From: Cryoendolithus antarcticus
Taxonomy: Eukaryota; Ascomycota; Dothideomycetes; Cladosporiales; Cladosporiaceae
Length of the DNA stretch: 64,000 bases
Direction of reading: 5' to 3'
NCBI GenBank assembly: GCA_002077065.1
Contig: NAJO01000075.1
Span: forward strand, 1-64,000
Shown here: positions 1-64,000 of the stretch, one piece after another
Numbering within the stretch: position 1 is the stretch's first letter
Layout: each line of letters opens with the position of its first letter
The notes under the pieces: generated by a model
What the model saw: only the letters and a program-made list of their open reading frames with translations
Databases searched by the model: none
What the model was told of the DNA's origin: nothing
Program-made: the position numbers and the translations under genes

Positions 1-660
1 TCTATAGTAGTCTTTAAAACTATATTATAGCTAAGACTTTCTCTTTCCTTAGTACTAGTACTACTATTAGATATATAGACTTCTTACTATAGTCTTAGCT
101 ATATTAGCGCTATATTCTATATTCTATATAAAGATCTAAGAGTTCTATAGAGATAGTTACTACTCTATAGAAAGCCTTAATAAAACTTACTCCTTAGAGA
201 CTTATAGAACTAGAGAGATACTTTACTACTTCTAGGTTTTAATAGAGCTCTCTACTAGCGTTCTTACTCTAGATTAAATAGAACTAGACTATAATGAGCC
301 TAGATAATTAAGTAAAACTAGTCGCTAGTCTATTAGAAGTTACCCTAAGAGATATACCTAAAACCCCTATAAAATAAAATTCTCCTAGAATACGCGGTTT
401 TTAGTAAGACTCTCTAGTAACGTTTCTAGCTATACCTAGTAATATAATATACTATACTAAGCCTAGAGAGTCTAATGAAAGTAGCTAATACTCGCTAGGG
501 AAGGCTCCTAGGAGAGAAATTGTAAAAACCGCGTATTCTCGGGGTCTTTAGAAAAGTGCGCTAGGTAGAATACGAGGTCTTCCTAAAAACCGCGATATAG
601 AGTTAACGGGGCTACTTCGAAGCGTCCGAAACCGTTTTGTAAAACCGTCTTGTGGAGTTA
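1..660. repeat. RIP-mutated AT-rich repeat island
   Basis: In the first 600 bases I count no CpA and only four TpG dinucleotides, while TpA is extremely common (runs of ctatag, tagta and similar). That is the footprint of repeat-induced point mutation, which turns CpA into TpA on both strands of duplicated DNA in ascomycetes. No open frame survives. CpA and TpG reappear gradually between about 640 and 720, marking the edge. The element it came from, probably a transposon, cannot be recognised. Confidence 0.85.
387..539. repeat. 17-base inverted repeat inside the RIP island
   Basis: The sequence agaatacgcggttttta at 387-403 recurs as its reverse complement at 523-539, separated by 119 bases. 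A shorter related piece (aaaaaccgcg) occurs near 585. CpG-containing words such as this resist RIP, so it could be a fossil of an element end or an internal repeat. Its role is unknown. Confidence 0.6.
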
Positions 661-1681
661 ATCTCGGTACTATAAGAGGAGTAGGAGTATCGCGTCGATG
701 ATCTACGCCTGTTCGGTGCACTTCGAGTGCAGGCCGGCTCGAGTCCGTCGTATAGGCGAACGCGTAGCAAACACCACTAGCGATGCACGCGGGGACGACG
801 ATCGACTGTCTCGACGACGAAAGCTATAGCCGCAGGTGCGCATGTGAGCGTGCGCAAGAGCAAGCGGTTCGGAGTGCACGAAGTGTCTGGTACGAGGCTG
901 CCCGCAGAGCAAGGACGTACAAACACACCCACGGCCTGATGAAGAGATGTGCGTGAGCGAGCGCGAATCGAGTACATGCGTACGGGCTGATCGGTTTGCG
1001 AGCGGTTTGTCGTTGTGACTGTTCAGCTGCTGGCAATCAGCCTGTGACATCGCTCGCTCGCGCTTCTATGATAGCGACACGGGACTGGAACCAGCGTTCA
1101 ATGTGCGGTGGGAGCGAATCGCCACTTTTGATGAACTCCTGAACGAATGGTGTCAAGTCGCGCGCCTCCCATAAAGAGTGCGATATAGATGGGCCTCGTC
1201 TACCAGCTAGCCACCGAAGCTCGGCAAGCTGACATGCATGTTCCAGAGGCACTTCGTAGCTTACATCAGGCCGCATGTCAGAGTCTCGGTACCACAGCTG
1301 TAGGGTCGACTGAGCTAAGCTTCCACAAGCATACTGGTCCCAAGCTCGACGCTGTGCGAAACGACGCTCGCGCCTTCAAGCCTCATGTGCGCAGCGATCC
1401 TTGAGCTATGTCAATCACTCCACGTCTAGCCAGCCTCGTCGTGCGCCACCGTTCCCACCTCCGGTACGACACTGCGGATCTCGGACAGCATTGTAAGTCT
1501 CGGCACAGCAAGTGTGATCAATCACTCTCCTCGACGTCTACAAAAGGTCGCGAGTCTTCTCGAGTTTTCCTGAGCTTCACCTTTCTTTCTCTATCATCCA
1601 TACATCAAGTGAGCATTCCTCGGAGGAGCATACTTACCGCATTCATCTCACGCTATCGAGACCAGCTCTCACCAGTCAGCA
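661..1681. other. No convincing gene; flank of MACPF gene
   Basis: Base composition returns to normal here. A minus-strand frame is open from about 1380 to 1037 without an obvious start codon; its translation (containing WEARDLTPFVQEF) looks somewhat protein-like but I do not recognise it. The last 100 bases are pyrimidine-rich and look like the leader of the downstream gene. Confidence 0.4.
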
Positions 1682-3825
1682 ATGGCCACCGTCGACGTTC
1701 TCGCCGTTCGAACCCTCGGTCTGTTGCCCACGGATTCACACTGGCCAGCGATCATCGCAGCGCTGCGCACCGCAGGCTTCACGGCGACTGTCGCGAATGC
1801 GTTTCACGCCAACTTCGCCCGAAATTGGGAACTAACCCGATCAACAGCTTACAGGATCATTTTCTTGGGATCACATGATTATGCTGCATGGGTGCACAGT
1901 CATCACCGTAACCCCACCGACAATGAGTTGGGACCACTCCTGGCTGCGAAAATGGCAGCTTGGAAGAACGCCAACAAGTGCACCACAACTATCATACGAA
2001 CGAGCTCCGATCACGGCCACGAGATTGGTGCCAGAGTTTCGGTAGATGCTTCCCTAATCGTTGCAGGGCACACATCTGCAGCTCAGGTATTCTATAGGCC
2101 GTTCACAGTCGCCGAAAGTAACGGCGTGGTCGACGATGATCCGAGTGGCGAGCCGCCTGCGGATCCCATCCTCCCTTTCAATTGTCAGGGTCTGTTTGGT
2201 GGTGTGGATGCTACTCAATCCTTTTCCAAAGGCGAGGTCATCCGTTCAAACCTCTTTGAGTTGCGCAGCCTCGAGCCGAAGGATTATCTGCATCAAGAGG
2301 TCCAGTGGGAGGGACAAGGCACCGTGAACAACAACGAAGACCATGTGGCTACGTTCGCAATACCCAGGTATCTTGACTTCGTCTGGGAGACGCGGGTTCA
2401 CGAAGAGACTGTAACCGGTGAGACGAAGAGAGAGTTCCAGTCGAACCTCAGCTCGAACATGGGCTTGGCCGGCTCAATCGATGGGTTCGGATTGGAGATG
2501 AATCACAGCTTTAACGAGACCGATTTCAGCGAGACTTGGAACAAGTACGCATCACTCTATCGATATCATCAGGTCTATACCCTCAAGCTCAACCAGACCG
2601 ATCCGGCTAAGCTGCATCTACACCTCACGGATCATGCTCTGGAGACGTTCGATGTTGGCACTCCGGCCAGCATTGTCGACACATTTGGTACGCACTTCAT
2701 GACGAAGGCTACCTTCGGCGGTCTCAAGCGGTGGTCGTCCACGCTCGACGTTCGCAATACGGATGTGTCGAAGAGCCTCGGCAGGAGTCTAGGTATCAAA
2801 GTCGCTGAGACCTCGCCAGCGCCCGCGGACAGCGCCGACAGCAATGGGCAGGGTGGCGGCAAAGCTCCTGACTCTGGTAGCATCAAGATCAGCGACCAGG
2901 ACTCGCTGACCCAAAAGATTTACAACTCGATGGAGAAGACGACTACCGACGTCGTCGGAGGTACTCCAGGCAGCAGTAGTGACGACTGGACTACGTCGCT
3001 CTACCGCAATCCAGCAGTGATCAACTTCACCCTCAGGAACATCGCAGATCTCGTCTTGAATCCTGACAAAGCCGCAGCCGTTCAGGCGGAGGTGGATGCC
3101 CGGATGAAAGCTGTAATTGTCAAAGTGAGCCACAAGGCTCAGATCATGTTCAACTCGTTCAGCAGTACCGAAGACGATCATGGAAGTGGTGGGCAAATGG
3201 GTAAGATCATCACTCTCCTCCAGTCCTCGCACCCCGTAAAGCGACTCTGAGGCTGACGTGCACAGACATCTCCTGCGCAGGCTTGAACCGCATCGACGGA
3301 TGGTTCAACATCGGCCACTACGCTATGGGCAGCCTTGGCTGGGACACATCTGGCTACCAGGGCCTCATGATCCGAGACATTCCCGACGCCAAAGTCCCTC
3401 TCATTGTCAAGGGACAAGGCACGAACCGGAACTGGGGCATGCGCAGTCCTCACCGCCTCGGCCTCTTCGAACTCTTAGGTCCTGCAGGATACGTGTCCCT
3501 CTCCGATATGTTCATTCGCGAAGAATGGATCGGCGTGGATCGATTCGAAGACCACGGAATGGTTCACCAGGACGAGCTTACTGTCGAAGGTGAGTGGGGC
3601 TCGAAAATTTGGGACGACTCTCACACGGGCTCGAACGACGTCGGCAGCGCATGGCGGGTAGAGGTCGGGGCTTTCGACGATGCCAAGTCCAAGATCATGA
3701 TCGTACCGGACGGTAAGGGTGCTGCATCCTTGTTCAAGTGTTTCAACACGCAAAACACTCCCACTGGCAAACCGAGGAAGTTGGATTTGTCCAAGTGCAA
3801 GATGTTGAAGAATCACTTTCTGTAG
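1682..3825 (+). CDS. MACPF-domain protein with Vps62-like C-terminal half
   Basis: This gene has two exons. Exon 1 runs 1682-3200; the donor is gtaag at 3201; the acceptor is at 3265 (after a gctgac branch site) or at 3280, and both keep frame. The protein is about 690 residues. Residues 335-347 carry the membrane-attack-complex/perforin signature (FGTHF followed by GG after six residues), embedded in a region with the expected spacing. The second exon (motifs such as GYVSLSDMFI and HQDELTVEG) resembles the beta-prism-like Vps62/DUF946 fold seen in fungal and plant proteins. MACPF proteins oligomerise on membranes and may form pores; function ranges from defence to development, so toxicity is not implied. 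I see no clear signal peptide. The ATG at 1682 sits in gcaATGg after a pyrimidine-rich leader. It ends in TAG. Confidence 0.82.
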
Positions 3826-4027
3826 GGTGTGTCGTGCAGATTGTGCACAGCCGACTTGACGGCATTGATGAGTACTTTGGAAGTGGACAGGTACAGCCTG
3901 AACACTGTGATGTGACAATAAGGTAGTGCGGGTGGAACAGGTTTATGCTGGCTAGGGATGTTACGCTGGGTATCTGATGAACGCCTCTAATGAACTGCGA
4001 ACGCCTTCGCTCAATTCAGTCTCGTCA

Positions 4028-5260
4028 TCATAACGGCGAGACTGCTTCCTTCCTGTACCCGTCTGATGACGGTGACGCATGCTTTACGGTACTGAAGTCT
4101 TCCCGAGGCACCAAGCCCAAGTTGCCCGGGTTCTTGTGTCCAGCCTCGAGGTGACGCTTGTAGCTGAGTTCCCGTAGACGACGAGTCTCTTGTGGAGTGA
4201 GGTGAAGCTGTACATGGTCAGCAATTGATCCGTGACGCTGTCTGCAAGCACACATACGTAAATCTCCACGCCCACTGCATGCAGTGTAAGCGCAATCTAC
4301 CCAGCGATGCCGAATGATGCGTTCATGGCAGACATAAGATCCGCGGCTGTACCGTTGAAGTTGACGTGGACAAGAGTAACAGCGCTCATGTCTGCTCCGC
4401 TGATCAGTGTCGAGCACGACGGGTACAGCTTCGTCAATGTCTCCGAGCTATGGAAGATGTCGAGCAGCTTCGCACAATCTTGCACGGTCCAGTAGTCTCC
4501 GGCTGCTGCGAGGACCTGAGCGGCGATGATCGTGATGATGCGAAGGGTGATGATCGAGGCGAACTGTATTGATGTAAGCATGGAGTCTGCAATCGCGAAA
4601 CTTGCGACGACGCACGTAGAACCAAGTGCGCAGCATCCATGCCCTATGCTGATCCATCTGCAGTCTCTTGATGTTGTAATACGCCAGGAACCGTCCGACC
4701 ATGGTCATGATTACCAGCAAGCCGACCCATGCCTGGACTTCGACTCCACCTCCAAAGGCATGGCGTGCAATCATCAGCGCTCCAACATTGGCGACGGTGG
4801 CCAGAAGGATGACGACATAGCCAGTCATGCAGTGGAACAGGATCGCTTTGTATCGGATGACGGGCGTAAATTGCAGAACAACAAGGAGAGAAGCAGCTAT
4901 AAGGCTTTGTCAGTGACCGCTTCGAAAGGGAGAAACATCGGGCCTGGATGACTCACGTATGATGGTATACAGGTGCAGGCGGATCCCGATCTTGTATCTA
5001 TCGAAGGACCGGTAGTAGTAGCATTCGGTTGGTGCTGCGTGATTCGCGCCGGGTGTCGAGGCACAGAAAATGCCGTTCACGTCGAGATACTGGAGGCGTC
5101 CAAGGGCGAAGCCGAAAAGTGCGCCGGCGAAGATGAACCATAGGGTGAAGTTGTAGCCTTTGTTGGAGCCAAAGAAGTTGTGCATTTTAGCGTAACCGCT
5201 CGACTTTTCAGCCGTTTGTGACTTCTCTGACTTCATTGCGGCCTTTTTGCGTCCGAACAT
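4028..5260 (-). CDS. DUF2306 integral membrane protein, interrupted by in-frame TAG
   Basis: Four exons on the minus strand: 5260-4957, 4896-4616, 4563-4258 and 4207-4028, joined by introns of 60, 52 and 50 bases with GT-AG ends and consistent phase (357 codons). The start at 5260 gives MFGRKK. Hydrophobic helices, the HRAWMLRTW motif of exon 2, and LTPQETRRLRELSYKRHLE in the last exon match the fungal DUF2306 membrane family, whose function is unknown. Codon 284 (4299-4297) is TAG where the family has a Trp (ahead of IALTLHAVGVEIY); the reading frame and splice sites downstream remain intact. Either the gene is newly broken, makes a protein lacking its last helix, or is read through. A gene finder may stop at 4297. 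Confidence 0.72.
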
Positions 5261-6404
5261 GTTGGCGATATTGGTACCGAGCGCGAGTCTATGTCGTGCT
5301 TCGAAAGTAACGCGGGAGGACAGATGCGATGGGTTGGCTGGACACTGCCATGGCCAGCGAGACGGTGGGATATATGTCTTTCTCACCGCGACGCAGACTA
5401 TGACATACTGACGTCTCTGCACTATGCTTCATCGCAATAGCCATTGCATGTAGCGTAGCGTGGCGTATCGCGCATCACTGTTGTTTTGGGAGTTATCGCG
5501 AGACTCACACCAGTCGGAAACAGGACGTCCTGGCAGAGCCTCAGATCTGAGACTCGTCGCGATAGCCATCAGATGTAGTTAGCGCAGACCCTCCGGAACG
5601 GCCCATCGCCGCCCGAGTCAGCACTTGGGTCGCTCTCGCCGTGGATACACCGACATGGGTGTAAGAAGTTTGCACTCATTGTTCAACATCCAACGTGCGC
5701 CATGGCTATGCACGCGGGGCTCCAACTTCCGAAAATGGTACTGCAACATCGAAGCGTTGTCGGTTCAAGGCAGTGGGCGACTGGCAAGCGACGTCGCACG
5801 AGCGCGGCCTGCGTTGAAGGATTCCTGCTCCGTCGCGAGTGTAGCGCCACAGACGTGTGGAGACTATTTGCGACTGTACACTCCTTGGCCACTGGTATCA
5901 GGCACAGACTCGCGAAGATCATAGTATCTCTGGCGTGATATTGGAGATATAACTTACTGCTCATGTTGACAGCTTGGCGCTGCTACTTATGGCTGCGTAT
6001 ATCGGCCACGGGATTCGCACTGTGTGTTGTGCATCGTCTCTAGCCGTACGGCTACGAACGCCGATGTCTGCATGTTGTCGTATTTGATGTCAAGACAACA
6101 TTCTTTCCAGAGCCTATGCAACACGCCGAGAATCTCCAATGACCCAGTCGTGTGTGAATGTCGAGCATAGGGCCGGCACATCGTGGTACGAGAGACACAC
6201 TATGGACGCTTCCATCGCATGACTGAACGACACCGCCGCGGACGACATGGGTCTGGCGTGCAGCCAGTGTTCCTGATCAGACCCGCAGGTCTGTAAGGTA
6301 CGCCAGGACGGTATCGCGACATAAGCACTGGCTGCATAGTCAACCCTGCTCCTGGGACTGTAGTCAGGCTTGCCTGTGAGGCTCAGCTGCCGTGACGCGG
6401 TATC
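5261..6404. other. Intergenic, no gene recognised
   Basis: The frames in this 1.1-kb stretch are short and lack coding character or recognisable motifs on either strand. It separates the DUF2306 promoter from the 3' end of the Zn2Cys6 relic. Confidence 0.5.
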
Positions 6405-7982
6405 TCACCCAGTATTCTGATAGGTCTCGATGTCTCTCGGGCTTTCGACGGGTGTGATGGCTCGATCGCTTTGTCTGATACTCGGTCGGTTCAAGCCCCT
6501 GTTGAACACGTTCGCCGAGACGTCGGCCACAAAGTTGACCCATTCGATCATGCTTTCCGCTTGAAAGTAAGTCTCAGCCACGCCCAAGGGTAAGAACATG
6601 GCAATGTGACCATGAGCCCCGGTGACGGGGTCCGCAAACGCAGGCAAGCACTTGCAAAGATTGAAGACCAGGTCCAGCAACCCATCATCTGCCACATCCG
6701 GACGCAGTGCCTCATCAACAGGCGTATTATGCGCATACCGCAGCCGCTGTCGCAGAGATGCCAGCGTGCTGCGAAGGTAGTAAATGCAACACCAGTACTG
6801 CGAATGCAGAAATGCGAATTTCTGATCGAGGAAGACGAAGCCGGTCTGCTATGTGCGATCTTGCACTAGGCTGCAGAATGCATCAAAGTCTTCAATCGAC
6901 ATTTCCATATATGGCGATAGATTCTGCATCCTGAGACCCATGAGTAAGCCTTCGTACCATCTCCGCATCTCTTCGTCCAGGCGCTCGCAATTAGCGCGTA
7001 GCTCTGATGCATTTCCACCGAGTCTGCACTTTGGAGGTCAAGATTATCGTGTCGCTCAAGCAGTCCCGGTATCTGAAGGGCTAGACTCATCCAGTAGACA
7101 GCTGGGCCGAGTGGCACTTTACGTAGGACCGCCTGCCATTCTGGTGTTGCGAAAGGATCGGCTTTCCGGCGGATCAAAGATCTAGAGGGTCCAGCATGTC
7201 GTGAGTTGTACAGCATCAGCATCGATAGTTTCGTGCTCACGGCCCGTGGTCCGCGAGCCAGAAGAATCTGATCAAATCCAGCCAAATGTTGAAACCAGGA
7301 TGAGGCAGCGCCTTGTATGTGGTTGTGGAACTCACACAGTGCCAGAACGCTCACTGCTGCAAGTATGCCGTCATCATTCATCTTGCTCGATACAATCGCT
7401 CGCCTTGCCCCGCGCAACGCCTTTCCAAGCTACACTGTAGAATCCTGTAACAGCCTCTGATCCTCTCGCAAGCTACCGACCTGGACCAAGCTCAGAGCGT
7501 CGAGACTGTCAGTCAGCACAGGGCTGCTTGGGGCTAGCAAGACGACCATGCGCATGTCGTCGAAGCCCTGAGACCGTGAGCTCACATTCTACGGATTGTA
7601 GAGATCGATGAACGTCTCTTGGAATTGCGCCCGATAAGCCGCAGGACTGCTAAGCGTACGAGGCGACAGAGTTCTAGCAGATGTAGCCGGCGAAGTCGGT
7701 GGCGACGTCCTGTCCTTGAACAGAATGACGGAATCTCCAATCGTTGAATCGGTTTCCTGAAAGGTATGCGTGCGTAGGTACTGGATGCCAGCTCGCTCCG
7801 CCGTAGACTCGCTTTGATCCACCCATTCCACGGTGCCCGTAGCCCGTTCGTAGCCCTCACAAAGAACGCCGCGACGCACACGTTTGCGGCATGCCGGCCG
7901 CTCAAGATCGCAACAAACCTTCCTGCAGCGACATGTAAGGCAGCCCGCAGATCGAGCCGGCGTGATTCTGATGTCTTATGCG
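6405..7982 (-). pseudogene. Decayed Zn2Cys6 fungal transcription factor
   Basis: The minus frame starts with a Zn2Cys6 binuclear cluster (GCLTCRCRKVCCDLERPACR, near 7944-7885), and is followed by a fungal-specific transcription-factor domain (patterns such as CEFHNHIQGAASSWFQHLAG and LLARGPRA). It is broken in several ways. A TAA lies just upstream of the cluster, with no ATG between. The fifth zinc-ligand Cys is Arg (CGT for TGT). TAG codons interrupt the frame at 7591-7589, 7432-7430 and 6851-6849. The frame shifts near 7030-7000, between LLERHDNLDLQ and ELRANCERLDEEM. After each lesion the translation continues to look like the family. A 66-base intron could remove the first TAG, but it would also remove family-like sequence. 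Intact homologues would be DNA-binding regulators in the nucleus. Confidence 0.82.
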
Positions 7983-8411
7983 CATGTTCACGGTGAGTGG
8001 AAGAGAAGCGAGGGCGTGATGTGGACCATGTACTCAAGCTGGTGGCCTGGGGTCAAGGTTATCGTCATGATGCTGAACGGGCGCTGTGGTTTCGTACCTG
8101 CATTAGCGCATCATGGCCGATAATGAAATACCCGGTGCACGCCGACTTGTGTTGTTTGTCTCCGAAATGTCGGTAATATCACTGCAGCACGCTGCATATC
8201 ACCGGCAATTATATGGGGCGGTCCACTACTTCATGTGCGTTCTACATTGTCCCTGCAGGCAGTGAACTCATCATTTGTGTCTCCGCGTTTCACCCACGTG
8301 GCCAAACCTAAGTCCACCACAATCGTCACACGAATTCTCGACATCATAAGGACGTATAGGAAAGGATGAAGATAGCAGTGAACATGTCAGTCCAGCTACG
8401 TTGGAAGGGGT
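7983..8411. other. Spacer, no gene recognised
   Basis: This stretch separates the ruined 5' end of the Zn2Cys6 relic from the 3' end of the enoyl-CoA isomerase gene. A lost first exon of the relic could lie at 8100-7985: an ATG-led frame there precedes a possible short intron, but I could not confirm it. Confidence 0.4.
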
Positions 8412-9291
8412 CTACAACTTGTGCTTCTTCTGCCCACTCGCAATCCTCTCAAACTCCTTTTGTGGGATGCCAGCCATGAACCTCTCCAACCCTCCAAATA
8501 CCTCCGCCACACCTTGAGCATCCAGAGCCTCCTTGTCAGGCTTCCGGATGAGCGCTTTGATCTTCGTCATCGAGTCCTGCACCAGGTGGTCGCCGAGTCG
8601 TTCATTGACTTCGTTCAGAACAAGCTCCAAGAACTTGTCACTCTCGCTGGGCTTCGTGTCGAACACCTTGTTCACGAAGCCGCACTGCACGAGCTCATCA
8701 CTTGTGATCCGCTTGCTCATAATCAGAGCTTCGTTTGCTTTCGCGATGCCCATGCGCTTTACGAAGCTGTGGCTCACAAGACCCTCGGTCACCAAACCCA
8801 AGCTGCTGAACGGCGTGAGGATGAAGGCATGAGGAGCTGCATAGATGAAGTCCGAATGCGAGATTATAGCTGCAGATAGGCCTACCGCTGGACCGTTCAG
8901 AGCTGTGACAAGGATCTTGGGGTGCGAGTAAAAGGCTTGGGTTGTGTTGAGGTTGTTGGCCAAGAAGGAAGTAAGCCACTGCTTGTAGGGATCCACGCCG
9001 GGCTGCGCAGCGCGGGAGATGGAGACGTCGGCGCCGCTGGAAGGACATCAGCAGTGCTCGCGGGAAACAATGATTCTCAAATTACACTCACGCGCTGAAG
9101 TATCGCCCCTTCGCAGTCAACACCGTCACGAAGATGTCGTCCCGCAATGCCACTTCGCGCATGAGCTGTGAGAGACGAAAGTAGAGATCCTGGGTCATAG
9201 CATTGAGCTTCTTCTCATTGCTGATCGTGATGATCGCGATCTTGCCGCGATACTCGAGTGTTACTGCCTTCTTGGGGTCGAGGTCCGCCAT
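8412..9291 (-). CDS. Peroxisomal enoyl-CoA hydratase/isomerase (ECI-like)
   Basis: Two exons, 9291-9092 and 9036-8412, with a 55-base intron (gtgagt...ccag), encode 274 residues of the crotonase fold. SAGADVS and LNGPAVGLSAA match the oxyanion-hole regions; TPFSSLGLVTEG is the segment that carries the catalytic Glu in Delta3,Delta2-enoyl-CoA isomerases of the Eci1/PECI group. The protein ends in HKL, a type 1 peroxisomal targeting signal, so it probably shifts double bonds of unsaturated fatty acyl-CoAs during peroxisomal beta-oxidation. The start at 9291 (MADLDPKKAV) is preferred over an upstream in-frame codon because homologues begin here. It diverges from PET100 across 381 bases that hold two CCTCGG boxes. 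A plain hydratase activity cannot be excluded. Confidence 0.88.
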
Positions 9292-9444
9292 GTTGGACGG
9301 CTTGATGTTTATTATCGCGTGCACTGTGGAGAAATTTGGTGTATCGTGAACGAGAAGGATCACAGGATTGATAGAATGAAGAGCCTACTACCTTCCGCCT
9401 GCTAACGTGCAGTCAATGCTAGAATATATCACCGTCACTTGTGG

Positions 9445-9484
9445 CCGAGGGGTGGTGTTTGTAGGATCGAGAACTTAACCTCGG
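9445..9484. promoter_or_regulatory. Pair of CCTCGG fatty-acid response elements
   Basis: CCGAGG at 9445-9450 and CCTCGG at 9479-9484 form an inverted pair about 150-190 bases upstream of the isomerase start. CCTCGG is the known core bound by FarA/FarB (Aspergillus) and CTF1-type (Fusarium) regulators that induce beta-oxidation genes on fatty acids. The match and the position are seen; binding is inferred. Confidence 0.5.
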
Positions 9485-9672
9485 CTCCATTCTAGACTGT
9501 TCGTGAATTCTGGCAGCTTACCCTGCACCTCCGGGCACGACTTCTGCTATTCACTGTCTCATGTCGTTGATGTAAGCGATAGAAGGAGCAAGTCAAGATT
9601 CCACCCAGACATCGATCGCTTTACGGAACGAGCATATTTAGCATCAGTACAAACAACACTGACTTCGACAAT

Positions 9673-10100
9673 ATGGGTGGCCCCAATCTGGAAGTCTTCA
9701 AGGTAGGCTACGTTCGACATGCTGCATAGGATAATGGACTGACGTACAGAAGTTCGGCATGTACATCATGTTCCCTATCGGCATCATGTATTACTTTGGA
9801 ACCAATCTGGAGTCACGCTTCTCCGTACCAGACTTCTGGCCGAAAGAGGGATCTACTCACAAGATTCCGTTCGAGAGGGAAGAGATCACTGAAGAGTTGC
9901 AACGATTGAAGGAACGGCGGCTAGCGGCAAGAGCGCATAGGCTGGCCATCGAATCTCGTGGCGGCAGTACTGAACATTTCGAACATCGCCAAGCAGAAGA
10001 AGCGCAGCCGAAGCCAGACATACTGGCAGCGACCAAGCTTGATGAGCCTGGGAAGAGCGGGCTGGCGAAGGCGAATGGGTGGTCATCGTGGTTCAAATGA
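9673..10100 (+). CDS. PET100: Pet100, cytochrome c oxidase assembly chaperone
   Basis: Exon 1 (9673-9702) encodes only MGGPNLEVFK; a 47-base intron (9703-9749) with gtagg...tacag ends leads to exon 2 (9750-10100), giving 126 residues. The N-terminal block (FGMYIMFPIGIMYYFGTN, then FSVPDFWP and the THKIPFEREEI motif) is diagnostic of Pet100, an inner-membrane-anchored mitochondrial chaperone that acts late in complex IV assembly. One transmembrane segment lies near residues 13-26; the rest is charged and helical. The C-terminal tail (about 50 residues after the arginine-rich helix) is poorly conserved. The very short first exon is easily missed by gene finders, but the start fits homologues exactly. 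Confidence 0.93.
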
Positions 10101-10156
10101 GAGGATCGATGCGAATCACGGGATGCTTTGTCGCGAGCTGGAAGATCGTTGCTGGA

Positions 10157-11467
10157 CTACAGATGTCCTGGCTTGTACGGGAACCTCTTACGCCAATGTG
10201 TCGCGATGTCCATCCGCCGGGTCACCCAAACATCACCCTTCGGTAAAAGCTGGATATACTCCAAGAACTTCTTCAGCCCTTGCGATCGACCTGGCTTACC
10301 AATGATCCGGCAATGCAGGCCGATCGACATCATCTTCGGAGAGCCACTCTCGGCTTCTGCTAGCAGCGTGTCGAGCGAAGCTCTGAGGTATTGGAAGAAT
10401 GCATCTGGTGTGAATGCACCAGCACCGCTGTGGAACTTCAAGTCGTTATTGTCGAAGCTATGATGAGGTCAGAAAGTGCAGCTAGCTGGGTTCGGGAAGA
10501 AAAGGAGGCTTACGAGTAGGGCAACATCAGCATGCCCTCTGGCTCCTCGGCATCTTTCTCAGCGGGCACGTCGACCCAGTACGGCAGATCATCGCAGTAG
10601 CTATCGCTCTCCCACAGCAGAGGTGCACCATGCTCTTTGTACACCTCCCAAATCAGTGCTTTCGTTCGCGGCGATTGACGACCAACGTACCAGCCACCCG
10701 GGAACTCGCCAGTGAGCTTCCTGAACACTTCGAGCTGTCGCACGATATACTGCTTCTCTATCTCGGCTGGCATGTGATGGTAGTCGATCCATCTGCGAGC
10801 CGACAGAGGTCAGCAAGGAATCGTCTGAAGCACTCATCAGAGGTATCTACGCACCGATACCCATGGGAAGCGATTTCATGACCACCATCTTTCAGCGCCT
10901 TCACGACATCGGGATTCATCTCTAGCGCCTGGCCAATCGCATACACTGTGATGGGCACATTGAACGACTCAAACAGGTTGAGCAGTCGCCAGATGCCGAC
11001 ATGCGACCCGTACTCGTAATCGCTTTCCGTACCCAGATTCCGTTCGCCTTGTCGCTTGTATATAAGCTCAGACAAGATCTCCTCGGAACGGTCGTCGCCA
11101 TTGAGGACTGTACGCTCGGAGCCCTGGCATGTGTCAACACTGGGCATGTACAGAGAGCATGGAGAGAGTCTAACTTCTTCGTAGTTAACTACGAAGGAGA
11201 CCGCTACTTTCGCTCCACCTGGCCACTGAGGATTGGGCGGGTGCCGGCCGTATCCTCGGAGGTCTCGTGGGAATTCATACTTGGTCCCGCGTTCTGGGTC
11301 GAGATTCGAGGCGTCCAAGGCTGGCACGAACGGAGCTTCTTGCGCCATCGCGGCTTCGCACGGTGCATTTATGTAGAGAGGTCGGCAAATCAGTACTGGC
11401 CATATGCGCTGTATCGATACTGTCACCTACCTTCTACAAGCTGTCCGTTATCTGGATAGATCTCCAT
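10157..11467 (-). CDS. PuuE-type polysaccharide deacetylase (allantoinase/chitin deacetylase-like)
   Basis: Five exons (11467-11431, 11353-11175, 11123-10855, 10792-10514, 10457-10157) with introns of 77, 51, 62, 56 bases give 354 residues; a shorter form could start at 11348. YEFPRDLRGYGRHPPNPQWP, VSFVVNYEEGSER, EIASHGYRWIDYHH, GWYVGRQSPRT and LPYSFDNNDLKF are the landmarks of the NodB-fold subgroup that includes bacterial PuuE (cofactor-independent allantoinase) and fission-yeast Cda1. The reaction is therefore hydrolysis of a C-N bond: ring opening of allantoin in purine use, or N-deacetylation of a chitin-like substrate. There is no signal peptide, which fits a cytosolic purine-pathway enzyme better than a wall enzyme. 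The donor after NYEE is gttaga, a weak but valid site. Confidence 0.85.
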
Positions 11468-11592
11468 GATGTCATGATGCAGCGGGGATTTGTCTCGATC
11501 GAACGATATGCTGTGTGTAACTACAATACGTCGTTGCCATGGGCATTGCATTGATGCCAAGAGTCAAAGGTTCCCTTCTTGTTGCTTCGTGC

Positions 11593-12769
11593 TCATCTCC
11601 GGCGATGCACGCCGTCCCAGCGCCACAACTTAAAGCTTACTGCACAACTTGCACCATACCTCTGCACAGTTGAGTCTACATCGACATGCCTTCCGATCGC
11701 CGTGACTCTTTGTCCGATAATCCAATCGCCATCAGCGCACTCATGCCCAGGTCGCTCGAACAGACACTCACCGATGTTGCTCGAGCAGCCCGTACTCTTG
11801 CACTGCGCTGGAAGATTGCCCAGGTCAACAATGAGGTTTGCCATCACGCTCTTAACATGAGCAATCTTTTCGGTCGCTGCAGTAAGCTCGGTCTCGTGGT
11901 CAGCTGCATTCATGATTATGTTGGTCTGAAGGTGGGTTTCGGTGACCCTCATGTCCCAGATCCGATTCGAGAGCGCCGCCTTGTGTTGTTCCAGTTCTCT
12001 CAGGTGCGGACCGGTCAGAGTAGCGGCATGTTGAAGCAGCTCAGCAGCGAAGCTCTGAGTTCCCTCGCATCGTCCGAGCGCCGCGTAGAAGTCGGTTTTC
12101 TCACCGAGCTGGAGAAAGGTGCCAAGGCTGGCAAGAGCTTTCGCACACCTCGAACGAAGCTCATCATGATCCGCAGCGGACGTTGCAATCACCTCCTGAA
12201 TGAGAGCGATGAGCCTGTCGGCCTTGTTGAGATTCCACACTTGGTCGAAAAGCGCGATGAAATGATTCGCAGCTGCCGTCTTCAGTTGTGCGAAGTCATA
12301 GTATTCGGCAATGCCGTACACACGAACGTGTTCCAGTAGATGTATTGGCATTTCCGGATTGTCATCGTCGGCGAGATGGAGAGACCCAATTCGTTCAGCG
12401 AGTGAATTGTCGGCTTCCACGGTCGTTGCCGTCTGGTCACCATCAGCAGGTCGTTCCGCTCCCTTGATAGCGGCAGAACTGGATGACTCTGGAACCAAAC
12501 CCTTGTCGACAGTCACAGCATAGTCACCAGTGTACGTAAACCTGCTCATCCGCTTCACTGTCTCGACGTCAAATTCATCTTGCTGGATCACGCCGGTCTG
12601 CTTTCTCCCGCATGTCAAGATCGAAAGCCTTGGTTGGCACTGGCGATGCCAACGAGAGGATTGATCTGTAGATTGGGATAATTTCGCCGCGGCAGAGGAT
12701 GGTGAAGTCGGAGTACTTGCCATCATGGAGTAGGCTGCCTGCGTTCATCATCTTGTCAAAGTGGGTCAA
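11593..12769 (-). pseudogene. BTB/POZ-domain protein with a +1 frameshift
   Basis: The frame starting at 12769 encodes a typical BTB beginning (GKYSDFTILCRGEIIPIYRS). After FDLDMREK the same domain continues one frame over (QTGVIQQDEFDVETVKRMSR, then FTYTGDY), with the junction at about 12601-12607. One extra base in the gagaaag run accounts for it, and there is no room for an intron. The downstream frame stays open to 11593, with a BACK-like helical region (LLEHVRVYGIAEYYDFAQLK) and a C-terminal portion ending in a Cys pair (CKSTGC). BTB proteins of this fungal type mediate protein-protein contacts, sometimes as Cul3 adaptors. The lesion may be decay or an assembly error. A second, related BTB gene lies immediately upstream. 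Confidence 0.72.
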
Positions 12770-13049
12770 TTGGAAGATGGTAATGAGTCGTGATTTACAA
12801 GAGGACGGTTACGACTACACAGCTCGTCCATCCCGCTTGCACCTTCTAGTATGATACTTGTGGCTATGATCAGTGCTCGTCAATACTGGAACATGAATTG
12901 GGGAGATGCATGTGGTACACCTTCACTCGAATCTAGACCTGTCCAGCGATGTCCACGCAGATATGCGTGCGACTATTTAAGCTACCTACGACTTAGTCTC
13001 GTCCTGCACACCTCCCGATCTCGCGGTCGATCGAGCTCGTGGCTGCATC

Positions 13050-13982
13050 TCAAACACATCCGCCATTCCAAGTCCTCTCCACTTGGAACTTGCTGAACCT
13101 GGTCTGGCAGCCATCGTTCGAGCAGATCGATGGTAGCGATCGGACGTCACTCACGAGGGACTCCAGACGCTCATGCAGGGCGGCGAATTGCAGACGCTGT
13201 CGGCGAGAGTCGGTCTGGGCTTGTGCTACCGCACGCTTGAGGTCTTGAATCTTCTGATATTGTAACTGTGCTGTGGCTACAAGGAGGTCAACAACAAAGG
13301 TTTGCAGTCCTTCGCAAGCCTCCAAGCTGGTTATGAAGTCAGTGTGCTGAAGTATGTGCCCTGCGTGAGCTGCAACCTCTCGGACTAGTACAGCTTGTAT
13401 ATCATTTGCTGGGAGGCTATTTACCACCCTCGCTACCTCTATAAGCCTGACCGCGTCGCAGCTGCGAACGTGAGCCTTGAGCAGGTCACTGAATTGGGCG
13501 ACTGCGTCTTTGCGCGATGCGCCAGCTTGATGGTAGTCTGCGACTCCGAACACACGGAAGTGCTCAGCCAGTGTCCCCCAAGATTGCAGGATTCAGCGGA
13601 CGATTCGGGAAGTACAGACACTCACGGACCATCCGTCGGCGCAAGCCAATCGCCCTCTGCTTCGAGTTCTCCTTCTTTTGGCTGGGCAGGAGGGGGCGTG
13701 ATATTTGTCTGGGTGTGCAAATTGAATTTTTTGACCCACAGTCGCTGTATCAAACTCCTTCTGCACGATTCATGCACGTTCGCCCTTTTGCCATCTTTCC
13801 TTGCGTTCTGCTGCTATGACTGGCCAGAGCGCCAATATAATCGGCTTGTGGACTGCGTAGCAGACATCATCACAGAGTATGTCGAGATCTGAGTCTTCGG
13901 GATTGTTGTAGGTGAACTTAGATCGGGCATTGCAGTGGATGTGAGACGCTTGAGTGGTGGAAGCGAGCCGTCCAGGATCCAC
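13050..13982 (-). pseudogene. Second BTB/POZ paralogue, degenerate
   Basis: A minus frame without an ATG (TGA directly upstream at about 13985) carries the BTB pattern SDLDILCDDVCYAVHKPIIL. An in-frame TGA at 13772-13770 is followed in the same frame by KEFDTATVGQKIQF, the expected next BTB segment. A probable 65-base intron (gtgagt...gctgag) leads into HFRVFGVADYHQAGASRKDAVAQF and a C-terminal part that parallels the neighbouring BTB gene: EGLQTFVVDLL against EGTQSFAAELL, LPSICSNDGC against LPAQCKSTGC. The pair is therefore a tandem duplication in which both members have lost an intact frame. CGA to TGA would explain the stop. Confidence 0.7.
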
Positions 13983-14317
13983 TCAGAGTCAGTGGGTGGA
14001 TGTACGGTACCCGGGCCTGATCGTAGATCAGTAGCTGCAAGTCCCATGGCGATCTAGATTGCATCTCAACCTCCCTTTCGATTGATAGCGCGAGACCATC
14101 ATACCCGGCATCAGATACCTTGGGATGCCGTGACACGTTTCCGACATTCACTCGAATCGCAAGTAGGCATGATGTGACCAATGAATTGCCAAACCCTCTG
14201 AGTCCATACACAGAAGCTACATCAAAGCTCCATCCCCGTCTCGAATATACATACACCAAGAAAGTCATCGAGATCCCTGCCTCTCTTCATCACGCTCGAG
14301 CATCAAGCTCAAGTCAT
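13983..14317. other. Spacer between BTB relic and AA9 gene
   Basis: I see no coding frame or repeat here. It would contain the lost 5' end of the BTB relic and the 3' untranslated region of the AA9 gene. Confidence 0.4.
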
Positions 14318-15299
14318 CTAAGCCTTCCAGATCTGCGAGAAGCGCTTGCTCTTCGTCCATCCAGACCAGACAGCCGGGCCCGGAATGGTGTACGATGACA
14401 AGCTCTGGTAGATGTTGATGAGGATACCGGCGCTGGAAAGTGAAGTCAGCACGCGTCCGCAAGTTCCTAATAGGAGAGGTTACTCGTACTCAGTCGCTTT
14501 GTACAGCGCAGTGCCCTTGGCGCACGCAGCGCCGCTGTCACAAGGGCGCTTGGTACCCGAGCCAGTGATGTGGACGTTGATGCACTGCGGGTAAGACTGT
14601 GCGCCGTTGGCGTTGCCGGCAGAGTGCAGGCCGATGATCTCGTGGCGGAGGACGAAGTAGCCGGGTGCGAGATCGGCGGGGATGGTGACGGTCCAGGAGT
14701 TGTTGTTGGCTGAATAGGATGTCAGACCCTGCTGTAGATGACCATAACAGTCGTTACATGGAGATACGTACCGATCAATGTGTCTGATGCCCACTTGCCG
14801 GGGTTGACGGACCCGTCAAGCAGGCCGACTTTGTCGATGGGGAAGAAGTTGAGGCTGGTCTTGTCCACGGCAGTGCAGTCGCCAGGGCAACGGGCAAGAT
14901 AGTCGGTCACGGGGCCGTGGTGAGATTCTGGCCAAGTCTATGTTGCAATGTCAGATCGATGCCAGTATTCACTCGAAGACATCGCGGCAACACACTCACG
15001 TCCCAGAACAATGTCATCTTGCTGCCAGCAGCGACCTCAACGCTGTTGGCACCAGGGGTTGCCGACTTGTGGCAGATGATATCCGGCGAGCCATAGGAGT
15101 CTGGAGCGACGAAGCCGTTGTCCTGGTCCTTGGCGTACCAGCCAGGGCTGACGGGCTTGGTGCCGTAGATCCAGTTGGGAGTGGTATTGGGTGTGTATTT
15201 GCCGTTGGCCATGATACCCTGAACGTGACCATGGGCGGAGACGGAGGGGAGAATTGCAACGGCAGCGGCGATGGCGCTGGCGGTGGTGAAGGAGTGCAT
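14318..15299 (-). CDS. AA9 lytic polysaccharide monooxygenase (GH61), secreted
   Basis: Four exons (15299-15000, 14937-14772, 14709-14490, 14432-14318) with introns of 62, 62 and 57 bases encode 266 residues. A signal peptide ends in VSA, so the mature protein starts with His (HGHVQ), the first ligand of the copper histidine brace. The second His lies in [10 protein letters not shown], and the axial Tyr environment in QSYPQCINV. Further family landmarks are [34 protein letters not shown] and, in the last exon, [19 protein letters not shown]. These enzymes oxidatively cleave cellulose or hemicellulose chains outside the cell. There is no cellulose-binding module; the tail after the IPGP motif is short. 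The last intron uses donor gtacga and restores the expected KATDAGILI junction. Confidence 0.95.
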
Positions 15300-15604
15300 C
15301 TTGATGTTACTCGGTGGGGAGAAATTGGGTTGGTGTGGTAGCTGTGCTGGACTGTTGGAACTTGGCTGTAGAAACGAATGTGATAGAGCCGATCAACGGT
15401 CTCTGTAATGAATGACTGAAAGTTCGAAGGCTGAAGCTTGTGCTGTACGGAGGGAAGTCAAAGGGAGAGCAGCACCTGATACTTATGATGTTACCGTCTC
15501 AGCCCGGGCTACGATCCGGGTAGTGGAAGATGACTTGCTATTTCACAGCGGTAAGGATGAAACGTGACGTGTGGATCGAAATACTATGGATGCGAACGCG
15601 GCGC
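15300..15604. other. Promoter region of the AA9 gene
   Basis: About 300 bases upstream of the AA9 start contain no coding frame. A GTGGGG hexamer close to the start codon fits the loose CreA consensus, but such hits are frequent by chance. Confidence 0.35.
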
Positions 15605-16195
15605 CTAGTCAGTGGAGTGTAAGGCGTTCGCTTCGGACGAGATAGGCAGTTTGATTGTGCAAGCCAAGAGATCGATCTCATCTTCGCGGTAGTCGAAAGC
15701 TATCGCACACGATGAGAAAGCGCTGAAACGCATCGTATCGCTGGCTCGCATGTTGAAGCAGAGCTGGACCGTCTGTGCGCCATCGAACAGCTCCATACTG
15801 CGGTCCTCGCAGAGATCTTCCGTCGCCGTGCTGCTTTGCTCACCACATTCACACTCAATGATCGCCTCCAGCATCCCATTTTCATCATCTCCTTCCCATC
15901 TGGACTGATCGCGAGCCAGTGTCTCCCAACTTGGCGTATCTCGACGTTTGACGCCAAGTCGCAGGCGCTGTAGCAAGTAAAGTAGGCCGGAAATGAAGCT
16001 GAAGTCCAGTTTGGCTTGGCGAGCTCCTTGGTCTGTGCGAATTCCTCCGACCTCCTGGTTTGCATCAGATCTGCTAGCCGACGTCTTGACAGTGGCAGAG
16101 TACCGCAATGGCGAAGTCCAGACGCAGAAGCTCACCAGAAGACAGTAGGTATCGGTAGGCGAGTCAGGGTTTCGTCCCTTACCGTACTTCCGCAC
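15605..16195 (-). CDS. Uncharacterised ORF, doubtful
   Basis: A minus frame of up to 196 codons without an ATG at its 5' end. The part after a plausible acceptor near 16057 (sequence LDFSFISGLLYLLQRLRLGV, then an acidic region with ECECGEQ) has a hydrophobic pattern expected of a real protein, and a gtgagc donor about 80 bases earlier could define an intron. A separate open frame (16664-16179) lies upstream but does not splice to this one in a consistent phase. I do not recognise either. It could be the 3' exon of an unmodelled gene, or a relic. Confidence 0.3.
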   Translation of the reverse strand: MRKYGKGRNPDSPTDTYCLLVSFCVWTSPLRYSATVKTSASRSDANQEVGGIRTDQGARQAKLDFSFISGLLYLLQRLRLGVKRRDTPSWETLARDQSRWEGDDENGMLEAIIECECGEQSSTATEDLCEDRSMELFDGAQTVQLCFNMRASDTMRFSAFSSCAIAFDYREDEIDLLACTIKLPISSEANALHSTD

Positions 16196-17687
16196 ACCAT
16201 TCTCGCTGACCCGGCCTGGATTGTATGGGCGGTCGATAAGTCCAGAAGCGAGGATGCCGGTTCATGAGGCAGACGTTCGCCGCCACATTATTTGTCTCAG
16301 GGCCGCAAAGATCTATAGGAGCAGAGGTCTGCAAGGCTTCGTCGATTGAGAGGTAATGTGGGACGCGTGCTTTCTTATATACCCTTCCGCGTCGCCAAAG
16401 CACGCAAATCTGCTCATCAATCAACGCCCTCACTCTCCGTTCACCTCCGTCTCTACACTGGCCACGGCCGTTCAACGTCCGTGCTGTGCCACTCAAGATT
16501 CGGCACCATAGCTGCAGCACGTAAGTATACATGTTCGCCTCTACAACGAAGATGCGATCGACTGCGCTGCGGTCAGTCTGCTCGTCTTCCATTCTGGTCA
16601 CGGTGGTCTTGGAATTCGCTGGAGACATTTCAGCGCAGCCCGCAGCCTGGCAACGCGATAGCAATCTCTACCTGATGGCTAATGACTTGTCGGCCAGTCA
16701 GCCCATCAGCCCTTCACTCCCTGCCTCGTCCACTTGCGAGCCCGTGAGTGCCGCTGTCTATACAAGCCCGTAGACTCCCCAGCAGACCGCCTCTGGCAAT
16801 GTGCTGCTCAGCGAAGCGTACTGGCGAAGGGACCAGGTGCCCAAGTCTCACAATGGCACCGTCGCTGGAACACAAGGAGCGCTTATCTTTCCGCCGGTGC
16901 GTACTCGCTACTCTTGATGCAGAAGCGTTGCAAAACGCCGTTGCAGCGACCAATGCCTGCATCCATCGCCGTAATGCGGAGTCTGCTGTCCTCCGCCCGA
17001 GCTATCGGATTTTCAGCAAGGTGAGTGTGAGCTGTGGATGTAATGCAAAAGGTCTCGCGCTTCACTGGCTACCCCTCATGAGTGCACGACATGTCAATGT
17101 GCTGGTGTAATGACCCACGCAGAATCCTCGACGGAGCTAGGCGGCGCTCGGTTGTTGAGCTCCCAGTGGGTGTAGCTGCAGGCTCAGCGCAGTTTCACCA
17201 CGTACGGCTGCGGCTCCGTTGCCCATTCCTTCATCAATCCACGTTTCTTCCCTAATGCTACATATACAAGGACCTCCCAAGCGGTACGTTCCTAGACGTC
17301 GTCGTCACAAGGGTGCACATCGATCAGGTAAGAATAGTAACAGCGGTATGTAAAGGACCCTGATATCCACCGCGGGAGTCGAAAAAGTTTTGTTGTCAGG
17401 AGCGATGTTGGATTCTGTACCTCTACAACTACCCGCACTGCTCGAGCACGTGAATGATGCAAGCTCGTCGACCGCATGCGTCCATGAACGGTTCTCAGCG
17501 TCTTTTGCCCATTGTCGCGCTCCACACAGCCGGTCGCTAGGCCCAGTCTCGAGATGCGTGTAACGTCGTCAGTGAAACGTCGTCTGCAACCCATGCTCCC
17601 GTCCGCTGCGCTCGTCGGCGACTCATACGATCTGGCCCGCACCAGCGTCAACGTTCACCCGTCCTCCCACTGCAGCACATGCGCTCT
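16196..17687. other. Intergenic, no gene recognised
   Basis: Several short frames occur on both strands. A minus frame with ATG at about 16586 (MEDEQTDRSAVDRIF) may be a first exon of the doubtful gene to its left, but nothing is recognisable. The last 400 bases are downstream of CSE1. Confidence 0.4.
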
Positions 17688-20684
17688 CTACGCCCCCATA
17701 ACACTCTGCAGCGCCGTTCTGCCCTCCCCATCAAGCTTCTCCTGCACAAACGTCCCCACCCTCCCGCTATGTCTCCCATCCGCCTCCTTGAGATAACGCC
17801 CAACCCAAGCCCTCACATCCGTGACGTCGGGAAACGCATCCACAACCGGCTGCTTACAAGTATTCAGCGGCGTGAAGGCAGCGCCGAATCCCAGCTCTTC
17901 GACATCCCGGTCCTCGATCACGTCGCTGAACTGTGTCGGCAGTGGCGGGTTGATGAGCAGTTTGAGGAGAGTCTCGCAGGTGATAGTCCATCCACGCTTC
18001 GCGTAGCGGGTTGCGAAGGCTTCGCTGTCGGCGAGCGTCTTCGTCAAGCTGACAGTAGCCGTCTTCCGATCTGTCGGCCGGGACAGCTTCTGCGTCTCCG
18101 GTAGTATGATGGTTGTATATATAGGCGTGAAAACGTTTTCTTGCACTGTGTCTGCCACGCCAATGAAGAAGTCGGCGCCGAGGCCCTTTTCTGTAAGGGC
18201 TGAGACGAGGTGGTAGAAGCGTACGAAGCGGAGCTTGAAGTTTTCCGTCGGGCTACCCGAGAGACGCGCGAAGAGCAACTGCAGTAGAGACGTCCAGTAC
18301 GGTTGTAGCGTCTCAGCGGGGAAGGAGAGGACGACTGATTCGAGAAGGTCCATGGCATGAGTTTCGTTCGCTTTTGTCGCGATGAGCTTTTGGAATATGA
18401 TCAGGATGCTTTCCGTTTGCGATGCGGCGGCTATGCCTGCTGCGCCTTTGGGCAGGATGGTAGTGAGCAGGCGGGTGAGGGCGGGCATGTTACCGCGGGA
18501 GTCCCACATGCTTAGCGTGAGGATCGGTGCGACAAGAGCCTGGAAGTTCGGGCTAAGGGTAGGGGAGGGCGAGGAGGCCACGATCGCGGCGTAGAGTTGG
18601 AAGATGTAAGGCGTGAATTCATCGACGGAGGATTGCAGGACTTCCATGAAGACTGGGAAGAGCGCGGCTTCGAGTTTGTCTGGTTGCGTGGGACCGGCGA
18701 AGCGGATCAGCGCGCCGAGGGATTCAAAGTGGTAGTAGCAGAAACCGGGGTTTGACGGATTGTGGCGGATGACTTTTGTGATGTTCACGAGGTTTGTGGT
18801 GATGAGGTCGGCGATTGGGAGGGCGCCGTCGCGGATGACGATCAGGACGCGCATGACGCATTTCATCAGAAATTCATTCTCTTGGACTTTCTCGGGCTTG
18901 GTGTCTTTTGTGATGAGAGCGAAGAGGTGGCTGAGGAGATCTTTTGCGAGTGGCACGATGGTATCGCGTGGTATTGTCGGTTCGTTCGCTTCGTTCGTGA
19001 GGTAGAGGGCGCGGTCGACTGCGATGGCGGCGTATGTGTAGACGACGTAGTTTGAATTGTTGAGGTGCTGGACAAGGAGTGGGAAGGCTGCCTGCCATTG
19101 TGGTGCGTTCAAGATACTGCGGAATATGTACAAGTACTTGATCGCGTCCACTTTGAGCAGCACTGGCGCGGCGTCGTTTGTCAGGTCCTCGGCGATGTTT
19201 TTCTGGAAGAAGTCGATCACGTCGACGTTCGGGTTCACGCTAAGAACGCCCTTGGCAGCAGTCGCCGTGCCCTTCGCTGCTATCGAGGAGAAGAGGTGTA
19301 CTGCCGTGTCCTTGGCCTTCCAGTTTGCTTGCCGGTCTTTGGCATATTCTGCGAGGAAGTGCTCGATGTAGCGCAGTACTACTGTCGTCACCTCTTTCTC
19401 GAATTGCTCCATCAGCCGCTTCAGGAAGTTCGTTGCACATCGTCTCCGTGATCCGTCGTCCGAGCCTTCCAGGTCCCGCCTGATGAACTCGATAGGCTCG
19501 TCCTCGAAGAGCTCGATGTCGGAGTCGCGTAGTGAGAGATTGGGTATGACGACCTTCTCGGTGACTTGCCCAAGCACCTCCGGGGTGTTGAAGCTCTGTG
19601 CATGTGATTGTATCCCCGCGACTGTAGTCAAGAATTCTAACGCTCTTGCTACGACCAGATCGTACTTCGTCTCAGGGCCAACACTCGTGAGCATGTTCCA
19701 CGTCGTGCTCACGAACTGTGCAAGGTGAGGACCAAACGCATCCTCGTACTTTTGTGTGTACAGTATCAAGACCCGGAAAATGTCTGCTCTTACTTCCTCC
19801 AATGGCCCTGCCTCATCCTCGTCGTCGGTCTGCGCGGCCGTTGCATCGAACGTGAGGTACTTGTGGAGCAGAGCGGCGACTTGAACCATGTTGTCCTCGA
19901 ATTGTGGCGGGAGGTCCTGGCAGGACAAATCGTAGAGCAGCAAGATAACCAAGTCAAGCGTGACAAGATGCTCCTTCAGCGCTGCAGCATTGGTCTCGTT
20001 CGCAGTGATGACCTGATCCTCATTCGCCCACAGTTGCAGGAAGGGCTGGGCGAAGCGTGACAACACATGATTGATCTCAGTGAACAGCTCGTCGGATCTG
20101 TACAGCGGCTCCCACTTCTTGAACACCGAGTGTGCCACCTTTAACACGCCGTTGTTCACTGTTGCGTTGTCCGGAGTCAGTCGCGAGACCAGATCGTCGA
20201 CCAGTGTATCCCATCGTGCGTAGAAGTCGCTGTCTGCTATCACGCTGATCGCATCGCCGAGCTGCGCTTGTAGTGTGGGCGGGACCTTGACCATGAGACC
20301 GATGAGCTCGCTCTTGATCGTCGAAACCTCGTCTGCGGGTAGCTTGTGGTTGCCATCTTCGTCCTGCGGTGTGTCAATGAGTGCGAACCATGGTCAGTAA
20401 GTCAAGCAACACACGGTCCAATTGCGGCGCACAAAGTTCTTGAAAAAGAGTGCGCTGGCTAATCGCGTGGCCTGCGGGAACGAGTCTGTGTTGACGATCT
20501 GCAGTAATGAGAGTGAGAAGCCCGGCTTAGTCTCCTCGAGCTTGAGTCCCTGTTCGGCTGAGAGAATGTCAGCAGTCGAGCATTTACCCACCCACATCAT
20601 GCGTCTACACATACCCTGATGCCGTTGCGTAGGGTCGAGACTGGCCTGCAGCTGGCCAGCGATGGCCTGTATGTTTGTGGCCAT
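17688..20684 (-). CDS. CSE1: Exportin-2 / importin-alpha re-exporter Cse1
   Basis: Three exons (20684-20615, 20557-20415, 20363-17688) with introns of 57 and 51 bases encode 962 residues, the usual size of the CAS/Cse1 family. The N-terminus (MATNIQAIAGQLQASLDPTQR; EQGLKLEETKPGFSLSLLQIV; ALFFKNFVRRNW) is the importin-beta N-terminal domain of Cse1. The rest consists of HEAT-repeat helices, including DIELFEDEPIEFIRRDLEGSD and the DAIKYLYIFR region. Cse1 binds cargo-free importin-alpha with RanGTP in the nucleus and returns it to the cytoplasm, so it is expected to be essential. It diverges from the GHKL ATPase gene across 530 bases. The stop is TAG. Confidence 0.95.
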
Positions 20685-21214
20685 CGTGCAGGTCTGTATG
20701 AGGGAAGATGTGTGGATATAGGTGATGGCTGCACTTCATACAAAAGGCGGCCGTCACCCCAAACAGATGCATGGGCAAGCTTTCCGGCCGGCTGGGTGAC
20801 CCCACATCTCGCGTGCTTCACCCGCAGAGCCTCAATAGTCGATCGCCGTCCCTGCAGATCTCTGATTACCTAACATCCAGGCACCCGAACGTCAACACGC
20901 GGATGCCTCGTGGCGGGCGTGTGCGATGTGTCTAAGCGCACGAGACTACTGTCGTCTCTCCTATACTTGCCATGATCTGCTCCGGTATGTGTCAGCTCAC
21001 CTGTGACAATCATCTGGGCGCGAGGCGGCGGCGAGAGGCCACGGAAGTGCGCACCTAAGACTCGCCTCTCACTGGTGCAGCGGTCGGGCTTCACTGCTGT
21101 TGTGGCAAAGTGCATGTAAACCTCCCACGCGGCACTTACACGGGGGTACATCACTCTCTTCTTCCTACTGTTCCACCCTGGACGCGCGAACATCCTATTG
21201 CCTCCCTACACACC
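20685..21214. promoter_or_regulatory. Divergent promoter, CSE1 / GHKL ATPase gene
   Basis: 530 bases separate the two start codons of these divergent genes. No reading frame of note is present. I saw no convincing specific motif. Confidence 0.45.
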
Positions 21215-24200
21215 ATGTCTTCCTCGACCGATTACGCCCGCCTACGGCAACACACCCTACTCTCGCCGGACGATGAGGAGGCTGTCACAGTCAACACACG
21301 CGCCCTGATCGACAAAGTGCTTGCTCGATACTCGGGAGAGTGGACGACACTGCGAGAGCTGCTACAGAACGCCGCCGATGCCCGAGCTACCGAAGTCACC
21401 ATCCGCTTCGAGACGACAACACCGACACCCACTCCCTCGCCCCCACCTCCCTCACGAGATCTTGAGAGCACTCTGCTTCACAGCACACTCAAGACTCTCC
21501 TCGTCACCAATAATGGCGACCCATTCAAAGAGACGGACTGGCAAAGGCTGAAGCGCATCGCAGAGGGCAATCCCGATGAGACCAAGATCGGCGCATTTGG
21601 TGTTGGATTTTACTCGGTCTTTGCGGACTGCGAGTCACCATTTGTCACATCAGGCGACCAGTCGATGGCATTCTACTGGAAGAAGGATACTTTGTTCACA
21701 CGGAGAGTGAAGGCACCTGCAGGGCAAGCGGGCAAGGACACCACATTCGTGCTCGACTACCGGAGCTCGTCCACACCAGTCCCCTCGCTGCTGAGCTTAT
21801 GTCAATTCTTGGCCACCAGTCTTACGTTCGTAGGCCTAGAGTCAATCAAGCTCTACCTGGATGAATGGAATGTACTCGAGCTTACGAAGAAGATGGCGCC
21901 GGGAGTCGAGGTCAGCGTCCCGAAAGACGTCAATCCTAAGACGAAAGATGGTCTGATGAAGATCATTGGCGTGGAGTACCAAAATGCACAGATTGATGCG
22001 CGGTGGATGAATGTCGTTGGCTGGAATCGACAGCTTCCCTCCGCATCTGATGCCCTGCCAATACCTCCGTCAGCTGATAACGCCGCAACCTCTCTGCGCG
22101 GCTGGTTCAGCAAGATCACCGGCGGAGTGAACTCGGCAAGTGCAGCCACGAAGCGGGCCCAGAAAGAAGAAGACCTTCTACAATTGGCCATCGCCGAGGA
22201 CCTCACTGGTCTCAGTCATGCTACTGTGTTCCTTCGAATTAGCACAGTCAGCGTGCAGACGTCGGTGAGTAAGTCTCTAGCTGCAGAGCTTGAGCGCGCC
22301 ACCAAGAAACCGCCTCCGAAGCATACCCGTATCGCTATACTCACTTCCTCCTATGATGAGACCTCAGCCTCACTTTCCACCATGTCCGGAGCGGGCTCTT
22401 CGAAAGCGAGCGACATCTTCGCCTCAGTACTACCCACTAAGAACGGCAAGATCTTCATCGGCTTCCCCACTGCTCAGACGACAGGTCTACTGGCACACAT
22501 CTCAGCGCCCTCAGTGATTCCCACGGTGGAGCGTGAGAGCATAGATCTGAATGCGCGCTACGTGAGGGACTGGAACATTGAGATGCTCCGAGTGGCGGGC
22601 ATCGCATGCCGGATAGCGTACACGGGCGACATGCAAGAGCTGAGTGCTAAGCTTCAGAGGCGAATGAGCGCGGACAAGCGGCAGAAAGTGAACGCTGCAG
22701 ACATCGCTACATTGATGCTCGCGGCCATTCATGCTTTCAAGCAGTACACATACGACGAGTCTACACCGAACGCCCGCGTCGGACAGTACATTGAGGAGGC
22801 GTTCTGGACCTGCAATAAGCAGGCTTGGCAAGCCTCAATTGAGGTGCTGAGCACGCGTGGCATTCTCCCCAGCCAGCAGGTGCGCATTGCAACCGAGGAC
22901 CTCAGCTTCGTCGAAGGCATACCCGTCGTGCCCGAGGAGGTCATGCAGAAGGCGCCTGACTTCTTGGCGAAGCTGCGCGACTATGGACTCCTCTCCGACA
23001 TCACCACCAGCGACATCAAGAAAGAGCTCGAAGCGCAGGCGCTCACCGAGAAGCAAGTCGCCGAGCTGCTGAAATGGGCTTGCGGCAAAGTCAGCAGGCA
23101 GGAGATGGACGCTTCTGCCGTGCAAACACTTTTCGACGGCACTGTGGCAGGTGTCGACGAGCAGTTCGTTGGACTGTCGTCTAGTCCTGTCATACAGCTC
23201 GGACAGATACAGAGCTACGTGAATACCTCAAGGATCCCCGCGGAGCTGCCCACACCTCCACAGACCATGCCCTTCAGACTAACGAAAGGTCTATCGCTTA
23301 CTCAATTATCGTCACTCGGCTGGGAGGAGCTGCAAATCGTGCCCTGGCTGCGATGGATCATCGAGAACCGAGGCCAAGGTTTCGGCGCTGGACAGACCAT
23401 CGAATCCACGCCTGCTGTCGCTTCGCAAGTGCTGCCTGTGATCAGCAAGGCTTGGGAGTCGCTAAGTCAGAGCTCTAAACAGACTGTGGTCGAGCTACTG
23501 GTGCCGCTGACCGTGATACCGACCAAGTCCGGCATGCGTAAACCGCCGCAGGCGTACTTCGCGAGTGTCAAGGTCTTTTATGATCTGCCGACGATCGTCG
23601 GGCTACAGAGTGTGAAGGAAAAGTTCCTCTTCGCATTGGGCGTGCGAAAGACGGTCGAACTCAACGTGGTGTTCGATCGGCTGATGGCAAAGTCTGTCGG
23701 GAAGGCAGCAGATGATGAGGGGAACTCGTCGAATCATGTCGACCTCATCAAGTACCTCGTGAGCGTCAAAGACGATGTCCCCGCAGAGGACATCAAGAGA
23801 CTTCGCGATACGCCAATCTGCACTGCTGAGGCCCGCTCGGGCGATCAACTCAACAAGAGCAAGCTCTACCGCCTCTCCGACCTCTACGAACCCAACGACG
23901 CCATCCGCCGGCTTGGTCTGCCCATCCTCCACTGGCCAGGCCTCTTCCGCCAGCAGAGCCCCGAAGGCCGCTTTCTTAAGACGCTCGGTCTCCGTCCCTA
24001 CCCAGATGTGCCAGCTCTGGTCGACATTCTCAACCGCGCGCCAACGGGTAGTGACCTTCAGCAGGCCGCGCTAGAGTACTTCGTGGTCAATTGCTTCCAT
24101 CATGGGTATAACAAGTACCCCATGGCCACGATCGACAGAGCCTTTCTTCCCGTCCTGCCGTTCCCGGGCGAGAAAAGCAATCTCATCGCAAAGCCGAACC

Positions 24201-26314
24201 AGTGCTACGCCGATTCAAAGGCGGCAATCTTGCGATTCCGTGTGCTACGGGAGGATCTGCAATCACAACATGCCATGTTCGGCGTCGCTATGCATCCGCC
24301 TATCGATATAGCCGCCGAAAGACTTGTGAAAGCGCCTCCGCTAGATATCATGCAGGCGAAGACCCTTTTCGGCTACTTCGCTGGCCGTCTCAACGAGATA
24401 GGTCCATCCGGTAATCTGGCCGAGCGTCTCGGAACTGCCCCTATCGTCCCCATCATGAACCATGAGAAACATGGCAGTGTTCGCTTCGTAGCTCCGAGGA
24501 GTGTCTACCTCGGTGACGCTACAAATTACGGGGATATCCTCGACTTTGTCGATTTCGGGGCTGAGGCTAACGCATTCTTACTCCGTATTGGCAGCACCCA
24601 CGAACCTAGTGCCACGGAGATAGCACAATTGCTTATCAAGCAGCCTGGTCGGTTACTTCAGACCCTTGGGACGGAGAAGTACTTGTCGTTGCTTCGACGA
24701 GTCGCGGAGAATGCCGTTGTCCTCAAGAAGGATAAGTCTATCTGGTCGCAATTACGAAGCGCGCCTTGTTTGTTAGCCGTCAAAGAGGTTGTCAAAGTGT
24801 CGTCAACAAACGACAGCGAGAAGCTTCGTGATCTCGATGACGAGGAAACAACGATCAAGGAGTACTCCCTTTGCAGTGCCCCGACAATGGTCATTGTAGA
24901 TGACTTCGCGACTTATCGATTGTTTCAATCGAATCTTGTTGCCGCGCCACAGGAAGAGACTTTGGAGGGTCTCTATGCAGCGTTGGAGACGCCTTACCTC
25001 AGTAAGCTTGTGCAAGATGAACAACGCATGGGACAGCTTCTCCGCGATCAAAGTACTGCACAAAGGCTAGAAAAGCTGATCGTGGAACGCTGTCGATTAT
25101 TCTTACACGATCAAACCGAAGATCAGATTCGACATGACGCGCGATGGCTAGAGGTCAACATGAAAGTCAAGGCCACGGAGTTTCTACAGGTGACTCGACG
25201 ATTGAAAGGCTACAAGATGCAATTCATGGAGAAGCGCAGCGCGGCGTTGCATAGGGAGAGCAAGAGAGATGCAACGCTCTTTGTTACCTCGCGGTGTGAT
25301 CTGTACGAAGTCAGTAGGGCGTTGATGCCTCTGTTATTGAAGAGACCAAGGCAACAGGATTATCTGGCTCTGGAGATATTGATGGAGAGTGATCTGGGCA
25401 GACTGAAGAGGAAGGGGTATAATGTTGATCGGATATTGAGGGCCAAGGCTGCGGAGACAAGGATTGCGGAGAGCGAACGGCAGAAACGCGATGTGGAGCA
25501 AAGAAGCGTCGAGCAGACAATGGCCTCGTCGAACGGCACGAAGGGACAACAACAACAGCAGCTACCACTCACAGCTCCACCTACACCTCCGCCTAGTCAA
25601 CAGGCACGGATACCAGGCGCCTTCAACGAGTCGCCTCCACCAAGCTTGCCACCCGACAACAACAATCAACTCACCCGCCCAACGCCCTCTCTCAAACCCT
25701 CAAAGTCTCTCTTCGGCAACCTCACCCGGCAACTCGGCTTCAACGGCCCTCAGCACAACAACACTTCGAATCCATCACCTTCCACGGAGAAGAAGGTCTT
25801 GAAGGATGCTATAGCTGCTACAAGGCCGTTTGATAGCTCAGCATTGGCTACGCCAGCGACGACGAAGGATCTGGCGACCGAGACGCCGACGTACTGTGAT
25901 TCGACGCCTGCTACGGATATCGTCAAGCTGCCTTGTCCGAGTCTAAGCATGGGCGTCTTCGTATCGCGCTCAACGCCAAACAAAGAGACCTTCATCGCCA
26001 GCCACCGCGAGTCGATCGAAGCCTTCTCAAGACTCCTCCGCACCCTATGCCAAATCTTCACCCTCCCCGAGTCAAGTCTCAACATCTACCATGACGGGTC
26101 CGGCGCCGGCATAGCTTTCAACTCCCGCCAATCGATATTCTGCAACCTCCGCGTGTTTGAAGAGGGCCAGATGGACAATGCTCTTGTGTACTGGTTCGTG
26201 ACGCTTTGTCACGAGTTGGCGCATAATCTTGTGCATGAGCATGGGCAGGCGCATAGTTTTCATACGGAGAGCTTTATGACGGAGTATATCGAAAGGCTGG
26301 TGGAGGTGTTGTAA
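21215..26314 (+). CDS. Sacsin-like GHKL ATPase (DUF3684) with C-terminal HExxH motif
   Basis: A single exon of 1699 codons; ATG 21215 (MSSSTDYARL) is chosen because the Bergerat ATP-binding fold starts about 40 residues later. The N-box is LRELLQNAADA (E48, N52, D55), the G1 region VTNNGDPF and the glycine lid IGAFGVGFYSVF. The fold resembles HSP90, and the extended form resembles sacsin, a chaperone-like protein; the middle matches the fungal DUF3684 family. Residues near 1420-1560 are low-complexity (Gln, Pro, Ser). The last 40 residues contain CHELAHNLVHEHGQAHSFH, an HExxH metallopeptidase-like motif (His1666, Glu1667, His1670) with further histidines downstream. An intronless gene this long is unusual here. 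Function is not established; protein quality control is an inference from the ATPase fold. Confidence 0.87.
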   Translation: MSSSTDYARLRQHTLLSPDDEEAVTVNTRALIDKVLARYSGEWTTLRELLQNAADARATEVTIRFETTTPTPTPSPPPPSRDLESTLLHSTLKTLLVTNNGDPFKETDWQRLKRIAEGNPDETKIGAFGVGFYSVFADCESPFVTSGDQSMAFYWKKDTLFTRRVKAPAGQAGKDTTFVLDYRSSSTPVPSLLSLCQFLATSLTFVGLESIKLYLDEWNVLELTKKMAPGVEVSVPKDVNPKTKDGLMKIIGVEYQNAQIDARWMNVVGWNRQLPSASDALPIPPSADNAATSLRGWFSKITGGVNSASAATKRAQKEEDLLQLAIAEDLTGLSHATVFLRISTVSVQTSVSKSLAAELERATKKPPPKHTRIAILTSSYDETSASLSTMSGAGSSKASDIFASVLPTKNGKIFIGFPTAQTTGLLAHISAPSVIPTVERESIDLNARYVRDWNIEMLRVAGIACRIAYTGDMQELSAKLQRRMSADKRQKVNAADIATLMLAAIHAFKQYTYDESTPNARVGQYIEEAFWTCNKQAWQASIEVLSTRGILPSQQVRIATEDLSFVEGIPVVPEEVMQKAPDFLAKLRDYGLLSDITTSDIKKELEAQALTEKQVAELLKWACGKVSRQEMDASAVQTLFDGTVAGVDEQFVGLSSSPVIQLGQIQSYVNTSRIPAELPTPPQTMPFRLTKGLSLTQLSSLGWEELQIVPWLRWIIENRGQGFGAGQTIESTPAVASQVLPVISKAWESLSQSSKQTVVELLVPLTVIPTKSGMRKPPQAYFASVKVFYDLPTIVGLQSVKEKFLFALGVRKTVELNVVFDRLMAKSVGKAADDEGNSSNHVDLIKYLVSVKDDVPAEDIKRLRDTPICTAEARSGDQLNKSKLYRLSDLYEPNDAIRRLGLPILHWPGLFRQQSPEGRFLKTLGLRPYPDVPALVDILNRAPTGSDLQQAALEYFVVNCFHHGYNKYPMATIDRAFLPVLPFPGEKSNLIAKPNQCYADSKAAILRFRVLREDLQSQHAMFGVAMHPPIDIAAERLVKAPPLDIMQAKTLFGYFAGRLNEIGPSGNLAERLGTAPIVPIMNHEKHGSVRFVAPRSVYLGDATNYGDILDFVDFGAEANAFLLRIGSTHEPSATEIAQLLIKQPGRLLQTLGTEKYLSLLRRVAENAVVLKKDKSIWSQLRSAPCLLAVKEVVKVSSTNDSEKLRDLDDEETTIKEYSLCSAPTMVIVDDFATYRLFQSNLVAAPQEETLEGLYAALETPYLSKLVQDEQRMGQLLRDQSTAQRLEKLIVERCRLFLHDQTEDQIRHDARWLEVNMKVKATEFLQVTRRLKGYKMQFMEKRSAALHRESKRDATLFVTSRCDLYEVSRALMPLLLKRPRQQDYLALEILMESDLGRLKRKGYNVDRILRAKAAETRIAESERQKRDVEQRSVEQTMASSNGTKGQQQQQLPLTAPPTPPPSQQARIPGAFNESPPPSLPPDNNNQLTRPTPSLKPSKSLFGNLTRQLGFNGPQHNNTSNPSPSTEKKVLKDAIAATRPFDSSALATPATTKDLATETPTYCDSTPATDIVKLPCPSLSMGVFVSRSTPNKETFIASHRESIEAFSRLLRTLCQIFTLPESSLNIYHDGSGAGIAFNSRQSIFCNLRVFEEGQMDNALVYWFVTLCHELAHNLVHEHGQAHSFHTESFMTEYIERLVEVL

Positions 26315-26680
26315 TAGCATGGCAATGGGACAAAGGCGAGGGGTACGCGGAACGTTGGTTGGAGGAGATTGAGGGGGAGATTCAGTCGGGCGAGGTTGAG
26401 ATAGTTGTATGATACCTACGATTCTTGAGATGTTTCTCCGTGATTTGTTGAGCGGGTTGTGGTAATGTTATATGCGCTGCAGGAGTCGATACGAGAACAC
26501 CACCTCCGTAAGAGTGCACATCAGTGTCATGGTACGATCTGAAGTCTAATCTCCTGTATCTTCCCCATGGCAAATGCTCATCACTCGAGCATCTATAGAG
26601 TGCGCTGCAAAGGCCAAAACTTTAGGCAATGCATTATCGAGAGGCACGAGTCGCCGCCATCGTGAATCTCTCAACGGCGC
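26315..26680. other. 3' flank of the GHKL ATPase gene
   Basis: I see no gene here. Weak similarity to the repeat unit that follows suggests a further, more diverged copy near 26530-26680, but it is not certain. Confidence 0.35.
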
Positions 26681-27455
26681 GCTCTCTCACAGGATCAGTG
26701 AATGTGTGATGGCACTTGTGGTGCGCATGATAGTACGATCAGCAGCTTTGAGAATGTTGAGAGAGCAGACATGCTCAGGCTCGCGAAACCGAGAGACTTT
26801 CGGTACAGTGTGCAGCATGCTCGAAACATCGCTCTCTCGAAAGAGCAGCAAGCGTGTCGTGAGACTTCTGGAGCACTTGGTCGCACCTACAGCAGCTTCC
26901 AGGCTTTCAAGAGAGCGACTATGCTCGGGCCGGTATGATTGAGGGCCCGTCAAATGCGTGACGAGTGGGTCGGAAGTGCGCAACAGGACGCTCTCTCGAA
27001 GGAGCAGAAAGTGTGTCAGGACAGCCATGGTCCTTCCACAGTATGGTCGCATAAGGAGCTTACACCCTGTCGAGAGATGCCTACCGCTTGTAAGGTTGGG
27101 GCTGGCGAGCTTGCAGAACCAGTGTGCCGGGAGTGCTCAGCAGAAGGCTTTCTCGAAGGAGCAGCAGGCGTGCCGGAACAGCCACGGTGCGCACGATGGT
27201 AGCATAAGTAGCTTCCAGTCTGTTGTGAGAGTCTTCGGGATCATATGGCTCGAGGTCGCTCGCTGGCGTGACGAGTGTGACGTAAGTACTCAGCACTACG
27301 CTCTTTCCACAGAACAGCAATTAGATTGTCACGCTAATGCTGCGCGCGGTGATGGCATTAGCTGCTAACAACTTATTCAGCGAGCTTGCACGCTTGTAAG
27401 GCCGGAGGGCACTTCAACGGCGTGATAAGAGCACTGAAGGCTCGCTGGGATACAC
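26681..27455. repeat. Diverged tandem array, five units of about 155 bases
   Basis: Copies begin with a gctctctcgaaggagcag-like word at 26681, 26831, 26990, 27147 and 27300, spaced 150, 159, 157 and 153 bases. Further matching blocks inside units include gcataagtagcttccag and gcgtgacgagtg. On the minus strand the units translate as overlapping open frames with a recurring LLLLRESLLLST-like segment, about 52 residues per unit, so a period divisible by three may have been kept by chance or by past coding. No unit is perfect. It is not a CRISPR array, since no constant short repeat alternates with unique spacers. Confidence 0.75.
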
Positions 27456-27764
27456 AAAATCGGACCTGTCAAAGAGGGGAGACGAGCCTGATCTGGGATC
27501 TTTCGACAAAGTCCTTGTAATGTATTCATTGAAGCGTGGCCGCGGAGAGTCTGTCGGCTCGCGTGAAGGTGTCTCTCGTGATCGATAATTTGCGCATCGA
27601 GCGCCTGCTTACTGCTTCAGCGTAGCGCACCTCCCAGCCGACGATCATGAGATGGCGAAGCGAGGTACGTTGATCGTATGCAAGCATTGCAACGGACTCG
27701 GGAGTCCAATATTCGCCCAAGATCGATACAGCAGTCGGAATACGAGCACGTGGCTGGCATCCGA
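27456..27764. other. Spacer between repeat array and SelO gene
   Basis: No gene or clear repeat is visible in about 310 bases; it includes the 3' flank of the SelO gene. Confidence 0.4.
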
Positions 27765-29714
27765 TCAGGAGCTGCATGAACACTGCATCGCCCGCTGATA
27801 TCTCGGCACATCGCCGCACCATCGCTCCTCTTCTGCTGCATCTCCTCCCCAAGATTCCGCGAAGGGATTGAGCGCCATCTCCATCACCCGTTCCAGCACT
27901 TCTCGCTCGCCTTTCTTCTCTACTCGCTCGATGATCTCGTCTAGTACCCAGGAGCGCGGGATGAACTTCGGATTTACGGCTTTCATGCCAATCAGTCGCT
28001 CCTCTTCCGCAGTAGACTTGGCGCCCCAGTCTCCCACAACGCGCTCCCGGTACTTGCTAAGCCAGTTTGCGATACGCGTTCGTGCTGCTTGCTCATCACC
28101 GGCGAGAGGAGAGAGACCTTCGTGGTGGAAGAACAGCCCGGCCATTTCTTTCCGCTGCTCCTCCGACTCAATCTGTGCGATGGTGAGTGATGACAGTCGG
28201 CGGAATGTGTGGTTGAAGTCTAGCTCCAATGCCTCAAGAGTATCCAATAATTCAGAATACAACTCTTTGAAGTCCCCTTCCGTGCTTGTCTTGAGCCCCA
28301 GTCGAAGAGTCATCAGCCGCTTGTACTCTGCCATAAAGACGCCGCGATACTCTTCGCCCGTCGCATCGATCAAAGTCTCGGCTCGCTTGATTAGCTCGGG
28401 CGCGAAGTCCTCCCTCACCCCTTTCTCCACGAACTCCGGATCATCGACGCGGTCGCCTGCACCGATCAGCTCGCCCAATGCTTCCCCGAGCCGTACCAAG
28501 TTCCACCAGATGATGCTTGGCTGGTTTTTGTATGCGTATCGATTTGAATGGTCGTCGTGATTGGGTGTGTAGTTCGGGTCGAAATTATCAAGAAAGGCGA
28601 AGGGGCCAAAGTCGATTGAGAGGCCCATGATGGACGTGTTGTCTGTGTTCAACACGCCGTTGGTGAATGCGTATGCTTGCCAGCTGGCTACCATGCGAGC
28701 ATTGAGGCAGGCTACGTGGCGATAGAGGCGCGCGTAGCGGTTTTGTTGATGCTCCGCTGAACCTTCATGTTGATCTTTTGGCAGACCGGGAGCAGACGAG
28801 AGTACGTCTGCGTCTTCCTTGGACTTGGAAGCGCCAGGAAGCTGGTCCCACCCGCCGAAGATATGAAGAGCGGCATAGTCTGCTAGCTTGCGTACCAAGG
28901 CCCTGTCTCCACGAGATCGAGCAAGGTCGAACGTCCCCAGTCTGAGCCAAGACTGCGCGAAGCGTGCAACAATCGCTCCTGGCTCGACAGTCTCTCGCCT
29001 GACTCTGGCCTCAGGTGCGACTGTCAATGACAGCGCCCGGGTCGTCGGTATCTTGAGAGCGTGCAAAGCTTCGCTGACGATGAACTCGCGGATGCTGCTG
29101 CGAAGCACGGCACGTCCGTCTGCGAAGCGGGAATAGGGCGTCTTACCTGCGCCTTTGAGTTGAAGCTCGTAGCGGGCGTTCGTCGACGGATTGGTCGCTT
29201 CGAACAGGGAAATCGCTCTGCCATCACCGAGCTGGCCGGCCCAAGAGCCGAACTGGTAGCCACCGTAACATTGGGCCCAAGGGTAGATGTCGTCGTCTTT
29301 CGGCTCGGTACCGGGATTCAACGTGATGATACCTCGACCAGAAACTGTGTCTTTGAAGTCGTCAGTCTCGACTGAAGCCGGGTCGATGGCAAGATCGTGT
29401 AGTGCTGCTTTCGAGACTCCGATGAGTTCGCTTTTCGGGAATGGATCTGGGCGAACGTATGTATAGGCCGCACTCTTCACCAGTCGCGGACCTAGCTTCT
29501 GTCGCTCCGCGCTGTGGGATGACTGTGGCGTCGGATAGAGATCGTCAGGCGGGAGATTGCTCGTGAAGGTGTTACTCTTAGGTAGAGCGCGGATGGCGAA
29601 TGTCTGAGTACTGTGAGCTGCAGTCCCATTGCTGCCATTGCTGCTCAGGTGGGAAGTCATTTGTGCTACTCGGTGGCGAATAGTGTTCGGACAAGTCCGC
29701 AGTTGCGAGATCAT
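27765..29714 (-). CDS. FMP40: Protein adenylyltransferase SelO (Fmp40), mitochondrial
   Basis: A single exon of 649 codons (631 if the second Met at 29660 is used). YPWAQCYGGYQFGSWAGQLGDGRA, LQLKGAGKTPYSRFADGRAV, LRSSIREFIVSEALHAL and GVLNTDNTSIMGLSIDFGPF are hallmark blocks of the SelO pseudokinase fold, which transfers AMP from ATP to Ser/Thr/Tyr of target proteins and is linked to mitochondrial redox control. The first 18 residues are basic and hydroxylated without acids, which fits a mitochondrial presequence and favours the longer start. The C-terminus reads QCSCSS: Cys takes the place of the selenocysteine third from the end in animal SelO, as expected in fungi, which lack selenoproteins. 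Confidence 0.93.
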   Translation of the reverse strand: MISQLRTCPNTIRHRVAQMTSHLSSNGSNGTAAHSTQTFAIRALPKSNTFTSNLPPDDLYPTPQSSHSAERQKLGPRLVKSAAYTYVRPDPFPKSELIGVSKAALHDLAIDPASVETDDFKDTVSGRGIITLNPGTEPKDDDIYPWAQCYGGYQFGSWAGQLGDGRAISLFEATNPSTNARYELQLKGAGKTPYSRFADGRAVLRSSIREFIVSEALHALKIPTTRALSLTVAPEARVRRETVEPGAIVARFAQSWLRLGTFDLARSRGDRALVRKLADYAALHIFGGWDQLPGASKSKEDADVLSSAPGLPKDQHEGSAEHQQNRYARLYRHVACLNARMVASWQAYAFTNGVLNTDNTSIMGLSIDFGPFAFLDNFDPNYTPNHDDHSNRYAYKNQPSIIWWNLVRLGEALGELIGAGDRVDDPEFVEKGVREDFAPELIKRAETLIDATGEEYRGVFMAEYKRLMTLRLGLKTSTEGDFKELYSELLDTLEALELDFNHTFRRLSSLTIAQIESEEQRKEMAGLFFHHEGLSPLAGDEQAARTRIANWLSKYRERVVGDWGAKSTAEEERLIGMKAVNPKFIPRSWVLDEIIERVEKKGEREVLERVMEMALNPFAESWGGDAAEEERWCGDVPRYQRAMQCSCSS

Positions 29715-30019
29715 CGACAGATGACAGGAGCACAGGGGGCAGAGATGAGGAAAGTGAAGTCTTGATATGTTACCTGTTAGTCGTAGATACTCGAACTTCC
29801 TATGAGCTCGCTGATGCCGATGACGATGCCGCCTCGGCTCTTATGCCTTCTCGAGAAGTGCTCGATGTTCATTCTTAGTCATCATGCCAAGCACAAACTT
29901 CAGCATCGTTCGTTCTTGCCGACGAGGTCAAATGTCAAAGCCTTATGCACATCGTGGGACTATCCAGCCACTGATCTCGACAATGTTCGTAGACTTCGGA
30001 GTGACTGTGTCTAGTCAGT
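29715..30019. promoter_or_regulatory. Divergent promoter, SelO / WD40 gene
   Basis: About 305 bases separate the SelO start from the first ATG of the WD40 gene on the opposite strand. I saw no gene and no specific motif. Confidence 0.4.
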
Positions 30020-31656
30020 ATGAACGTGGGCAGTCTTCCAGGCTACTATTACGGTAAGTCATACGTGGGCGCAAGTACATCACAGCTGCCCCTGGTGGTC
30101 TATACTCTCTCTTGCAATTTGATCGGTTCCTGAGCATCTTTCTGCTGCGTCTTATGATCGCGTGGGACTGCCGCTTGGGTTTCGAGATTCAGGCAGGAAT
30201 GGCTCGGCAATATGCGCAGGAAGAGAATTTCTCGTTGAAGTGCTAGTCCGAGGGGTCTTGCTCCGCGACCGCAACGAAACAGAAAACAGCACAAGAACGT
30301 CCAGCCGAATCAGGAGAGAACACTAATGCGTATACTCGAGCAGATGAAGAAAAACGAAAGTACTTCAAGATCCAAGCAGACGCTGCAGTACCATCGAATG
30401 CGAGATACTCCTCAAGCAACGTCAAGCATGAACAAGATGCCGTCAAGAAGCGTAAGCTCGATCATCACTTTCGGACGAAGCAAGCCGCGCAAACAATTCA
30501 ACGATCGAAAATTCTGAGCAATGCTACCTATGGGGGACGTTTAGCGCGCGAATTAGGTACTGGGCCGTGTCAGACGAATGCAGACGAGAGTCACGTATCG
30601 CACTTGACGCGACAGGACGTTAAAGTACAAGCTCCGTCACTATTTGCAGTACATCCGACGCGGAATGGAGCAACTGCCGCACTGGGTTTTGGATCGAATG
30701 TGGCTCTGTACGAGAGCCCGTGGAACGTATCAGCACGTCTCGACCCTACAAGTATCTGGCTCAGTTCCCGTGTTTCTCCAGGACCGCTCGACACCGACTT
30801 GTGGTCTTTCCTTGGAGCTCAGCGTATAGTATCGACGTCTGTGTGGCCTGCGAGAGACCCGAAGATACTGGCGTTCTTGACGGACAACTCGAGGGACAAC
30901 GTGTATGTTGAAGCACCCCACACCGCCGCTCAGTTACGTACGGTCAGTCTCGAGGGAGATCCGTTGTGGCAGTGTGTCATCAACCCTTTTGATCCGGTTT
31001 CGATGGCCATTGCTGCTACCCGGGGCGTCACGCATCTACCGTGTCTGGACCATGATGATCATGGAGAGTCTCTTAGCGACCTAGCCGAGACTCGCTCGGT
31101 GGACTGGCTTGATGCAACCACCATCGCCGCAGGGACTGGTAGAAGTGTGCTCCTGTGGGATACTCGCTCCTCCGACAACAAGCGTGATCGTTTCAATCAC
31201 GGTGCACAGATCACTGCGTTACAGACAGTACCGCGAAGTGGAGGCACTCAGATTATGGTGGCATCGAATCGCCGAATAAGCCTGTACGACACTCGGTTCC
31301 GTCCAAACGGAACGGGCAATGCACTCCTGTCATTCCCAATGCTACACGAGAACACGACACTTACCCTTTCCATCTCTCCCAGAGGTCTCGTAGCCGCCGC
31401 TACGAAGATAGGAGCTGACCACAAAGTGCAGCTGTTCTCTCTCCGAACAGGCAGAGAGCTGAAGGCACTTCATCTGCCTGGGCACAGAGCAGCACAAGTC
31501 ACTCAGATAGCATGGAGAGAGGACGATGTTGGAGCGGAATATTTGCAGGCGTGTGTAGGCAACAGGCTCGTGAAGTGGGGTTGGGAGGATCCTGCAGAGG
31601 AGGTCGAGGGCGCAGATGAGTACATTGCGGAGATCATGAGGCATGGTGGTAGATAG
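30020..31656 (+). CDS. DCAF4/WDR21-like WD40-repeat protein
   Basis: Proposed exons are 30020-30053 and 30314-31656 (458 residues). The first exon gives a LPGYYY motif ended by a strong gtaagt donor; the second starts after an aatcag acceptor and reads DEEKRKYFKIQ, then a basic segment (VKKRKLDHHF). A PGYYY...KYFKI start is typical of the DCAF4/WDR21 family. The body contains beta-propeller blades, for example SVDWLDATTIAAGTGRSVLL followed by WDTRS, and ISLYDTRF and KVQLFSLRTGR. Animal DCAF4 proteins are substrate receptors of Cul4-DDB1 ubiquitin ligases; the LWDTR and LYDTR motifs fit. The 260-base intron is long for this genome and may hide a small exon. Translation from the internal ATG at 30604 would drop the basic region. 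Confidence 0.7.
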
Positions 31657-31769
31657 CAGATCGTCTCTCGTACTACCGGCTATCGTACACCCAACGCTCG
31701 TTCTCTCCGTGGCGCATTGAGCGCCCGACTTACACCCTTAAAGCACCTCCTAGCAGCACCAGCCCTTCG

Positions 31770-32228
31770 TCAGTTCTTCTTCAGACTCTCCACAATCAGA
31801 TCATCATCAAAGCACCCTCCTCCATGTACGGCACGTTGATGGATGCCAAGCTGCCTTTGATTAGCATGTAACTCGAATAGCCGTGTTCAGTAGCTTACCT
31901 TCGGGATGTGAAGCGCCAGAACCTCGCACACGGTGGTGAATAGCTTTCGCATAGCAAGCTCGGGCGTAGCACATTCAATGCTCTCGATTGCGGGCGTGAG
32001 GCCGACCATTACGGCGGCGATGTACTTGTCTTGTCCGAACACAACCACGGCAATTTCCCCTGGGCTAGTCGTGAGGGTGGTGCTGGACTTGGCAGTGAAG
32101 GTGGATGGGTTCCGGGTGGCGAGCATGATCTTTGCGTTTGCTGAGAACATCAGTACGTTGTCATCGGAATGAGGCGTAATGAAGTACTGACCGATGATTT
32201 GCTCGCGGATGCCGACGAGGTCGGACAT
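31770..32228 (-). CDS. Small conserved-looking protein, function unknown
   Basis: Two exons (32228-31899 and 31850-31770) with a 48-base intron (gtaagc...ggcag) encode 136 residues. The start at 32228 (MSDLVGIREQIIGQYF) follows an A/T-rich leader. The protein alternates beta-like and helical stretches (EIAVVVFGQDKYIAAVMVGL; LAMRKLFTTVCEVLALHIPK) and ends in an acidic-basic tail (CFDDDLIVESLKKN). There is no signal peptide or membrane span. I do not recognise the family. It converges on the WD40 gene with only 113 bases between the stop codons. Confidence 0.6.
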
Positions 32229-32959
32229 GTTTGCTTGTGGAATGTTGTAGTAGTAGTGATGGTAGTAGAAGAGGTTACTGAGGGGTCGCAGGTAATGGTG
32301 TGAGTATATGTGACGGTCGGCATATAGGTATGTATATGACTGTTGTGAACAAAGAGACGCGTCGATGTACGTATCAACATCGAGTCGCCCGTGGTGGGAA
32401 GCCACGCATGAGACTTGTCTTTTGGAGGAAGGAGCGATGTCTCTCAACATCGACTCAGCCTCTCCAACGCTGTCATATGTCACACTGCAACAATGGAATG
32501 TACAGTGGACCGCCTTGGAGAGACACACCTTGATTGAGCTCAAGACATGTGACAGCGCCCGACGCTCTCAAGTGTGACGTCGCGACAGACAAGTGCTCGC
32601 GGTGCAGTCGACAGCAGCACGCTTACATGGGAAGCCTTGGAGAGCGATTGGGCCATTGCCCTTCGCTTCACACGAATGCAACGAACGCGGCTTGATGCAG
32701 GCTCGCAAGCGCGTGTTCTTTGATCTCCCGCTTTGCCCATCCTCGATGGCCTTCTTGTGGTGCTATCAGCCGCACCGCGAGCTGAGGCTACGTTTTCCAC
32801 GGCAGCAAGAGACACTCTTTTGTTTTGCGTTATCTCCGTGACACTGCAGTGGTCTATGAGTCTCATACGGCTTGGTAGACACAAGCTGAGATCACATTGT
32901 CGAAGCATTGGGAGGTTGGGAACCTCTGGGGCAGCGCAGGCACGCAATCCAGGCTTGAT
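32229..32959. other. Intergenic, no gene recognised
   Basis: The 730 bases contain only short frames. The part next to 32228 is rich in A/T and repeats tagtagtag-like words, as expected of a leader. Confidence 0.4.
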
Positions 32960-33496
32960 CTACGGCTGAGGAACTTCGATCCCAGTAGCCACGGGCTTTT
33001 CGATGGTCTCGCTCTGCATAGTCTTGTTTGCCGCAGCATCCACAAATCCAGCATTGTCAACCACCGCCTCCTTGCCTTCCGCGAGCTTCTTGTATTTCCG
33101 CCTCGTCTTCTTGTCAGCACTAGCTTTCTTTGACTTTGCCCGCTCCGCCTTGATAGCAGCTCGGCTCTCGCCACCCTTCTCGATCTCATCTAGCCTCTCC
33201 CCAAGAATCTGCCTCGCAAACTTGCGATTCTGCTCACGACTGCGCGTTTCTTGGCATTTGACTACTATGCCAGTAGGCAGGTGTTTCAGCTGCACAGCTG
33301 ACGATGTCTTGTTAATCTTTTGGCCACCTGGGCCGGAGCCTTTCAAGAAGGATTCGGTGATCTCATCTTCGGTGATCTTGCGGCGAGGAGGGAGGGCTTT
33401 TTCGAGGAGGATGGGGCCTTGATGATAAAGCCTACTTGGCACAGTAGCAGGACGTAGTGAAGCCAGGAGTGTTCGTGCGGCTGGCCTGACCTGCAT
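32960..33496 (-). CDS. Mitochondrial class I release-factor-like protein (MTRFR/Rso55 type)
   Basis: A single exon of 178 residues. The catalytic peptidyl-tRNA hydrolysis motif GSGPGGQKINKTSS (residues 52-65) is intact, followed by LPTGIVVKCQETRSREQNR and a strongly basic C-terminal helix region (AIKAERAKSKKASADKKTRR). There is no codon-recognition domain. This is the layout of C12orf65/MTRFR and yeast Rso55, which release peptides from stalled mitochondrial ribosomes. The N-terminal 25 residues (MQVRPAARTLLASLRPATVPSRLYHQ) are arginine-rich and amphipathic, consistent with mitochondrial import. It is divergent from the SPT small-subunit gene (289 bases). ICT1 is the main alternative, but the short basic tail fits MTRFR better. 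Confidence 0.9.
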   Translation of the reverse strand: MQVRPAARTLLASLRPATVPSRLYHQGPILLEKALPPRRKITEDEITESFLKGSGPGGQKINKTSSAVQLKHLPTGIVVKCQETRSREQNRKFARQILGERLDEIEKGGESRAAIKAERAKSKKASADKKTRRKYKKLAEGKEAVVDNAGFVDAAANKTMQSETIEKPVATGIEVPQP

Positions 33497-33785
33497 CGGG
33501 TCGATACCGTCCGCGCTACAATCACATGCCGATAATGGGCATGGTCCTTCGTTGGCTATACCATGATGGCTTGTGACCCAGAGCGATCGGCTTCATCTTG
33601 CAGCCGAGCCGAGCCGAAACGCGATGCTTCCTCACGTGAAGTCAACTTCACCTTACTTCTCCATCCCCTCAATACTTCCACTCGTTCGCAGCCCCTCAGA
33701 ATAGCTACCTGAAGCGTCCAGTCGGCTTCCTGCAACGGGCCGACGTCGTCCTCCTGCCCGAACCTCGCTCGCCGCCGCACTCACG

Positions 33786-34240
33786 ATGGCTTTCTCGGAC
33801 CACGCGACCTTGACCTACACGATCCTTGGACTATTCTCCGTCTCCGCCCTCGCCTTCCTCCTCTCCCAGCCTACAGACTTCGCGAAGTGGGTTCAGAAAA
33901 AGAAGTACCAGTACGAGGTCACATTTGCGTTATATATGCTCACACCGACGGAGCGGTTCATCTTTAGTATGCAAACTAACACGCATATTCGTATGGTCGA
34001 CGCATGGACTAATGCGGACTTTTAGATTCTGTGCTATTTCTGTTTGTCGCCATGACTTCCATTGCTGCCGCGCTGTACCTGCCGGATCACATCTCTGAGA
34101 TTGCACGACGTGGCTTTTACTACTGGGCTGGCGAAGCGGGGCCGGGAGCTGCGGCTGCAACGAAGGGTCTGGCTGAGACTGTGAGCACGTCTACAGAGGC
34201 GCTTGGAGAAACGGCTGTCAGTGGAATACAAGGAGCTTGA
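33786..34240 (+). CDS. Small subunit of serine palmitoyltransferase (ssSPT-like)
   Basis: Exons 33786-33966 and 34026-34240 around a 59-base intron (gtatgc, ctaac branch, tttag) give 131 residues. KKYQYEVTFALYMLTPTERFIFNSVLFLF is split by the intron and matches the ssSPTa/b core, in which a Tyr-rich segment and ML-P-ER precede a transmembrane helix. The subunit sits in the ER membrane, boosts the activity of the Lcb1/Lcb2 enzyme and tunes acyl-CoA choice at the first step of sphingolipid synthesis. An N-terminal hydrophobic helix and an Ala/Gly-rich tail of about 45 residues flank the core. Yeast Tsc3 does the same job with little sequence similarity. Confidence 0.88.
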
Positions 34241-35381
34241 TGGTTCACTGTGTGGTACACACGTCCCTTGAGGAGCAATGCCCTCCCCGCGCAGGGCCAG
34301 CAGAAATGATTGCTCGCCGACTATAGATGGTGCCGGGAGCCCGGGAATGGGTGATCATGGCCATGGCGACACGAGACGAAGACATGCCGCGAAGAGTGTG
34401 ATATTCCGTCTGCATGTTGCCCTCAGCCTGGCCCTTCCGACTGCAGGGTAGTGCTACCCTCAGCTCTGCTCCGCTGCACGTCGCCGCTACCGGCGAGATA
34501 CTTGTATGACGCACCTGTCGATAGTATACCCGGTGCTGGTGTGACGGTCAACGTCCGCCGCTATCCCCGCGTATAGCTGAAATCCAATTGCTGGGTCGGG
34601 AGTGAATGCTCGTCGAATCTCGGTCACCGCATAGCACAAACCTCGCCAATTGCTCTGGCTGACCTTTACTGACGTCAACGTTCAGCTGCGCAGCTGCCTG
34701 TCAATCGCCGAAGGAGATCCAGGCCGCATTAGTCTTCAGAAAATCACTGCACACTTGGACATTGAGGGGACGCATCAAGGAATATGAAGCTCTAAAAGAC
34801 AGGCAGGATCGGGTTCCTGGTCCGAGAAGAGTCGACAGTAACTCAATTCCGGACGTACTATGGGCTTGTCGGTACGTCGACCACAGCTACTGAAGCATGT
34901 ATCGCTTCTAAGCAGTGGTACACCAGTCCAAGCGGCGTTCTCCGCCTGTGCAACGCACGGTTTGTTGACAGAGATCCCCCGACTCCAAGGTTGGAAGCAG
35001 GTCAACAGAATGTAAGTGAGACGTAGCCATGGTCGATACATCTTCACATGTCTTGCCATTCGCCGCCAAGTCCCGCGAGGGTACACATATTTCCATTGTC
35101 TTGCCCCTTATCTGCTGTTCCTCCCTTCAATTCTCTCCGCAATTGAACGCACAGAATCCTGCTACGTGCAACATCGCGGTACCTTCGTTGAAGAGGCTCG
35201 CCACCACTCGCGCTCGGAATCTCGCTGGCTCAAGCTCATTCGCTCGACACCACCGACAGACGCACGCTAGGACGGTACACTTATTGTATCACCGTCGTCA
35301 CACCACGTCCACCAAAATACCTTGTCGCCGTGGTCCGCGCTTTCCAACACGCTGAGAGCCTTCTAGCTGTCATCGCCGCAG
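34241..35381. other. Intergenic, start of accessory region
   Basis: No gene, RNA or repeat is recognisable in 1.1 kb. The final 250 bases are the presumed promoter and leader of locus A. Confidence 0.4.
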
Positions 35382-36290
35382 ATGTTGTTCAACATCAACG
35401 TCACATGGAAGTGGCTCGCTATCTTGCACTTGCTCGTGTACCAAACGGTCGCCATTCCGACCACCGACCACCTGCTTAGTGGCTCTGAGTATCGGTGGGC
35501 AGCCAGCGAAGCTTATCGGCAACACTTTCGTGAGAAGGCAAGCGGGTCCTTGCACGCTCGACAGACATCCTCGGACCCTGTACCGGACCAAAGCACCAGT
35601 AACAGTACTTCGCAGTCCAACTCAACCTTCGAAAGCACTCCCTATAACCAGACTTTCACTCACGGCTTCCCGGTGACTCTGTATGTTGTTCCGCATGACG
35701 CCCGTTCGACAAGCTCAGCAATGGTAGTATGTGGAGGTATGCGAACGAACCTGCGTATGACAGGTGGACTTCGCAACAATTCTCGAAGTACAACATCACT
35801 ATCGCGCCAGTGATGATGACCTTCAGTGAGGATGGAACGCCACATATAGTCTCGAAACGAGGTTTCAAAGAGATCGGGTTTCGTATCAGTAATGGATGGG
35901 ACAGATTCGGCAGTTGGCTGAATAGGTAGGTTCTGATGCAACCCTTCGCTTTCTCGATATCACATGGAGGACGTCCGGGTGCGCAACGCTGACATTGAAT
36001 GCAGCATGTTTACCTGGAAGAACAGCGGCAAGCGCTTGAAGCGGAGGGCCGACATTATCGTCAAGCAGAGTGAGTTTCGCATCATTGAACAAGAGATCGT
36101 GGAGACTGTCGGAGGCGGCGCAACCGCTAGGATTCGCACAACACAGACAGAGCTCATCTATACGAAACGCGGTGCGAGGCGACTTGCCGATGTGGTCTCG
36201 GACTTTCGAGCCACGACTGGCGAAGGGCCTGTGCCTATCGAGCGTGTGCCACATCACGCTGGCGTATCTGACACGCGCACACCTAAAACT

Positions 36291-36455
36291 GGCGCACCCG
36301 ACACTGGCGCTCCCAACACTGGAACACCCAACACTGGCGCACCCGACACTGGCGCACCCGACACTGGCGCACCCAACAATGGAGCACCTCACCCAGGTGC
36401 ACCCAATGCTGGCACACCTAACACTGGCGCGCCTGACACTGGCATACCTGCTGAA
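36291..36455 (+). repeat. Coding 15-base minisatellite (GAPxT)
   Basis: Eleven in-frame copies of a 15-base unit, ggcgcacccgacact-like, encode Gly-Ala-Pro-Asp/Asn-Thr with minor changes (GTPNT, GAPNN, GAPHP, GIPAE). It lies between the N-terminal domain and the coiled coil of locus A; loci B and C lack it, and locus B instead has proline-rich segments. It probably forms an extended, glycosylatable linker. Confidence 0.9.
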
Positions 36456-37103
36456 GGCCCAAGTGAACTCGATACTGGATACTTCGCCGATAATGAAGGT
36501 TCTCAGGAGTCCCCAATCCGCTCAACTCAGCCGGATCAGCAACGGATCTACGAAGAGAAGCAAGCACAGCAGAAAGCAGCACATAGGCACGCAAAGAAGC
36601 TCAAGCATATCCATCAGAAAGAAGGCTCGACCAAGAAGTCTATCACGAAGAACGAGGAGCGTGTACAGCAGAAAGCCCAAGAGGAGAGTACAGCCACCGA
36701 GGATACTACCAAGGCTCAAACTGAGGATGATGCTAGGAGGCTTCGCGAGAAGGCCGGCAAGGCTTCCGCAGAAAAGACCCAAGTCCAACAAGAGAACACG
36801 GAGCTTAGGACGGACGAGGGCATGCTTGACGAAGCTCGCACAGATTTGAAGCAGGAAGGCGAGCAGTTGTCCGCAGAGCGCGGTGCGCTCAATGAAGCCC
36901 AAGAGTCGCTGGATACCGGCGATGTCGAAAAGAGCAAAGCCAAACTCGAAGTGGCACAAGACCATGGCAAGAGAGCTGCGCGCTACGCAGATGCATCGAC
37001 GCAGATTGTCGAGAAAGTCGATAGCCGCCAACAGAGCCGGAGACCTTCCATTGCCGAGAGTCCCAGCGATGTCGACAAGGGACCTACCGATGCCGATGAA
37101 TTG

Positions 37104-37247
37104 AAGAAGCAGGAAGACGAAGCGCGGCGAAAGCAAGACGAGGAGGCGCGGAAGAAGCAGGACAACGAGGCGCGGAAGAAGCAGGACGACGAGCCGCGGA
37201 AGAAGCAGGATGACGAGTCGCGCAAGAAGCAAGTTGACGCACAACGC
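37104..37247 (+). repeat. Coding 24-base repeat (KKQDDEAR)
   Basis: Six in-frame copies of an eight-residue unit (KKQEDEAR, RKQDEEAR, KKQDNEAR, KKQDDEPR, KKQDDESR, KKQVDAQR) inside the coiled-coil part of locus A. The unit is strongly charged and helical. Nearly identical middle copies point to recent expansion by slippage. Confidence 0.9.
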
Positions 37248-39289
37248 ACGGCGCAGGAAGAAGCAGAGCGCAACAAGTCAAAGCCTTCAGATCATCCTGA
37301 GGGGCCGGCTCCTTCTGCAGAGGAGCTTGCCAAGGCTCATCACGCAGTTTCGCGAGATGCACAATTGCCGCACGAGATCAAGGGAATGCAGAACATGATC
37401 GCAGCGGACGCTGCGAATGCCGAAGCCGCGCGTGCCCGGATCCCGGACTTGGAACGACAGGCTGCTGAACTCTAGGCCGAACATCACAGACTGCAACTGG
37501 AGTGGGATCGAGCACCAGATGATGTAGTAAAGGTGGAGACTGCAGTCGAGAAGCGCGCTGTCGGGGACAGATGGCGAGAGATGAAACAGAAGGTGGCGGC
37601 GGAGAAAGAACTCGTCGATCACCACTCGTTCTGGGATAAGGAACACCGGAAAGAACTTGCAGGATATCGGGAGGAAGCTGCAAGGGTGAAGACTGAATTA
37701 GAGAAGTTCAATGAGCGCACTTTGCGCACGGTGACGGACGCTCGCATGGCCTCGGCGCTGCCTTTGTCGACGGAGATTGCGGCAATCGAGGCTGAGTACG
37801 CGCCGAATTTACAGCGGGCGCGAGAGCTCTGTGAGCGGCTCTAGAATGGCATACATCCTGAGGCTGAGCCGCTCATGACAGCGGCAAACAATGGCGTGAT
37901 GAACTCAGAGCAATTCCAGCGTTTCGAGGCACTCAAAGCTGAGGAAGGTCGCATAATTAAGGAATCTCTTGGACTTGCTGAGGGACGCATAGGCAATTAT
38001 GCCAGGCGCGCCGACGCCCTTGCCAATTTGAACAAGGTCGACCCTGCGGCTCACGCGAACCATGTGCCTAACTTCATTCCGCCGGATGCGCCGGAAGGCA
38101 TGTTCCCAAAGCCATCAGAAGCAACTCCGCCCTGGACCTTATCCGACTTCAAGCCGCAGCAGACGAAACCAGGCGGGGGTAGTCTTGTGGAGATGGTAGA
38201 CGGGATGATGTTGATTACAGGAGAATCGAACCACTTCGATCGATTAGAAGTTCATAAAGGAAGCGAGGTGCAAAAACATCCACACTCACCTGGCAGTGCT
38301 CTCGACCCGGCGGGCGGCCCATCGGGCGGCGGTCGAGATCCGCCTACCGGCAAAGGCAAAGGCAAAGGAAAGGTTCCCAAAGTTAGAACGATGCCCGACA
38401 ATTTCTGGATGAAGAAACAAGGTGCAAGTCAGGAGCTCCTCGATCACCTCAGGGACGGTACCTACGACATTGACGTAGCGAGGACCCAGGATCAAGTTAA
38501 ACGGCGAATGAGGTGGGACCGGGGCTGGAATTCGGAACGCTACTCCGTGGAAACGTTTGAAGCCAACGGACGCTCCTACGTCAAAACTGGAGGGGGCCAT
38601 GTCTTCCAAGGCGGCGCAAGGTCACCGTCGTCGAAAGCTCCCAACTGGATCTTCCGTCTTGTCAAGGGTGGGCTTCCTGCAGGCGCCGTCGAGGTTCCTA
38701 TGGCTGGGGTGTTGGGCAAAGCTCTAACGTCTCAAGGTTTCGCCGCTACACGGGCCATAGAAATACCAGCCGCTAAGATCGCTGTAGCGATTGTGACTGG
38801 GATACTCGTTGTAGTGCAGGTTTACTCTCCTGTGAAGGACATTCAAGAAGGTCACTACGGCAAGGCAGCCTTGGACGCCGTGCTAGCTGCCATCAGTTTC
38901 TACAGTTGGCAGGCCGGCTTGCTCATTCTGGCCATTCAAGGTATGATCTGGACTGGGACAGCAATTGCCAAGAAGATCAGGGAGCATCATTGCCACGACG
39001 CACTGAATGATGAATACAAGGCCGCCTTCTTCAAGGAATGTGGACACAGACCCGAGCACGTACCAACCCGCAAGAAGGTGAGCCGTACCTGAAGTTTCTA
39101 CACGCCGCTTCACTACTGACATCATTCCAGATGTGGTCTGTGAAGGCTTTTCAGTGTCACCTCAACAAGAAGAAAGACTACGAACGCGCGGATCTAGTGC
39201 ACGGCAAAGGATGGGACAGACTCCCACAGATACCGGAGTATGCGGCATCGCACCCGATACAGCATGGGAAGAAGCCGTGTCAGGAGTGA

Positions 39290-39805
39290 TTGCTCATGTG
39301 CGTCCACGCTAGCTTGAGCGTTCAGCGATCGGAACGGCTGGCTGACCTGCGACAGCGCTTCATACTCGCGGCTCAAGCGGTCCACTGGGTGAAAGGCAGA
39401 TCTCACACGATCGGGCGGTGAGCCATTTCGTCGAGCACGCTAATGCTGAGGCTCTTTTACCAGTCTCGGTTTCGCGATTCTGACGCCGTGCGTCCGGGAC
39501 AGGCCTGAGGCTGCTCATTGCGCGGCAGCCCAAGTGACCTGTGTTCGAACGACTGTGACGGGCATATTGTGGACCAAAGACATGATCACTACTGACTGAC
39601 GGGCATCGCAATTCGCATTGAATGGGACTCATCGCACGGGCTGTAGATCTGATATGAAGCGAAATTGGCATCTCGCAAAGCGGATGTTGATTCGGAAAGC
39701 CAATGGACTCTCCGTTCACGTCGTGCTCCAATGCTGCAGCTCGGTGCCAAATAATTGTGTGTTACCCATATAGCAAGCTTTCCCAGACTGCACATCCCGT
39801 CGTGC
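39290..39805. other. Spacer between convergent loci A and B
   Basis: Loci A (+) and B (-) end toward each other with 516 bases between the stop codons. I recognise nothing in it. Confidence 0.4.
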
Positions 39806-42800
39806 CTATATAATGAAATGGAAAGATCCGTCTGCGGTGATCAAGGTCACATTCATCGGCTGATACTCCGAATCCAGCGCTCGTTTCGCGTACCACCCGA
39901 AATCGCACGGCTTCTCTCCTGGGGCAATGTAATGCGTATTGACGAACCTATGGTCATCTGGAAGGTCCTTTGCACCTTTCTCGTTGTTGAGCTTCAACTT
40001 GTGGTAGTCTTTTTCGCTCCACAACTTGTCGCATTTGAAAGCCTCTGCTTTCCACATTTTCAGACGAGTCGGCACCGATGCGGGCGGGCGGCCGCAGATC
40101 CTCTGGAACTCTGTCTTATAGTCTTTGTTCAAGTGTTTATGGCATTTGTGCTCCATCACTTTGGCCTTGATTGTGTGGTACATGAGGTCTCCACCCATCC
40201 AAGCAATGCCGATGGCCATTCCGATAGGTCCTGCGATGAGCTCGAATGCGCCTCTCGCCATCACTCCCACTGTTACGCCAACACCGCGGGCTGCAGCACT
40301 GGCGAGGATCTCAGCGGTGGCCGCAGCAGTGGTTTTGCCAAGGACAATGACGCCGACTTCACCTGCGGCCTCAGCAGCAACGGCGCCCACGACTTCAGTG
40401 CCGATAGTGCCTGCGACATCAGCGCCTACAGCACCGGCGACCCTGCCAGCGGCGGCAGCTGCCTCAGCAGCCTCGGCGGTAATGGCTTGAGCGGGTTTGA
40501 TGATAGTTCGTCCGACTCTAACAGCGTTCTTGAGGCCTTCACCAACAGCGCCGACTAGCTTATTGCTTGCTTGGGCAGTCAAACGCCAACCTTCAAGAAC
40601 GCCTTGAGCGCCTGCATTACCGGTGGTCTTGAGCACTTGACTTGCAGGCTTCATGATTTCGGTGATAGGCTTGGCAGCCGCTTCAGTCATCTTGCCGCCC
40701 TTAAATAAATCAACAGCCGCTTCATCAGCTGCTCCGTCGAGCGGTGTGATTTCCGACCAGCCGCCTCTGCTGCCTTTTTTGGCGATCGCATCCGGTGTGT
40801 TGACGCGGTGTACCATCTCACCAGGTTTCCCCGCGTCAGGCTGCGCATAGTCCACCGAGGCACCGGTTGACTGTGCAGTGGGAGAGAAGTTCGGCTTTGC
40901 AACCCTGAACAGATCCTCTGCGGCTGGTTGGATAGCCTCCCCCGCTTCAAATGGAATAGCACCTTTCGCTTGTTTGACATCGAAGAGCTCAAGTTTCTCC
41001 ATCGCAGCTGTTCTTTCATTTTGCAACTCGGCGTACTTGACAAAATCCGGAGCAAGCCGCCCCTGCTCGGCGTTGTAGGCAGCTTCGATGTTCTTGATTT
41101 CAGCTTGATACCGTGCCAATTGCTTCTCAGACGCTGCAATGCGTGAAGGTTTGTCGGCCGCGTTCCCCTCTTTAAGACTGTTAAGTTTAGCACTCTCAAC
41201 CCTGTGAGCGTTCCGGGCGCTGTCAAGATCCAGGGCACCTTGGTCCTTCCAGGTGTTAGTAAAAGATTCGATACGCTCTTGTATAGCCCGAAGCTCCGTG
41301 TCCATGCCCTTGATGTCCTTGACGAGATTCGAGACCGCCTTCTCGAGATGGGCTGAGTCCCCTGACACGGACCGTAGAGAGTCAATGTTGCTCCTTGTTC
41401 TACTCTGGAAGTTCTTCCAGAATTCCGCGGCGCTTGCTTCATTCGAAACGCTTGACTCTGCAGTCCTGACTTTGTCAATCGCCTTCTCGACATTTGCCTT
41501 GAGAGACCTGATCTTCTGTTGATGTGGCAGCCTATCTCGAGATGCGGCTTGCTTTAGGAGTTCCTCCTCGCGGGCTAACTGCGTGTTGGCTCCCTCGAGA
41601 TCATGCTTCGCAGCCGCTAAGACGTTACGTTCAACAATCACGTTCGCGTCGTGCTGTGCTACGTTCTTCGCTGCTTCTACAATGCCCTTCTCTGCCCCCT
41701 CGAGAGCCTCTACTTGCGTTTGAGAGAGAAAGTTCTTCTCTGGCACCACCGGCGCAACTTGGGGCGGTTTTGGCGCAGTTGGCGCATTTGGCTCCAGTTG
41801 TGGAGGCTTAGGGGGCTTAGCAGGTGGCTGCTTCGGACCCTTTGGCGGATCGACTGGTGGTTGCTTCGGACCTTCTGGCGGATCGACGGGTGGCTGCTTC
41901 GCAACCTTTGGCGATTCAGCTGGTGGACCGCTGGGCTCATTGCCCGGCTTCGCTGGCGGCTCTTGCGGAGTCTTCGGCGGCTCGACAGGCGGATCCTGAG
42001 CGGGCGGTTTCGATGTCCGACCTTTACTACTAGAGTGCGGCACTCGTGGTGACTCGCCCGGTGTCCCAGGAGGAGTCTCACTAATCGCCTTTGCAACTGC
42101 GTCGGCAAATTCGTCGGCCTGGATTCTATTGATGATATCATCCACGTGGCCAGCCATTTCGTCAACAATCCGACCTGGATTGGGTGTTGCGTCTCTGAGA
42201 GCCTGGACACCAGCTCTCAACCTGCCCTGCACACCACGGATCTGACGAGCTCGAGCAATCTCATGTTCAGCGAATTCTTCGATGCCAGCCACATTCCGTT
42301 TAGCTTCGTCAAGACCGTCCCTTATAGCATTGAGATCGGCCTGGTGTGTCGCTTTGCTGGCACTGGGAGCGTTCTTGAGCAACTCGGAAGCCTGCGTCTC
42401 AGCTTCCGTCATGTCCCGAACGTAGTTTCGCGCTTCTTGAAATCTGTCACCGCGATTCCACCTTGCAAAGTCTTCGTGGTCCAAAGCATTCCTTTCCGCA
42501 GCGCTCATGGCATATTCGGCCCTTTCTATAGCCTGAACCTGCTCAGTGAGTAAGTGGCCGACCGGCTGTGCTGGAGCCGGTGGGTCGCCCGAACGGACTG
42601 GCATTTCGCCATTGCCATTCCCATTGCGCGGTGGTCCGTCTTGGGTAGGGCTGTCTGGCTGCGATGGAGGTGGCGGATGGGCAGGGGATTGGTTTGGTGG
42701 CGATTGAGGGATCTCAGGTTGAGCGGGCGGTGACTGAGGACCTTCAGGCTGGCTAGCCAGCGGCTGAGGGGCATCGGGTTGACCAGGCGGTGGACGATCG

Positions 42801-44043
42801 ATAGGACGCTGAGGTCTCTGTGGCTCAGGGTTCTTCTCGTGCCATTCCTTATTCCTAGAATCTCTCAGCCGTCGTTGTGTCGCTTCCCTGTCCTTTGCTG
42901 CCTCTTTCTGCAAACGCCACTCCTCCTTCCTCAACTCCGCTTTGGCCTTGAGGGAAGACCGCACTTTTCCCTGCTCCTTGGGTGAGGTCGATTTGCGTGT
43001 GGCCGGTTCGAATTCCTCGACGGAGCCAGAGCTGTCAGTGCGGATTGGTCGACTTTGCACATGACGAGGTCTCTGGCCGATTTTAGAGAGCCCTTCGGGG
43101 AGCTTGCGTCGTGCTTGTTCTGATAGGAGACGCTCATCTGACTCGGTCGTGCTCCATTCGAGGTGGCTGAAATCCTGGTGTTCGTATACTTCAGAGACTA
43201 CCTTGCTGTGATCAAGTCAGTATTTTGGATCTAACTATGAGTTTCGCACTGTCTGTGGCATAGGAGACACTCAATTGCATCGAACTGCAAGCGTAAATAA
43301 GACAACTCTGGTCCCTGAGCCAGACCTGCAAAGACTGGACAGACAGCCCACAGATCGTGGCTTCACATCTGCCACTCCATCGCAATCCCGTTGCTCCAGT
43401 GGCCACAGTGTCGTGACCGCAGAAATGAACCCAGGCTATCAGAGAAGCGAAGGTGTTGCAGGTTTGCATGAAGGGGTGGGGGGGTTGCAACAACTTACGG
43501 ACTGAGACCGAAAATGTATTCGATGAATGATCTGGCTCCATTGCCGACCCGTTTCCAGCCACGAACAAGTAGGTCCACGAAGTTGCCGAAGTCTCTCTCC
43601 ACGAGATGTCCAGGACCGTTGGCACTACTGTTCAAGGTACCGTAAACATACGGAATAACAGTGATGTTGTGGTCGCTAAGAGTGTCTTGTGCCCATCCGG
43701 TCTCTGGCGATGAGTCGTTGGCGGCGCGAAACTCGCGCCCGGATGTGACAGCCTGGAGAGTTGCATTATCCGGAAAGATGTAGACCCAGAGTACAACGAT
43801 AGAGGAGACCTCGGGCGAATCAGTGACATTGCTAGCAAGGCCAAAATCGTTTCGTGGCTGTAGTATAGCCTCTATCGGCGCCTTTCGGGCACCAGGCTTC
43901 TGGCCAGCATGCTCCCCTAATGAATCGTGGCGGAACGCGTGTGTAATCACGTCGTTCTCGGGATCAACGATTCCATTTTCGATGCGAGGTAACGCAAGTG
44001 CCTCGGAGATGAGTAGACATATGAACTTTAGCCACTTGACCAT
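39806..44043 (-). CDS. Locus B: secreted proline-rich coiled-coil/4-Cys-tail protein
   Basis: Two exons, 44043-43499 and 43205-39806, around a 293-base intron (gtaagt...cacag), encode 1314 residues with no break. In order: signal peptide (KWLKFICLLISEALA); N-terminal domain ending near residue 182 (IVVLWVYIFPDNA; HNITVIPYVYGT; RGWKRVGNGARSF); charged region; two proline-rich segments (about 305-390 and 575-685, the second built of KQPPVDPPKGP-like units); coiled coil (about 690-930); an Ala/Gly-rich hydrophobic stretch of about 140 residues; and a tail with Cys1203, 1219, 1240, 1282 (HKCHKHLNKDYKTEF; KMWKAEAFKC; GEKPC). I do not recognise the family. Secretion followed by contact of the hydrophobic part with a membrane is an inference from layout. 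The stop is TAG. Confidence 0.8.
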
Positions 44044-45864
44044 CGTCGAGACTGAGATAAATGGGCCTTGGATTAAATCACGGCGGAAGTTCTTCAGTCA
44101 GTCCTCGTGGCGAATTGGCGAGAATGAGGGCTCAGTCGAATACGACATCGAGTTTCGACGAGGAGACACACTTGGAAGAAATAGGAAACAGCCACCGAGA
44201 GGTGGTCGAGCGAGAGGAAACTGCGTGCACAAGGAGTGGAGACGATGAAGTCTCGTTCAACTTACCATCCACAACACTATCATTTGCTGGCAGCCATAGG
44301 TGCTCGACCAAAGCACCACATTAGCTTTTCTGTAAGGCAGACCTGCGGCTCCAGTAGATGAGGTTCAAGCACCCACCTTTCCTGTCAAGTACTGCCAATC
44401 AGCCTCGTTGAAGGTAAATCGACGTAGCGCGACCCAGCGCGTGGGTACCAAGACAACGCGTTCGTTGAACGGTATGCCGTAGAGTAAAGGTGCCGGAGGG
44501 TCGTAATGACCTTGCCGGCAGTCAAGCCGACTCTGTGGAAGGAAGCAGCTCTGCATAGCGGCAATCGAAGTGTCCCCGTTCCGCACTGTCTTTCTCATAC
44601 TCCAATCGGACTCGACCTGACAAGGTGCCAGACGATGGATGCCACTCGGTCCAGAGCGTGGTGCGCGGATTCTGCATGATGACAGCCGCAGACATAGCTT
44701 CGTCTGCTGATTGTCAATCCGAGGCAGTGGGTCAATGTAGGTTTTGTAGTTTTTGATAGAGTCGAGGTGCTTGTCGAGTGGACTAATATGAGCTCGACTG
44801 TTGAGGCTGCGAAGCGGGCCGGCGGTGCCAACTCTTGCCGAGCCTCGAAGTCAACACTGGGTACTTTTGCTGACCAGTCCAGTCGCGCGCAGCAGTGTGC
44901 GTCGTCGACGCCGGTCATCGCAATACATCTCATCACCGTCGACTGAAAGTACGAAGGGTGATGCGTTTCTCTTGGCGCTTCGGTTTGAGGTGCATACCAA
45001 TGACATGATCTGGGCTTTTGCGAAGCTCAGAAGGTCTTACAAGAGATACATTCAAGCCACGCTTCACAGCGGCAGCGACCTAGGTTACAAGACAAGTGGA
45101 GAAACCAAGACTCTGGAATATGGAAAATGGAAGATGTGGGAGACGCCACACAAGTCCCAGATGCATGATGCTTGGGAAGCTGAACACCATGGGCCACGGA
45201 CTTGACTATCGTGACTTGTCTCGAACGTATGTCTCGCACCAACGGCATTGCAGATTCTCTCGTCTCTCCGGCCTAGTCACGCTAATTCCTTCTCTCCGAC
45301 GGGCTACGTCGTGCCCACCTATCGCTTCGGCTCAACATTTGACCCTGCCCTGATGCATTTGTTCAGCTTGTCCCCACGACCTGCGCCCCTAAAATGACCA
45401 CACCGATGGTATTCCAGAGGCTCATCCGGATTCTCGACGCCATGGACTCGGTACAAAGCCATATGCTTACAGTCAGTCATGTCAAGGGGGCCATTGGACT
45501 GCTATCGGCGATGCACTATGTGGTGACCTTAGGGAATTGCAGTACTAGTGTATTACTGACTGTGTCTTGAGCGATTGAGGATACACGATCTATCTATTGG
45601 TTGTAAGTCAAAGCTCAAGTCGTTCAACATGCCCCATCGAAATCGTCGCGGGCGCGCATCTCGAAATGCCAAACTTTCTTCAATGGTTCTTCGCACTATA
45701 CATTCCACAAAAGCTAGCATCCCTTATGGCCACTCAACACCTTCTGTCGATTCCTGATCTTCAACTTCCATCGCTTCCTGGGTACATGATATCGATCGTC
45801 GCCGTTCACCGATGATTGAGTATTGGCTCGCCACGCTGATATCAAAATCGCGTCCATAGCCACG
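44044..45864. other. Intergenic between loci B and C, with a coding-like relic
   Basis: Divergent loci B and C are 1.8 kb apart. On the minus strand at about 44680-44365 two adjoining frames look protein-like: TTLWTEWHPSSGTLSGRVR, then, one frame over, GIPFNERVVLVPTRWVALRR and FNEADWQYLTGK followed by a gtgggt donor. A 68-base intron (gtatga...ccacag) may separate them, although the phase is uncertain. I do not recognise it; it could be a small spliced gene or a remnant. The rest is featureless. Confidence 0.35.
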
Positions 45865-48717
45865 ATGCGGTCAAGGATCACATTGCTCGTGATTTTGCGG
45901 GTGATCTGCACAACCGCTGCCCTACCCACCCTCGAGCAATCGCCCGTTGTCATCGACAGAGACAACAGTACGAGGAACACCGAGCTCCAAGCGAGCAATC
46001 ACAGCAGCGCCCTCGAAGAGCTCACAGATGCATCCGGCATCACCCACGTCATCTTTGTCAACTACTATAGTTTTGAGGATCAGGGCGCCCTTACCAATGT
46101 CACGGGCGGCAAAGTCCATCGCAAGTCGAACGACACAACCGTATGGTCGCCAGAGGCTCTTGGTGCACACAATCCAACAGTATACCATCTCCTCTTGGTC
46201 TTGACGCAAGATGGCCGAGGCAATGGTTTATTGAGTGCAAGAGGTGCGAAGGGCGGATGGAAGCTGTTTTTGAGCAACACATGGCGTCGCTTTAAGAACT
46301 TGTTACGCCTCAAGGGCAGGTGAGTCAATCAGTATTCTGTCGGCCGCCGCAGCGTAATTCGATTCGCATGTGCGCGTTGATGCAGTGCTAACTTTCTTGC
46401 CCCTAGGAAAGGAATCCTCGAGGTTGCCGGAGAGACTACGCCGACGCTCGATCTTGCTGGAATTGGCGAACCGAGCCCGAGGGAATTGGGGGCACTGCAG
46501 GATATCTTCGGGATTGATGAACCGAGTCTTAGGGAACTAGGCTTTCTGGAAAGGAACGGGTTACCACTAAAGAAGTCTGGATTGCCATTGAAGAGGCTTC
46601 CGACGATGTTCGAGGAGACCGGACAGCTTCCGATTTCCGTGCAGCAGAAGGACTTTTCATCAAGCGACTTTGCGCCCCCCGAAGGCCGCTATGACGCCGA
46701 GGCAGAGGCATGGAAAGCAAAGTCGTGGGAGAGAGAGGAGCTGCATGACGCGCTTGGTGATGCCCGTCGCGAATTGGAATCCATCAAGAAACAGACTAGG
46801 CTACGCAACATTCGGATGAGGAAGGCAATCCTCGAGCTGCCGGGATGGGAAAAGACCCTTTCGAGGCAAGAGGCATACATGTCTCACTTGAAGGAAACGA
46901 ATGCAGCACAGTGGGAGCTGGAGCTCGAAACTCTGGAGAAGGAACGGGTGATGCTCGAGACTGGGGTAAAGGACAGGCAACTTGTTGCTAGTGCATTCCA
47001 GGCGCGCAACGAAATGGACGTTCGCAATACGAGATTTCTAAAGACTGATGAAGAGCGCATGGCTGCTCGGCTGAAAAATATCGAGGTGAATATCGAAGTG
47101 TATTCGGACAAGCCGAAAAAAACAAGGCTTGGCGCACAGGAAGCAGAGTTACAAAATGCTCTGGAGCAAAGTAAGCAGTTAGACACACTGCTTGAGAACG
47201 AACTATCCCCGGAATTGGATGCACTCGAGCGGGCGCAAGGAGCTACTGGCAGTGCGACAGCTGAGCAGCTCCAGCGTCTTGAACAAGTGAAGACTGAGAT
47301 GAGCGAGGTGTTATCTCGAAACAAGCAGCTGCTGAACGACATCGATCGTTTACATGGCCTTCGTCAGAATTCAGTGAGTAGATTGCTGGCGGCCGATCCT
47401 ACAGAGACAAGTTTCTGGTCCAGTGCGTACAAAGCGGTCGAACATGGACCGCCTCCAGCGATCGAACCTGAAGTCGCGAAAATGTCTCCACTTAAGAAGC
47501 TGAACTGGTTGCTAGACGAGCGTACTCAGGAGCAGAAAGGTGCATCCTTGTTCCTGCAGGATGGCAAAGGCGGACCTTTCTACACGAACGAGGGCGCGGC
47601 AAAGATGCACGCCGGCACTCACTACGAGGTGCCACCTGAATTCAAGACACCTTCTGTCAGTAATCTCGACGGTGCAGCTGATGCCGTCGATGGCGCGGTC
47701 AATCTTTTCGAGCACGGGGCTTTGACAGCGGCAGGTAAAGCGCCTATAACGCAATTACCAAAAGAACTCTTAGCCGGCTATCGTAAAGGTTCGCTGGCTT
47801 CAACCACGTGGATCCACAAGGGCGACAAGTACATCCTGGACAAAGCGGGCAGAGGATTCAAAGCGATCGCGAGCGGGAGTAAGCAGGTACTGCAGGGCAT
47901 CAAGGGTGGTATACTTGAAGGCGCGATCGAGATCAGTGATAGCATTGGCGCTCTAGCTCCCGTCGCCACGACCGAGGGTGCCGAAGCGGCGACAATGGCC
48001 ATCGTTGAGGGCGCAGAAGTCGCTCCTATCGGCATCTCCGCGATGGAGGGTACGCTAGGTCTTGCAGAAGGCTCACTGGCCACTACAGAAAGTGCGCTGG
48101 CCGCTCTCCGACTTGCAGAGTCTGCCATCGCCGTGACTGCTGAGGGTATCATCAGAACCGGAGTCGTCGAAGCGGCTGTGCTCACAGGTCGTCTTCTTGG
48201 CGGCCTCAACGCAGCAATGTCCTTCTCCGGACCAATTGGCTGGACTGTACAGGCGTCCTTCATCATTAGCGACATTGCTTTCCGTGCCATACGACAAGCC
48301 AAAAAAGAGCACAAATGCCACAAGCATCTGAACAAAGACTACAAAACTGAGTTCGAGAACAAATGCCACCGACCACCCGCGTCAGTGCTGACGAGGACAA
48401 AAATGTGGAAGACAATCGCCTTCAAATGCGAAAACCTGCATACCGAACACGACTATCATGTGCAGAAGCTGCACGATCCCAAGGGTGCGGAAGAGCTACA
48501 AGACGATCCGCATTTCTATAACACGCACTTCATACCGAAAGGGACAACGCCGTGCGAATTCTCCTTCTGGGACGGGACGCCGGTGATGAAGCGAGACTTG
48601 AGCTCGCTAGCCCAAGACTGGGATACTGGCTACTCGCCAGAGGAGCACGGCGGAGAAGACCGAGAGAGGCCACAGACCTCCCCCGTGCATCCCTTTGGTC
48701 GTCCAATGGTGTTCTAG
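45865..48717 (+). CDS. Locus C: secreted coiled-coil/4-Cys-tail protein
   Basis: Exons 45865-46319 and 46407-48717 around an 87-base intron (gtgagt, gctaac branch, ccctag) encode 921 uninterrupted residues. A signal peptide (RITLLVILRVICTTAA) and an N-terminal domain with potential N-glycosylation sites are ended by the intron in phase 2, as in loci A and B. Then follow a segment of EPSLRELGFL-like short repeats, a coiled coil (about residues 225-480), a DGAADAVDGAVNLF motif shared with locus B (DGAADEAAVDLF), and an Ala/Gly-rich hydrophobic stretch (about 620-780). The tail has Cys789, 805, 826 and 868 (HKCHKHLNKDYKTEF; TKMWKTIAFKC) and a polar extension. Locus A has an intron inside the tail that B and C lack. 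The family is unknown to me. The start at 45865 is preferred over one 14 codons upstream because it opens the signal peptide. Confidence 0.8.
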
Positions 48718-49203
48718 GGTCTTTGCGAGGGCTGCGCTTCGATAATGGCAAGCGGGAGTGCAAGGGCACGAGGTTCGTGGAGTGGATGGGAGCGCGTCTT
48801 CTCGTTATGTGTCATGATAGTAGGATATGTACAAACAGCGGTACTCTCGTGCGGAGCTGGGATGTAAGAAGGCTGAACCGGTGGCGGAGTACCTGATACA
48901 GCAGCAGATTTTGGGCATGAGGTTAGATCACTATCGATGGGAAAGACGGGTCAAAAGATTATGTTTGTCATGGCCATGCAAGCTGCAGTCATGAGCTTCG
49001 ATGTCTGGCAACTGTCTTCACCGCCTCTCGTCCTCCGCCTGCGGCCGTGTGCCGAGCCCAGGTACTGCATCAATACTCTCATCGTGACCGCCGAATGTTC
49101 GTACATGACTTTTGTCCCTGTCAGCTCGCTGTCGTAGCCCCATGAACGCCAGGTACTGCTCTCTTCGGACTTTTGTCATCCCGCCACAGCCCCGGACAGC
49201 TCT
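48718..49203. other. Spacer between locus C and RNase H1 (convergent)
   Basis: The 486 bases between the convergent stops contain no gene or repeat that I can recognise. Confidence 0.4.
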
Positions 49204-50562
49204 CTAAGCAGTCCCGTTCACTTCCTGCATCACATCTGCCGTCTCTACGGTACCGCCGGGCACCACAACCGCAGCATCTCTCGCTTCTCTCGCCTCTCTG
49301 GCAGCCGCGACAGCCAAGCGATCCGCCTCTACATTGCCCTCACTGCCCGCGTGTCCCCTGATCCACTCGAACTTCACAGCCGCAGGCCCACGTTCCCAGT
49401 GTCCGCCCTCAGCCAATTCGTCTTCTTCAGCGTCGGTGCGATGGCGATTGGTTCTGAACCTCTGCTCGAGCACATCCACGATCTTGATGATGAGGTCCTT
49501 GTTCTCTACCGCGCGGCCCTGGGCGTTGATATACCCATTCGAGCGCCACTTCTGGAACCAAATAGTCACACAGTTGATGGCGTAATTGCTGTCTGAGACG
49601 ATGATGATGCGGCGGTCTTGTGGAGCGAGTTCGAGGGCGCGGAAGATGGCGCTGAGCTCAGCGCGCTGGTTGGTCTGACGGGAGCCAGTGAGGGCTGAGC
49701 CTTCGTTGCGCTTGTCGCCGGGTCCGAAGTAGATGCCTATGCCGCCTATGGCATGTGCTTGGCCGTTTGCGAGGGCTGAGCCGTCTGTGTAGATCTTGAT
49801 CCAGGAGTCTCTTGCGGGACGGACAACTTGTGGCTTGAGGAGAGCGCGTTCGGTGGCGGTCTTGTAGCGGACGCCATTGGTGATGGAATCGAGTGTAATG
49901 TTCGGGTCGAAGCCGTCCTCTGTCGAGATTGGGAGTGGAGCGGAGCCAGGGGAGTATGCCGACGGGTCGAGAGGGGTGGGAGAGATCTCTGTCTTCACGC
50001 CACTGTATGGCTTGAGGCGGATCGTTGTCTTGGGCTTCTTTGCCGAAGGTCCTTCAAGCGACTCAACACTTTCAAGCGCGATGTCGGACATCGGGTAGCT
50101 CATGTTCGTACCATCCGCCACCCACTGCTCAGCTTCTCCTTTCGTTTTGAACGCCTTATGTTTGGGCGCCTTCCAGCCCGTGATCTGCTCGAGGACATCA
50201 CTCCAGCTGGTGTACACTCCCGGATTACGCCCACTCCTAACTCCGTAATATTTTGAGACCTTCCCTTCCCCACCAGCACTCTGCTGGTTGTGCAAGAAGC
50301 TCTCAGCTTCCGTGAGGGATGTGAAGGACTTGAACACGGCTTTCGGGAAGCCGCGCACCTGGTCGAGGCAGTCGGTCCAGGTATGGTAGATGCCGGGCGC
50401 CTTGCCCGTACGGACAGCGTAGAACTTTGGAGCGGGTGTCTTGGCATCGCGCTTTCGCTTTGTGCCAGCGCTGCCTATGGTGGAGGGAGGACTGGGAGGA
50501 TGTGCGATGGCGTTGTTGACGGAAGTGAAGCCATTGGTAGGTACGTCCATCTCTGCAGCCAT
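49204..50562 (-). CDS. Ribonuclease H1 with two hybrid-binding domains
   Basis: A single exon; the first ATG of the frame is at 50562 (452 residues). A KRKR basic cluster near residue 35 may direct nuclear import. Two caulimovirus-VI/RHBD modules follow (FYAVRTGKAPGIYHTWTDC and YYGVRSGRNPGVYTSWSDV), each binding RNA-DNA hybrids. The catalytic domain keeps all key residues: Asp in IYTDGSA, Glu in NQRAELSAIF, Asp in IVSDSNYAI, His in IRGHAGSEGN and Asp in VEADRLA. The enzyme cuts the RNA strand of hybrids during replication and R-loop removal. The frame stays open for about 100 codons upstream of the ATG and encodes an Arg-rich, acid-poor stretch next to it, so a mitochondrial form from a non-AUG start or an unseen exon is possible. 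Confidence 0.93.
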   Translation of the reverse strand: MAAEMDVPTNGFTSVNNAIAHPPSPPSTIGSAGTKRKRDAKTPAPKFYAVRTGKAPGIYHTWTDCLDQVRGFPKAVFKSFTSLTEAESFLHNQQSAGGEGKVSKYYGVRSGRNPGVYTSWSDVLEQITGWKAPKHKAFKTKGEAEQWVADGTNMSYPMSDIALESVESLEGPSAKKPKTTIRLKPYSGVKTEISPTPLDPSAYSPGSAPLPISTEDGFDPNITLDSITNGVRYKTATERALLKPQVVRPARDSWIKIYTDGSALANGQAHAIGGIGIYFGPGDKRNEGSALTGSRQTNQRAELSAIFRALELAPQDRRIIIVSDSNYAINCVTIWFQKWRSNGYINAQGRAVENKDLIIKIVDVLEQRFRTNRHRTDAEEDELAEGGHWERGPAAVKFEWIRGHAGSEGNVEADRLAVAAAREAREARDAAVVVPGGTVETADVMQEVNGTA

Positions 50563-51299
50563 CTCGATAGGCCGTATGGATAACGCGCGAAGCAAGTGGG
50601 AGGTATGACTGATGTCCGGCAGACCTCGCGCAAGTGGTGTAAGGGGGACACCTCTCCGTCTGGTCAGTCGTGTGTGAGGCTGTCGAGCTTTCGCAGCTGC
50701 CACCCGGCGAAGAAGGTGCGAGAGCCGCGGCAGATTGAGGAAGGTGGAGGGGGGTGGTGTGAGTTTTGACTTTCGTGCGGTGTTAGCGAGGTGTTGAGAA
50801 CAGGGAGTAAGATTGACCGCGAAGGAGAATTTTCGAGTAGCAAGGAGGTGTAGTGAGGGAGGGTGAAGTGAATTGCGGGAAAAGTGTGCAGAGAGGGGGT
50901 GGGATGGGAGGGGGTCGAGCTTTACTGGACCACCGCCACGGCCCCATCCGTCACGCCCGAGACCTGCCTGCTAGATGTGCCCACCTCACATCCCTGCCGT
51001 GCATGGGTGGGGGAGCAATGTTCCGGCACATTGGGTACGGTACTGATTGCTTGTCTCTATGAAGGAGAGTTGATCAGGATGAAGCTGAGGTCGCAGATCG
51101 CCACTCGCAAGACCTTGGCTTGTTGACGACATCTGACGCTGTGACACCGCCGTTGATCATCGCAGAGACATTTTGCTGCCCATATTTCTTACCTACCACC
51201 TTGCAACTCCTCCATATCTAGTAGGCTGCCTCGGCGAATCTTTGCCTCCAAGCTCTTGCAATGATGCCCCCACCCTGAACGCTACTAGCCTCACCGACC
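50563..51299. promoter_or_regulatory. Divergent promoter, RNase H1 / DUF202 gene
   Basis: 737 bases lie between the divergent start codons. The part next to RNase H1 is an in-frame, presequence-like open stretch; the remainder has no recognisable feature. Confidence 0.4.
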
Positions 51300-51959
51300 A
51301 TGTTCGAAGTAGGACCCCTACACCCCATGGATCCCATCTCAGTCCACCTGACCCATCTCCAGACCCGGCATGCCCAACAACGCTACACACTGCGGACTCA
51401 TCGCGCCCGCTCGGTGATTCTTACACCCTCGGAGCTTGTAGAGATTCGCGCTGCCCAACGGACTTTTGAAGGAGCATATATGCGCACGTCGCTCGGTCAA
51501 TTCAGCTTCGCTTTGATCGTGCTCAAAATCTTCACGCGTGAGTTCTACAGCATCGGTATGTTTTTGTCCTGTGAGCTTCAGATCATCGACGACATGGTGG
51601 CATGGGGTGATAGAGAAAGCGGGGAGGGTGTTCAGTCGGCGAGGTGAAGAGCGTGACAGGCAATGCCCTCCAGCACTGACAAGCTATGACAGGCGCACTC
51701 TTCGCAGTCTACGGCGCTGGTGTTCTCGGCGTAAGTGCCTTTCGGCGCATGCAAGGGAACCGCCAATTCTTCAGCGAAGTGGGTGATGATGGGCTGAGCA
51801 GGAAACGGTACGATGCTTCATCCGCAGGTGGTACAGGTACGGCAACGACTGACTCTTGGCAGCTTCCGGACTAGTGGTAATGTTGTCGTTGTCCTCACAA
51901 GCCTGAGTGTTGCCGCCTACATCACACTACTGGTACTGACGCTAAGACTGGAGGCTTGA
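51300..51959 (+). CDS. DUF202 small three-helix membrane protein
   Basis: Three exons (51300-51555, 51693-51807, 51863-51959) encode 155 residues; introns are 137 and 55 bases. Three transmembrane helices are visible: TSLGQFSFALIVLKIF, ALFAVYGAGVLGVSAF and NVVVVLTSLSVAAYITLLVL. ELVEIRAAQRTFEGAYMRTS ahead of the first helix and FRTSGN ahead of the third are typical of fungal DUF202 proteins, which are related to a domain of the yeast VTC complex. Function is unknown. Reading straight through the second intron would give a shorter protein lacking the third helix; the spliced form is preferred because it restores that helix and has a gactgac branch site. The start could instead be the Met nine codons later. 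Confidence 0.82.
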
Positions 51960-53139
51960 GCGCAGCCGTTCGAGTGGGACATTTGTTGAAGCCAGAAGAT
52001 CTCCATATGGACTCGTGGCCATACCCTACTCATCTGAAAGACCTCACTATCACCCGCGAACGATACGAAGTATCTCGCGAGCTCGGCTTCAAGTTCCCGT
52101 CGCGAAACATAGCTCAACCCTTGTCTGTCAAGTGCTGAGCCTGTTCGACCACGGTTCTTGCATCAACATTCATGCGTGATGCACTCGACCGCAAGACAGG
52201 CAAGCATAGCAATCGTCCTTCGCCAGGTGTGGATTGCTTGACGCGAAAGGCGACAAGAGCATCCAACGCCGATGCAAGCATAAAGTCGATTGAACAGAGA
52301 AAGTGTTGCACACAGATACACCTTGGAGGCACGTGTCAACAACTTCACTTCTTCTCTCTCGAACAAGGAACACTCTCGTGACAAGCCTTCACCCTTCCAG
52401 ATGGTGTCTCACATGTCCAGACAAGACACTCAAGAGGTAACATTTAGTACATCGGTGTTATCACGAGCGTGCTTCTGACTTGCGAGCATTTCTTGAGACG
52501 CGAGCTTAGAGACTCTTCTTGACACTCTCCTATATATACTCCATACAATCTTGGTTAGCTTCGGTGATTTACGATACTGCCTAGAGTTTCCCGTGATCTC
52601 TGGTACATACATCCATAGCCCAGCAACCCAGTGTCGGGCATACACGAATACCTATACAATGGTTAGAGCACCACCGGTCAGCGCTACCTTTCGAAGTACT
52701 GGGCGTCAAGCAGTGGTACGCCAAAATCGGCTTTGTTTTATGCAAGCTGGGACCCCTTCGCGCATGTATCGAATTCATTACCACACCCAACCCGGCCCGC
52801 AAAGCCACATTGAGCGGTAATTCTGTCCGTTGCGACGACCGACGCACAAAGGAAATCCTGTTTGGCGCCGAAGCGTCACGATCTGAGCGCTTCGGACACC
52901 GCTCGAGTGCTGAACCGTGTGTCTGTAGTTCCTGACTCAACTGGACCCCTTGCAGTATGACCATGACACACGCACCGACCGCAAGACTTTGACCTTTGTC
53001 TCAAGCGTACCCTTTTCGGTCGTCGATGTCTGCAGTTCCCTTCTTTGGCCGTATACTACATCTCCGCAAGATGCTGACATCGTGATAGGAGACATTACCA
53101 TCTGGCCTGAATGGCCACGCCATAGCTTGCTCTGCCCAA
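51960..53139. other. Intergenic, no gene recognised
   Basis: A plus frame right after the DUF202 stop (51956-52138) reads on by chance, overlapping the stop in another frame. Nothing else in 1.2 kb is recognisable. Confidence 0.4.
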
Positions 53140-53781
53140 ATGCCTTTCGAGGATCTGCATCCCGAGATCCGGGAAAAGATCTACGCCTACGCCTTTTCCG
53201 AATCCGCTACGGACATCGCCATTGGAAAAGAGAATATCTCCGCCCAGCGATTGTCCTCGCTAAACAAAGGGAAGGTCTGCCGTGGCGATACGGCCCTTTT
53301 CCTAATCAATCGCTTGGTGTACTCGGAAACGAAGCACCCTCTCTACGACAATCGCGAGTTCGTCTTTGCCTCTATGCAAGATTTCAACCGCTGGATCCCC
53401 CACACGGCCGGGAATGTGCAGTTCATTCAGCACCTCACGATTGGTAGGAGCACCCCGGGACTCCTCAGGCAGTGCTATGAGCTCCTCCAGCGAGCCACGA
53501 GTCTCAAGTCATTCCAGGTAACCTTCAGCTATGCGATCACGGGTACGTTGAAGAAGCCCCTCGACGAGCACTAGGAAGTTGCAAAGCCGTACTTCGTTGG
53601 GGATGGTGTGAGTCGGGAGGAGGGAAAGAGGCGAGTGGACTTGGTGACATTCGGGATCGGAAGCTCGCAGAAGAGCGTGTTGAACGACGACGAAACTTTC
53701 TTGAAGGAGCTTACTGTAGATCACCAGGCGACTTGCCACAAGTGGTTCAAGATCTGGGTGGAGGAGTATAGAGATGATTGA
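53140..53781 (+). CDS. F-box/LPPEIR-type protein interrupted by in-frame TAG
   Basis: The frame starts MPFEDLHPEIREKIYAYAF, like the many fungal proteins with an L-x-PEIR-x-xIY motif at the start of an F-box-like domain, and continues with LINRLVYSETKHPLYDNREFVF and a GRSTPGLLRQCYELLQRATS region. At codon 145 (53572-53574) there is a TAG; the same frame then runs for another 69 codons (EVAKPYFVGDG ... HKWFKIWVEEYRDD) to a TGA at 53779. Both parts look like one protein of 213 residues. Without read-through the product is 144 residues. F-box-like proteins of this type may recruit substrates to SCF ubiquitin ligases, but no partner is known here. Confidence 0.5.
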
Positions 53782-56432
53782 TGAACCCTCGTGGGTGAAG
53801 GGTAACGGCGCAAACGTTGTGAGAGGCAGTTGGTAGGCCAGAGTATGATTATGCTGCGACAGATTAGAACCATGACTCCTGAACATGATCATCGATACAA
53901 TCATGTTCGCGTAAAACATTCGCTGTATATGCCTGCGGTATTCCTACATGATCTGACTTCTGTTGCTAAAAGCGCAAGAGCCCGCCTTCGCCAGTCAGCG
54001 ACAAGTTTTGGACTTGGACACAACATACAATAGAGGTAAGATAATCCTATGGCGTCGAAAGATGCAAGATCAACACTACTCGGTCGATTTCGATAGCAGC
54101 CTGTCTACCCGAAAGCGCGTTGTGCATTCGCATCTTCCGCCTCCGTGTACCGAGACTCATGCTGCCATAGCCCTGAAGACCAGTACGCGCCCACTCACCA
54201 CCACACGAGACCCAGTAGTCGCCGGCCCATTCCAAGCGAGCATGTTTTGAACTGCTCGCATGCCGACATCGGCACTTCGAAAGCTGCTCTGGTTGGGACA
54301 GCCACTGCGACGTTTGCCGGATGCGCGGTATGCACGGCTGCAGGCACGGGGCAGCTACGCAAGTAATACGCGCATCGTCTGCTAGGCAGGTTGCAGCGAA
54401 GAGGAAGATCGATGCTTGAGGTCGATCGATAGTGGTTGCACATCGCACTCTACGGCGGTATAGCCGTTGACAGAAATCAAGATATCGACGAGCGGGGTGA
54501 CGTCTCCACCCACTACAGTATCAACGTCCCAAACCGTGTCGCATTCGGCAAGAATTGCTCCTACCAAAGCAATCCTCAAAGCTCTCCCTGACAGCGGCAC
54601 ACCCACTCGGCGCGTACCGAAGTCATCCTACCCACGCTCCAGGGTCGACCCAAGGAAAAAGATGGATTGACTTTCGGGCATTTGCTGTTGCAGTGGCGTT
54701 AGAACTCGCAAGGTCTGGCCACGTTTTGCTGTGCTGCTGCGGAGACGCTGACTGTGTTTCTGCAAAGCCGTTGGAAAGACACGTGAAGTAGATGGGTACG
54801 TTCGCTGAATGCGACAAGTCGCAGGTTCGGGCGCGGAGGAGGCTGCAAGGGCTGGGGTGTGGAAGCGGGGATCATCCCGATCGCGGAGTCGGGGAATGCC
54901 CTGCGATGGGGGTGGTGGACTGGTGCGACACGCTCGTAGGGGAATCTTGGGCTTGATGGCGGTCTATCAAGCCCCGGGGGGGGATGCTCCGTCTGTTGCA
55001 ATGTGGATGACTCGTTGATCATTCTATGCGAAAGAAGAGTGCACCGTGAGAGCTTCATCGTCTCCATCGGCGTGGGCTCGAAGAAATCCCCGATTCGTCA
55101 ATCGCTTACGCGCAAAACAGCTCGGTACGGCACGTTGACGCTTTTGCTCGGTGCGACCTACCGATAGAGCTCAGACCAGCCGCGATAAGACACAGCGGCA
55201 TGGATCTTGGGAATGACATGGGAATACTAGGCAATAAACTGCTTGGGAAGGAATACGTTGCGACCGGGCCTTCGGAATCAGCGCGGCACGCACGAAACAT
55301 TGCATCGTAGTGGGCGATACTGTGCTTGCAGATTGTGGAGATGATAATAGCAATACAGGTACCGCAGATTGCAGATGTGTTGGGCAGCGATGCTAGTGCA
55401 AGTTGCGGCGGCGGTCGCGTTTCGCGGAGCAAGATGTGTGGAAAGGCTTCCAAGCGAGCCTGTGGTGGGACCGTTTGGGCGCTCGACGGGCACCGGGAAG
55501 GGGAGGGATGTGACGTGCTCCGAGCGCTTTGCTTGAGTGTGGAGCGTCGATGAGCTCGCTTAGAGCACAGTGATGCTGTCTGTAGCTTTGGCGCGCGCTC
55601 ATAGGAGTGTCGAGACGCAGCGACTTGCAAAGAACGGATGGGTGGACATTACATTTTCTTGACCTTGGTCATGTTCAGCGATACATCAAGATAATGGTCA
55701 ACTGCTGACCTCTGTTTCCCAACGTCATGGAACTGGATATTGCACTAGCGTGAAATCTGACTAGCTCGCAATGTTGGCTGGTAAGCTAAGAACGGGAGCT
55801 CGGTAAGGGCTCGTCCCACACACTCTGAACTCTGGCGGCCAACTGCCTCAACTTCGCCTCGTCTCGCACATCTCTCTTGCGTCGACCACGACAGTATCGC
55901 CATTCGGATATTCCTTGGTGAGGGGAGTACTGGAGTGGCGGTCTTGTGGATTTTCCCACAGCGCCAGGACATTCTAGGAACATCGAAGAGCTGCCTCCAT
56001 CCCGCGCGTGTGGTCTCGATCCAGGACCCGAATTGCGACGAAGCTCATCCCGTGGACAGGACACCAACTGATTCTTACAGCACGCGCTTGTACCAGAGGT
56101 GTGTACGCCAGTGATATCACTGGAATCCAGCCTGCAAGTTGTGAGTTCTAGCCCTCGGAAGTAACATCGCCCCTTGCCTCGCGTATTTCCTGTGCGTTGG
56201 ATCATTCCGATATACCAGTCAAGTGGTACCTTCATCCCCGAACCAACACATCGGACTACCTACGCCTCGATCTCACAGTCGACCATCGGTGTTCTTGATG
56301 CCGTCTGCGTGTTGTGTCTCGACGCCACGCTGACTATTCCCAACGAGGTGGTGCTAACAGTTACTTGCAGTGTACCTTCGGAGTCGCTGTTCGTACAAAT
56401 CTTCAGTCTGCTCTGGATACTGGATCATAGCC
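53782..56432. other. Long upstream region of veA, no gene recognised
   Basis: I find no credible gene in 2.65 kb; several open frames of 60-170 codons exist on both strands but lack recognisable motifs. Part of this is probably the promoter and leader of veA, a gene with complex upstream control in Aspergillus. Confidence 0.4.
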
Positions 56433-58365
56433 ATGGAGGACCCGGCTCACCAGAAGTGTGACATTCCTGTCGACAATGAGACGAGGAACTCTATGACCCG
56501 GATGACCCAGGACGGCCGCAAAATCAGATATGACTTAACCGTCTTACAGCAACCCGAGAAGGCGAGAGCATGTGGTGCCGGAGCCAAGTGTGAGTCGCTG
56601 CGAGTCGAACGAAGCGCCTGCTCAATACTGATCTGCTGTAGCTTCGGCCGATAGGCGACCAGTGGATCCGCCACCCATTGTGCAATTAAAGATCTTCCAG
56701 ATCAGGCATAACGAGGGCGAAGAAGACATCACGGCCAGCATGAACGCCAACTACTTTCTCTTCGCTACGCTGGAGAACGCCCGCCAGATTTCCAATGCCC
56801 GCGGCATGGCCGAGAAAGGACCCACGGTCTTGACTGGTACTCCGGTCGCTGGCATGGTCTACCTTGACCGTCCTAGCCCTGCTGGCTACTTCATCTTTCC
56901 AGACCTGTCCGTGAGGCATGACGGTCGCTTTCGCCTCAGCTTCAGTCTATATGAAGAGGTCAAGCGTGCGGAAGATGGGGATGTCAAATCCGACATTGCA
57001 CGGCCAGCGTCGCCGAACGACTCCCACGTTACCCACCGCCTTGAAGTCAGGTCTTGTCCATTGACCGTATACACCGCGAAGACCTTCCCTGGACTAAGTG
57101 AGAGCACTGCCCTCAGTCGCACTGTGGCTGAGCAAGGCTGCCGAGTCCGGATTCGCCGCGACATCAGGATGCGCAAGCAGAATACTAAGACAGAGCCCAA
57201 CAACTGGGATGATTATGCGGATGAGACTGCGGAAGCTCGCGCAAGGACCTCGCGTACTCCGGACGCCTATGGCTATGCACCAGTGGCCTACAGAGACCCG
57301 CTACCACGCCGGAGGTCGGACAGTAATGCAAGCCACCAGTCCATACCAGCTACTATCCCGCGGAAGCCGTCCTTGCAGGAGATGACCATGAGTCAGCAGC
57401 CACACTATGGAGGAACTGCACCACACACGCCCCAGAGCGGATTTGCGCCTTCACAACCATGGGGTCCCTCTCCACCAATGCCACAACACTCGCAGCCTGC
57501 GTATACGCAGCACCAGCAGCAGCCAATGCAACCTCCACCGCCTCAGTACCAGCCACACACTTACAATGCTCAGCCTCCTGCCCAAGCTCCGTTGCCTCAG
57601 CCTCCTAACTACTACGGGTATCAAGCCCACCAGCAGGCGCAGCCGCAGCGGCATTATAGCACGAGCTCGTACGAGAGCAACGGCCACGCCCACCGGATGA
57701 GCAGTGACTGGTCTGCCGGGCCAGTTCACTCTGACTACTCACGCTCAGGAAGCCTACAGATTTCAGGACCGCACTCACACGTGCAGCCACTGTACCAGGC
57801 TCAGACGTATCAACAACAGCACCTAGCTCCTCAGCACCATCATAGCTACGGCTCCATGGAAAGTCAGGCCTGGCGTCCGCCACCACCCGAGACTTTGCAG
57901 CCGCCCACACGAGCAACCGCGACCGCGCCCACGCCTCCGTTGACTGCCAAAGCATCCTTCTCTTCTATACAAACAAACACACTCCCCCCTCTCAGCGTCA
58001 CTACGCTTCCGCGCCCTCACGCACACAATCCCTCACCGTCGACCCCGCTGTCGGCTATCAACCAGAACTCGATCCCGCCATCGTCATTCGTGTACCATAC
58101 TCCGCATTCCTCGGAGTCGCATAACAAGCGCTCGTACAACTCGACCTTCTCGACCGTAGCTTACGATCAACCGCAGAAGGGAGGCGCGCGTCCTAGTACG
58201 GAGGGCTTCGGCGAGGACATGCTGATACCTTCCGGCGAGGAAGACGATCGGGAGGGCACCATCATCGCCAACATCGGCAACGGGGAGAATGCTACAAAGA
58301 GTGGGTTCGGCTACGAGAATATGTACAAGCGGGCTGATGGGACCTACCACTCTCTGCGACCATGA
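56433..58365 (+). CDS. veA: Velvet-family regulator VeA
   Basis: Exons 56433-56589 and 56642-58365 around a 52-base intron (gtgagt...ctgtag) encode 626 residues. The intron falls in the canonical place: PEKARACGAGAK before it, SSADRRPVDPPPIVQLKIFQI after it. The velvet domain spans about residues 25-225 (YFLFATLENARQIS; GMVYLDRPSPAGYFIFPDLSVR; FRLSFSLYEEVK; FPGLSESTALSRTVAEQGCRVRIRRDIRMRK), a fold related to the NF-kappa-B DNA-binding region. The C-terminal 400 residues are Gln/Pro/His/Ser-rich and disordered, as in other VeA proteins. VeA moves to the nucleus in the dark, joins VelB and the methyltransferase LaeA, and controls sporulation and secondary metabolism. The start at 56433 gives MEDPAHQKCD. 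Confidence 0.93.
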
Positions 58366-59901
58366 GGCGTGCGGTCCCTCTACGGCATTCACGCGAGAGA
58401 CAACGTGTGCAGGGCTTCGGTGGTGCAGAGGGTAGCGTGAGATTCAGTACACGGTGGGGATGCGAGGAGGTGGGGTTGCGTGCGTTTCATTCTACTAGGC
58501 AGGCGGCGTTCATCCATGTGGATCTTGGGCTTGGCGTGATGACACAGACTCACGAGGAAACGATATATTACAGCTTCATTGGCGAGCATGAGCGCGAGTG
58601 TCTCTGCGGGGGGCTTGGGATTGGAGACAGGCGGCTGGGGTTTCGGTACTTATTATGTAATTGGCTGTCAGCCAAGGGAGAGGGATGAAGGATTTCTTTG
58701 AGAGCAAAGCTAGGATTGGAGTAGCATCGCGGTACCAGAGTTTGAAAGCCCATGACAAGTGTCAGTGTAGACATTGCTGTGAACGATCTGTAGCTTCCAT
58801 CATCATAACTGCTGTCCTTTTCTTGTTCAAGGAGCGGAGATGTGTCTTTGACGTCCGTCGAAGCGTCCACTACAGCGAGATCCAAATACAAGCTGCTTTC
58901 GAAAGACATTCATGCTACTCTCTCTCCATCCTCCAGTTCCGTCTTCCCGTATTGCAGCTGTCGCGTTCCATTATTGCAGCTGTGTTGATAGTAGCCCAAG
59001 TGGTGGCGGGAGCCGCACGTGATGTGAAAGCCCGTCGTTCCAGGCGCAACGCCGCGCGCCATGTCGATCATGGCCATGTTGCCTAATAAGGTCCTCTTAG
59101 ATCGCACTCAGCCTCGCCGAGAGGTCCCACGGGTTCACGGTCACAACGACGCAACGTCGAGATCATGAGATCGCACGTACCACCCTCCGTTGCCGTGCCC
59201 TGAAGCCCGCGAAGCACATGGTGGAGGAACGTGTGAGGCTCGTGTCCCATCGCTTCCCACTTTGGACGGTACGTGAAGCTCACGTCACGATCGCTGATGT
59301 AGCGTACCCATTTGATGGAGCTGCGAGTGTTAAGCTCTGAGCCATCGAGGTGTAGGCGGAACACCATGGAAGGGTCGAAGGTCTCCAGTCTTGATCAAAA
59401 TGAGAGAAAATGTTCGAGGAGTCTCGACGCGCAGCCAACAGAGTCGCCTTAGCCCATAACGCAGAGGTCCTTGATGTTGTTCCTCGAAGCTGCGTCAACA
59501 AACAGCAGCGCCAAGGCTGTCATGCTCCTTCACTTATTCCTCGGCCTCCGTCGTGCCTTCCTCACCGTAATATCTTGATGATCGAAGTACATCTTGCAAC
59601 GCCGTCTGGTACCTTACAGAAGTTCACAAGATTCCGACGTGCGCCAGAACTACCACGCTTGCTCGCGTGGTTTGGACAGCTGCCGTTGGCGGGGTTCAAT
59701 CTGCCTGATGGCAGTAATTTCTGCCCCTCATCTGACGTCCGATGTCCAAACGGGCGGCATATGGACGGTATATGTACATACCGGTAGGTGAGAGGAGCCC
59801 GTCTTTATTCTCAGGACTTATCTCACTTTGCTTTCGTACTATATTTGCAAGATCTGACCTGTCCTCGCCCTTTCGTTGTATTGCAGCCCCAATAATCAAA
59901 A
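58366..59901. other. Intergenic, one doubtful small ORF
   Basis: The only frame of interest is on the minus strand, 59367-59083 (94 residues, ATG start, IKWVRYISDRDVSFTYRPKW and HTFLHHVLRGLQGTATEGG). It has protein-like composition but no signal peptide or family that I recognise. The last 100 bases are the leader of the MetE-like gene. Confidence 0.35.
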
Positions 59902-61193
59902 ATGTCCTCTCCTCGCAATCCTCCCTTTCGCGCAGAGCACATCGGCTCTCTTCTCCGTCCCAAAGAGCTAGTCGAGAAGCGGTATGCCGTAGCTGCTGGC
60001 AAGGCTTCCAAAGATGAGCTCAAACCGTTGGAGGAAGCCTCGATCAAGTCTATCGTCGAGCTTCAGCAGAAATGCGGCTTCCACGCAGTCACCAATGGCG
60101 AGCACTCCCGGCATCAGTTCTGGGGCACATTCTTCGAGACACTCAATGGTATGGAGGAGATCCACCTCCGTGAGGGCGGTTATGATCAGAGTATCTTCAG
60201 GGCATATGCGCCGGATGTGAAGAGCTTTATGCACGAGAAGACGATCCCGAATCAGGTTACGCTGGCGACTGGGAAGATCAAGCACACTGGGACGAGCAGC
60301 TTTCTGCCTGAGTTCGAGTACCTGAAGACGCTAGTGCCGAAGAGCGAGTGGAAGAACATCAAGTTGACTCTGACGAGTCCGAGCTGGTATCGTACGTTGT
60401 CCTCCTTCACTAGACAACTGCCACCACAACCAGTTCGTCCAGACCTCACAGCTAATGAAAGCTCTCAGACTTCCGCTACGGCCCTAACAAAGCCTACCTC
60501 CCCGGTGTCTACAACTCAGATGCCGAGTACTTCGCCGACGTTGCCGCCGCCTACCAGAAGGAGCTATCAATTCTGTACGATGCCGGTCTACGCAACGGCC
60601 AGATCGATGACCCGAACCTCGCCTACTTCTGCAGCGACGAGATGCTCAAAGGCTGGAAGGCCGACAAGGAGAACTTCCAAACAGCCGACGAGCAGTTCGC
60701 AGCTTACTTGAACTTCTACAATGACTGCATCAAGCGACCCTCGGACTTCCACATGGGCATCCACTTGTGCAGAGGGAACTATGTTGGGAGCAGACATTTC
60801 AGCGAGGGCGCGTACGACCGCATTGCGGCGAAGATGTTCAACGATCTGGATGTTTCGACCTACTATCTTGAGTACGACACACCGAGAGCAGGCGGCTTTG
60901 AACCTCTCAAATCGCTGCCGAAGAGCAAGAATGTGGTTCTCGGTGTCGTGACGTCCAAGTTCCCGAAGTTGGAGGACCAGCAGGAGATGGTTGAGCGTGT
61001 CTACAAAGCAGCAGACTTTGTCAGCGAAGGGCAGGGTATCAGCAGAGAGGAGGCGCTGAAGCAGCTTAGTGTCAGTCCGCAGTGTGGCTTTGCTAGTCAT
61101 GCTGAGGGCAACGAGCTTGGGGACAAGGACATGGAGAAGAAGCTGCAATTGGTGAGAGCGATCGCTGAGGAGGTGTGGCCGGGCGAGGCTTGA
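59902..61193 (+). CDS. MetE-like cobalamin-independent methionine synthase family protein
   Basis: Exons 59902-60391 and 60469-61193 around a 77-base intron (gtacgt, gctaat branch, ctcag) encode 404 residues. FRAEHIGSLLRP at the start, VTNGEHSR, SWYHFRYGPNKAYLPGVY across the intron, and the zinc-site segments HLCRGNY and QCGFASHAEGNEL identify the C-terminal catalytic (UROD/MetE-like) barrel. Only this half of classical MetE (about 760 residues) is present, as in bacterial YxjG/YxjH-type proteins common in fungi. The expected chemistry is zinc-dependent methyl transfer to a thiol, but the methyl donor and acceptor are unknown; lacking the N-terminal folate-binding half, it is not the housekeeping methionine synthase. 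Confidence 0.87.
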
Positions 61194-61525
61194 TGATGGC
61201 GAAGAATGGGTGCTGGTGGTCTTCAACGTTGGCGTACCATCAGGCGGATTGAAGCAAAAGCAATTTGCAGGCGAACTATTCAACATGTACAGGCGTAGAT
61301 ACCCAAAAGTGAGCATCATAGATTGGATCTGCAGTGTCTACTTGTCTGCAGTCTTCATGTCCAGCTGTACATTACTATGTTCAGTTCTATATCTCTACAT
61401 AGGAAATGCCACTCTGCCATGGGCCGCGATATGCCTGGGCACTTTATGCAATTAGCAAACAGATCAACATCGTGGGTATCGTAAGAAGCGACATGAGAAA
61501 ATGTGCTTAGCGCCTGGCGACCACT
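61194..61525. other. Spacer between convergent genes
   Basis: The 332 bases between the stops of the MetE-like gene and the serine-rich gene have no recognisable feature. Confidence 0.4.
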
Positions 61526-64000
61526 TCATCGCCGCGTTGCGACAATGGCTAGAGCAATCTGGAGCAGGGTCAGTCAATGGTCTCGGCGCTCTTCGACGAA
61601 GGATTGCACTTACGACAGCGGCAATGACGCCAACCCCGACCACAGCCATGATCCTGTTAAGGGTTCTCCACCACCTGGCCTTCATCCACAGCCTTTCCTC
61701 AGTCCACCTTCGACTTGCTTCACCAGCAGTGTGCCGTCTGAGCGCACCTTCCATTTCGTCCACTTCGCTCTCCACAGTCACGGAGCTACGCATCGCTTTC
61801 TCTTGATCGCGCGCTGGTCGCTCTGGCAAAGGTAATATTGCTCCGAGCATCCAGGCAAAAGGACAGAGGAAGCCAATTGTAAAAAGCAAGATTTGGCGAT
61901 TGCCGCGGGAGTGAATGAGAGTGTCGAGTGACTCGACGAAACTTGGTGCACGCCAGGTTGATAGACGATTGCCTGTTCTACGATTCGGCTGCAGATGTGG
62001 CGAGGCTTCAAGCGAGAACTCGGACAGGCGATCCTTGGTCATGGGGCGAGGGAATGTCATATCGTCCCAGTGCCTCTGCTTCGAGTATTTCCGCGGCAGA
62101 GGTGGCATAGGTGGTGCATCTGGATCCTGTAGGGTTCCCCACTTAGGCTGCCCAGAAGGCAACATCTCATCTCCAGCATTTTGGCCTTCCTCGAAGATCG
62201 CAAGACTGTCTGGACGGATAGAGTCGCCGGCCGAAGGGCGAGAAGCTTTGCTCTTGCGGAGCTTGTTCTTCGATGACCCTTCGGACTTCGCACGTGTGCG
62301 TGTTCGGGGCCTGAAGATCGAGGGCAAAAAATGGCTACTTGTTGGACTGGACTCGAGCTCACTGTAGCCAGTGCCTAGACGAGATGTGATGCTCCGTTCT
62401 GTCCATTGACTCGCGTTTCTTGCGTGCGTGGTCAGATTGGCCTCCCTCGGACGCGGAGTGGGTGGTCCACTCAGGGAGATCTTGCTTGCGCTTAGCAGTT
62501 GCGCGTTGTGTACGTAGAAATTCTTCGCCCAGACAGGGAATATACTGCTCCCATGGCTCCATCGCTCACTCTCGGTTGTACTAATCCTGCTGTTCTGCCG
62601 CGAGTGACTTCCAGATGGCGTGCTATTACTACGTTGCCGTATCGAATACCCTGATCGCTTCTCCCGCAACGGTGGCCGCGTCAGCTCGCCAATCGTATCG
62701 ACATTCTCGTCGCTCTCATTCGGCATAGGTGGCATGGGTGGAAGTGGTCCGTCGTACCGTCTTGTCCCTTCCTGCTCGTCGGACGTTCGTCCACGAAACA
62801 ACGGCTCAGGCTTCGCGCTCTCGGCACGGAACACGCCCATGGTCATGTCACCCATCTCTTCTTCACTCCCAGTATTGCGCCGCACCGGCGACTCTGATGA
62901 AGGCGAAGTCATGGGCGCACTACCTCTACGGTAGCTAGAGAGGGGTATGCTGCTTGCATCGTCGCCTGTCAGAACGCCACTGCCCAGAGAGAAGTGACTT
63001 AGTTGCCGCGAGTTAGAGCGATCACTTTCGCTTGCGATCGTGCTGAGGTGACTTCGAAGCGGCTGCCGTGGCCACGGCAGAGGGTCGAAGTCATCGTACA
63101 TTGAGTCTGGCGCTCCACCAGATATCGAGCCTCGAGTATGACGAAGCCGCTTCTTCGGGACTTGAAGCGGCGGGAGTGTGTCTGCGGATGAGGAGCGCTG
63201 ATGCGACGCCCAAGATGCGTTAGTCGTGCCACTCCTACCAGTGTCTGGGCGGAGGTTGGAAGCTGCTTCGTGACGTGAGAGAATGGACTCGAATGAGGTC
63301 ACGCTTCGTATGAGCTGACTCCGTGTCAGTGGCCGAGAAGCATCTACGTAGACTACTACATTCGGGGAGGATTGTTGCGCGGATGCAAGACTTGGCGGCG
63401 CAGTGGGCGTGCTGTTCGGTGATTCGCTTGGTGTCTGCGCAGGCGTAACGCGGCTGGCTCGTTGTGGTCTGACAATGGCACTGGGCGAGTAAGTGCTAAG
63501 ATGTTCTTCTAGCGAGGAATGGACTTCAACGTTTGGTGATGAGAAATTCGGTGGAGTATGCGGCCTTGGTAGCTTTGACGGCGATGAATGCAACTCGTGG
63601 CGAAGGTGCCAATGAGGAGTACTTGGTGAGGATGACTGGATGGCACGGACAGTGCTGCGCTCTGGTGAGACCTCCTCTAGTGTCTCGAGTGCCTGATGTG
63701 GACCCTGCGGCGATGACCCCACGTCTTCGTCGACGAAAGACTCGCTTGGGTCGCGCTCATACGGAGTCGGCGTGCCTCGTAGGGTAGTACCTTGACTGAA
63801 TCGCTCTGCCCTGCTGCTCTCGCTCCCAGTGAATGAGGTATCGCCCACTTCAGTGCCTTGAAGCGTGGAAGAAGCGGAGAACTTGGAGCTTGTACTGCGA
63901 CGATGCCATGCAGTCTTCGGCAGGACTTGCGTGTAGGCAGGTGGCGATAGCAGTACATTGGATGGAAAGTCCAGCTTGCGAGCCGGATTGATGTTCGACT
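61526..64000 (-). CDS. Serine-rich fungal membrane protein, 5' end beyond window
   Basis: The frame is open to the right edge, so the start lies outside. The main exon ends at 61614; a 55-base intron (gtaagt, gactgac branch, ctccag) leads to a last exon 61558-61526 that completes a transmembrane helix (GVGVIAAV joined to IALAIVATRR). More than 820 residues are visible: a long Ser/Pro/Arg-rich disordered part, then two C-terminal membrane helices (LLFTIGFLCPFAWMLGAILPLP and the spliced helix) with WWRTLNRIM between them. This layout is widespread in ascomycetes as an uncharacterised serine-rich protein. Reading through the intron would give a non-conserved cysteine-containing tail, so the spliced end is preferred. 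Many SP and RxxS sites suggest phosphorylation. Confidence 0.8.

Follow-up and report, generated by a model that had tools for sequence, protein, structure and literature searches.

Genes A, B, and C

The stretch of DNA analyzed here (the window; 64,000 nucleotides) is part of a contig of 124,851 bases (C123) in the 47.0-Mb assembly of Cryoendolithus antarcticus. It carries three genes, A, B, and C, which lie where a preliminary description had placed them and have the common ordered layout it gave them: an exon for a signal peptide and N-terminal domain (N-domain), then a rod, a hydrophobic stretch, and a cysteine tail.

Gene A, exon 1: 35382..35925, + strand; signal peptide and N-domain, frame broken inside the exon (from reading of the sequence, donor GTAGGT)
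Gene A, exon 2: 36005..39077, + strand; Pro/Thr repeats, charged rod, hydrophobic stretch, first half of the Cys tail (from reading frames and splice sites)
Gene A, exon 3: 39131..39289, + strand; second half of the four-Cys tail and stop codon (from splice sites and the tail match)
Gene B, exon 1: 43499..44043, - strand; signal peptide and N-domain enriched in N-glycosylation sequons (model identical to P0001)
Gene B, exon 2: 39806..43205, - strand; rod, Ala/Gly-rich hydrophobic stretch, four-Cys tail, KR site, C-terminal peptide
End of B: 39809..40264, - strand; last hydrophobic residues, four-Cys tail (Cys 1203, 1219, 1240, and 1282 of P0001), C-terminal peptide
Gene C, exon 1: 45865..46319, + strand; signal peptide and N-domain
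Gene C, exon 2: 46407..48717, + strand; rod, weakly hydrophobic Ala/Gly-rich stretch, four-Cys tail (Cys 789, 805, 826, and 868), KR site

Gene A is broken. Its first exon is matched in two pieces, in different frames, by the N-domain exon of its counterpart A' (described below), and its second contains two in-frame TAG codons (37473-37475 and 37842-37844). The tail, found at 39107-39283 by a search of the organism's own genome, is split across two exons. Gene B is open and encodes 1314 amino acids, identical to the public protein B0A48_17904 (P0001). Gene C is also open; its product of 921 amino acids corresponds to B0A48_17905. The values of 921 and 1314 residues, previously offered as the range of lengths of the middle region, are in fact the lengths of the whole C and B proteins. 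The choice of acceptor for exon 2 of C is backed by a protein of Rachicladosporium sp. CCFEE 5018 (P0004), while the deposited model of C (P0003) uses a different acceptor, leaving out about 20 residues. The gene models of P0003 and P0004 both leave out coding stretches, and P0004, because its model omits part of the tail, displays only three of the tail cysteines. Between the divergent genes B and C lies an open frame of 161 amino acids (44368-44850, - strand) with no Pfam match.

The homeologous region

The genome of C. antarcticus is duplicated. We take Rachicladosporium antarcticum to be the earlier name of this fungus. Passages of PMC5502844 give the assembly of R. antarcticum CCFEE 5527 as 47.4 Mb with 18,781 genes, and passages of PMC7325674 describe massive gene duplication in Rachicladosporium. 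In a search of the same genome, the flanks of the window matched the first 60 kb of another contig (C81) at about 77-87% DNA identity, and for this reason we take the C81 region as the homeologous copy of the window. There the counterparts A', B', and C' are found. B' is open, with 1373 amino acids, and A' (1180 amino acids) is probably open, given one inferred splice acceptor. C' has a frameshift early in exon 2, as assembled. A frame similar to the 161-amino-acid frame of the window stands at the matching place in C81.

Conserved ends and a variable middle

By sequence comparison, both ends are common to B, C, and A' beyond chance. The tails match one another by blastp with E values of 1.9e-48 (B and C), 1.8e-25 (B and A'), and 1.4e-19 (C and A'), and the N-domains with values of 2.1e-8, 3.3e-9, and 2.3e-4, respectively. 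The notion of conserved ends, a variable middle, and a tail of the disulfide type is upheld.

The tail comprises 85 residues with four cysteines, spaced 16-21-41 in A and A' and 16-21-42 in B, B', C, and C'; a four-cysteine tail had been described for A, B, and C. In B, B', C, and A', these four are the only cysteines after the signal peptide, and the same four are present in P0002, a partial protein. About 770-1250 residues ahead of the tail in these four full-length proteins lack cysteine altogether, where the frequency in nine flanking open reading frames (0.97%; 54/5559) would predict about 7-12. The cysteine-free rod is limited to the open copies, since A and C', both broken, contain one additional cysteine each in that region. 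A conserved, even-numbered set of cysteines that is restricted to the tail is therefore found in B, B', C, A', and P0002, with A and C' having one extra each.

The 130 residues ahead of the tail are richer in Ala and Gly than the rod (0.23-0.41 vs 0.16-0.19) and poorer in charge (0.15-0.17 vs 0.26-0.36). Peak Kyte-Doolittle values within the hydrophobic stretch are 2.49 (A'), 1.78 (B), 1.63 (B'), and 1.45 (C), so that the term "membrane-seeking", applied to it earlier, suits A' well and B and B' moderately but finds little support in C. The signal peptides, judged by eye and hydropathy alone, have peaks of 1.27-2.01, two of the four at or above 1.5. The rods are charged or proline-rich. Heptad-like periodicity (p<=0.02) was seen in 11 windows of B, 5 of B', and 4 each of C and A', which supports a coiled coil in parts of the rods but not in the remainder, although the whole middle had been called one. 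Predicted structures, with mean pLDDT of 45 and 31 (the latter for a model of the tail), were too poor for use.

N-glycosylation sequons are concentrated in the N-domain in B (5 vs 1.3 in shuffled sequences, p 0.005) and B' (4 vs 1.0, p 0.0055), and the shuffle test found no excess outside the N-domain in these two proteins. The enrichment is not significant by the same test in C (p 0.064) or A' (p 0.23). In B, B', and C the tail is directly followed by a KR site; behind the tail of A' there is no dibasic site.

One N-domain, two C-termini

The family had been thought to comprise three loci; nine were found in this genome. A search with the tail found six (A-C and A'-C') and no more at E<=1, and searches with the N-domain found three others:

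D: C81, near 250 kb (spanning 250-254 kb)
E: C81, 246-249 kb, adjoining D
D': C83, near 302 kb (spanning 298-303 kb)

Matches to D and D' are weak with the N-domain of B as query (E 0.016-0.018) and clear with those of C, A', and D. Two more matches, with E values of 0.85 and 0.93, were taken as chance. In E the N-domain is reduced to roughly its first 115 residues.

The C-terminus of D, D', and E, read partly by eye, is made up of a hydrophobic segment and a conserved stretch, helices that are cationic and amphipathic (and in E repeated), KR, and a short end. That of D has no similarity to the profile of the A-C tail region (hhalign probability 0.2%). As assembled and read straight through, the frames of D, D', and E are interrupted by stops or shifts, and from order, strand, and spacing we infer that N-domain and C-terminus form one gene in each case. 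The chief point beyond the preliminary description is that one N-domain appears to be joined to two unrelated C-termini. Since the second cluster pairs the N-domain with an unrelated C-terminus, the family looks modular. The earlier suggestion of polymorphic proteins gains strength in that the same N-terminal module is found with different C-terminal modules, provided that D, D', and E are continuous. Birth-and-death evolution, also suggested, is supported as well: the frames of five of the nine copies, namely A, C', D, D', and E, are broken as assembled, and those of B and B', of C, and probably of A' are open.

Perhaps the proteins are cell-surface rods or adhesins, the N-domain displayed by a rod that spans the melanised wall, with the hydrophobic stretch and disulfide tail anchoring it in membrane or wall. 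Their role would be in attachment to rock, to algae, or to other cells; their variation would reflect drift or immune-like pressure. Rods that are proline-rich or partly heptad-like, a hydrophobic segment close to the C-terminus, and glycosylation sequons at the N-terminal end would all suit such a role. The C-terminal ends suit it less well: no GPI-type ending was seen by eye, the tail is followed by a KR site in B, B', and C, and the C-terminus of D and E appears by eye to be cationic and amphipathic. Moreover, no known adhesin domain is among the Pfam matches. We consider the adhesin reading rather unlikely.

Divergence between homeologs

Silent divergence (pS) between homeologs was measured in windows of 120 codons, with 45 windows from nine flanking genes as control; these gave 0.18-0.67, with a median of 0.37. 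Exon 1 of B and B' lies within that range (0.32 and 0.56), and exon 2 is higher, at 0.59-0.79 over nine windows, six of which exceed the flanking maximum. Misalignment inflates the values for the rod of B, where the alignment is poor, but the end of B aligns well, with amino acid identities of 80% and 75%, and yet shows pS of 0.73 and 0.80. Over all of B and B', dN/dS is 0.27, with dS near saturation. Silent divergence between A and A' is also high, but the alignment is poor (27-53% amino acid identity). Gene C gave 0.12 in exon 1 and 0.28, 0.15, 0.17, 0.25, 0.45, and 0.57 in exon 2, and the N-domain exon of D and D' gave 0.14.

B is not alone in its divergence. A tenth flanking gene, which encodes a MACPF domain (perforin-like) at 1613-3250 of the window, gave 0.76, 0.68, and 0.76 in its alignable windows, equal to B, and when it is added to the control, just one of the nine windows of B exon 2 exceeds the flanking maximum. 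High silent divergence is therefore not peculiar to the A-E family. A locally raised mutation rate would not readily account for pS that is high in B but low in the adjacent C. The pattern is more simply read as the outcome of older variants, of exchange with a diverged copy, and of conversion in C.

Genes B and C are inverted in place as a pair (39804-48711 of the window vs 37406-46428 of C81), the ends of the inversion falling within a few bases of the stop codons of B and C. A neighboring block is also inverted in place (49145-53782 vs 46639-51192). Within the latter, a gene at 53089-53571 has a sub-threshold match to DUF7730 and a pS of 0.45 relative to its homeolog.

These observations bring to mind an allorecognition cluster, in which divergent alleles of B (and perhaps A) are maintained by balancing selection and compared at cell contact. 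B has silent divergence above most flanking windows while its tail remains 79-80% identical in amino acid sequence to that of B'; the divergence of A, poorly aligned as it is, is high too; and both the low, conversion-like divergence of C and an inversion that ends at both stop codons might be expected of such a cluster. However, the MACPF gene is equally diverged, the N-domain exon of D and D' is little diverged, and there are only two haplotypes, which may be those of the parents of a hybrid. Pfam matches include no known allorecognition domain. An allorecognition cluster is on these grounds distinctly unlikely.

Searches for relatives

Protein searches, which see relatives that share exact words and fall within a range of lengths, found the family in three fungi only, C. 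antarcticus included. P0004, from Rachicladosporium sp. CCFEE 5018, best matches C (88.5%), and P0002, from Oleoguttula sp. CCFEE 5521 (408 amino acids), best matches exon 2 of C' (81.6%). No relative was found in Pfam, NCBIfam, PDB sequences, bacterial and archaeal genomes, or viral contigs. Pfam and PDB sequences gave no homology to toxins or pore-formers, and no colicin model is among the Pfam matches to the C-terminal regions. No immunity partner gene was recognized. We found no description of the A-E family in the literature, where, being nameless, it could not be sought by name; the portions consulted of PMC11412873 name no such family, and those of PMC11664114 contain no matching mention.

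So narrow a distribution, together with broken frames in five of nine copies, might mean that these are ordinary orphan genes of the lineage, without a special function and in the course of decay. Such genes would hardly be expected to stay open over 1314 and 1373 codons with the dN/dS ratio seen in B and B' (given a dS near saturation), nor to retain the observed identity in the tail, and we regard simple decay of orphans as very improbable.

B bears the name "Enterotoxin" in UniRef, which raises the idea that the family consists of degenerate relatives of fungal heat-labile-enterotoxin-like proteins (PF01375) whose ADP-ribosyltransferase domain was lost or eroded. DcEntA-C of Drechmeria coniospora, as presented in passages of PMC8263066, have further long and variable regions in addition to their signal peptide and enterotoxin domain, and one of the three proteins has a Rad50-like region. 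The PF01375 model itself lends the label no support: hmmscan, to which a heavily eroded domain would be invisible, found no match in seven N-domain exons at E<=10 or, at E<=1, in the exons and proteins scanned, and this descent seems to us a long shot. A genome-wide search with PF01375 also gave no match, but neither did it in any of 14 control genomes.

A possible function

We favor, tentatively and with a probability of about 0.4, the reading that A-E are a lineage-specific, modular family of secreted proteins of the conflict type, toxin-like or recognition-like. Led into the secretory pathway by its signal peptide, the protein would be glycosylated there in the N-domain, and the four cysteines of its tail would form two disulfides. 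Trimming would then follow at dibasic sites, among them the KR that B, B', and C have behind the tail. The N-domain and variable rod would carry and display the C-terminal module: in A-C, the hydrophobic stretch with its disulfide-clamped tail, and in D and E, the hydrophobic segment with its cationic amphipathic helices. Finally, the module would act on or in the membrane of another cell, whether competitor, grazer, or non-self fungus. The evolution of the family looks like that of conflict genes, and secretion and action on membranes are plausible; "toxin" is a hypothetical label. A bolder version is unlikely: that the family is a eukaryotic counterpart of polymorphic toxins or allorecognition systems, with a secreted N-terminal module and interchangeable membrane-active C-terminal modules, its divergent variants predating the two subgenomes, maintained under balancing selection, and reshuffled through conversion and inversion.

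If the conflict-type reading is true, a fungus from inside Antarctic rock possesses very long secreted modular proteins of this kind without a recognizable domain. The duplicated genome provides a natural control, the paired regions revealing which parts have diverged beyond their surroundings and which have been homogenised. Also, the 85-residue four-cysteine tail and the C-terminus of D and E are small enough for direct expression and assay.

Comparison with known systems

Bacterial polymorphic toxins combine one N-terminal module with different C-terminal modules through variable linkers, and decayed copies lie nearby. A-E are like them in all these respects; the differences are introns and a signal peptide of eukaryotic type, the lack of any known domain for trafficking or toxicity, and the lack of an identified immunity partner. 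With pore-forming colicins, the analogy drawn in the preliminary description, A-C share a rod-like middle that adjoins a hydrophobic segment, and they differ in lacking a Pfam match, in their putative eukaryotic secretion, and in a cysteine tail that comes after this segment; no test spoke for the analogy. The killer toxins of fungi that Kex2 processes offer a parallel in their secretory route and in dibasic sites, which are plausible near the C-terminus of the present proteins (the cleavage being putative), although the latter are far longer and have no sequence match to them. Finally, A-E differ from DcEntA-C and from BbLTA of Beauveria bassiana in having no match to PF01375, the comparison being one of descriptions rather than sequences. 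According to the portions consulted of PMC8263066 and PMC10556748, however, these proteins, like A-E, have in most cases a signal peptide and have long variable auxiliary regions, and DcEntA ends in a lineage-specific C-terminal domain, comparable to what is found in A-E.
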